Below are positions 1-32,613 of a DNA stretch of 32,613 bases, one piece after another (the stretch's first letter is position 1; every line of letters begins with the position of its first letter). The DNA lies in the NCBI GenBank assembly GCA_027460585.1, contig JAPZAP010000122.1, positions 1 to 32,613 on the forward strand. Direction: 5' to 3'. Position numbers and translations under genes: made by a program. Source of the stretch: Candidatus Methanoperedens sp. (GTDB lineage Archaea; Halobacteriota; Methanosarcinia; Methanosarcinales; Methanoperedenaceae). The notes under the pieces were generated by a model. It saw nothing but the letters and a program-made list of their open reading frames with translations. It had not been told where the DNA came from and did no database searches.

Positions 1-128
1 CCCCTATATGATGATTGTTATGATACTATATTCGCCAAAGTATTAAAAATATCCTTTGTTAATTACTAGAGTGATTTCTGTGGTTAAACTTGTATAAACT
101 CCAAAGAAGGTTTTGATGTGGTAAAAAA

Positions 129-201
129 GCCCCGGGAGGGATTTGAACCCTCGACCTAGAGATTACAAATCTCTCGCTCTGCCAGGCTGAGCCACCAAGG
201 C
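129..201 (-). tRNA. tRNA-Thr (anticodon TGT)
   Basis: The minus strand folds into a full 73-nt cloverleaf. It has a 7-bp acceptor stem (GCCTTGG with CCGGGGC, two G-T pairs), a D-stem GCTC/GAGC, an anticodon stem AGAGA/TCTCT around loop TTTGTAA, and a T-stem GAGGG/CCCTC around TTCAAAT. The anticodon is TGT, which reads the Thr codon ACA. CCA is not encoded. A short GNRA-type hairpin (AGGC-GAAA-GCCT on the minus strand) sits a few bases before the mature 5' end. No intron is seen. Confidence 0.96.
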
Positions 202-264
202 TTATTGAAAGGCTTTCGCCTCTAAGGATGGAATCAGACTTAAAAGCTTCGGTTATCCAAAATA

Positions 265-894
265 TTACCTGTACCCACATTCTCTTTTTACTTTCATCAG
301 GTCCCCTGTTTTTGTCGAAGTCAGGAGTTCAAATATTATTAGAAGCAAAAAGAAAAAAAACAGGTTCCATGCTGCGCTCACTGCGCCTTTATCAATTGCT
401 ATCAACGCTGCGATCAATGGCGCTGCAAGAGTTCCGATAACACCAGTTAAATGCATAATCGCCCTTTTTCCGCCCGATGCTTTAAGATATGAGATTTGAT
501 CGATACGCAGCGTTGGCTCGAGACGCGCAGGACCATTGAGGTAATAATGTGTGAACCTGATACCAAATAAAGCGCCTGTTATGTAATGTGAAAGCGGGTG
601 AAGGGTGGCCATCAAAATAAGGGCACTGATATACAACATCCAGTTTGAGTTTGCCTGGAATGCCAAAATTACAGCGGCGATTGTGATAATCAATTCCAAC
701 AGGTTCCCCAGAGCGACATTCATCGTGAAAGAAACGTTTTCTCCAAACCTCTTCCTGCTGGTTTTTTCTATAAGACCGAGCAGCTCATCATCCTGGACCT
801 GATCTTTTTTCACCTGATTTATAATATCCCTGAAGACTTTCCCATTATAGTCAATTTCAATTTGTTTCAATCGCTCTTTTAATTCTTCGTGCAT
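265..894 (-). CDS. Membrane protein resembling an inactive M50/site-2 protease
   Basis: This is a 209-aa protein with a charged N-terminal helix (residues 1-50) and about four to five hydrophobic segments (about 60-80, 85-108, 143-168, 172-190). Residues 99-121 read HPLSHYITG followed by a GIRFTHYYL-like stretch. That copies the layout of the M50 zinc site (HExxH, then a Gly-rich turn and strand), but the catalytic Glu is Pro. A distal ELLTSTKTGDLMK segment (about 189-201) sits where M50 enzymes carry the third metal ligand. I chose the ATG at 894 rather than the in-frame TTG at 909, because the TTG lies inside the preceding gene, whose stop is just upstream of this ATG. The two genes are probably co-transcribed. 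The function is unknown and the M50 kinship is my inference from motif spacing. Confidence 0.7.
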   Translation of the reverse strand: MHEELKERLKQIEIDYNGKVFRDIINQVKKDQVQDDELLGLIEKTSRKRFGENVSFTMNVALGNLLELIITIAAVILAFQANSNWMLYISALILMATLHPLSHYITGALFGIRFTHYYLNGPARLEPTLRIDQISYLKASGGKRAIMHLTGVIGTLAAPLIAALIAIDKGAVSAAWNLFFFFLLLIIFELLTSTKTGDLMKVKRECGYR

Positions 895-895
895 T

Positions 896-1324
896 TTAAT
901 TACGCCCAACAGTTATAGTCAGATCTTTACTATCAATAACTACACCTTTATTATTATCCACTGCCTCTACTATCACGGGGTATGTTATATTGCTGCCTGC
1001 CGGGAGATATGCTCTTATATCTACGTTCCTGCGCCCGGAATCCTCACCTGAACGCAGGATACCGGTAGAATAGCTTCCAGGAGTGAAATTGAGATATGGC
1101 CTGTCCGAATCATTGATTTTGAAGCGAACAACCGCGTCAATGTTAGAATCCCCCGAATTGTTGACGCGTATCTTTATTTGTTTAACCTCGCCATTTTTTA
1201 CGATTATATTCGAAGGTTCAATATCAAGGATTACGTTCTTATTTACAGGTGTATTTTTCTCGGACGATAAGCACCCTGCAAATAGTGCCGATACCACAAG
1301 AATTGCGACAATTATTATTTTCAT
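896..1324 (-). CDS. Predicted lipoprotein with CARDB/Ig-like domain
   Basis: This is a 142-aa protein. It begins with a lipoprotein-type signal (MKIIIVAILVVSALFAGC), with the lipobox LFAGC placing the modified Cys near residue 18. The rest is a single beta-rich domain. It has phrases typical of archaeal CARDB/COG1361-type extracellular Ig folds, such as a run on conserved 'vNNSGDSNIDAVVRF' and 'YPVIVEAVDNNKGVVIDS'. It is probably anchored on the outer face of the cell membrane. It lies directly upstream of the M50-like membrane protein with only one base between its stop and the next ATG, so the pair is likely one transcript. No catalytic residues are visible, so a binding or structural role is all that can be suggested. 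Confidence 0.75.
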   Translation of the reverse strand: MKIIIVAILVVSALFAGCLSSEKNTPVNKNVILDIEPSNIIVKNGEVKQIKIRVNNSGDSNIDAVVRFKINDSDRPYLNFTPGSYSTGILRSGEDSGRRNVDIRAYLPAGSNITYPVIVEAVDNNKGVVIDSKDLTITVGRN

Positions 1325-1376
1325 ACCCTACGGTATTGTAGTTTTAGTATTATTTATTGCTTCCTATTCTTCTTGA

Positions 1377-1632
1377 CGTTACATTACATGTTGGTGTAAT
1401 TTTTGGCAGTATCCTGAATTTCATGAATAGATGTCATTTTGAGTGTATGTCTTGAAAATCCCGCATCTGCGCCTCAGTGGCTATATCATGATTTTATAGA
1501 CAGGATCGACAGGATTTACAGGATTTGACACAAAAATCGTATCCTGTCGATCCTGTAAATCCTGTCAAAGGTCACGATTTGTTGGATACTAACAGTCAAG
1601 TTCACTTTTATTCAACAACACAAATTGAAACG
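1377..1632 (+). repeat. 256-bp MITE-like element, copy A (inverted partner at 26138-26394)
   Basis: The whole stretch, from CGTTACATTACATG to CAAATTGAAACG, recurs almost unchanged in reverse orientation at 26138-26394. The visible differences are a few bases, mainly in a T-run and in the loop of the internal hairpin. Its centre (about 1500-1567) is a palindrome built from tandem ACAGGAT-type heptamer units. It has no coding potential of its own. It fills the gap between the lipoprotein and the beta-helix protein gene. The near-identity of the copies points to recent spread or ongoing conversion. Calling it a MITE is inference. Confidence 0.85.
1500..1567. repeat. Palindromic ACAGGAT-unit hairpin inside repeat A
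   Basis: GACAGGATCGACAGGATTTA on the left arm is answered by its reverse complement (…AAATCCTGTC) on the right arm. The loop of roughly 15 bases contains ACACAAAAATCG. Each arm is three near-copies of a GACAGGAT/TACAGGAT unit, so the transcript of either strand would form a long hairpin of about 26 bp. Confidence 0.85.
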
Positions 1633-1661
1633 TCCTTATTCTTCCGAAGATTATGCGGTGT

Positions 1662-3725
1662 TCACTCCCAGCACCTGGGTATGTCCAGACCGACTATATC
1701 TCTCAATACCAGCGTTGCATCGCCTGTGTCTATCCTGCCGTTGCAGTTCATGTCGCCTGTTGGCAGCATGGGCAGGTATTCCGCGGGTATTGGTAAATCG
1801 ACGACGTATCTGAGGAATAATGTAGCATCTCCTGTGTCCAGCACACCGTTCCTGTTCACGTCGCCCCTTATTTCTGTTGTCGACTTGTTTGCAAGCGGAA
1901 GGTAATCTATGTTATCAGTAGCAAGCGTGTATGGTGAATCGCATATCCCATCGCTATTCGCATCAGTGCATGTCTGGCTGAAACCTGTGCAGCCTGGGTT
2001 TCCCCAGAAATTGCCGCCGAGGTAGGAACCGCCGATGATGTTTGTGCCAGGGGTTTTGGTGGTATTCCAGTTGTTGTTTCCATCAATTTGAGCATTGTTT
2101 GTATTGTTGAAGAAGTTGTTGAAGATGGTATTTTTGCTACCGTAAGCGATTCCACTGTTCCCGTTGTAGCTTGCAGTGTTGCCGCTCAGTGTGTTGTTGC
2201 TGGAAGAGTACAGGTAAATGCCAAAGTCGTTGTTCGAGGCATTGTTGCCGCTCAGCGTGCTGTTGCTGGAAGAGTACAGATATATGCCAACCCCGTTGTC
2301 CAGAGCATGGTTTCCGCTGATGCTAATCCCGTCGTAGCTTGCGGTGTTGCCGCTCAGCGTACTGTTGCTGGAAGAGCCCAGAAATATGCCATCCCCGTTG
2401 TTCGAGGCATTTACATTTTGTATAGTTGAGCCAGTAGTATTCCAGAAAGATACTCCATACCCATTTTTACTTAAATTCATGTCTTTTATTGTCACATTTA
2501 CACAGCTTACGCAGTAGAAAGTTCCTGCATTGGCAGAAGAGTCGAAAATTGTATTTTTAGCATCTTTTACATAATATATGGGTTTCCCGTCCACAAGATT
2601 ACTCATGTCGATACTGTTATCAAAATCCGATTCAGAACTTCCGGATAATCCGAAATTATATGTATTCCAATACATTGAGTTATTTATGATCGTGTTGTTG
2701 CTGGAATCCAATAGATAGATGCCTTCCCAGTCGTTCCATGCATTGTTGCTGCTCAGCGTGTTGTTGCTGGAATATTGCACATAGATGCCATAGTAGCCGT
2801 TGTTCAAGACATTATTTCCGCTCAACGTGTTGTTGCTGGAAGAGTACAGATATATGCCAATCCCCTTGCTTGCGGTGTTGCCAGTTAGTGTGTTGTTGCT
2901 GGAATAATACAAAACGATGCTATCCTCCATGTCCGAGGCAGTTACATTTTGTATTGTTGAGCGAGTAGTATTCCAGAAAAACACTCCATTCCCATTTTTA
3001 TTTAAATTCATGTCTTTTAGTGTCACATTTACACAGCTTACGCAGTAGAAAGCTCCTGCATTGGCAGAAGAGTCGAAAACTGTATTATTAGTATTTTTTA
3101 CATAATATATGGGGTTCCCATCCACAAGATTACTCATGTCGATACTGTTATCAATATCCGATTCAGAACTTCCGGATAATCCGAAATTATATGTATTCCA
3201 TGACATTATGTTATTTATGAGCGTGCTGTTGCCGGAATAGTAGAGATAGATTCCGTGGTAGAGGTTCGAGCTTGCATTGTTTCCGCTCAGCGTGTTGTTC
3301 CTCGAAGAGTACAGATAAATGCCGTCCCTGTTGTTCGAAGCATTGTTGCCGTCCAACGTGCTGTTGCTGGAATTATACAGATAGATGCCGTAGGAAAAGT
3401 TCCTGATATTCGTATTCATTATCGTGACGCCGTTTCTTCCTGAAAGATAAATCCCGTTCCCTGTATTGCTTCCTGTTATCGTATGACCATTGCCACTGAG
3501 GGTTATGCCGTCGCTGTCTATTTGTATTGTTTCGCTTAAATCAGTTGTCAGCGTGCATGTCTTTGAAGTAATATTCCATGTACCAATAGATGTGCAGTCC
3601 CCACCTGTTGCATTGTCGTTGATGGACTTTGCAGCCCCAGCCCCGCCCGCCATCAGCAACACGAGCGCCGTTATTCCCACCGCCATCCTGAGGGCATGCC
3701 CTCGCCAGATAATATTTGATGCCAT
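1662..3725 (-). CDS. Secreted NosD-like right-handed beta-helix protein with C-terminal dockerin
   Basis: This is a 687-aa protein. A signal peptide occupies residues 1-32 (hydrophobic core AVGITALVLLMAGGAGA). There follows a long series of roughly 23-residue parallel beta-helix (PbH1/NosD) coils with the recurring phrase YSSSNNTLSGNNASNNxxGIYL. The C-terminus (about 615-687) has two Ca-binding loops, GDVNRNGVLDTGDATLFLRY and GDMNCNGRIDTGDATLVLRD. These are a clear type I dockerin pair joined by a proline-rich linker. A block of about 96 residues is present twice (see the repeat entries). A purine-rich AAGGT stretch lies about 11 nt before the ATG. The protein should be exported and might dock to a cohesin-bearing partner or bind carbohydrate. 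A specific ligand cannot be read from the sequence. Confidence 0.88.
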   Translation of the reverse strand: MASNIIWRGHALRMAVGITALVLLMAGGAGAAKSINDNATGGDCTSIGTWNITSKTCTLTTDLSETIQIDSDGITLSGNGHTITGSNTGNGIYLSGRNGVTIMNTNIRNFSYGIYLYNSSNSTLDGNNASNNRDGIYLYSSRNNTLSGNNASSNLYHGIYLYYSGNSTLINNIMSWNTYNFGLSGSSESDIDNSIDMSNLVDGNPIYYVKNTNNTVFDSSANAGAFYCVSCVNVTLKDMNLNKNGNGVFFWNTTRSTIQNVTASDMEDSIVLYYSSNNTLTGNTASKGIGIYLYSSSNNTLSGNNVLNNGYYGIYVQYSSNNTLSSNNAWNDWEGIYLLDSSNNTIINNSMYWNTYNFGLSGSSESDFDNSIDMSNLVDGKPIYYVKDAKNTIFDSSANAGTFYCVSCVNVTIKDMNLSKNGYGVSFWNTTGSTIQNVNASNNGDGIFLGSSSNSTLSGNTASYDGISISGNHALDNGVGIYLYSSSNSTLSGNNASNNDFGIYLYSSSNNTLSGNTASYNGNSGIAYGSKNTIFNNFFNNTNNAQIDGNNNWNTTKTPGTNIIGGSYLGGNFWGNPGCTGFSQTCTDANSDGICDSPYTLATDNIDYLPLANKSTTEIRGDVNRNGVLDTGDATLFLRYVVDLPIPAEYLPMLPTGDMNCNGRIDTGDATLVLRDIVGLDIPRCWE
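2403..2689 (-). repeat. In-gene duplicated block, copy 2 (C-terminal side)
   Basis: About 287 bp matches 2934-3220 at an offset of exactly 531 bases (177 codons), at roughly nine bases in ten or better by eye. It encodes the NTYNFGLSGSSESDxDNSID … YCVSCVNVTxKDMNL block of the beta-helix protein. The in-frame offset indicates duplication of a unit of helix coils. Confidence 0.85.
2934..3220 (-). repeat. In-gene duplicated block, copy 1 (N-terminal side)
   Basis: This is the partner of the block at 2403-2689. The two contain long identical runs, for example the segment encoding SSESD and the following NSIDMSNLVDG. They differ mainly at scattered single bases, as expected of a recent tandem duplication or gene conversion within one gene. 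Confidence 0.85.
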
Positions 3726-3971
3726 TTTTCTCTACCTTCCTGCACATAATGCTTAACGATGCGTTTTTGGATGCTTTTTCGAATAGATTATATCATCACA
3801 ATGATTATGAAAATTATATTCATACATTAAATAACTTTGCAGTATAAATAATTTATAACTTTTAACATAACATTGCCGACAATGCCTGCTTATACAAGCA
3901 AGTATGCAAATTAGAACTCGTGTCCGCTCCGAGCCTGCATTTAAATTTATCTCAATCCTGAGTTCATCCCT

Positions 3972-4946
3972 TCAAGGTCTTCTCAGATGCTCGCAATTCC
4001 CCGCCACTATTTTCTCAAGATGCCCCTCACCAGTTTCAACAATCAGCGCCCCTTCATTATCCACGCCAATGGCTTCACCATATATCGTTCGCGCCTGTGC
4101 AGTAATTTTTACCCATTGTCCGATAGTTGCAGACATGTTTCTCCACTCTTCCAGTATCTGCGGGAATCCATCTTTTTGGAATTCAGTATAAAGCCACTCA
4201 AACTCTTCCAGAAGCTTTTGGACAAACTCAACCCGGCTAATTTTATGCCCCATTTCTTTTTCAAGAGATGTTGAATTGTCCCTGAACTCTTCCGGGAATG
4301 TTCCTGTATCCACATTTGCATCAATTCCAATTCCCACAACGAGATAATCTATGATATCCACTTCAGCTCCTATCTCCGTAAGAATGCCGCAAACTTTTTT
4401 CCCATTAATAAGTACATCATTTGGCCATTTTATTTTTGCAGGAATTCCAAAGCCCTGTATGGTCTTTGCAACAGAAACGCCTGCAAGAAGTGTTATCCTG
4501 GGGGCATATACGGGTTCTATCCTTGGCTTTAAAATTATAGATAGCCATATCCCCCCGACTGGTGAGATCCATTTGCGCCCAAGGCGGCCGCGTCCTGCTG
4601 TCTGTGATTCGGCAATAATGATAGTGCCTTCAACCACTGAGGCTGCTATTTCGCGGGCTATGATATTTGTACTTTCTGTCTCTTTAAAATACTTTATATC
4701 TTTCCCGATGACTTTTGTTTTAAGTCCTGCTTTTATTTCGCCAGGCGTCAGCGTATCTGGCGTTTCATTAAGCAAATAACCGATATTTGTTGATGAATCG
4801 ATCATATAACCCTCATCCTTTAAAACCTTGATATGTTTCCAGATAGCAGTTCTTGAAACCGAAAGCTCACTTGCAAGCTGTTCCCCGGAAACCGGTTTTC
4901 CTTTATTCTTAATAAGTTTCTCAAGGATTTTATCTTTAATGGTCAT
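3972..4946 (-). CDS. birA: Biotin-[carboxylase] ligase / biotin operon repressor BirA
   Basis: The 324-aa length and domain order are those of a two-function BirA. There is a winged-helix DNA-binding domain (about 1-60, with [19 protein letters not shown] as the recognition region). The catalytic domain carries ESTN (91-94), the biotin/ATP loop GRGRLGRKW (118-126) and [17 protein letters not shown] (173-189). A small SH3-like C-terminal domain follows from about residue 270. It activates biotin as biotinyl-AMP and attaches it to the Lys of PycB's EAMKM motif. Its ATG overlaps the pycA stop by four bases (ATGA), so translation is coupled to its target carboxylase. The N-terminal domain suggests autoregulation by biotin, but no operator could be identified. 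Confidence 0.93.
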
Positions 4947-6427
4947 TTAGCCCCCATAACTTTTGCATTCTGGATGTATGTTCCAACTGCCGCTGTTATT
5001 GCCGCAACCTTTTTATCATCAGCTCCAAGCGCTGATGCAAGTGTTGCGCCCTTTTCTTTTTCGGCCAGGATTATCTTCTCAACTTCCTTTATGATATCAT
5101 GGTCCTCAATAAAATGCGTGGTAAGCTCACCGCGCCTGAAATATTCGTTATTCATCACGGCTTTGTGGAAGGGAATGTTGGTAGTCACGCCCACAATTAT
5201 ATATTCGTATAATGCGCGTTTCATACGGGCTATGGCCTCATTCCTGTCCCTTCCCCAGACTGTAAGTTTTGATATAAGTGAATCATAGAATGGGGTTATG
5301 GTAAAGCCAGTATGCACTCCGCTGTCCACGCGAACGCCAGGGCCGCCTGATGAGCGATAATGTCGCAATTTTCCGGGCGCTGGTGTAAAGTTATTAAGCG
5401 GGTCTTCCGCATTCAGGCGGCATTCAATAGCCCATCCTCTTTGCTGGATATCCGATTGTTTGTAACTTAACTCTTCACCCGATGCGATTCTTAATTGCTC
5501 TTTCGCAAGGTCAACCCCGGTTACGATCTCTGTTATCGGGTGTTCGACCTGGAGTCTTGTGTTCATTTCCAGGAAAAAGTAATCACCTTTTGAATATAAG
5601 AACTCAATGGTTCCTGCATTGGTATAATTGATAGCAGCAGCCGCTTTGATCGCATCCGAACCCATTCGTTCCCTTAATTCAGGCGTCATTATGGGGGATG
5701 GGGATTCTTCGATCAGTTTCTGGTGCCTTCGCTGGATAGAGCACTCACGGTCACCCACGTGTATAATATTGCCATAATTATCCGCGAGTATCTGGAATTC
5801 AATATGGCGTGGCATTTCCAGGTATTTTTCGATAAAAACCGTTGCATCCCCGAACGATGATTTTGCAACCCTTTGCGTGGATTCAATGGTTTCATGAAGT
5901 TCTTCGGTTTTTCGGACAACTTTCATGCCAATACCTCCGCCGCCTGCTGATGCCTTCACAATAACAGGATATCCTATACTTTCCGCGACCTTGACGGCAT
6001 CATCAAAGTTATTGATGCCATTCTTGCTTCCAGGGATGACCGGGATACCTGCGGCTTTCATGGTCTTTTTTGCTGCGATCTTGCTTCCCACGCTTTCAAT
6101 GGCATGGCTTGAAGGACCTATGAAAATAATTCCTTCTTTTTCGCACCTGTCTGCAAATATCTCATTTTCCGATAGAAAACCATAACCCGGATGGATAGCC
6201 TCAGCGCCGGTTTTATGCGCCACTTCAATGATTTTATCTATATTCAGGTAACTCTGCGCCGCAGGCGCAGGACCAATAGGAAATGCTTCATCCGCGTACT
6301 TTGCAAAAAGGGCATTCTTATCTACTTCGGAATATACAGCCACGGTTTTTACATCAAGTTCCCTGCATGCGCGCATGACACGGATCGCTATTTCACTGCG
6401 GTTGGCGATTAGTATTTTTTTAAACAT
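4943..6427 (-). CDS. pycA: Pyruvate carboxylase subunit A (biotin carboxylase)
   Basis: This is a 494-aa protein, the usual length for the archaeal ATP-dependent subunit. It has the biotin-carboxylase N-domain ([14 protein letters not shown]), an ATP-grasp glycine loop [12 protein letters not shown] (about 158-169), [13 protein letters not shown] (200-212) and the catalytic strand [14 protein letters not shown] (287-300). It carboxylates the biotin carried on PycB using bicarbonate and ATP. PycB then passes the carboxylate to pyruvate to form oxaloacetate. The start is supported by AAGGAT eight bases before the ATG. It overlaps birA downstream and follows the HicB-like gene upstream. An acetyl-CoA carboxylase subunit is an alternative, but the pycB neighbour makes pyruvate carboxylase much more likely. 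Confidence 0.93.
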
Positions 6428-6487
6428 GTCTGATCCTTATGATTCATATGCATACTATGGGTTATTAGAGGGCATTGGTTCTAATTA

Positions 6488-6724
6488 TTAAGCGTATATT
6501 AATCTGCCTCTAGGTTTTGGAATATTTCTTCCAAGTTCTTTAGCGGTCTCTCTCCATTCCTTTATGATGACAAGAGTGTTTGTTATGGCTTCTTCGTATG
6601 TTTTGCCATCTGCCATGCAACCTGGAAGCTCTGGGACTTCTACTATATAGGAGTCATCATCATCGCTCCAATAAACGACCATTTCACCTTTAAGAATTTT
6701 GTCAAGAACTTTTTCAATGCTCAT
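6488..6724 (-). CDS. Stand-alone HicB-like (UPF0150) antitoxin-family protein
   Basis: This is a 78-aa protein. The middle reads YIVEVPELPGCMADGKTYEE, the hallmark of the HicB/UPF0150 partial RNase-H-like fold (a strand, the PELPG turn, then a helix starting at TYEEA). There is no HicA partner on either side: only 37 bases separate it from pycB and 60 from pycA. It therefore sits as a guest between two subunits of one enzyme and is probably co-transcribed with them. It may be an orphan antitoxin, a remnant of a lost hicBA module, or a small regulator of the carboxylase operon. The sequence does not decide. Confidence 0.8.
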   Translation of the reverse strand: MSIEKVLDKILKGEMVVYWSDDDDSYIVEVPELPGCMADGKTYEEAITNTLVIIKEWRETAKELGRNIPKPRGRLIYA

Positions 6725-6761
6725 AATTAATTATCGTCTCTAATTTTAAACATATATTTCC

Positions 6762-8477
6762 TTATCCAACGACCATCAGCACATCCCCAGCGCTTACAGT
6801 ACCCCCTTCTTTCACAAATATATCTTTCACTGCGCCCCCGTGAGGCGCATGTATATTATTTTCCATTTTCATGGCTTCAAGGACGATCACAGCATCACCT
6901 TTTGAAACCTGGTCTCCCTTCTTGACCTTGATTTTAAGCACCATCCCCTGCATGCTTGCAGTGATGGCTCCGTCCATGACTTTCGGTCGTTCCGTTTCCG
7001 CAGAACGAACAGAAAGAGCGCCGCCAGCTGAAATGATCTTTACATTGAATAAGTCGCCATCAACTTCAACCTTGAACTCAGTTGGCAAGGGCTCCACCGA
7101 TCTTCCGTTATTTGGTTTTGGAGCTTCAAGCGTCTCTTCTTTGGCTTCCCCGCGCAGGAATTTCGGGGCTATGGCAGGATATAAGGCATAAGTGAGAATA
7201 TCTTCGGGTTTCTTAACGATCCCCAGAGCCAGTGCTTCTTTCGTGACTTTATCAAGTTCAGGAGGCAATAGATCAGCGGGGCGGCATGTTATTGGTTTCT
7301 CTTTCCCAAGGACTTTTTCTACGATCTCTTTACTGACAGGGGCCGGCGTGCGTCCATAGAGACCTTTAACATAATCCTTCACTTCTTTCGGGATAACTTT
7401 GTAACGTTCACCCATTAATACGTTAAGCACTGCCTGTGTTCCAACTATCTGGCTCGTTGGTGTGACAAGAGGCGGATAGCCCAGCTCTTCGCGCACCCTT
7501 GGCATCTCGGCAAGGACTGCCTCGTATTTATCCAATGCGTTCTGCTCCTTTAGCTGTGAGACAAGATTTGAGAGCATGCCGCCGGGTATCTGGTATTTTA
7601 AGACGTTTGTATCTATTCTTTCGGATATCGGGTCAAGGATGCTCCTGTATTTTTCTTTCATATCCTCGAAATATTTCTTAATCTCTGTGAGAAGTATCAG
7701 GTCAAGACCGGTATCGTAAGGCGTACCGCGAAGCGCTGCAACCATTGTTTCCGTGGGCGGCTGTGAAGTGCCCCAGGCAAATGGCGAAAAAGCCGTATCG
7801 AGTACATCAATTCCTGCCTGGCATGCATAAAGATAGCTCATTGGAGCCATTCCGCTCGTGCAGTGGCTGTGCAGGTCGACCGGTATGCTTATTTCTTCTT
7901 TTAAAGCCCGGACAAGGTCATAGGCGTTCTGTGGAGAAATAAGTCCGGCCATATCTTTTATGCAAAGAGAATCACATCCCATCTCTTCAAGTTCTTTTGC
8001 CATCTTGACATATAATGGGATTGGATGAACGGGGCTGATAGTATAACAAACAGTTCCCTGCACATGAGCGCCGACACGCTTTGCGGTCTTGATGGAAACT
8101 TCCATGTTCCTTATATCGTTCACGGCATCAAATATCCTGAAAATATCAATACCGCTTTCAGCCGCATGTTCCACGAATTTGACTACAATATCATCCGAAT
8201 AGTGCCTGTATCCCACAAGATTCTGGCCGCGAAGAAGCATCTGAAGTGGTGTTTTCGTGATGGCCTTCTTAAGCGCGCGAAGCCTGTCCCAGGGGTCTTC
8301 ATTCAGATACCGGATAGATGAGTCAAATGTCGCCCCACCCCACACTTCAAGTGAAAAAAAGCCAACATCGTCCATCTTTTCGGCAATGGGGAGCATATCC
8401 CTTGTCCGCATGCGTGTAGCTATAAGTGATTGATGGGCGTCTCGTAGGGTTGTGTCAGTTAGTTTTACTAGTGCCAT
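6762..8477 (-). CDS. pycB: Pyruvate carboxylase subunit B (carboxyltransferase + biotin carrier)
   Basis: This is a 571-aa protein. The N-terminal carboxyltransferase TIM barrel opens with KLTDTTLRDAHQSL (5-18, with metal-site Asp) and contains the metal-ligand motif DLHSHCTSG and the CIKDMAG Lys region. A conserved linker carries PTSQIVGTQAVLNVL. The C-terminal biotinyl domain carries EAMKM at 534-538, so Lys537 is the predicted biotin site, 34 residues from the end as is usual. It transfers carboxylate from biotin to pyruvate. The oxaloacetate decarboxylase alpha subunit has the same layout, but pycA and birA downstream argue for the carboxylase. No Shine-Dalgarno is seen before the ATG. 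An A/T-rich AAATTAAATAAC about 30-40 bases upstream is a candidate TATA element for the operon. Confidence 0.93.
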   Translation of the reverse strand: MALVKLTDTTLRDAHQSLIATRMRTRDMLPIAEKMDDVGFFSLEVWGGATFDSSIRYLNEDPWDRLRALKKAITKTPLQMLLRGQNLVGYRHYSDDIVVKFVEHAAESGIDIFRIFDAVNDIRNMEVSIKTAKRVGAHVQGTVCYTISPVHPIPLYVKMAKELEEMGCDSLCIKDMAGLISPQNAYDLVRALKEEISIPVDLHSHCTSGMAPMSYLYACQAGIDVLDTAFSPFAWGTSQPPTETMVAALRGTPYDTGLDLILLTEIKKYFEDMKEKYRSILDPISERIDTNVLKYQIPGGMLSNLVSQLKEQNALDKYEAVLAEMPRVREELGYPPLVTPTSQIVGTQAVLNVLMGERYKVIPKEVKDYVKGLYGRTPAPVSKEIVEKVLGKEKPITCRPADLLPPELDKVTKEALALGIVKKPEDILTYALYPAIAPKFLRGEAKEETLEAPKPNNGRSVEPLPTEFKVEVDGDLFNVKIISAGGALSVRSAETERPKVMDGAITASMQGMVLKIKVKKGDQVSKGDAVIVLEAMKMENNIHAPHGGAVKDIFVKEGGTVSAGDVLMVVG

Positions 8478-8568
8478 GGTTTACGTTGGCTTAATTGGTT
8501 GCGGGGTTATTTAATTTATGGTTATTATTTGACTCTTATGCTGAGGGAAAGTTAGATACGACAAAACC

Positions 8569-8600
8569 TTAAAATACGAATATACGAATATCTTAAAATA
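8569..8600 (+). promoter_or_regulatory. A/T-rich tandem repeat before the small ORF (possible promoter/operator)
   Basis: CTTAAAATACGAATATACGAATATCTTAAAATA consists of a doubled (T)ACGAATA unit flanked by direct copies of CTTAAAATA. It ends almost at the ATG at 8603. Repeats of this kind just before a small antitoxin-like gene often serve autoregulation. That role is inferred. Confidence 0.35.
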
Positions 8601-8602
8601 AT

Positions 8603-8803
8603 ATGAAATATCATATTAAAGTCGGAGACGTTGTAAAATACGCTGACATGGACAATGGGATAAAAATTGTGCCTTCTGAGCTTACAAGTATTCCTCCCAA
8701 ATTAAAAGAAATATGGGATGAAGCAGATGAGAAAAAAATCAGCATTAAAGAAATAGTAGAAAAAGTAAAGAAAGTGCGGTCTTATTTGTGCAAACCCCTC
8801 TGA
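8603..8803 (+). CDS. Small hypothetical protein, antitoxin-like in size
   Basis: This is a 66-aa, Lys/Glu-rich protein starting MKYHIKVGDVVKYADMDNG. The first half is strand-like (MKYHIKVGDVVKYA). The second half is predicted helix with alternating charges (KEIWDEADEKKISIKEIVEKVKK). It is transcribed away from pycB. The last residues (SYLCKPL) look unrelated to the charged helix, so the frame may run past an original end. I do not recognise the family. Its size, charge and isolated position would suit an orphan antitoxin or a DNA-binding peptide, but no toxin is next to it. Confidence 0.5.
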   Translation: MKYHIKVGDVVKYADMDNGIKIVPSELTSIPPKLKEIWDEADEKKISIKEIVEKVKKVRSYLCKPL

Positions 8804-8848
8804 AACTTTAGAAAGCATTTTGGCTTGTAAAAACGATACAAACATACG

Positions 8849-10000
8849 TTACGAATTCGAACTTGCCATCTCCCTCACAATCCCCTTTATCTCCTCCATC
8901 TCCGCATCCGTCTTGAACGAAATCCCGGAAAAATGTGTACGTGAAGCCTGGAAGCCTCTCTCCCTCAAAGCAGAAATAAGATCGACAGTTGACATCGCAG
9001 TTATTCCAAGCATTTTACAAACTTTATGAATATCGTAATGCATCGGGATTTCAAGCTCGTCCCTGCATGTGGAGATAAGCTTATCAACACCTTTTAATTC
9101 CCTTTTTGCGATCTCATCTAATACTTGCTCACAGAACCCCCTGTCATGCAGCCTGCCAAGCCATAAAGGTCCGGCAAGCGATGTCTTGTGCCCGCACGCT
9201 GGACATTTTTCTTCAATATGGACTGCAAGCCCGTGCTTCCATTCCCTTGCCCCGCAGTTGAAACAATGTGCGATAAATCCCATGTTCTCCAGACACTTAT
9301 CTGCCTCTACTATGCCTTTTTTTACCGATGCGAAAAGCCTGACATAATGCGCCGAAGCGTATGACAGCAAAGGCGTCATAGCCTTATCGTATTTTGCCAG
9401 CGTCCTTGCCACAGCTCCCATCAGGATCCTGACTCCCATCTCAGGATGATATTCGGTCTTAAGTGGGACGGCTGAATAATTCCTTATACCCGCTTTCTTG
9501 TGGGCGCCGCAAAGGGGCGCTGTATCCGTGGCAGTAACGCAAAGCAGCCGCTTTGTTGAGAAACTTGCAGCATCCAGGAACGGCGCCGGGGTTCCGAATG
9601 GGTCAAGGTCTATGATATCGAAGCTTCCATCAAGCATCACCACATTAGCATTCCGTCTTAAAGCCGTGCAATTGGTGAGGCTGTTAAGTTCGATGTTTCT
9701 TTTTATTAACTCAACGGAATTTTCTTCCCAGTCGCTCATCGTAGTATTAAGACCTACTTCATTTGCGATGCGCAGGCCGCGTATCCCTGATGCGGAAAGG
9801 GCATCAAGATATGAGTATTGCGGATCATTTTTCGAAAAGCTTGCGATTGCAGCCACTGCCACATCCCTGTTCGTTTTCATTGCAGGGTTATAGAATACTG
9901 CTACCGATGAAGGCGGGAAACTTGAATTTTCATCAGGTACGGGTACCTCAACATTTGTCGTGCCTTCGGTGATGATCTTTGTAAGCATGGAATGGCACAT
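8849..10000 (-). CDS. trm1: tRNA (guanine(26)-N2)-dimethyltransferase Trm1
   Basis: This is a 383-aa protein, normal for archaeal Trm1. The Rossmann methyltransferase domain has the SAM-binding stretch LDALSASGIRGLR (65-77) and the catalytic motif DIIDLDPFGTPAPFLDAA (128-145). The C-terminal domain includes a zinc site with two CxxC pairs (C246/C249 and C266/C269). It makes m2,2G at position 26 of tRNAs using S-adenosylmethionine. The start is uncertain between the ATG at 10000 and Met5 at 9988 (MLTKIITEG), and neither has a clear Shine-Dalgarno. The gene begins only 27 bases after the 3' end of tRNA-Arg on the same strand, so it is probably read from the tRNA promoter. Confidence 0.95.
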   Translation of the reverse strand: MCHSMLTKIITEGTTNVEVPVPDENSSFPPSSVAVFYNPAMKTNRDVAVAAIASFSKNDPQYSYLDALSASGIRGLRIANEVGLNTTMSDWEENSVELIKRNIELNSLTNCTALRRNANVVMLDGSFDIIDLDPFGTPAPFLDAASFSTKRLLCVTATDTAPLCGAHKKAGIRNYSAVPLKTEYHPEMGVRILMGAVARTLAKYDKAMTPLLSYASAHYVRLFASVKKGIVEADKCLENMGFIAHCFNCGAREWKHGLAVHIEEKCPACGHKTSLAGPLWLGRLHDRGFCEQVLDEIAKRELKGVDKLISTCRDELEIPMHYDIHKVCKMLGITAMSTVDLISALRERGFQASRTHFSGISFKTDAEMEEIKGIVREMASSNS

Positions 10001-10027
10001 TTAGCTTGAATTGCTTATATAATGAAC

Positions 10028-10100
10028 GGGCTCGCCGGGATTTGAACCCGGGTCCTAGGCTCCGGAGGCCCAAGTACTATCCGGACTATACTACGAGCCC
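10028..10100 (-). tRNA. tRNA-Arg (anticodon CCG)
   Basis: The minus strand gives a 73-nt cloverleaf. The acceptor stem is a perfect GGGCTCG/CGAGCCC. The D-stem is GTAT/GTAC, the anticodon stem TGGGC/GCCTA around CTCCGGA, and the T-stem CCGGG/CCCGG around TTCAAAT. Anticodon CCG reads the Arg codon CGG. No intron or encoded CCA is seen. A diverged copy of its 5' half lies at 10881-10927. Confidence 0.96.
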
Positions 10101-10103
10101 ATT

Positions 10104-10122
10104 CCGCTTTTAAAAAAAGCGG
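10104..10122. other. Perfect 8-bp hairpin just upstream of tRNA-Arg
   Basis: CCGCTTTT-AAA-AAAAGCGG forms a perfect stem with a three-base loop. It lies directly before the mature 5' end of tRNA-Arg on the minus strand. It may be part of the leader processed from the tRNA precursor, or a transcription-stop element for DNA to the right. Its role is not established by sequence. Confidence 0.5.
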
Positions 10123-10130
10123 GGCGAAAC

Positions 10131-10142
10131 GGTATTAATACC
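10131..10142 (-). promoter_or_regulatory. Palindromic TATA-like element of tRNA-Arg/trm1
   Basis: GGTATTAATACC is a perfect 12-bp palindrome about 31-42 bases upstream of the mature tRNA-Arg 5' end. It is A/T-rich at its core and well placed for an archaeal box A. Because only 27 bases separate the tRNA from trm1, the same promoter would serve both. The assignment is positional. Confidence 0.35.
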
Positions 10143-10300
10143 ATAGACTTTGAGATATTTCTTAGATTGCAGAGAAACTTATTCGATTCGAATGTAAATA
10201 AGCATGTTGATTATGCCGGAGACATTTTATCATAGGAAATTATAAATTCTGTGAGTACCATGAGTTTTAATGAATAAGAAATTAAAGAGAGGAATTCGAT

Positions 10301-10552
10301 ATGGATGTAGCAGTAAAAGCAATAGAAACAACGGGAACTATTGATGTACAACATCGGCTTCTTTTAGATGAACCGCTGCCTGTTCCCGGTCCGACAAGGG
10401 TTCGTGTCATTATCCTGCTTCCTGGAGATGCAGACATTGACGAGAAGGATTGGCTTTATGCAGCAGCCTCCAATCAGGCTTTTGATTTCCTGAAGGAACC
10501 TGAAGAGGACATATATACATCCGAGGATGGAAGACCATTTCATGATAGGTAA
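10301..10552 (+). CDS. MazE-like antitoxin partner of the MazF toxin
   Basis: This 83-aa protein starts MDVAVKAIETTGTIDVQHRL and continues with the pattern LLLDEPLPVPGPTRVRVIILLPGD. An N-terminal beta-rich half precedes an acidic tail (DFLKEPEEDIYTSEDGRPFHD). Proteins of this type are commonly found before PemK/MazF toxins in cyanobacteria and archaea, where the N-half is thought to dimerise and bind DNA and the acidic tail to wrap the toxin. Its stop overlaps the toxin ATG by 11 bases, as expected of a coupled module. AGAGAGG lies about ten bases before the ATG. The pairing is strong, but the precise family name is inferred. Confidence 0.78.
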   Translation: MDVAVKAIETTGTIDVQHRLLLDEPLPVPGPTRVRVIILLPGDADIDEKDWLYAAASNQAFDFLKEPEEDIYTSEDGRPFHDR

Positions 10553-10886
10553 AATAGTCCTTGTTCCTTTTCCATTCGATGACCTGACGGGTGAAAAGGT
10601 ACGTCCAGCCGTTTGTCTGACCAACCCTATTGGTTCTCATCGCCATATCGTTTTGGCATTTATCACGAGCAGAATACCGAATGACTTACTGGATACGGAT
10701 GTTGTATTGGATTCAAATCATGCAGATTTTAATGTAACAGGTTTGCGTATGTCCTCTACTCTTAGATTGCATCGAGTTATGACAGTCACAACAGCATTGA
10801 TAAAGCGTGAATTGGGAGAGTTATCACCCGAAATGCGAGTCGAAGTGGTTGAGAAACTGCGCAAATTGTTTGGTTTTAGATGCTAG
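10542..10886 (+). CDS. MazF/PemK-family mRNA interferase toxin
   Basis: This is a 114-aa protein from the ATG at 10542. An upstream in-frame ATG at 10527 would lie deeper in the antitoxin gene. It opens IGKIVLVPFPFDDLTGEKVRPAVCL, the first strands of the MazF fold with the conserved RPA turn. It continues with VLAFITSR (where the conserved T/S sits) and an LRLHRVMTV strand. Toxins of this family cut RNA at short specific sequences and are held in check by the antitoxin. The gene stops at the edge of a degenerate tRNA half (10881-10927), which suggests that the module arrived as an insertion at the tRNA gene. Confidence 0.88.
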   Translation: MIGKIVLVPFPFDDLTGEKVRPAVCLTNPIGSHRHIVLAFITSRIPNDLLDTDVVLDSNHADFNVTGLRMSSTLRLHRVMTVTTALIKRELGELSPEMRVEVVEKLRKLFGFRC

Positions 10887-10927
10887 GTATCGGAACCCTT
10901 TGTACTATCCCGACTATACCACAAGCC
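10881..10927 (-). pseudogene. Relic of a tRNA-Arg 5' half
   Basis: On the minus strand this reads GGGCTTG-TG-GTATAGTCGGGATAGTAC followed by a decayed anticodon arm. It aligns without gaps to the 5' 47 bases of tRNA-Arg at 10028-10100 with 35 matches of 47. The D-arm and acceptor 5' strand are kept. The anticodon arm no longer pairs and no 3' half follows. It lies in the same orientation as the intact tRNA, with the toxin-antitoxin module between the two copies. The last codons of the downstream membrane protein gene (stop at 10914) fall inside it. Confidence 0.75.
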
Positions 10928-12278
10928 CATAAATCAAACCGGTCACAATCGCCCCCGATATCGTTGCAAACAGGTTCACACCATTATTCGATAAATAACC
11001 CTTCTGCTGGAGCGTGGCGCCAAGCACACTATCGATGTTCGTGCCGATAAATCCTCCTGCCGTGACCATTAATAAGAGAATCATGTTTTCCTGTATCAAA
11101 AAATAAGCAAGAACTGCAATTGCCAGTGAACCAAACAGGGCGGCCCCTTCGCCCAGCCATGAAACAGCTCCGTCCGTACCTCGCTTTGCTTTTTTCAAAG
11201 TTGTGATCATCCTGGGCTCGCCTTTGAATGTCTGGCCAATTTCGCTTGCCAGCGTGTCGCCGCATGCTGTTGCTACGGAACCCAGATATGCTGCCATCAG
11301 TACCTGCGCATGAGCATGGAAAATCCCATATGCCATAGCAAGAACAAGGGCTGCAAGTGAATTACTGAAAACGTTTTTATATCCGCGAACTCCACTTTTT
11401 CCTTCGGCAGTCCCATACGCTAATTTGAAATTGTATTTATAGCGCGTAAACATGCTGCCGAGAAGGAAAAAAGCAAGGAGTATAAAAAACCAGTTGATAT
11501 CGCTGGATATAATGATAATAACGCCCATTAATGTAGCTGAAAGCATAGCAGAAATATCGGCGATCCGCACCCTGAATGAAAGATAACCGAGGAAAAAAGA
11601 AAATGCAAGCACTTTCAAAAGATATATGGTATCAACATTGAACCCGAACATATAGAAAAGCCACATTGCCATCGCGGAACCGAAAGGAATTATGATGTTG
11701 TCTTCATTCCGTGTCATCGATTCAAGAAGCGCGCCTGTAAGAGCTCCAATCACTGAAAGGAATATTATCATTCCCATTGGAACTGCCAGGGTGAAACCGG
11801 ATATCCAGACTGATGAGATAAATGCAAAAATACTCCCTGATATCAGGAAAACAATGCTTGATTTTGCCGAATAAACCTTTGAATAAACCTGCTTATTATC
11901 TGCTGATTGTTTCCTATCCTTTTCAATAATATTTATTATGTCGGCAATTCCATCGCCAAAAGTTGTAATGGCAAATGCGGACCCGATTATGAATAATGGG
12001 AATTTTTCCGCTCCTGTCATTGAACTTATCAATAGAAGTATGGCCGTTGTTAAAAAAAGCTGTATCATTGTGATAAGTTTCCCCGCTTTTGCATCAGATT
12101 CCCTGGCTAAATAATTAAAAAAAGCTGACCCTGACGGGATAACGAAAAGGAGCATCCCTGCAATAAGAAAAATGAGGGCTAACGGATAATAGGATGCTTT
12201 GAAAAAAGGGAATAAAAAAACAAGCGACCCAAGAAGAATAAATATAAATTGTTTCCTGTATTCCTCAATCAGCCTCAT
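10914..12278 (-). CDS. DUF92-family membrane protein fused to a dolichol/phytol-kinase-like half
   Basis: This 454-aa, very hydrophobic protein has 11 or more predicted membrane segments. The C-terminal half (about 240-454) has the DUF92 signature: GDTLASEIGQ, RGTDGAVSWLGEGAALFGS, GTNIDSVLGATLQQKG and NNGVNLFATISG. The N-terminal half carries FGDGIADIIN in a membrane context, like the acidic CTP-binding loop of dolichol and phytol kinases. DUF92 proteins include plant phytyl-phosphate kinase (VTE6), while the other half resembles VTE5/SEC59-type kinases. The fusion could therefore phosphorylate an isoprenoid alcohol twice, giving a diphosphate for lipid or glycan-carrier recycling. That role is inference. 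The last residues (GLVV) are encoded by the tRNA relic. It is divergent from the cis-prenyltransferase-like gene. Confidence 0.78.
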   Translation of the reverse strand: MRLIEEYRKQFIFILLGSLVFLFPFFKASYYPLALIFLIAGMLLFVIPSGSAFFNYLARESDAKAGKLITMIQLFLTTAILLLISSMTGAEKFPLFIIGSAFAITTFGDGIADIINIIEKDRKQSADNKQVYSKVYSAKSSIVFLISGSIFAFISSVWISGFTLAVPMGMIIFLSVIGALTGALLESMTRNEDNIIIPFGSAMAMWLFYMFGFNVDTIYLLKVLAFSFFLGYLSFRVRIADISAMLSATLMGVIIIISSDINWFFILLAFFLLGSMFTRYKYNFKLAYGTAEGKSGVRGYKNVFSNSLAALVLAMAYGIFHAHAQVLMAAYLGSVATACGDTLASEIGQTFKGEPRMITTLKKAKRGTDGAVSWLGEGAALFGSLAIAVLAYFLIQENMILLLMVTAGGFIGTNIDSVLGATLQQKGYLSNNGVNLFATISGAIVTGLIYGLVV

Positions 12279-12339
12279 TGTTTCTCAGAGATGGTATTCT
12301 CAGGCAAATACTTTATCCTTATGCTACAATGAAAGAGCG

Positions 12340-12993
12340 ATGGGATTCATTACAGGATTATATGAATGGAGACTCAAAACAAAGATAAGACAGATGGATG
12401 TGCCCGGGCATATTGTCCTTGCACTATCTGAAAGCGATCTGCTTGCAGATACGGGTTATTTTAAATTGACTTCGTTTGCATCCTGGTGCAAAGAGATGGG
12501 AATAAAAAAAGTCACAGTGCATATAAGCATAATAGAAGTGGATGCATTTATCAGTAAAAATATTTGCGGCAAATTGTCTTCTGAGATGCTCCCGGTCCTT
12601 ATCAAGATCACGCCTAATGTCAATGTGATCACAAGAGGTGATAAAGAAATGATAAAACATGAAACTGAAGATATGGTTCTTGATATCTCACTGGGTTACA
12701 GCGGAAAATTTGAGTTGACAAAGGCGATGAAGGAAATAATGTTGCAAGTGAAAAAAGGTAACATCGATCCAGGGGATATAGATGAAAACGTGATCGAGTC
12801 CCACCTATTATTCAAATCCGAACCCGATATCGTGATAAGGGCGGGAGGCAAGCGATTGACTGATTTTCTCATCTGGCAGTCCGTTTATTCCGAGCTTTAT
12901 TTTACTGATGTGAACTGGCTTGATTTCAGGAGGGTTGAGTTCTTGCGTGTGATAAGGGATTTCCAGAAGAGGCAGAGGAGATTCGGGAAATGA
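12340..12993 (+). CDS. cis-Prenyltransferase (UppS/NgBR-like) homologue lacking the catalytic Asp
   Basis: This is a 217-aa protein. The C-terminal part is unmistakably of the undecaprenyl/dehydrodolichyl diphosphate synthase family: EPDIVIRAGGKRLTDFLIWQ, then YSELYFTDVNWLDF, and a closing QKRQRRFGK. These retain the Arg residues that hold the pyrophosphate (Arg167 and Arg172 region) and the RxG-like end. The N-terminus VPGHIVLALSESDLL aligns with the catalytic HxxxxMDGN of active enzymes, but the motif is LSES, so the essential Asp is gone. Eukaryotic Nus1/NgBR shows the same pattern as the non-catalytic partner of a cis-prenyltransferase. I chose the ATG at 12340. Longer in-frame starts would run into the divergent gene. 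Confidence 0.82.
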   Translation: MGFITGLYEWRLKTKIRQMDVPGHIVLALSESDLLADTGYFKLTSFASWCKEMGIKKVTVHISIIEVDAFISKNICGKLSSEMLPVLIKITPNVNVITRGDKEMIKHETEDMVLDISLGYSGKFELTKAMKEIMLQVKKGNIDPGDIDENVIESHLLFKSEPDIVIRAGGKRLTDFLIWQSVYSELYFTDVNWLDFRRVEFLRVIRDFQKRQRRFGK

Positions 12994-13028
12994 GATATGG
13001 GAATAAATTTTATTTGAGACTATGATAT

Positions 13029-13039
13029 CATTTAAATAA
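13029..13039 (+). promoter_or_regulatory. TATA box for hicBA (probable leaderless mRNA)
   Basis: CATTTAAATAA is centred about 27 bases before the hicB ATG, the distance expected of an archaeal box A from its transcription start. No Shine-Dalgarno precedes the ATG, so the mRNA would begin at or next to the start codon. Confidence 0.45.
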
Positions 13040-13060
13040 TTACAAAACTAATTAATAAAC

Positions 13061-13267
13061 ATGCAATTCACGATAAAACTCGAAGAATCTGATGAAGGCG
13101 GATATACTGCCCAATGTCTTGAAATTCCTTCTGCTATAAGTGAAGGGGAAACAAGAGAAGATGCTTTAGAAAATATTAAAGAAGCAATTCAATTGGTTCT
13201 TGAAGTCATACAAGAGCAAGCCCGTTCATACACCGAGGTCTTTAAGGTGGAAGTTGCCTGTGCCTAA
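13061..13267 (+). CDS. hicB: HicB-family antitoxin
   Basis: This is a 68-aa protein. MQFTIKLEESDEGGYTAQCLEIPSAISEGETREDALENIKEA has the HicB order: strand, GGYxAxCxEIP turn, the GET/REDAL helix cap, then a helix to about residue 55. A separate DNA-binding domain is absent, so it is a short-form HicB. It is expected to neutralise the HicA toxin encoded next and to repress its own promoter. Its stop overlaps the hicA GTG by eight bases. The order hicB-hicA is the reverse of the classical hicAB arrangement but is common among archaea. Confidence 0.87.
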   Translation: MQFTIKLEESDEGGYTAQCLEIPSAISEGETREDALENIKEAIQLVLEVIQEQARSYTEVFKVEVACA

Positions 13268-13475
13268 ACTTCCCTCAGTATCTGGCAGAAAAACTATTAG
13301 GTCTCTGAATAAATTGGGCTTTACCATAGTACGCCAGAGGGGAAGCCATGTATACATGCAAAAAGAATCAGCAACTGTTACCATACCATTACATGATCCA
13401 ATTAAGAAAACAACTCTAAAAAGTATTTTAAATCAAGCAGGGATTTCATTAGAGGAATTTTTGGAAAATCTTTGA
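13260..13475 (+). CDS. hicA: HicA-family mRNA interferase toxin
   Basis: This is a 71-aa protein read from the GTG at 13260. The sequence opens PKLPSVSGRKTIRSLNKLGF, the standard HicA beginning. It continues with RQRGSHVYMQ, whose His30 in the GSH motif is the catalytic residue of the dsRBD-like fold. The IPLHDPIKKTTLKSIL segment and a GISLEEFLENL end complete the family pattern. An in-frame ATG at 13200 would add 20 residues unlike any HicA, so the GTG is preferred. It lies directly after hicB and is translated by overlap. Confidence 0.9.
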   Translation: MPKLPSVSGRKTIRSLNKLGFTIVRQRGSHVYMQKESATVTIPLHDPIKKTTLKSILNQAGISLEEFLENL

Positions 13476-13526
13476 AAAAATACGATATCAGATGGAATTT
13501 AGGGTACTAACAAATTTTATCATACC

Positions 13527-13994
13527 CTATTTTATATTAAACTTAACACCGATCTTGAACAGCCTCTTTGTTGGCAAATTCCTTAACTCGCATCCGGTCT
13601 TCTCAGTCAGCTCTTTTAATATCTCATCCAGTCTCTCCTGGCTCTCTACCGAAAGCGTAAACCACATGTTGAAATTAGAAGGACGCAGATAGTTGTGCGA
13701 GACCTCTTCGTATTTATTTATAAGCGCTGCCACTTCATCCACTTTCCCGGGCGGCACCTTCATCGCCACAAGTGTGCTCACGCCTCCTGTTTTCTTCGTG
13801 CTGATTATAGGGCCGATGCGTCTTATTGCGACTTCTTTCTGGAGCCGTTTGATCCTGTTGATAACTTCCTGCTCTTTTAATCCCAGGCTTTTCCCAAGCT
13901 CCTCAAAAGGGCGGTGGACAAGAGGAAAATCAAGCTGTATTGCATTCAATATCTTTTTATCTTCCTCATCAAGTATTACTTTAGTTTGAGCCAT
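13527..13994 (-). CDS. ahbB: Siroheme decarboxylase subunit (AhbB-like, Lrp/AsnC family)
   Basis: This is a 155-aa protein. The N-terminal winged helix of the Lrp/AsnC type (LDEEDKKILNAIQLDFPLVH, then GLKEQEVINRIKRLQKE) is followed by an alpha-beta domain. That domain carries RRIGPIISTKKTG and HNYLRPSNFNMWFTL, phrases diagnostic of the AhbA/AhbB siroheme decarboxylases. The enzyme removes two acetate carboxyls from siroheme to give 12,18-didecarboxysiroheme. The partner AhbA is not in the window, so the A/B assignment is uncertain. The ATG at 13994 is favoured over a GTG at 14003 because GGGAAG lies eight bases before the ATG. It starts directly behind ahbD on the same strand, so the two are one operon. 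Confidence 0.82.
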   Translation of the reverse strand: MAQTKVILDEEDKKILNAIQLDFPLVHRPFEELGKSLGLKEQEVINRIKRLQKEVAIRRIGPIISTKKTGGVSTLVAMKVPPGKVDEVAALINKYEEVSHNYLRPSNFNMWFTLSVESQERLDEILKELTEKTGCELRNLPTKRLFKIGVKFNIK

Positions 13995-13999
13995 GATAT

Positions 14000-15076
14000 T
14001 CACTTCCCTTTAGGCACATACATGCAAAATGGCTCTTCATCCAGATAATCCCCTGTGCCTGCATATGCACGAGCGCGGCAGCCGCCGCATACGTTCTTGT
14101 ACTCGCAAAGGCCGCATTTGCCTTTTAGCATTCCGGGGTCGCGAAGGTCGTTAAATACCTTAGATTTCTCCCATATCATTTTAAATGGTTTTTCAAGGAT
14201 ATTTCCAGCCAGGGCAGGAAGATAACCGCATGGATATACATCGCCCCTGCTTGAGATGAAACAGAAAGCAGAGCCACCAAGGCATCCTTTTGTCATAGCT
14301 TCAAACCCATGCGTTTCAGGTGTTATCCTTATTCCTTCCACCTTTGCGCGCTGGCGCATTATCCTGAAATAATGCGGTGCGCATGTGGCTTTTAACTGCA
14401 TCCTCTTATCCTTGCTCTGGTCATAGAACCAGTTCAACACCTTTTCATATTCCTCAGGCGGTATCTCTTCTGATTCGATTTCCTCGCCTCTTCCTGTGGG
14501 CACTAGAAGGAAAATATGAAGCGCAGACGCTTTTAGTTCAATAGCAAGGTCATAAATCCGAGGGATCTGGGTAAGATTTCTCTTCGTAATAGTTGTATTT
14601 ATCTGGAAACTTAATCCTTCTTTTTTTAAAATATCAATTCCACGAAGGGCTCCTTCAAATGCGCCTGGCTCTCCCCGGAAAACGTCATGCATTTCCTTAT
14701 TAGCGCCATCAATGCTTATGCTGACCCGCTGGATCCCTGCATCTTTTAATTTACGGACGATCTGGGGGGTAAGAAGCGTCCCATTAGTGGCAAGCACTGT
14801 TCTCAAACCCTTTCCTGTGGCATAGCTTGCGATCTCAAACACATCTGCGCGAAGAAGCGGCTCTCCTCCGGTCAGGATGAGTATAGGTTTATATTCAACA
14901 AGTTCATCCACGAAATGCTTAGCCTCTGCGGTGGATAATTCACCAGGCTGCGGCTCTTTAATCGCGGATGCGCGGCAGTGGATGCAGGCAAGGTTGCATG
15001 CGTTCGTAAGCTCCCATGCAATAAGTCTTGGGGGTTTCACTTTTTGTTCAGTCAATAGAATCACGTAATAAAGCAT
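14000..15076 (-). CDS. ahbD: Radical SAM heme synthase AhbD
   Basis: This is a 358-aa protein. The radical-SAM cluster motif CNLACIHC (Cys27, 31, 34) is followed by LTGGEPLLR and by the SISIDG strand. The SPASM-type C-terminus contains [26 protein letters not shown] and [25 protein letters not shown], then EEPFCMYVP. This cysteine pattern matches AhbD, which oxidatively decarboxylates two propionates of Fe-coproporphyrin III to make heme b. AhbC, the deacetylase, is the alternative but lacks the GCL…FCF…PCGYLP block. The next gene, ahbB, follows immediately. The exact ATG could be a few codons downstream, since the first residues ([11 protein letters not shown]) are not typical. Confidence 0.83.
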
Positions 15077-15165
15077 TATCCCTTTTATAACCTTAATCTT
15101 TACCTTAAAATTTTAGCTTAATATTTACCTTAATCTTTATGTAATAAGCGAGGAAATATTGCAGT

Positions 15166-15297
15166 ATGAGTTTAAGTTATTTATACGAAGCTTTTGGTAT
15201 TGTGTGGGTAGTGTTCATCGTGTATATCCTGAACCTTCTCAGGCAGCGAAGAGCGCTGGAAAGTGAACTTAAGACACTTGAAAACATGAAAGCATGA
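15166..15297 (+). CDS. ccmD: CcmD-like small membrane protein (cytochrome c maturation)
   Basis: This 43-aa ORF is easily missed. It reads MSLSYLYEAFGIVWVVFIVY, then ILNLLRQRRALESELKTLENMKA. One N-terminal membrane helix holds the SYLYEAFGIVW pattern, and after it comes a basic LRQRRALESELK amphipathic helix. This is the exact layout of CcmD, which stabilises the CcmC-CcmE heme-handling complex. GAGG lies 12 bases before the ATG. It is divergent from the heme synthase gene ahbD, and the CoA-binding protein follows seven bases later. No other ccm gene is in the window. A cytochrome-rich archaeon fits the find. Confidence 0.8.
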   Translation: MSLSYLYEAFGIVWVVFIVYILNLLRQRRALESELKTLENMKA

Positions 15298-15303
15298 AGC
15301 AGC

Positions 15304-15696
15304 ATGAGCATTGAAACTATCCTGAAATACAAAACAATAGCAGTTGTGGGCATATCCGACGACCCCACTCGCCCAAGCCATTTTGTTGCAACTTTTCTGC
15401 AAGCGCATGGATATACGATTATTCCGGTCAATCCAAAACTGACTGAATGGGAAGGGAAAAAATGCTATCCAGACCTCCCGTCAATTCCAGTGAAAGTTGA
15501 TATAGTAGATATTTTCAGGCGCTCTGAAGCTGTTCCTCCAATCGTGGATGAAGCGATCGCGATAAAGGCAAAAGTTGTGTGGATGCAGGAGGGCATTGTT
15601 AATGAAGACGCCGCTGCAAAGGCGAGGAAGGCGGGGATCGAGGTTGTCATGGATAAGTGCATGAAAAAAGAATATGTAAGATATATTAGCCCATAA
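15304..15696 (+). CDS. CoA-binding domain protein (YccU-like)
   Basis: This is a 130-aa protein, a single Rossmann-type CoA_binding_2 domain. The opening YKTIAVVGISDDPTRPSHFV carries the nucleotide loop. It continues with FLQAHGYTIIPVNPKLTEWEGKKCYPDL, then VDIVDIFRRSEAVPPIVDEAI and WMQEGIVNEDAAAKARKAGI. These are the fixed points of the YccU family. It probably binds CoA or an acyl-CoA, but no enzymatic partner domain is attached. It begins six bases after ccmD and is likely on the same transcript, though a functional link to heme delivery is not obvious. Confidence 0.85.
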   Translation: MSIETILKYKTIAVVGISDDPTRPSHFVATFLQAHGYTIIPVNPKLTEWEGKKCYPDLPSIPVKVDIVDIFRRSEAVPPIVDEAIAIKAKVVWMQEGIVNEDAAAKARKAGIEVVMDKCMKKEYVRYISP

Positions 15697-15722
15697 CTAA
15701 TTGTCCACCAGGGTCAGTCGCA

Positions 15723-16688
15723 TTATTCTACCCGGAAATCGATACATACATTATACTGGTACGGCGCGTATGGTCGCACTATCTTCTGATCAAGAGAAGT
15801 GGCCTTGAAACCTGCTATTCTGGCATGTTCTTCTATCTTTTTAAAAATCCCGGCAAAGAGATCATCTTCATGCGAAATCGCATAAAAATGAATTATCCCG
15901 CCTCTTTTAATTATCCCAAGAGCAGCATCAATAAACTCAATTGCGCTATGAGGAAGGTTCATTATGATGTGATCAGCATCCGTGATCCCCGCGACCTCCT
16001 CATGGGAGTCACCTTCTTTTATTTCGATATTATTTATTTTATTTAGTTTTGCATTTTCCCTGAGATATCTTATCGCGACCGGGTTCTTATCAATAGCGAT
16101 CACATGAGTGCCGGGAAATTTCTTCGCGATAAGGATACTAAAAGGTCCAATGCCTGCGAACATATCGACGACCTTTTCCCCATCTCTTACCTGCCCTGCG
16201 ATCCTCATCCTTTCAGTCGATAAACGGGGTGTAAAATATACTCTTGTTACATCAAGAAGGTACCTGCATCCGTTTTCCCTGTATATTGTCTCTCTTTTTT
16301 TCTCCCCGGCTATGAATAAAAGCTCTCGCGTCCTGTACTCACCCGAAACAGCGCTTGTTGCCTGGAATACGGTTTTTATATTCTTATGCTGCAAAAGTAC
16401 GTTTGCGATATCCATCACATTTTCCTCGTGCTGGTCGATTATCGCAATATCCCCTATTAATTCATAAGCGCCTGGAGCCTGGGAAAGAGGGCTTTCGTAG
16501 TCGAGTGCTTCAAAAAGATCGGGTTCCAGTTTGCCTAATCCTTCCACAGGGGTTAAAACAGGAATTAATAAGTCTTTTCCACTTGATCTGATTTTCAAAT
16601 CCTTATTAAGAACGCACAACTCGATGAGTTTCTTCCGTATTGATTCTCCTTCCTGTCTTTGCACCCTGATGCATAGGGATTCCTTCAT
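15723..16688 (-). CDS. trm5: tRNA (guanine(37)-N1)-methyltransferase Trm5
   Basis: This is a 321-aa protein. An N-terminal domain (about 1-110) precedes the class I methyltransferase fold. VVDMFAGIGPFSILIAKKFPG binds SAM, VIAIDKNPVAIRYLRENAKLN is the acidic loop strand, and IIMNLPHSAIEFID is the Trm5 N-L-P catalytic motif. It transfers a methyl group to N1 of G37 next to the anticodon, which prevents frameshifting and opens wyosine synthesis. The length suits the archaeal Trm5b/Trm5c types. It is convergent with the CoA-binding protein gene, with only 26 bases between the stops. No Shine-Dalgarno is evident. Confidence 0.92.
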   Translation of the reverse strand: MKESLCIRVQRQEGESIRKKLIELCVLNKDLKIRSSGKDLLIPVLTPVEGLGKLEPDLFEALDYESPLSQAPGAYELIGDIAIIDQHEENVMDIANVLLQHKNIKTVFQATSAVSGEYRTRELLFIAGEKKRETIYRENGCRYLLDVTRVYFTPRLSTERMRIAGQVRDGEKVVDMFAGIGPFSILIAKKFPGTHVIAIDKNPVAIRYLRENAKLNKINNIEIKEGDSHEEVAGITDADHIIMNLPHSAIEFIDAALGIIKRGGIIHFYAISHEDDLFAGIFKKIEEHARIAGFKATSLDQKIVRPYAPYQYNVCIDFRVE

Positions 16689-16722
16689 TTTCGTATATCA
16701 CGAGGAATTATTGTTTAGATCA

Positions 16723-16845
16723 TTATCCCAGAAAAACTGCTTCAAGGAGTAAGATCGTCATTATTATTCCGGCAAGTATCGCAATATATCCAAAAATACT
16801 TCCTAACGTGAGACCTATTCCATTTATTGCTTGATTTGATTCCAT
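16723..16845 (-). CDS. 40-aa single-helix membrane peptide
   Basis: A short ORF with an ATG at 16845 encodes MESNQAINGIGLTLGSIFGY, then IAILAGIIMTILLLEAVFLG. After a polar ten-residue start the rest is one uninterrupted hydrophobic helix with glycine spacing. On the minus strand ACTATAAAC lies about 35 bases before the ATG, consistent with its own archaeal promoter and an almost leaderless mRNA. It sits between trm5 and dph5. I do not recognise a family. It could be a subunit of a membrane complex or spurious. The clean N-out-of-membrane layout and placed TATA favour a real gene. Confidence 0.45.
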   Translation of the reverse strand: MESNQAINGIGLTLGSIFGYIAILAGIIMTILLLEAVFLG

Positions 16846-16910
16846 CAGTTTTATTAAGTTGACTTAAAGTTTATAGTTTTCGATGGCAAGACTTACAAAT
16901 ATGACGGCCA

Positions 16911-16918
16911 ATTAAGGA
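16911..16918 (+). promoter_or_regulatory. Ribosome binding site of dph5
   Basis: TTAAGGAATT places AAGGA about six bases before the ATG at 16922. This fixes the start at the MLTFIGLGLYD N-terminus normal for the family. Confidence 0.6.
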
Positions 16919-16921
16919 ATT

Positions 16922-17710
16922 ATGCTTACATTTATCGGATTAGGGTTATATGATGAAAAGGATATTACAGTAAAAGGATTGGAAGCGGTCAGGAATGCTG
17001 ATGTCGTCTATGTGGAATTCTATACTTCACATCTATTTGGTACTTCCATAGAACGGATGGAAAAATTTTATGGAAAGAAGCTGATCTTACTATCAAGGGA
17101 AGATGTTGAACAAAATCCTGAATGGTTATCGCGTGCAAAAAAGGAAAATGTCGTATTTTTAAGCGGGGGGGATGCCATGGTCGCCACCACGCATATTGAC
17201 CTTCGCTTGCGGGCAAGAGATTCAGGAATTGAGTGTGCGATCATTCATGCGCCTTCCATTTTATCAGCTGCTTCAGGGTTAAGCGGCCTCCAGAATTACA
17301 GGTTCGGAAAATCGACAACGATCCCATTTCCTTATACCAGGAATGAAAAGACGATCATTTCCGAAGCTCCTTATGATACTGTTAAAATGAACAGGAAAAA
17401 CGACTTGCATACTCTTGTGTTTCTTGATATCGACCGGGAAAAAGGATTTATGGATATAAAAAAAGCCGCTTCACTGTTATTGGAAATAGAAGAAAGACGG
17501 GGTGAAGGGATACTTGTAAACACTCTTGCCGTTGGAATTGCGCGGGCAGGATCACGATCGCCCACAGTTCATTCTGATTATCTTGCAAAAATAAGGGGCC
17601 ACAATTTCGGGGGGCCGCTTCACATCCTGATAATTCCCGCCAGCCTTCATTTTATCGAGGCTGAGGCGCTTGTGAAATTGTGCGGCGCCCCCCGGGAAAT
17701 TTTAATTTGA
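16922..17710 (+). CDS. dph5: Diphthine synthase Dph5
   Basis: This is a 262-aa protein. It starts MLTFIGLGLYDEKDITVKGLEAVRNADVVYVEFYTS, the standard opening of the family. FLSGGDAMVATTH forms the SAM site, and APSILSAASGLSGLQNYRFGKSTTIPF is the conserved central block. It methylates the 3-amino-3-carboxypropyl group on the translocating histidine of elongation factor aEF-2 during diphthamide formation. The tetrapyrrole methyltransferase fold is shared with CobA-type enzymes, but the LQNYRFGK block is specific. It is monocistronic as far as visible, with a good Shine-Dalgarno. A 45-aa ORF converges on its 3' end. Confidence 0.95.
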   Translation: MLTFIGLGLYDEKDITVKGLEAVRNADVVYVEFYTSHLFGTSIERMEKFYGKKLILLSREDVEQNPEWLSRAKKENVVFLSGGDAMVATTHIDLRLRARDSGIECAIIHAPSILSAASGLSGLQNYRFGKSTTIPFPYTRNEKTIISEAPYDTVKMNRKNDLHTLVFLDIDREKGFMDIKKAASLLLEIEERRGEGILVNTLAVGIARAGSRSPTVHSDYLAKIRGHNFGGPLHILIIPASLHFIEAEALVKLCGAPREILI

Positions 17711-17712
17711 TA

Positions 17713-17850
17713 TTATTTTAGTTTTCTTAATTCTTTTGCAAGTTTCTTTTTGGCTTCGCCGCTTCCTGCTGCTGCCATTTTTTCAAGTTCTACTACCTTT
17801 TCTTTTCGATCTCTTTCTTTTCTCTCCATAATCTTTTTAGACATTGACAT
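17713..17850 (-). CDS. 45-aa highly charged peptide
   Basis: A short ORF encodes MSMSKKIMERKERDRKEKVV, then ELEKMAAAGSGEAKKKLAKELRKLK. About half of the residues are Lys, Arg or Glu. Two helices are separated by an AAAGSGEA turn, which would suit an RNA- or ribosome-binding hairpin. Two in-frame ATGs (17850 and 17844) are possible starts. It faces dph5 with two bases between the stops. The family is not recognised. The codon pattern and helical periodicity make it more likely real than chance, but proof is lacking. Confidence 0.45.
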   Translation of the reverse strand: MSMSKKIMERKERDRKEKVVELEKMAAAGSGEAKKKLAKELRKLK

Positions 17851-18185
17851 GGTATCTGTTTTTAGTGTTGAAAGTATATAAAATGCTGGGTAATTCGGGC
17901 CGTCAAAAAGTTTGGTTTTGGAAATATCAATAGGTCTTTAAAAATTTTCAAACCAGATACATCTGACATGTCGATACATTCAATGAAGTTTTGAAAATAT
18001 GCTAACCCCAAAAGATTTGGCAGTCACATTAATTCAAATCATCATAACTAAAAAAAACCATCTTTAAATGACATTTTTACTGTGCTCAAAAATATTAAAT
18101 GAAATGCTTTAATAGTTTGTAAAATCACATACATTAAGGGGTTAAAAAAACGGGGACTAATCCCGGAATTATGATAGCTTTATGA
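17851..18185. other. Gene-free upstream region of sdhA
   Basis: About 335 A/T-rich bases hold no credible ORF. A diffuse inverted repeat is present (ATTTTCAAA at about 17944 and GTTTTGAAAAT at about 17989). A TTTAATAGTTTG-like stretch at about 18108-18119 is a possible TATA element for the sdhAB transcript, implying a leader of some 60 bases. Confidence 0.4.
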
Positions 18186-18195
18186 AGAGGTGATT
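18186..18195 (+). promoter_or_regulatory. Strong Shine-Dalgarno of sdhA
   Basis: AGAGGTGATTGC just before the ATG at 18198 contains GAGGTGAT, an eight-base match to the archaeal 16S tail complement. It is among the best ribosome binding sites in the window. Confidence 0.75.
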
Positions 18196-18197
18196 GC

Positions 18198-19913
18198 ATG
18201 AACTTCAAGCATGATATTGTTATTATAGGGGCAGGTCTTGCCGGGCTTCGGGCTGCCGTTGAATGTGTGGAGGAAGCGGATGTCGCAATAGTAACCAAAG
18301 TCCTTCCAACACGCTCACATTCAGGTGCAGCCCAGGGCGGGATAACAGCTTCAATCGGGAATGAAGAAGAAGACCACTGGGAATGGCATATGTTCGATAC
18401 TGTCAAGGGAAGTGATTATCTGTCAGACCAGGATGCTGTTGAGATTATGGTAAAGGACGCTCCACGTGTGATTTATGAACTTGAGCACATGGGCGTTCCG
18501 TTCAGCCGCAATCCAGAAGGAAAAATCGCACAGCGTAACTTTGGTGGGCATACCAGTGAATATGGAAAAAAACCCGTGAAGAGAGCCTGCTATGCCTCGG
18601 ACAGGACAGGAAGAGTTGTTCTCGACACTCTCTACGACCAGTGCCTGCGCCACCAGGTAAAGTTCTATCAGGAGCATTATGTCCTTTCACTTGTTTTTGA
18701 AGAGGGGAAGTGCTCTGGATTGGTTACTTATGACCTCTCATCGGGGGAACTCAATCTCATTGAAGCAAAAGCTGTCCTTCTGGCAACGGGGGGGTGCGGC
18801 AAAATATTCAAGACCACATCCAATGGATTTGCCTCAACAGGGGATGGTCTCAACCTGGCGCACAGGGCAGGAATCCCCCTTATGGATATGGAATTCGTCC
18901 AGTTCCATCCCACCGGGCTTTATCCTTTAGGGATTCTTGTGAGTGAAGCGGCAAGAGGAGAAGGCGGGATTTTACGAAACAATAAGGGTGAGCGATTCAT
19001 GGAACGATATGCTCCGACTGTAAAAGACCTTGCTGCAAGGGATGTAGTTTCACGGTCTATTCTTACTGAAGTGCGAGAAGGCCGGGGTTTTGAAGGAGGT
19101 TATGTGCATCTTGACCTGACGCATCTTGGAGAAGAAAAGATACTTGAAAGGCTGTGGGAAATAACATCCTTTGTGAGGATATATCTTGGCATCGACCCTG
19201 TACACGAGCCTATCCCGGTATATCCAACATGCCATTACCTTATGGGAGGTATCCCTACCGATACGGATGGAAGGGTTCTGCAGGACGAGTCCGGCGCTAT
19301 CGCAAAAGGGCTATACGCTGCTGGAGAATGTGCATGCGTATCCGTGCATGGCGCAAACCGGCTTGGATGCAATTCCCTGCTCGATACACTCGTATTCGGA
19401 CGAAGATGCGCAAAGGCGATGAAGACGGATGTTTTGAAAATTGGCCATCATCCCGTCTCTCTTGAGCCACTGGAAAAAGCAAAAGAGATGATCACGAGTT
19501 TACTCGACCGCAAAGGCAGTGAAAAAATCGATGGAGTCCGGCGAAATATGCAGTCACTCATGATGGATTATTGTTCGGTCTTCAGGGATGAGAAAGGCCT
19601 GGAGAAAGGGCTGGAAGGCATCAGGTCACTTAAAACACGATTCAGCGACGTGGAAATCGTGGATAAAGGCAGGATTTTTAATTATGAACTTATGGAAGCG
19701 GTTGAACTGGGTCACCAGCTTGACCTGGCAGAAGTTATACTCCTTAGCGCCCTTTATCGGAAAGAGAGCCGGGGAGCCCACTTCAGGGAAGATTTTCCGG
19801 CAAGGGACGATAAGAACTACCTGAAACATACTCTTATGTTCCGGGAAGCGCCCGAAGTGAGGTATAAACCTGTGGCAATAACCCGATTCCAGCCTGAAGC
19901 GAGGGTGTATTGA
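18198..19913 (+). CDS. sdhA: Succinate dehydrogenase/fumarate reductase flavoprotein subunit
   Basis: This is a 571-aa protein. The FAD Rossmann motif DIVIIGAGLAGLRAAVE spans 6-22. RSHSGAAQGGITAS follows, with His41 as the predicted covalent FAD attachment. The active-site sections are FHPTGLYPLGILVSEAARGEGG and CYHLMGG-like PTCHYLMGGIPTD, and HGANRLGCNSLLDTLVFGRR binds the flavin. It interconverts succinate and fumarate. The direction cannot be read from sequence. The length and motifs match canonical SdhA/FrdA. L-aspartate oxidase is excluded by the directly coupled sdhB. The sdhB ATG overlaps its stop by one base (TGATG). Confidence 0.94.
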   Translation: MNFKHDIVIIGAGLAGLRAAVECVEEADVAIVTKVLPTRSHSGAAQGGITASIGNEEEDHWEWHMFDTVKGSDYLSDQDAVEIMVKDAPRVIYELEHMGVPFSRNPEGKIAQRNFGGHTSEYGKKPVKRACYASDRTGRVVLDTLYDQCLRHQVKFYQEHYVLSLVFEEGKCSGLVTYDLSSGELNLIEAKAVLLATGGCGKIFKTTSNGFASTGDGLNLAHRAGIPLMDMEFVQFHPTGLYPLGILVSEAARGEGGILRNNKGERFMERYAPTVKDLAARDVVSRSILTEVREGRGFEGGYVHLDLTHLGEEKILERLWEITSFVRIYLGIDPVHEPIPVYPTCHYLMGGIPTDTDGRVLQDESGAIAKGLYAAGECACVSVHGANRLGCNSLLDTLVFGRRCAKAMKTDVLKIGHHPVSLEPLEKAKEMITSLLDRKGSEKIDGVRRNMQSLMMDYCSVFRDEKGLEKGLEGIRSLKTRFSDVEIVDKGRIFNYELMEAVELGHQLDLAEVILLSALYRKESRGAHFREDFPARDDKNYLKHTLMFREAPEVRYKPVAITRFQPEARVY

Positions 19914-20632
19914 TGATAATGAAATTCAGGATTTTCAGGTACGATCCGGATAAGGATAATGAACCTTATTACCAGAGTTACGAGGTTGAGGCTTCCCCGA
20001 AAGACAGGATACTTGACTGCCTCAACAGGATCCGTGCGGAAAAGGACTCAACATTGTCTTTCAGGATGTCATGCGGCCACGGAGTATGCGGGTCGGACGG
20101 GATGAGGATAAACGGCACGAGTTCCCTTGCATGCCAGAAGCTTGTAAAGGATTTTGACGAAAATGAGGTGATTCTCATCGAGCCCTTGGAGGTATTCAGG
20201 GTTATAAAGGACCTGGTCGTTGATATGGATCCATTCTTTGAAAGATACTATTCCATCAAACCGTATCTTATCACAAATACCCAGCCGCCCGAAGAAGAGC
20301 GGTTCCAGTCTGTTGAAGAACACCGGCTGTTTAAAGATGCCATCCGATGCATCCTGTGCGCCTGCTGCACGGCTTCATGCCCGGTCAACCAGGATAAATC
20401 GACGCAGGCATATATCGGTCCTGCCGCGCTGGTCCGCTCTTTCAGGTACCTTTTCGATTCGAGGGATGAAGGCTCGCAAGTGAGAATTGCCCTGCTGGAC
20501 AATAAGGATGGGGCGTGGGGATGCCAGACCAAATGGATGTGCACAAAAGTATGTCCCAAGGAGATACCGGTCACAAAAGAGATTTTCGAGATCAAGAAAC
20601 GCATACTTGACAGTAAGAAAGATAAGAAATAG
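19913..20632 (+). CDS. sdhB: Succinate dehydrogenase/fumarate reductase iron-sulfur subunit
   Basis: This protein of about 239 aa has an N-terminal [2Fe-2S] ferredoxin domain with FRMSCGHGVCGSDGMRINGTSSLACQ. The C-terminal domain holds CILCACCTASCPV, then GCQTKWMCTKVCPKEIPVTKEI, carrying the [4Fe-4S] and [3Fe-4S] clusters. It passes electrons between the SdhA flavin and a quinone-like carrier. It lacks the extra cysteine-rich CCG domain of thiol:fumarate reductase TfrB. No SdhC or SdhD membrane subunit follows: the next gene is a P-type ATPase after 114 bases. The membrane anchor must therefore lie elsewhere, or the enzyme is soluble. Confidence 0.92.
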   Translation: MIMKFRIFRYDPDKDNEPYYQSYEVEASPKDRILDCLNRIRAEKDSTLSFRMSCGHGVCGSDGMRINGTSSLACQKLVKDFDENEVILIEPLEVFRVIKDLVVDMDPFFERYYSIKPYLITNTQPPEEERFQSVEEHRLFKDAIRCILCACCTASCPVNQDKSTQAYIGPAALVRSFRYLFDSRDEGSQVRIALLDNKDGAWGCQTKWMCTKVCPKEIPVTKEIFEIKKRILDSKKDKK

Positions 20633-20746
20633 ACATTGTTGTCATTTTTAAGAAAATATTATTAATAAAGCAAGATGTATTAGGGATATAAGAAAAAAGA
20701 AAGGTAACTGAAAAATTAGATAAAATGTAAAGGAGATTTTTGTATA

Positions 20747-23206
20747 ATGGATTTGAAAGATGATATCGGACTAAGTTCAAACGAAGCCCATGAAAAACTC
20801 TTAAAGTCAGGTCCAAACCGGATTTTCAAAGCAACCGAAATCAGTTTCCTTGGCATTGCAAGGCATGAAGTAACAGAGCCTATGATTCTCCTTTTATTAG
20901 TCGTTGGCTTTTTCTACAGCATCTGGGGAAACTTGGAAGATGCTTTTACCATCTTTATAGTAATTGCTTTGCTGGTTTTTGCAGAAGTGTATAATGAGTT
21001 CAGGGCAAAAAAAGCAATAGCGTCTTTAGAAAAAATAGCTGCGCCCAGGACGAAAGTGTTGAGAGATGGAAAAGTAACGGAAATCGACTCGGAAAATGTT
21101 GTACCTGACGATATTTTAATTCTTAGCTCAGGAACTAAAGTTGCAGCCGATGCAAAAATTAAAAAATCAACTGGCTTGCAATTCGATGAATCCGCCCTGA
21201 CCGGCGAATCGTTTCCCCGGGAAAAGGAAATTGGCGATGAAATATATGCAGGCACAATAGTACTTTCAGGTGAAGGGGCGGCTGTTGTTTTTTCAACCGG
21301 AAAAAGTACAAAACTTGGCGAAATTGCCGCGGCTTCAAAAATTATCAAACCTCCAAAAACCCCGCTGCAACTGGCTATGAAATCCCTGGCTGGCAAACTG
21401 GTTTTCGTAGCCTTGTTCTTTTCAATTATTATACCCCTTATAGGAATCCTGAGAGGGCAGGATTTAAAGACCATGATCCTGACAGGTCTTTCCCTTTCTT
21501 TTGCCACCATTCCTGAAGAGCTGCCGATTATTATTACGATGGTCCTGGGCCTCGGAGCATATACTCTTTCTAAGAATAACTTTTTAGTCAAGAGAATAAA
21601 AGCTGCCGAAACTTTGGGCAATGCCACTGTAATTGTTACTGACAAAACAGGAACTATCACGGAAAATAAAATGACAATTGCTGCATTTTATCCTGCTGAT
21701 AAAGTGAAGGAAATCCTGGAAATTGCTCTTGGTTCAATTACTGAATATTCTCTGTCTCCCCTGGAAAGGGAGATTAAAAATAAAGCCGGTGAATTGAGAT
21801 TGGATGCGACACAGCTAAAAGTGGTTCGCCAGAGAAATCTCGGCAACGGCAGGAAAACAAAAGCAGTCATAAGAGAAAACGGGCAGTCTTATGAATTGTT
21901 CTCAAGCGGTGCGCCTGAGGAGATTTTTGGATTTTGCTTTAACATAAGCAAGAATATAAAAACTGAATTAAGTAACGAAACTGAAAAAGGCAGGCGTGTA
22001 ATCGCCATCGCGTATAAAAAATTAGCACCCGGAGAAAAGAGCCTCGATTTTAATGAAATAGAAAAGGAAATGAATTTTGCAGGACTGATAAGCTTTGAAG
22101 ACCCGGCGAGGGAGGGAATCAAAGAAACCATCGCTCTGGCCATGAAGGCTGGCATCAGGACGATTATGGTTACGGGGGATCATCCTTCAACAGCCGTTTT
22201 CATTGCCAGGGAAGTTGGTATTTTAACCGGCAATAAAGTGTTAACCGGCACAGAACTGGATAATTTAACGGATGAGGAATTACAAAATACCGTGAAAGAG
22301 TTTTCAGTTTTTGCACGGGCAACTCCTGAACATAAATACCGGATTGTAAAGGCGCTGCAAAAGAACGGGGAAGTGGTAGCTGTAACAGGCGATGGAATTA
22401 ACGATGCCCTGGCCCTGAAAGGCGCGGATATCGGTATTGCAATGGGAATCAGGGGAACGGATGTTGCAAAGGAAGCAGCGGAAGTTGTTGTTGCGGATGA
22501 TAATTATATTACTATTGCCCGGGGTATTTTTGAAGGGAGGAAATTTTTTGACAACCTGCAAAAAGGAATTAAATATTATCTTTCGGTGAAGGTTGCCTTA
22601 GTACTGATTTTCCTCATACCTGTTCTTCTGGGAACTCCGATGCCATTTGCCCCCATCCAGATAATCCTCCTTGAATTATTTATGGATCTGGCTGCATCTG
22701 CCGGTTTTGTGGTGGAGGCGAAAGAGAAAAATATTTATTCCAGGCCGCCCCGCAATCCAAAGGAAAACATTTTTAATGAAAAGGTGATTAAAGACTTTTT
22801 AACTAAAGGCATAGTGCTTTTTGTAGCAGTCATGTCGGTGTATTTTTATGCACGGAGCCAGAATTTAAGTCTTCAGGAAACGCAAACCTATGCTTTTTCG
22901 GCATGGATTTTTGGCCATATCTTCCTGGCTTATATTTCCCGTTCTGATAAAGAATCCATTTTCTCTCTTGGGATATTTGCAAATAAGGTCATTAACCTCT
23001 GGGGAATTGCAGCGATCACTTTCCTGATCCTCGGGATTTATATTCCGTTTTTGAATGACAGGTTTAATCTCGCCCCGATTAACGTTATTCAGCTAATTCT
23101 TATTGCCCTGGTTATGGTATTAATTATAGGTTTATTGGAGGTTAAAAAAATATTCAGCAGCCATAGGGCGAAAAAGACAGGATTAGAGCCAAAAAAAGTT
23201 GAATAA
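20747..23206 (+). CDS. P2-type cation-transporting ATPase
   Basis: This is an 819-aa protein with the complete P-type layout. There is an actuator domain with ALTGESFPREK (TGES 152-155), the M4 sequence PEELPI, the phosphorylation motif DKTGTITEN (Asp299), an N-domain, and the hinge TGDGINDALALKGADIGIAMG (547 onwards). Ten hydrophobic helices fit the P2 topology. The ion-site helices depart from SERCA: M4 has PEELP instead of PEGLP, and M6 reads LLELFMDLAASAG where Ca pumps have VNLVTDGLPA, so only the Asp is shared. Ca2+, Mn2+, Na+ or H+ remain possible. The start is supported by AAAGGAG about 11 bases before the ATG. It is monocistronic. Confidence 0.92.
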   Translation: MDLKDDIGLSSNEAHEKLLKSGPNRIFKATEISFLGIARHEVTEPMILLLLVVGFFYSIWGNLEDAFTIFIVIALLVFAEVYNEFRAKKAIASLEKIAAPRTKVLRDGKVTEIDSENVVPDDILILSSGTKVAADAKIKKSTGLQFDESALTGESFPREKEIGDEIYAGTIVLSGEGAAVVFSTGKSTKLGEIAAASKIIKPPKTPLQLAMKSLAGKLVFVALFFSIIIPLIGILRGQDLKTMILTGLSLSFATIPEELPIIITMVLGLGAYTLSKNNFLVKRIKAAETLGNATVIVTDKTGTITENKMTIAAFYPADKVKEILEIALGSITEYSLSPLEREIKNKAGELRLDATQLKVVRQRNLGNGRKTKAVIRENGQSYELFSSGAPEEIFGFCFNISKNIKTELSNETEKGRRVIAIAYKKLAPGEKSLDFNEIEKEMNFAGLISFEDPAREGIKETIALAMKAGIRTIMVTGDHPSTAVFIAREVGILTGNKVLTGTELDNLTDEELQNTVKEFSVFARATPEHKYRIVKALQKNGEVVAVTGDGINDALALKGADIGIAMGIRGTDVAKEAAEVVVADDNYITIARGIFEGRKFFDNLQKGIKYYLSVKVALVLIFLIPVLLGTPMPFAPIQIILLELFMDLAASAGFVVEAKEKNIYSRPPRNPKENIFNEKVIKDFLTKGIVLFVAVMSVYFYARSQNLSLQETQTYAFSAWIFGHIFLAYISRSDKESIFSLGIFANKVINLWGIAAITFLILGIYIPFLNDRFNLAPINVIQLILIALVMVLIIGLLEVKKIFSSHRAKKTGLEPKKVE

Positions 23207-23212
23207 TAATAT

Positions 23213-23231
23213 CATTTTGAATTACAAAATG
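23213..23231. other. Perfect hairpin after the P-type ATPase
   Basis: CATTTTG-AATTA-CAAAATG is a seven-base perfect inverted repeat beginning seven bases after the ATPase stop. It may act in 3'-end formation or as an operator for the DUF2769 gene downstream. It is too A/T-rich and short to decide. Confidence 0.4.
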
Positions 23232-23296
23232 AGTGGATAACTCTTATATACAAATAACCAGAATAGTTAATACGTTAAATTTATGGGGGTAAAAAT

Positions 23297-23596
23297 ATGC
23301 CAAAAGAACCACAGAAAACTTTTGAACAGAATATGCAAGCAATGAGCAAAATGTCTCCTGCCGAAATGGCAGCAAAAATCAAAGACCTTGATAAGATCTG
23401 CATCTGCGGAAAATGTCCTACATATGTCGGGACCGGAGAAAAGAAACTTACTTTTTGTGCGATCGGGAAGAGCACAATGATTAAAAAGGACAAAGGTTGC
23501 GTGTGCCCGGGATGTCCTGTACAGAAGACATTGGCGCTAAGGTGGGACCGCTATTGCCTCAAAGGTTCCGGCATGGATCAGTCCGTAAAGAAGTAA
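23297..23596 (+). CDS. DUF2769 family cysteine-rich protein
   Basis: This is a 99-aa protein. After a helical lead (1-32) come eight cysteines at 35, 37, 40, 54, 68, 70, 73 and 87. They lie in the pattern CxCxxCPTY…FCAIGKS…KGCxCxxCPV…YCLKG, which is the DUF2769 signature known mainly from methanogens and their relatives. It probably binds metal, perhaps an Fe-S cluster or zinc, but no activity is established. ATGGGGGTAAAAAT before the ATG gives a GGGGGT ribosome site, and CTTATATAC at about 23242 is a fair TATA element. It precedes the rubredoxin fusion gene by ten bases, so the two are one transcript and probably share a redox role. Confidence 0.87.
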   Translation: MPKEPQKTFEQNMQAMSKMSPAEMAAKIKDLDKICICGKCPTYVGTGEKKLTFCAIGKSTMIKKDKGCVCPGCPVQKTLALRWDRYCLKGSGMDQSVKK

Positions 23597-23606
23597 TTGT
23601 CAATAT

Positions 23607-24836
23607 ATGGTTAAATGGCTGTGTACGGTCTGCAATATCTATGTTTACGATGAGGAAACAGGTGACCCTCAAACAAGTATAGACAAGGGCACAAAAGTCC
23701 AGGACTTTCCGGATTCATGGAGATGTCCCGTTTGCGGCGCCACTAAAGAAAAGCTTGTTCCTGTCACGCAAGAGGAATACTGGCAAAAAGCCAGGGCTTA
23801 TACGGACTTTACCGGGAAAAAAGAGGAAATCACGAGCATTTTAGTTGGTGTTGACAACCCGCAAACTGTGCCTGAATTCAGACAGGAATATGGGAAACCT
23901 CTGGGATTGCGTGGCATTGGCCAGGGTCTCACCTATCTTGCTAATTTTTCCGCCCTCTCAAAATACAGGTTGAAAAACAGGCTTATCTCAAAGCATGCTG
24001 ACCCGGTTATAGAGACCACGTTTTTGGGGAAAAAGATAAGTATGCCAGTACTCGGAGCACCCATGAGCGGTCTTAGCTTCGTGAGCAATATAACGGAAGA
24101 GGATTTTGCATATAATATCCTGGAAGGATGTAAAGTTGCAGGAACTATTGGTTATACAGGTAACACATCCAGAGACTATGAGATGAAACATCCTGCGATA
24201 ATGGCACTTAAAAAAGTCAATGGTCACGGGGTTAACATTTTCAAGCCGCAGTCACAGGAAGTCCTGATAGATCTGATAAAGCAATCAGAAGAAGAAAAAG
24301 CAGTGGCTGTAGGTGTTGATATAGACGGCGCCGGCTCGGTGAACTTTGCGCTTGCGGGAAAACCTGTTTTCAGGAAAACCATCGACGAATTGCGAGAGCT
24401 TAAAAATGCAACAAGTCTTCCATTCATCGTCAAAGGAGTTATGTGCGTGGAGGATGCACTGGCGGCGGCTGAAGCCGGGGCCGATGTCATAGGCGTTTCC
24501 AACCACGGCGGGAGGGTCCTTGATTCGGGATTGGGGGTTGCAGATGTTCTACCTGGAATCGCAAGTGTGTTAAGAGATACGGATAACGGCAAAAGGATAA
24601 TAATTACGGCAGACGGGGGAGTGAGAACAGGATTTGATGTCGTCAAAATGCTGGCTCTGGGAGCAGATTTTGTTCTAGTGGGAAGGCCGCTTGCAAGAGA
24701 GGCGGTTTCAAGCGGGGTTGAAGGTGTCAGGAGGATACTTGATTATTTAAGAACAGATATAAGAATTGCCATGATTATGACTTCCTGCAATACACTGGAA
24801 GACATAAATGAAGGAATTCTTGGAAAGGAGAGTTAG
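23607..24836 (+). CDS. Rubredoxin-FMN-dependent alpha-hydroxy-acid oxidoreductase fusion
   Basis: This is a 409-aa protein. Residues 1-52 are a rubredoxin domain with Cys6, Cys9, Cys40 and Cys43 in CTVC and CPVC knuckles. From about 60 onward it is the (S)-2-hydroxy-acid oxidase/lactate dehydrogenase barrel: FLGKKISMPVLGAPMSGLSF, then VGVDIDGAG, PFIVKGVMCVEDA (catalytic Lys), GVSNHGGRVLD (His300, the proton-abstracting residue) and ITADGGVRTGFDVVKMLALGADFVLVGRP for the FMN phosphate. Joined in one chain, substrate electrons could pass from FMN to the rubredoxin iron instead of to oxygen. The substrate is unknown. It follows the DUF2769 gene by ten bases. Confidence 0.9.
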   Translation: MVKWLCTVCNIYVYDEETGDPQTSIDKGTKVQDFPDSWRCPVCGATKEKLVPVTQEEYWQKARAYTDFTGKKEEITSILVGVDNPQTVPEFRQEYGKPLGLRGIGQGLTYLANFSALSKYRLKNRLISKHADPVIETTFLGKKISMPVLGAPMSGLSFVSNITEEDFAYNILEGCKVAGTIGYTGNTSRDYEMKHPAIMALKKVNGHGVNIFKPQSQEVLIDLIKQSEEEKAVAVGVDIDGAGSVNFALAGKPVFRKTIDELRELKNATSLPFIVKGVMCVEDALAAAEAGADVIGVSNHGGRVLDSGLGVADVLPGIASVLRDTDNGKRIIITADGGVRTGFDVVKMLALGADFVLVGRPLAREAVSSGVEGVRRILDYLRTDIRIAMIMTSCNTLEDINEGILGKES

Positions 24837-24839
24837 ACT

Positions 24840-24855
24840 GCGGGACGAAACCCGC
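24840..24855. terminator. Short hairpin after the rubredoxin fusion gene
   Basis: GCGGG-ACGAAA-CCCGC lies four bases beyond the stop codon. It is followed by TTACTTCT rather than a long T-run, so it is only a weak candidate for a 3'-end element between convergent genes. Confidence 0.35.
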
Positions 24856-24922
24856 TTACTTCTGCATCCTTAATTCCGTTTAAGGAACCAGCCCGGATAA
24901 TGCTTCTTTGCCCATCTTCGTC

Positions 24923-25447
24923 TTAAATAATACTTTTCAATGATTCACGGTAATACAAGGCTAAAATTATGTGACCTGAGAGAAGCAATATGGACAATAT
25001 TGTAAGGGAATCATGGATACTGAAATTCAATTCAACGAAACTGCGGCTGAACATCGATTTCATCCATACAACAAAACCCGTTATGGAAAGGCCTGCAATA
25101 ATAAGCAAGGTCATCAGGAAATTCGCTTTGCGCCCGGCATTAAACTTTCCCTTTGAAACGATCTTATTTTTTTTCAGTAATCCGATAAACCAGTTCAAAT
25201 CATCATATGTCCATTCCGTAAGTTCTTTAATATCTTTTCGTGCGGATCTTCCAAGAAGACATATAATAAGTGGGAATAAAATCAGTGGCAGGGATGCATA
25301 GACGTGAACCATTTTTATAAAAGGGTCTCCAAGAAGAGATTTTGGTGTGAGGAATAAATACATACCGGTTATCAGAAGCCATATGAAAACCAGTGCATGA
25401 GACCAGTGTAATATTTTTGTGGAAATATCGAACCTCAATATTCTCAA
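24923..25447 (-). CDS. Cytochrome b561-type membrane subunit (di-heme)
   Basis: This is a 174-aa protein with four predicted membrane helices. The helices carry histidines where the Ni-hydrogenase/cytochrome b561 family binds two b hemes: KILHWSHALVFIWLLITG in helix 1, MVHVYASLPLI in helix 2, and IHDSLTILSILLLSGHIIL in the last. It probably moves electrons between membrane quinones (methanophenazine in this lineage) and the molybdopterin protein encoded upstream. Its ATG overlaps the stop of that gene by four bases. The loop between helices 2 and 3 is long and basic. FdnI- and YedZ-type proteins are distant alternatives. Confidence 0.82.
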   Translation of the reverse strand: MRILRFDISTKILHWSHALVFIWLLITGMYLFLTPKSLLGDPFIKMVHVYASLPLILFPLIICLLGRSARKDIKELTEWTYDDLNWFIGLLKKNKIVSKGKFNAGRKANFLMTLLIIAGLSITGFVVWMKSMFSRSFVELNFSIHDSLTILSILLLSGHIILALYYRESLKSII

Positions 25448-26145
25448 GGATAAGACACTCCATCGGTTTGATATCCAAGATTTTCCCAGTAACCTGTTTC
25501 CTGCTCCTTAGTAAGCGTGATCCGGTTTACCCATTTTACATTTTTATACCCGAACATCCTTGGCATCAAAAGGCGCAATGGCAAGCCCTGTTCTTCAGGC
25601 AGCGGCGCGTCATTCATCATATAAGCAAGCATGACATCAGGTTCAAGACTTTCTTTTATGGACAGGCTGTCGCTGTATAATCCGCTTGCAGAATGGAAAG
25701 ACGCAAATCCTGCTTCTGGCAAAATTCCGGCTTTATTAAATAAAACTTTTAAACGCACTCCTTTCCATTTCACATTTTGCACGGACCACCCCTCGACGCA
25801 GTGAAAATCAGAAACCTGTTCCTCGCTTTCAAGCTTTAGAAGTTCATCATAACTGATAGCGAGGGGTTTGTTTACAAGCCCGTCAATTGTGAGTTTCCAT
25901 GTTGCCGGGTCAAACGCAGGGTTTTGTTCGATACTTCGTATCCTGAATTTATTAATTGCCGTTATCCCGATTTGTTTTAGAAATTCAAGGCCTGCAATTA
26001 TTGCCCCGAAAATAATTCCCAGTAGTATCAAAAACCTTCTGCGGTTCAAAATCGTTTTTGATTCTTTTTCTTGATTCACAGGTACTCCCGTTAAATCTTG
26101 GTCGATGATAGGTAAATACTTATCTGATTTCCGTGACCGTTTCAA
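25444..26145 (-). CDS. Membrane-anchored molybdopterin oxidoreductase (sulfite oxidase/MsrP family)
   Basis: This is a 233-aa protein. After a charged N-terminus comes NRRRFLILLGIIFGAIIAGL (34-53), a twin-arginine-type signal that may stay as a membrane anchor. The rest is a sulfite-oxidase-fold Moco domain: DFHCVEGWSVQNVKWKGV with Cys116 as molybdenum ligand, DVMLAYMMNDAPLPEEQGLPLRLLMPRMFGYKNVKWVNRI, and YWENLGYQ at the end. The substrate is unknown; MsrP-like sulfoxide reduction is one option. It forms a pair with the cytochrome b gene. The only usable start before the Tat motif is a TTG at 26145, which lies inside repeat copy B, so the true 5' end may have been replaced. Confidence 0.84.
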   Translation of the reverse strand: MKRSRKSDKYLPIIDQDLTGVPVNQEKESKTILNRRRFLILLGIIFGAIIAGLEFLKQIGITAINKFRIRSIEQNPAFDPATWKLTIDGLVNKPLAISYDELLKLESEEQVSDFHCVEGWSVQNVKWKGVRLKVLFNKAGILPEAGFASFHSASGLYSDSLSIKESLEPDVMLAYMMNDAPLPEEQGLPLRLLMPRMFGYKNVKWVNRITLTKEQETGYWENLGYQTDGVSYP

Positions 26146-26394
26146 TTTGTGTTGTTGAATAAAAGTGAACTTGACTGTTAGTGTCCAACAAATCGTGACC
26201 TTTGACAGGATTTACAGGATCGACAGGATACGATTTTTGTGGTGAATCCTGTAAATCCTGTCGATCCTGTCTAAAAAAATCATGATATAGCCACTGAGGC
26301 GCAGATGCGGGATTTTCAAGACATACACTCAAAATGACATCTATTCATGAAATTCAGGATACTGCCAAAAATTACACCAACATGTAATGTAACG
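26138..26394 (-). repeat. 257-bp MITE-like element, copy B (inverted partner of 1377-1632)
   Basis: Read on the minus strand it repeats copy A from end to end with only a few differences. Just outside lie GTGAC on the left and GTCAC on the right. In this copy the ends therefore look like imperfect terminal inverted repeats, GTGACCGTTTCAATTTG against GTGACCGTTACATTACATG. It carries the same central ACAGGAT hairpin (about 26203-26271). It separates the molybdopterin gene from the response regulator gene, and the first codons of the former come from it. The remaining 110 bases up to 26506 hold nothing recognisable. Confidence 0.85.
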
Positions 26395-26506
26395 GTCACT
26401 GATTTCCCAGCAAAGCCGACTATGAAACCACATCAAAAGTGCAAAGTGTTCCCAATGTTCATCCCAGACTATATCGTGTAATGATTACCGCAGGAATTCC
26501 AAATTA

Positions 26507-27226
26507 TTATCGTGGCGCTTTGCACTGCTCCAGGCTGCGAAAAACCATTGCCACACCAATGATGTTCCCCTTATCGTCTTTGATTGAATTAGTACTGATA
26601 TCGATCGGTATGCTCTTACTGTCCCGGGCCTGAAGCAGGTTTTCCTTTATGTTTCCTGATTTTTCAGTGACTATATTGAGGACTTCCTTCAATGGTTTCC
26701 CTTGCGCCATATCCGGTTCCCATCCTGTCATGGATTGTGCGACAGTATTCATGAATAGCACACAGCCATTTGAGTCAGTTGCGATAACACCATCGCTGAT
26801 GCTGTTGAGCGTTACGGAAAACCATTCATTCTTCTCCTTTAATTTCTTTTCCATATCCTGTTTGAACAGGGCGATCTCAATTGCGACCTGCAATTCTCTT
26901 TCTTTGAATGGTTTGATGATATATCCGAACGGTTCTGTTATTTTTGCCCGGAGCAGGGTTTTATCATCAGAATAAGCAGTGAGATATACAACAGGAGTGT
27001 TAAAATTCTCATGTATCTGCTTTGCAGCTTCAATTCCATCCATTTCACCCTGAAGCACAATATCCATAAGCACAAGGTCAGGTAAAAACTCCTCCGTTTT
27101 CCTGATAGCCTCATTTCCGCTTGATGCGGTTGAAATGACTGAATACCCCATCTTCTTCAACTTTATTTTTATGGATTCTGCCACAATAGCTTCATCTTCT
27201 ACCACAAGTATCTTCGTTTGTTGCAT
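26507..27226 (-). CDS. Response regulator with REC and PAS domains
   Basis: This is a 239-aa protein. The receiver domain occupies 1-125: acidic pocket VVEDEA (Asp11), phospho-acceptor Asp55 in LVLMDIVLQG, the YLTAYSDD switch Thr, and Lys in YIIKPFKERE. A short coiled linker (EKKLKEKNEWF) leads to one PAS domain (about 133-235) that ends without any DNA-binding or kinase module. It overlaps the upstream histidine kinase gene by one base (TAATG) and is its obvious partner. Output is therefore likely through protein contact. The end GVAMVFRSLEQCKAPR is a normal PAS end, so no truncation is needed to explain the length. Confidence 0.9.
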   Translation of the reverse strand: MQQTKILVVEDEAIVAESIKIKLKKMGYSVISTASSGNEAIRKTEEFLPDLVLMDIVLQGEMDGIEAAKQIHENFNTPVVYLTAYSDDKTLLRAKITEPFGYIIKPFKERELQVAIEIALFKQDMEKKLKEKNEWFSVTLNSISDGVIATDSNGCVLFMNTVAQSMTGWEPDMAQGKPLKEVLNIVTEKSGNIKENLLQARDSKSIPIDISTNSIKDDKGNIIGVAMVFRSLEQCKAPR

Positions 27227-29691
27227 TACTTTATTCCCCTGAACCTTATCCTGAACTCAGTTCCGTTGTCGTTGTTCATTGTTATCTCACCATGCAACTG
27301 GTTTTCCACCAGTATGTTTACAATATGAAGTCCGAGGGACTCGGTTTTCCTGAAATCAATGCCTTCCGGGATGCCAATCCCGTTATCCCGCACTGAAAGT
27401 TCGATCATATCTTCATCATATGTACTCAGGGATATTTCAATTTCACCATTTTTATCCAAAGGAAATGCATGTTTCAGGGAATTTGAAATCAATTCATTTA
27501 TTATCAATCCGCATGGGATTGCTTTATCAATTCCCATCGAAATATTTTCTGCATTTATCTTCAGCCTGACTTTTCTTTCTGTGATCCCGTAGGACAAGAA
27601 AAGGCCGCTTACCAGTTCTTCAATATATTCCTTAAAATCGATTCTTGATAAGCTTTCGGATCTATAAAGTTTCTCATGGATAAGCGCCATGGAATCTATC
27701 CTGTTCTGGCTTTCTTTTATTATCCCTTTGACATTTTCATCATTAGAAAATTCTTCCTGGAGCATCAATAAGCCGGAAATGACCTGCATATTGTTCTTTA
27801 CCCTGTGATGTACCTCCCGCAGCAGTATTTCTTTTTCCTCAAGAGATTCTTTGAGTCTTGCCGTCCGGTCTTGAACACGTAGTTCTAATTCATCGTGCGC
27901 TTTTAGCAGGGCTTCTTCGGCCCTCTTGCGCCCGGTGATATCCCGGAAGACAAGCACAACGCCCATAGTGGTACCATCCCTGTCTTTTATAGGTGCCCCG
28001 CTATCGTCGATCGGAACTTCGGTTCCGTCCTTCCTGACCAGGAGCGTGTGGTTGGCCAGACCGACAACCAATCCTTCCTGAATCACCCTGCTGACAGGGT
28101 CTTCAACTTCAGCGCGGGTGTACTCGTTGATTATGTTGAAAACCTCAGTCACAGGTTTTGCCGAAGCTTCAGCGAGTGTCCAACCTGTCAAAGCTTCCGC
28201 TTCGGTGTTCATGTAAGTTATCCTGCCTTCGGTTTCTGTGGCAATGACAGCATCGCCGATGCTGGCCAGGGTTGTGGCCCAGCGCTGCTCGCTTTCCCTC
28301 AGCGCCTCTTCAGCCTTCTTGTTCTCAGTGATGTCACGCACAACTGATACTGACCCGATGATATTGCCACTGGAATCTCTAACCGGGGAGGCGCTGACCT
28401 GTCGATACCGCAACTCCCCGGTATCGGGAGTTCGGATTATCTCCTCCAGGTTCCTTACTACTTCTCCGTTGAGAGCGCGCAATGGAGGCGCCTCCTCTGT
28501 AGGACGCGGGCTGCCATCAGGGCGATACACTTCCAGGCTTTCGGCGAGCTTTTCCACATCAATCCCATCAACGGAGCTAAAACCGAACTCCTGGAGAGCG
28601 GACGGATTTGCCAAAGTGAATCTTTTACGTGTGTCAGCAAACCAGATCTCGTCGTTAATGCTGTTGACAAGTGATGATAATCTGTCTTTCTCCTCTTGAA
28701 CTGCGTTAAACAGCCTCTGATTTTCCTCCTCGGCCTGCTTGCGCTCTGTGATGTCGCGGAAAACCAGCACCACGCCCATGGTTTTGCCGCCCCCATCCCT
28801 TATCGGTGCACCGCTGTCATCGATCGGGACTTCTGTTCCATCCTTCCTCACCAGGATGGTGTGGTTGGCAAGACCGATAACCATCCCTTCTTTGAGCACC
28901 CTGCAGACAGGGTTATCAGCTTCAAGGCGAGTGTACCCGTTGATGATGTTGAATACTTCAGTAATCGGTTTTGTCAAAGCCTCTGCAAGCGCCCAGCCGG
29001 TCAATGATTCCGCTTCGGCGTTCAAGAAAGTTATGCGGCCTTCTACATCTGTGGCAATGACCGCATCACCGATGCTTGCCAGTGTTGTAGCCCAGCGCTG
29101 CTCGCTTTTCGCAAGCTGTGCTGTTCGCTCCTCAACCCTTATTTCCAATTCATCGCGCGCCCTGCGAAGCTCATCCTGTATCAGCTTCTGCCCGGTCAGA
29201 TCCGTGGCGACCAGATAGGTTAACCTGGAATTATCCACTTCCAGGGTATTAAAGGAAATCTGAACCGGTACGAATCTTCCATCCCCGGCAAGCAAGGTAA
29301 TTTCCCCATTGCTGCTTCTATCTCTTCCTTCCCGCAGGAGTTCCAAAAAAAACGTCTCATCTGATGGCGCGATATAATGTGCAATTCCTGAACCCATTAA
29401 TTTTTCAAGCGGGGTTTTCAGCATGCCGGCAAAAGAGCAGTTGCAGTAAAGGATGGAATCATCGCCGGTCAGCATCGCAGCCCCTTCACTCATTTCCTCG
29501 ATAATGATCCGGTATGGCTGCTCTGCCCCTTTCAGTGTGAAGACCTGATCGCCTTTTTCCCCGGATACCACGAGCGCATCCACCTCTCCGCTGCGGATGG
29601 CGCGCAGGGTTTCCTCTGCCTCTGCAAGTTGTGCTCGAAGCCTATCAACTTCAAGCTTCAGTTCTTCTTGTGGTTTATTTTTTTCTTTCAT
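27226..29691 (-). CDS. Multi-PAS sensor histidine kinase (HisKA_2/HWE type)
   Basis: This is an 821-aa cytoplasmic protein. A short coiled coil (5-35) leads into four PAS domains at about 55-170, 197-320, 335-460 and 468-590. Then come a HisKA_2 dimerisation domain with REVHHRVKNNMQ (His628/His629) and a HATPase with INELISNSLKHAF (N box) and RDNGIGIPEG (G1 box). PAS2 and PAS4 are near duplicates, both starting SEQRWATTLASIGDAVIAT and ending VLVFRDITxRKxAEE. No membrane helix is seen, so it senses an internal signal, possibly redox or a KaiB/KaiC state. Its ATG overlaps the kaiB stop by four bases and its stop overlaps the response regulator start. Confidence 0.93.
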   Translation of the reverse strand: MKEKNKPQEELKLEVDRLRAQLAEAEETLRAIRSGEVDALVVSGEKGDQVFTLKGAEQPYRIIIEEMSEGAAMLTGDDSILYCNCSFAGMLKTPLEKLMGSGIAHYIAPSDETFFLELLREGRDRSSNGEITLLAGDGRFVPVQISFNTLEVDNSRLTYLVATDLTGQKLIQDELRRARDELEIRVEERTAQLAKSEQRWATTLASIGDAVIATDVEGRITFLNAEAESLTGWALAEALTKPITEVFNIINGYTRLEADNPVCRVLKEGMVIGLANHTILVRKDGTEVPIDDSGAPIRDGGGKTMGVVLVFRDITERKQAEEENQRLFNAVQEEKDRLSSLVNSINDEIWFADTRKRFTLANPSALQEFGFSSVDGIDVEKLAESLEVYRPDGSPRPTEEAPPLRALNGEVVRNLEEIIRTPDTGELRYRQVSASPVRDSSGNIIGSVSVVRDITENKKAEEALRESEQRWATTLASIGDAVIATETEGRITYMNTEAEALTGWTLAEASAKPVTEVFNIINEYTRAEVEDPVSRVIQEGLVVGLANHTLLVRKDGTEVPIDDSGAPIKDRDGTTMGVVLVFRDITGRKRAEEALLKAHDELELRVQDRTARLKESLEEKEILLREVHHRVKNNMQVISGLLMLQEEFSNDENVKGIIKESQNRIDSMALIHEKLYRSESLSRIDFKEYIEELVSGLFLSYGITERKVRLKINAENISMGIDKAIPCGLIINELISNSLKHAFPLDKNGEIEISLSTYDEDMIELSVRDNGIGIPEGIDFRKTESLGLHIVNILVENQLHGEITMNNDNGTEFRIRFRGIK
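27937..28293 (-). repeat. PAS-encoding duplicated segment, copy 2 (PAS4)
   Basis: About 357 bases match 28748-29108 closely, including long identical runs such as GCCCAGCGCTGCTCGCTT. They encode the fourth PAS domain of the kinase. This is a segmental duplication inside the gene. Confidence 0.75.
28748..29108 (-). repeat. PAS-encoding duplicated segment, copy 1 (PAS2)
   Basis: This is the partner of 27937-28293 and encodes the second PAS domain. The protein copies keep DGTEVPIDDSGAPI and FNIIN unchanged, while the linkers between PAS domains differ. Confidence 0.75.
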
Positions 29692-30029
29692 GACTTAGAG
29701 CGCAAATCCAGTCCTACCAGGATACGTTCTTTATCAGACATATCGCCGATAAGTCTTCGTAAAGGAAGAGGAAGTTTCTTTATGAGCGTGGGCGCGGCAA
29801 TTATCTGTTCATCCTTGGCGAGTACGGGCTGCTGGTAAATATCGATTACCTCAAGTTCATACCTGCCTTTCAGGTTTTCCTCGCATATTTTCCTGATATT
29901 ATGGATGGCCTGTGTAGATTTTGGCGTTATGCCTGTAATGTATAAGCGCAGGACATATTTTTCATTCCCGTCCTTCTGGAGTGACTGTTCAAATTCTTCG
30001 GTGACATCTTTTATTTCGTTTTCGTTCAT
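29688..30029 (-). CDS. kaiB: KaiB-family protein (second copy)
   Basis: This is a 113-aa protein. After a 20-residue acidic lead, the thioredoxin-like KaiB fold begins at KYVLRLYITGITPKSTQAIHNIRKICEENLKGRYELEVIDIYQQP. It then has APTLIKKLPLPLRRLIGDMSDKERILVGLDLR. These are the fixed KaiB motifs, including the TGxTPxS loop and the P-P switch region. It should bind the KaiC ring and possibly compete with the kinase below. It overlaps the histidine kinase start by four bases. Compared with the other copy it carries an N-terminal extension. Confidence 0.92.
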   Translation of the reverse strand: MNENEIKDVTEEFEQSLQKDGNEKYVLRLYITGITPKSTQAIHNIRKICEENLKGRYELEVIDIYQQPVLAKDEQIIAAPTLIKKLPLPLRRLIGDMSDKERILVGLDLRSKS

Positions 30030-30072
30030 AGCTTAACCCCTTTTCCTAAAAGCATATTCTTCTTCCTCTCAT

Positions 30073-30375
30073 TTATTCTTTGAGGGGTCGAAGGTCAAGC
30101 CCGACAAGCACACGCTCGGTATTTGAGAGGTCGCCGATGACTCTCTTTAAAGGCTGGGGAAGTTTCCGGACAAGTGTCGGGATGGCAAATATCTGGTCTC
30201 CTTTGGCAAGCTGCGGATTTTTCAGCAGGTCGATCACTTCGATCCTGTATTTTCCCTCAAGATGTTCTTCACAGAGCCTCTTAAGATTGGCGAATGCTGT
30301 CATGGATTTTGGCGTCTGCCCCGCAACATAAAGCCTCAACTCCCACATGTCCGAACATTCTTCCACAGCTTTCAT
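30073..30375 (-). CDS. kaiB: KaiB-family protein (first copy)
   Basis: This is a 100-aa protein, the standard KaiB length. [47 protein letters not shown] and [36 protein letters not shown] show the full fold. It shares about half of its residues with the second copy, so the two are old duplicates and not a recent event. Its ATG overlaps the kaiC stop by four bases (ATGA). Translation is thus coupled to KaiC, its presumed binding partner. 43 bases separate it from the second kaiB. Confidence 0.93.
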
Positions 30376-32090
30376 TTCCTGGTCCTCATATCATCGCCTC
30401 TGCGAAGACGCATCATTTCTGTCCGGTCTCCCGCCAGCACCTTTTCCTGCATCTCTTCTTGCTGGGTGAGCTTGGCCACTTCTTCTTCAGCGGATTCGAA
30501 CTCGGAACGCATAGCTGTGATCTGCGCTTCAAGAGCGGCCCTCTTGCGCTCAAGTTCACGCTTCTTGCGCTCGATCTCCTCTTTGCGCATAAGGTCAGAA
30601 GCTTTCTCCTGCGCCTCTTGTGCAGACCGTGCAGCGCCTGTCAGCACGCCTCCCGGACCAAGATACACATCAATCAGGTCTATCCCTTTATCGGTCAGCA
30701 GGAATTCGCGTATCTGGTTCGAATGCGCCATGCCGCGCGACTTTAATATGTAAAGGCCGCGATTGCGTTCGCCCCCGATTTCAATATCGCGAAGCAGGAG
30801 CCACGTATCCATCAGCGATGAGATGCCGAATTCGGTCATTTCAAGAGAACCTCCATGCGACAGGTTAGTAAATAGTGCTGTGATCTGGTTCGCTTTTAAG
30901 AAATCAATAAGACGCGCCAGCATTGATTTGACCTCGGTATCACTGCCTATGGCTATCAAATTTGTAACCGGATCAATGATAACGACTTCTGGTTTAAATT
31001 CAGTTACCATTTTGTACATCTTCACAAGATGCATTTCCAGGCCGTAGATCGAGGGGCGCACTGCGTAAATATCCAGGAGCCCCTGCTCTATCCACGGCTC
31101 AAGGTCAATGCCTATTGAGCGCATATTCCTTGTGATCTGGCTGGGGGCTTCCTCAAATGCAAAATAGAGGCATCTCTCCCCGCGTGAGCAGGCCGCATTG
31201 GCAAAATTTGCTGCTATACTTGATTTTCCTGTGCCTGCTGTGCCTGAGATAAGGACGCTGCTGCCGCGATAGTATCCTTCTCCACCCATCATAGTATCAA
31301 GACGGGGAATGCCTGTTGATATCCGTTCAGTGGATACGCCGTGCTGCAATCCGATCGATGTAATAGGCAGCACTGAAATTCCTTTTTCGTCTATCAGGAA
31401 CGGATACTCGTTTGTGCCGTGCGATGAGCCCCGGTATTTGACGATGCGTAAACGCCGTGTTGAGATCTGACCCTCGACCCTGTTGTCAAGAAGGATGACG
31501 CAATCAGAGACATATTCCTCAAGCCCGTGCCGCGTCAGCATCTTTTCGCCCCTTTCTCCTGTAATGATCGCGGTAACGCCTTTTTCTTTCAGCCAGCGGA
31601 ATAACCTTCGAAGTTCGGCGCGAAGTACGCCTTCATTGGCTAATCCGCCAAATAGCGATTCTATAGTATCCAGCACTACACGGTTTGCCCCGATAGAATC
31701 AATGGCGTAGTTTAGGCGGATGAAAAGTCCTTCGAGGTCATATTCACCTGTTTCTTCGATCTCACTTCGCTCGATCCGGACCTGGTCAATATACATCTTT
31801 TTGCTTGCAATAAGCTCGTTCAGGTCGAATCCCAGAGATGCGACATTCTGGGCGAGTTCATCTGAGGATTCTTCAAATGACATAAAGACGCCGGGTTCAT
31901 TAAACTGGGCTGCGCCCCGGACAAGGAATTCCATTGCCATCAAAGTTTTGCCGCATCCTGCGCTGCCGCATATAAGTGTCGGGCGGCCTTTGGGTAGTCC
32001 TCCATCCGTGATTTCATCAAGTCCCCGGATACCTGTCGTGCATTTTGGAAGTTCTTCAGGGGATTTTAGATTCTTTTTTCTTATTGTCAT
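30372..32090 (-). CDS. kaiC: KaiC-family double-domain ATPase with C-terminal coiled coil
   Basis: This is a 572-aa protein. Two RecA-like halves carry P-loops GSAGCGKT (42-49) and GTAGTGKS (283-290), and paired catalytic Glu at 73/74 and 313/314. In the second half [10 protein letters not shown] (420-429) aligns with the cyanobacterial autophosphorylation site. Ser424 and Ser425 stand where KaiC has Ser431 and Thr432, and Met replaces the nearby Thr434. From about 487 to 550 the tail is a charged coiled coil ([16 protein letters not shown]), unlike the short A-loop tail of clock KaiC. AAGGT lies about ten bases before the ATG. It heads an operon with two kaiB genes, a kinase and a regulator. 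KaiA is not seen. Confidence 0.94.
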
Positions 32091-32378
32091 TGGCTTCTAC
32101 CTTTGTAAAAGATTTTTTATTTCTTATTCGTTCGTATTATTAATATTAATGAATTTTTACTTGAATTATTTGTTGTTCATTCCATACAACAAAGCCTTAT
32201 ATTAATATGACGGGTTCATTTGGTATATTATATGAATAATTATTGATTTAAGTAATATTTCGGCTGTTGATAACCGCTTTATAAATATTATTTATCAAAC
32301 CATACTTGAGTTCCCAAGAGCAAAATTAATCGTAAGTGTAAAATCTTTTGGTGTTAAACTATTATAAATCGTAAATAT
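32091..32378. other. kaiC upstream region without genes
   Basis: About 290 A/T-rich bases hold no credible ORF. On the minus strand, TATA-like runs occur (ATTAATATAAGG at about 32195-32206 and CATAATATACC at about 32221-32232), either of which could drive the kai operon. TTGTTG at 32170 and CAACAA at about 32187 form a short inverted repeat between them and the gene. Confidence 0.4.
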
Positions 32379-32445
32379 GCTATCATAAATCCGCGTTAAT
32401 CAGGGTTTATCTGCGGTTTTTTATCTTCAAATATTTTATGATAGC
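32379..32445. repeat. 67-bp imperfect palindrome (GCTATCATAAAT … ATTTTATGATAGC)
   Basis: The outer arms GCTATCATAAAT and ATTTTATGATAGC are reverse complements apart from one base. Immediately inside the left arm is CCGCGTTAATCAGGGTTTATCTGCGG, with CCGC/GCGG ends. It has the look of a small non-coding dispersed repeat or MITE. No second copy is present in this window. Confidence 0.55.
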
Positions 32446-32505
32446 CCTGACACCAGACTTTTTGACAGCCTCAATTATAGTTGAATACCAAACAATTGAA
32501 ACTAT

Positions 32506-32573
32506 CTTTGCGTCCTTTGCGCCCTTTGCGGTGAAAAAAATCATGCACCGCAAAGAACGCAAAGAGCGCAAAG
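32506..32573. repeat. 68-bp hairpin of nine-base CTTTGCGYC units
   Basis: The left arm (28 nt, CTTTGCGTCCTTTGCGCCCTTTGCGGTG without its last eight bases as the repeating core) is answered by a right arm, CACCGCAAAGAACGCAAAGAG plus seven bases. The loop is a 12-base AAAAAAATCATG. Each arm is three near-copies of a nine-base unit, and there are about three mismatches. The structure parallels the ACAGGAT hairpin in the 256-bp repeats. Confidence 0.75.
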
Positions 32574-32613
32574 TTTTAGCATATAAGTAAAATAAATTAT
32601 GTTCTTGACTATA

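Follow-up and report, generated by a model that had tools for sequence, protein, structure and literature searches.

A KaiA-less KaiBC locus in Candidatus Methanoperedens with two KaiB paralogues and a sensor kinase whose N-terminal segment recurs beside kaiB genes

A KaiBC system that operates without KaiA is found in Rhodobacter (Cereibacter) sphaeroides, wherein KaiC-RS and KaiB form an hourglass driven by ATP/ADP and the C-terminal extension of KaiC-RS provides the coiled coil of a dodecamer (8dba, 8fwi, 8fwj; PMC10076222). In cyanobacteria, the SasA-RpaA output combines a KaiB-fold reader with a kinase and its regulator. KaiBC systems outside the cyanobacteria lack this pathway, and their output was concluded to be necessarily different (PMC5520375). 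Both R. palustris and R. sphaeroides have operons of kaiC, kaiB, and PAS/kinase genes (PMC4794148). Also described are PAS kinases adjoining kaiBC in R. rubrum (PMC10931921) and, in a Ramlibacter paper, a 'kaiC-kaiB near HK or GGDEF/EAL' group (PMC3164672). This last paper also describes an RtaNt domain, said to be KaiB/SasA-like, that occurs on kaiB-less kaiC-kinase pairs.

We analyzed a stretch of 32,613 nucleotides from Candidatus Methanoperedens sp., a methane-cycling archaeon (hereafter the window), that carries a related locus on its minus strand (Table 1). A five-gene KaiC-KaiB-KaiB-kinase-regulator set had been proposed in a preliminary description, and this arrangement is borne out by the coordinates, by the overlaps and single gap between the genes, and by Pfam, which finds KaiC (two ATPase stretches), KaiB, KaiB, PAS repeats followed by HisKA_2 and HATPase_c, and Response_reg plus PAS in the five products. 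The two-component genes are physically linked to kaiBC as claimed; the kinase gene overlaps kaiB2 and is itself overlapped by the regulator gene. An archaeal host is likewise supported by the nearest KaiC proteins, which belong to a Methanosarcinales archaeon (85%) and to Ca. Methanoperedens (80%), and a Methanosarcina sp. DH2 locus (L019) has the same gene order.

Table 1. Features of the KaiBC locus and its products, in window coordinates.
Feature	Position	Strand	Details
KaiC	30372-32090	minus	572 aa
KaiC CI domain			ATPase; P-loop at residue 42, EE 73-74
KaiC CII domain			ATPase; P-loop at 283, EE 313-314
KaiC phosphosite pair			S424-S425, CII; aligned with S413/S414 of KaiC-RS
KaiC C-terminal extension (putative)	30372-30623	minus	from about residue 490; alignment to 8dba
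KaiB1	30073-30375	minus	100 aa; 4-base overlap with kaiC; canonical-type KaiB, motif DLLKNPQLA
KaiB2	29688-30029	minus	113 aa; 43-base gap after KaiB1 gene; second KaiB type, DIYQQP motif; kinase side
Sensor kinase	27226-29691	minus	821 aa; 4-base overlap with KaiB2 gene
Kai-linked N-terminal segment	29467-29679	minus	about kinase residues 5-75
Segment parts			helix 8-34, beta-hairpin 39-52, lead-in to PAS1; predicted structure
First PAS domain	29137-29505	minus	residues 63-185; conserved together with segment
HisKA_2 dimerisation/phosphoacceptor domain	27589-27816	minus	EVHHRVKNN, His 628/629
HATPase_c	27241-27510	minus	N-box 732, G1 769, G2 785
Response regulator	26507-27226	minus	239 aa; 1-base overlap with kinase gene; receiver D55, T83, K105 and one PAS

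The KaiC protein resembles its R. sphaeroides counterpart. Residues 15 to 565 align with the solved KaiC-RS (8dba), phosphosites and tail included, and identity to the C. sphaeroides KD131 KaiC is 55% over 548 residues. A P-loop and a catalytic EE pair are present in both RecA/KaiC ATPase domains, and CII carries the adjacent Ser-Ser phosphosite of the KaiC-RS type. (The S413/S414 positions of KaiC-RS read EE in 8fwi.) Judged by this alignment, the protein probably also has the KaiC-RS-type C-terminal extension, with its coiled coil. The claim that the unit lacks KaiA holds as well. A search with PF07688 matched both positive controls, S. elongatus and a Nostoc genome, but neither the window's genome, which is 84% complete, nor a congeneric genome of 99% completeness, nor any of three further archaeal genomes with the locus. 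The locus thus has KaiB in the absence of KaiA, as in the KaiC-RS type and unlike the KaiABC oscillator. By sequence, it belongs with the KaiA-less KaiBC units that Rhodobacter sphaeroides exemplifies, for which dodecamer formation, autophosphorylation, and an ATP/ADP-dependent cycle are predicted.

Several differences from the C. sphaeroides system are evident. That bacterium has one KaiB rather than two, and no receiver gene is annotated after its kinase gene, whereas the window has one. Its kinase is an HWE kinase and that of the window a PAS-HisKA_2 kinase; these Pfam classes overlap, and the window kinase gives a weak HWE match besides that to HisKA_2. The C. sphaeroides KD131 kinase gene, which starts 5 bases after kaiB, nonetheless begins with the same N-terminal segment as the window kinase.

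Two views of what such a unit does are informed by these comparisons. The presence of KaiC phosphosites and KaiB would be compatible with a self-sustained circadian oscillator, but this is extremely improbable given that KaiA is absent from the window's genome and the four other archaeal genomes and that systems of the KaiC-RS type have been described as hourglasses (PMC10076222). It is considerably more credible, though still somewhat doubtful, that the unit does not measure time at all and reports the ATP/ADP ratio as a hub for energy or stress state, an option also raised in the preliminary description. An anaerobic archaeon presumably has no obvious daily cue, and KaiC-RS itself tracks this ratio (PMC10076222). 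However, the fold switch of R. sphaeroides KaiB takes hours (PMC11551320), which would impose a delay even without oscillation.

The gene arrangement is not peculiar to this genome. Among 56 fetched KaiC loci, chosen by likeness to the window KaiC, 43 have kaiC followed in turn by one to three kaiBs and by a gene that shares the N-terminal segment of the window kinase, a recurrence indicating that the arrangement is not due to chance. The order kaiC-kaiB-kaiB-output is present in many bacterial phyla. Archaeal and bacterial sequences interleave in the KaiC tree (85 rows with a minimum length of 440 residues, quick mode), wherein four archaeal/bacterial changes are seen and at least two are forced by starred branches. 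All trees were rooted at midpoints and omit short duplicate loci (L057-L098, L126-L149) as well as L102, which is the same as L019. The idea that the arrangement is an archaeal speciality was therefore rejected; it is common to bacteria and archaea, and kaiC-kaiB-PAS/kinase operons are already in print. The purple-bacterial operons and the Ramlibacter-paper group share with the window a kaiC and a kaiB beside a PAS kinase or GGDEF/EAL gene.

Conservation of the full five-gene order had been put forward as a check, and the outcome is mostly favourable. The core order is kept across domains, but the fifth gene is lineage-specific and not generally kept, so that calling the operon 'complete' is apt for the core genes only. 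Of three close relatives, one (L002) has the regulator gene, at 84% identity over its full length. In the other two (L001, L099) the receiver is fused to the kinase, and phmmer with the window's regulator found no separate receiver gene adjoining it. The segment gene has a separate receiver gene directly after it in just 4 or 5 of the 80 cases covered, the window's included. The regulator was correctly said to lack a DNA-binding domain: Pfam gives Response_reg and PAS only, whereas RpaA pairs its receiver with a DNA-binding domain. The same REC-PAS architecture without an output domain is found in archaeal regulators, mostly in methanogens (PMC5847659), and the window regulator differs from those in being linked to a KaiBC operon.

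The kinase had been contrasted with SasA as having PAS sensors in place of a KaiB-like domain. PAS sensors are present, and Pfam finds no KaiB domain in the window kinase, which is thus not an N-terminal fusion of the SasA type. What was overlooked is that its first ~70 residues form a Kai-linked segment, a predicted helix followed by 'AIRxGEVDALVV...FTL...PYR', whose hairpin is modelled at low confidence (pLDDT 53-58). The segment matches no Pfam, NCBIfam, or PDB family, and profile searches with it return scattered weak matches, many of them to coiled coils. Among the 50 matches listed in a fold search with the modelled segment and PAS1, all are PAS/LOV-type proteins. The segment is not described in the passages on the purple-bacterial operons and the Ramlibacter-paper group (PMC4794148, PMC10931921, PMC3164672), and it differs from the RtaNt domain, which belongs to kaiB-less pairs according to the passages of PMC3164672. 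More broadly, the literature searched, which was covered in part and so does not establish absence from print, holds no description of the segment or of a division of labour between two KaiB types; both the segment and the paralogue split described below look new.

One could argue that the segment is only a helical linker of the kind common among PAS proteins, lying near kaiB through shared operon descent rather than contact. The long helix predicted for its first half and its weak resemblance to unrelated coiled coils would fit such a linker. We consider this quite unlikely, because I32 and, beyond the helix, D38, L53, Y60, R61, and M67 are invariant, the segment is 79 to 83% identical in Methanoperedens relatives of which three have another catalytic end, and it keeps its place before unrelated output domains. 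By Pfam, one run of which covered 40 of the 80 segment proteins from fetched loci plus the window, these include HisKA, HisKA_2, HWE, HisKA_3, GGDEF-EAL, and sigma-54 output domains.

The association of the segment with kaiB was evaluated in three phylum samples totaling 1,007 genomes, which serve as the fair tests since profile A1 was built from 28 KaiC-picked loci and the window (the window kinase matches it at E 6e-35, its own sequence contributing to the 29 rows). Scoring took in no more than 15 to 19 first-look candidates per genome, and all segment counts are therefore lower bounds. Strong matches numbered 52 and fell in 46 genomes, of which 18 belong to the Halobacteriota sample (392 genomes), 19 to the Bacteroidota-phylum sample (296), and 9 to the Pseudomonadota sample (319). 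A limit of 1e-6 applied to matches in the latter two samples, and seven weak matches (E above 1e-8) were excluded from the Halobacteriota tallies. KaiB is present in all 46 segment-positive genomes (in the Pseudomonadota sample it was searched in the 9 segment-positive genomes only) and in none of the six Halobacteriota-sample genomes with weak matches alone. Fisher's test for the association gives 7e-27 for Halobacteriota and 5e-24 for the Bacteroidota-phylum sample. A kaiB ends no more than 278 bases upstream of 48 of the 52 matches, and 51 of the 52 have one within 2.5 kb. KaiB-positive genomes without the segment amount to 5 of 23 in Halobacteriota and 8 of 27 in the Bacteroidota-phylum sample. 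The window's genome has a single segment place against 38 HATPase_c places. Thus, the segment occurs almost only beside kaiB genes.

The kinase might instead act as an input, its PAS domains sensing redox, oxygen, or another cue and its segment setting the state of KaiC. Such a role has been suggested for R. rubrum and R. sphaeroides kinases (PMC10931921), and the best structural matches to the segment-PAS1 model include oxygen- and light-sensing PAS/LOV domains, although this likeness is unspecific. However, the segment also fronts output enzymes, namely GGDEF-EAL proteins and sigma-54 activators. A device serving purely as input would not need such varied effector ends, and we regard an input role as improbable.

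The two KaiB proteins are, by sequence comparison, distinct paralogues. In the KaiB tree, all 52 first KaiBs and none of the 51 second KaiBs fall inside one fork (88/94). SasA N-domains, represented by three Nostocales SasAs only, score 42 to 44 bits with the KaiB2 profile versus 27 to 28 with the KaiB1 profile, and SasA models match KaiB2 and not KaiB1 at the limits used. Canonical KaiB scores equally high with both (119 bits for KaiB2 versus 118 for KaiB1) and other odd KaiBs score 88 to 90 versus 79 to 82, so the advantage of the KaiB2 profile with SasA may in part reflect its breadth. Modelling covered KaiB2 alone and gave a thioredoxin-like (fold-switched/SasA-like) topology, in five models that differ (mean pLDDT 64-80). 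KaiB2, on the kinase side, thus appears to be the more SasA-like of the two. The parts of the SasA-RpaA output are echoed in the window, with the candidate reader as a separate protein and a kinase that has no KaiB domain of its own. This weakens the contrast originally drawn with SasA, as does a KaiB-segment-kinase fusion found in one archaeon (L113), which lacks the YQ motif, sits on a long branch, and has no kaiC beside its gene.

Among the 56 fetched loci, the segment is found in 30 of the 31 that have at least two kaiBs and in 13 of the 20 that have one. A candidate rule restricting the segment to KaiB2 agrees with the archaeal sample, in which the five KaiB-positive genomes without the segment (L120-L124) have no kaiB-kaiB pair after kaiC, but it fails in bacteria and was rejected. 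Of 22 rows with a single KaiB and the segment, 16 lie in the KaiB1 fork, C. sphaeroides included. A general requirement for KaiB2 is therefore excluded, and the contact of the segment may be with KaiC or KaiB1. The segment could dock directly on KaiC or on KaiC-KaiB1, with KaiB2 as a competitor or tuner of KaiB1 rather than a bridge: it accompanies one KaiB1-like KaiB in C. sphaeroides, Nannocystis, and WOR-3, and its distances correlate best with those of KaiC (r 0.75, versus 0.60 for KaiB2 and 0.44 for KaiB1). Direct docking is nevertheless unlikely in view of the higher frequency of the segment in loci with two or more kaiBs, of the L113 fusion of KaiB to the segment, and of the residual covariation, which is with KaiB2 only. 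Across 49 loci, with the rearranged L117 omitted, segment distances track KaiB2 once KaiC and KaiB1 are accounted for (partial r 0.17, p 0.02; residual for KaiB1 0.03, p 0.36), a signal that is weak and phylogenetically confounded.

We think the chances are evenly balanced that the locus is a horizontally travelling, KaiA-less KaiBC timer that has its own read-out through KaiB2 and the segment. By homology, KaiC would be an autophosphorylating double ATPase ring, paired by its tails into dodecamers, whose phosphorylation would follow the cellular ATP/ADP ratio in the manner of an hourglass rather than a self-sustained clock, and KaiB1 would bind its ADP state and reset it. KaiB2 would dock on KaiC and pass its state to the kinase via the first ~70 residues of the latter. 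The kinase would then phosphorylate the REC-PAS regulator, which might act by contact with a protein target.

The segment is a candidate for an output component because it is tied to kaiB, sits on varied output enzymes, and lies beside a structurally solved KaiA-less system. Tentatively, and with somewhat less than even confidence, we propose that it is a general Kai adaptor of bacteria and archaea by which KaiBC timers are joined to exchangeable output modules (c-di-GMP enzymes, sigma-54 activators, and kinases of several classes), that KaiB2 is a free SasA-like reader, and that SasA represents the cyanobacterial fusion of parts that were separate in an older system. The segment provides a sequence tag for annotating Kai-controlled kinases, c-di-GMP enzymes, and sigma-54 activators, and a testable candidate for the missing link between non-cyanobacterial KaiBC timers and their targets.

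The five minus-strand open reading frames of the preliminary description have the lengths and junctions it gave them. The first encodes KaiC, followed by one KaiB (KaiB1) directly after kaiC and a second (KaiB2) next to the kinase. The window KaiC aligns with the solved R. sphaeroides protein (8dba) across residues 15-565, C-terminal extension included, keeps both serines that are glutamate in 8fwi, and is 55% identical over 548 residues to the KaiC of C. sphaeroides KD131. Its CI and CII halves have intact P-loops and catalytic glutamate pairs, and the receiver of the regulator retains Asp, Thr and Lys. Searches for KaiA were negative for the window genome (84% complete) and for four further archaea that carry the locus, including one whose genome is 99% complete. 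The host genome is methanosarcinalean, and the closest KaiCs come from Ca. Methanoperedens and a METP1 archaeon. The same genome also encodes several KaiC-family proteins with a single ATPase stretch.

Operons of this general type are known from several reports, which describe kaiC-kaiB-PAS/kinase operons in R. palustris and R. sphaeroides (PMC4794148), kaiBC clusters preceded by PAS kinases in R. rubrum, with a suggested input role (PMC10931921), and kinases or GGDEF/EAL genes adjoining kaiC-kaiB (PMC3164672). PMC5520375 places KaiB in only four archaeal genera and holds that the Synechococcus output cannot be the one used in other Bacteria and Archaea. The window operon adds a new member, from an archaeon, to this already known group; of main interest are the N-terminal part that the downstream proteins share and the second KaiB type.

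With residues 1-62 of the kinase as the query, the gene after kaiB was matched in locus after locus, wherein the catalytic halves vary and the first ~70 residues, here called the segment, stay alike. In an alignment of 29 rows (28 of the 56 KaiC loci described below, plus the window), I32, D38, L53, Y60, R61 and M67 are invariant and the consensus reads 'EAEETLRAIRxGxVDALVV...FTL..AD.PYR'. The AlphaFold2 model predicts a helix (residues 8-34), a low-confidence hairpin (residues 39-52, pLDDT 53-58) and then a PAS domain, which is predicted with confidence from residue ~70 onward. The segment was not recognised by Pfam, NCBIfam or PDB profile search, and neither it nor two KaiB types as partners was found described in the literature searched, coverage of which was partial.

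A domain scan of 40 of the 80 segment proteins found PAS in all 40 and HATPase_c in 33, together with the overlapping kinase classes HisKA (19), HisKA_2 (6), HWE (5) and HisKA_3 (2), and with GGDEF (3), EAL (3) and sigma-54 activation (2) domains. Even among Methanoperedens relatives, whose segments are 79-83% identical, the catalytic ends differ. Some Kai loci have a second segment protein beside them, and a single Kai unit may thus control two outputs.

Features of the window and of related loci, with coordinates where assigned
Feature	Sequence	Coordinates	Strand	Remarks
KaiC, KaiB, KaiB, PAS-HisKA_2-HATPase_c kinase, REC-PAS regulator	window	26507-32090	-	Pfam
Short imperfect repeat (CGCAAAGGGCGCAAAGGACGCAAAGA)	window	32400-32613		intergenic, upstream of kaiC
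Molybdopterin oxidoreductase (Oxidored_molyb) gene overlapping cytochrome b561-type gene	window	24923-26145		downstream of operon; products likely a membrane redox pair
FMN-dehydrogenase/glutamate-synthase-like domain fused with rubredoxin domain	window	23607-24836		
Row of biotin ligase, biotin carboxylase and PYC/OADA-type carboxylase subunit genes	window	3972-8477		
Second KaiC-family protein with two ATPase stretches	G000:C87 (window genome)	8574-9923		483-aa open frame
Three tandem kaiBs between kaiC and segment gene	L019 (Methanosarcina)	7962-14237		
Three tandem kaiBs between kaiC and segment gene	L053 (Methanosarcina)	7425-12138		
Second segment-bearing protein at one Kai locus	L107	2282-5641	-	divergent
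Second segment-bearing protein at one Kai locus	G133:C1	6480-6683		divergent
Second segment-bearing protein at one Kai locus	L108	3977-5638	-	tandem
GGDEF-EAL segment proteins	L007, L010, L013			
Sigma-54 segment proteins	L032, L036			
HWE segment kinase	C. sphaeroides			
HisKA-HATPase-REC catalytic end	L001, L099, L119			Methanoperedens relatives
HisKA_2 catalytic end	L002			Methanoperedens relative; 82% identical

A scan with one genome per species yielded 56 KaiC loci. In 43 of them, kaiC is followed by one to three kaiBs and then the segment gene, and these span Nitrospirota, Planctomycetota, Cyanobacteriota, Bacteroidota, Verrucomicrobiota, Myxococcota, WOR-3, Chloroflexota and archaea, which makes the first four genes a widespread cassette. 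One further locus (L051) carries the segment gene upstream of a truncated kaiC, and no segment gene was found in the other 12, although in three of these the sequence breaks off at most 150 bases away from the kai genes. Archaea and bacteria are intermixed in the KaiC tree. Of the five-gene order, the first four genes are conserved and the fifth is local. Among the relatives, L002 has it, overlapping the kinase gene and 84% identical over its full length to the window regulator, whereas L001 and L099 have a kinase-fused receiver, and a search beside the kinase found no free-standing receiver gene. Of the 80 segment genes, those of the window, L002, L043 and L106 have a separate receiver gene immediately downstream, with a weak and partial fifth match at L118; the L106 receiver belongs to a REC-PadR protein, which has a DNA-binding domain.

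Whole-genome searches of genomes drawn evenly per phylum gave strong segment matches, as lower bounds, in 18 of 392 Halobacteriota genomes (24 matches, excluding seven with E >1e-8), 19 of 296 in the Bacteroidota phylum (19 matches) and 9 of 319 Pseudomonadota (9 matches). KaiB, sought in all genomes of the first two samples and in the nine segment-positive Pseudomonadota, is present in 46 of 46 segment-positive genomes; none of six Halobacteriota genomes with weak segment matches alone has it. For 48 of the 52 matches, a same-strand kaiB lies at most 278 bases upstream; a further three are within 2.5 kb of a kaiB at the same locus, and the remaining one (in G379) is an orphan. A second orphan, L119, from outside these samples, belongs to a kai-positive relative and lies close to the end of its contig. 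Fisher tests of co-occurrence, in which relatedness of genomes is ignored, gave 7e-27 (Halobacteriota) and 5e-24 (Bacteroidota phylum). Counting against the linkage, 5 of 23 and 8 of 27 KaiB-positive genomes, respectively, have no segment. Three archaea have 38, 30 and 57 HATPase_c places versus 1, 1 and 2 segment matches, and thus many kinases in these genomes are without the segment. A separate search of a plasmid collection gave 13 segment records in five genera; all five inspected, one per genus, have kaiC, one or two kaiBs and then the segment gene. Among the five is C. sphaeroides KD131: its KaiC can be matched to 8dba over its length, and its KaiB has the accession used in PMC10076222.

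The two KaiBs are of distinct types. A tree of 151 KaiB domains, midpoint-rooted and built from few alignment columns, places all 52 first-of-two KaiBs with canonical cyanobacterial KaiB in one 83-row fork (support 88/94), which holds none of the 51 second-of-two KaiBs that precede a segment gene. A D-x-Y-Q-x-P motif occurs in 43 of 51 second-type versus 0 of 52 first-type proteins. SasA N-domains (three, from Nostocales) score 42-44 bits with the second-type profile versus 27-28 with the first-type, an advantage that may be explained in part by the breadth of the second-type profile, since it does equally well or better on canonical KaiB (119 versus 118 bits) and on 254-aa Nostocales KaiBs (88-90 versus 79-82). 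Two Nostocales loci (L165, L168; genomes G006, G009) encode such a separate ~254-aa KaiB-domain protein, which is neither canonical KaiB nor SasA. The NCBIfam SasA model matches window KaiB2 at 29 bits, far below its cut-off, as does SasA crystal chain 6x61 (E 0.001), and KaiB1 is unmatched by either at the limits used. Modelled alone from its own 29-row alignment, KaiB2 adopts a thioredoxin-like topology, and the structures that the model matches best are those of fold-switched KaiB, Legionella KaiB and SasA; AlphaFold's choice among KaiB folds depends on the alignment.

If KaiC and KaiB1 work as in R. sphaeroides, then KaiC would autophosphorylate constitutively, and its dephosphorylation would be steered by ATP/ADP and by KaiB1 binding at the ADP-bound CI ring, as PMC10076222 describes for that species. 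Fold switching of the R. sphaeroides KaiB takes hours (PMC11551320). KaiB2 may then form a bridge from the Kai complex to the kinase. This role is supported by a fusion in archaeon G224, by the resemblance of KaiB2 to SasA and by weak covariation across 49 loci (segment-KaiB2 partial r 0.17, p 0.02; KaiB1 0.03, p 0.36). The fusion is a single 640-residue protein with a KaiB domain, segment, PAS domains and HisKA kinase; it lies apart from the kaiC locus of its genome (L112), is long-branched in the tree and has no Y-Q motif. Loci that pair the segment with a single KaiB1-like KaiB oppose KaiB2 as the bridge. REC-PAS regulators are a class found mostly in methanogens (PMC5847659), and that of the window probably acts via contact with other proteins. 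Because the effector ends are output-type, the signal would run from Kai to the kinase. The new step would be this read-out, with the N-terminal segment as the leading candidate for sensing the Kai complex.
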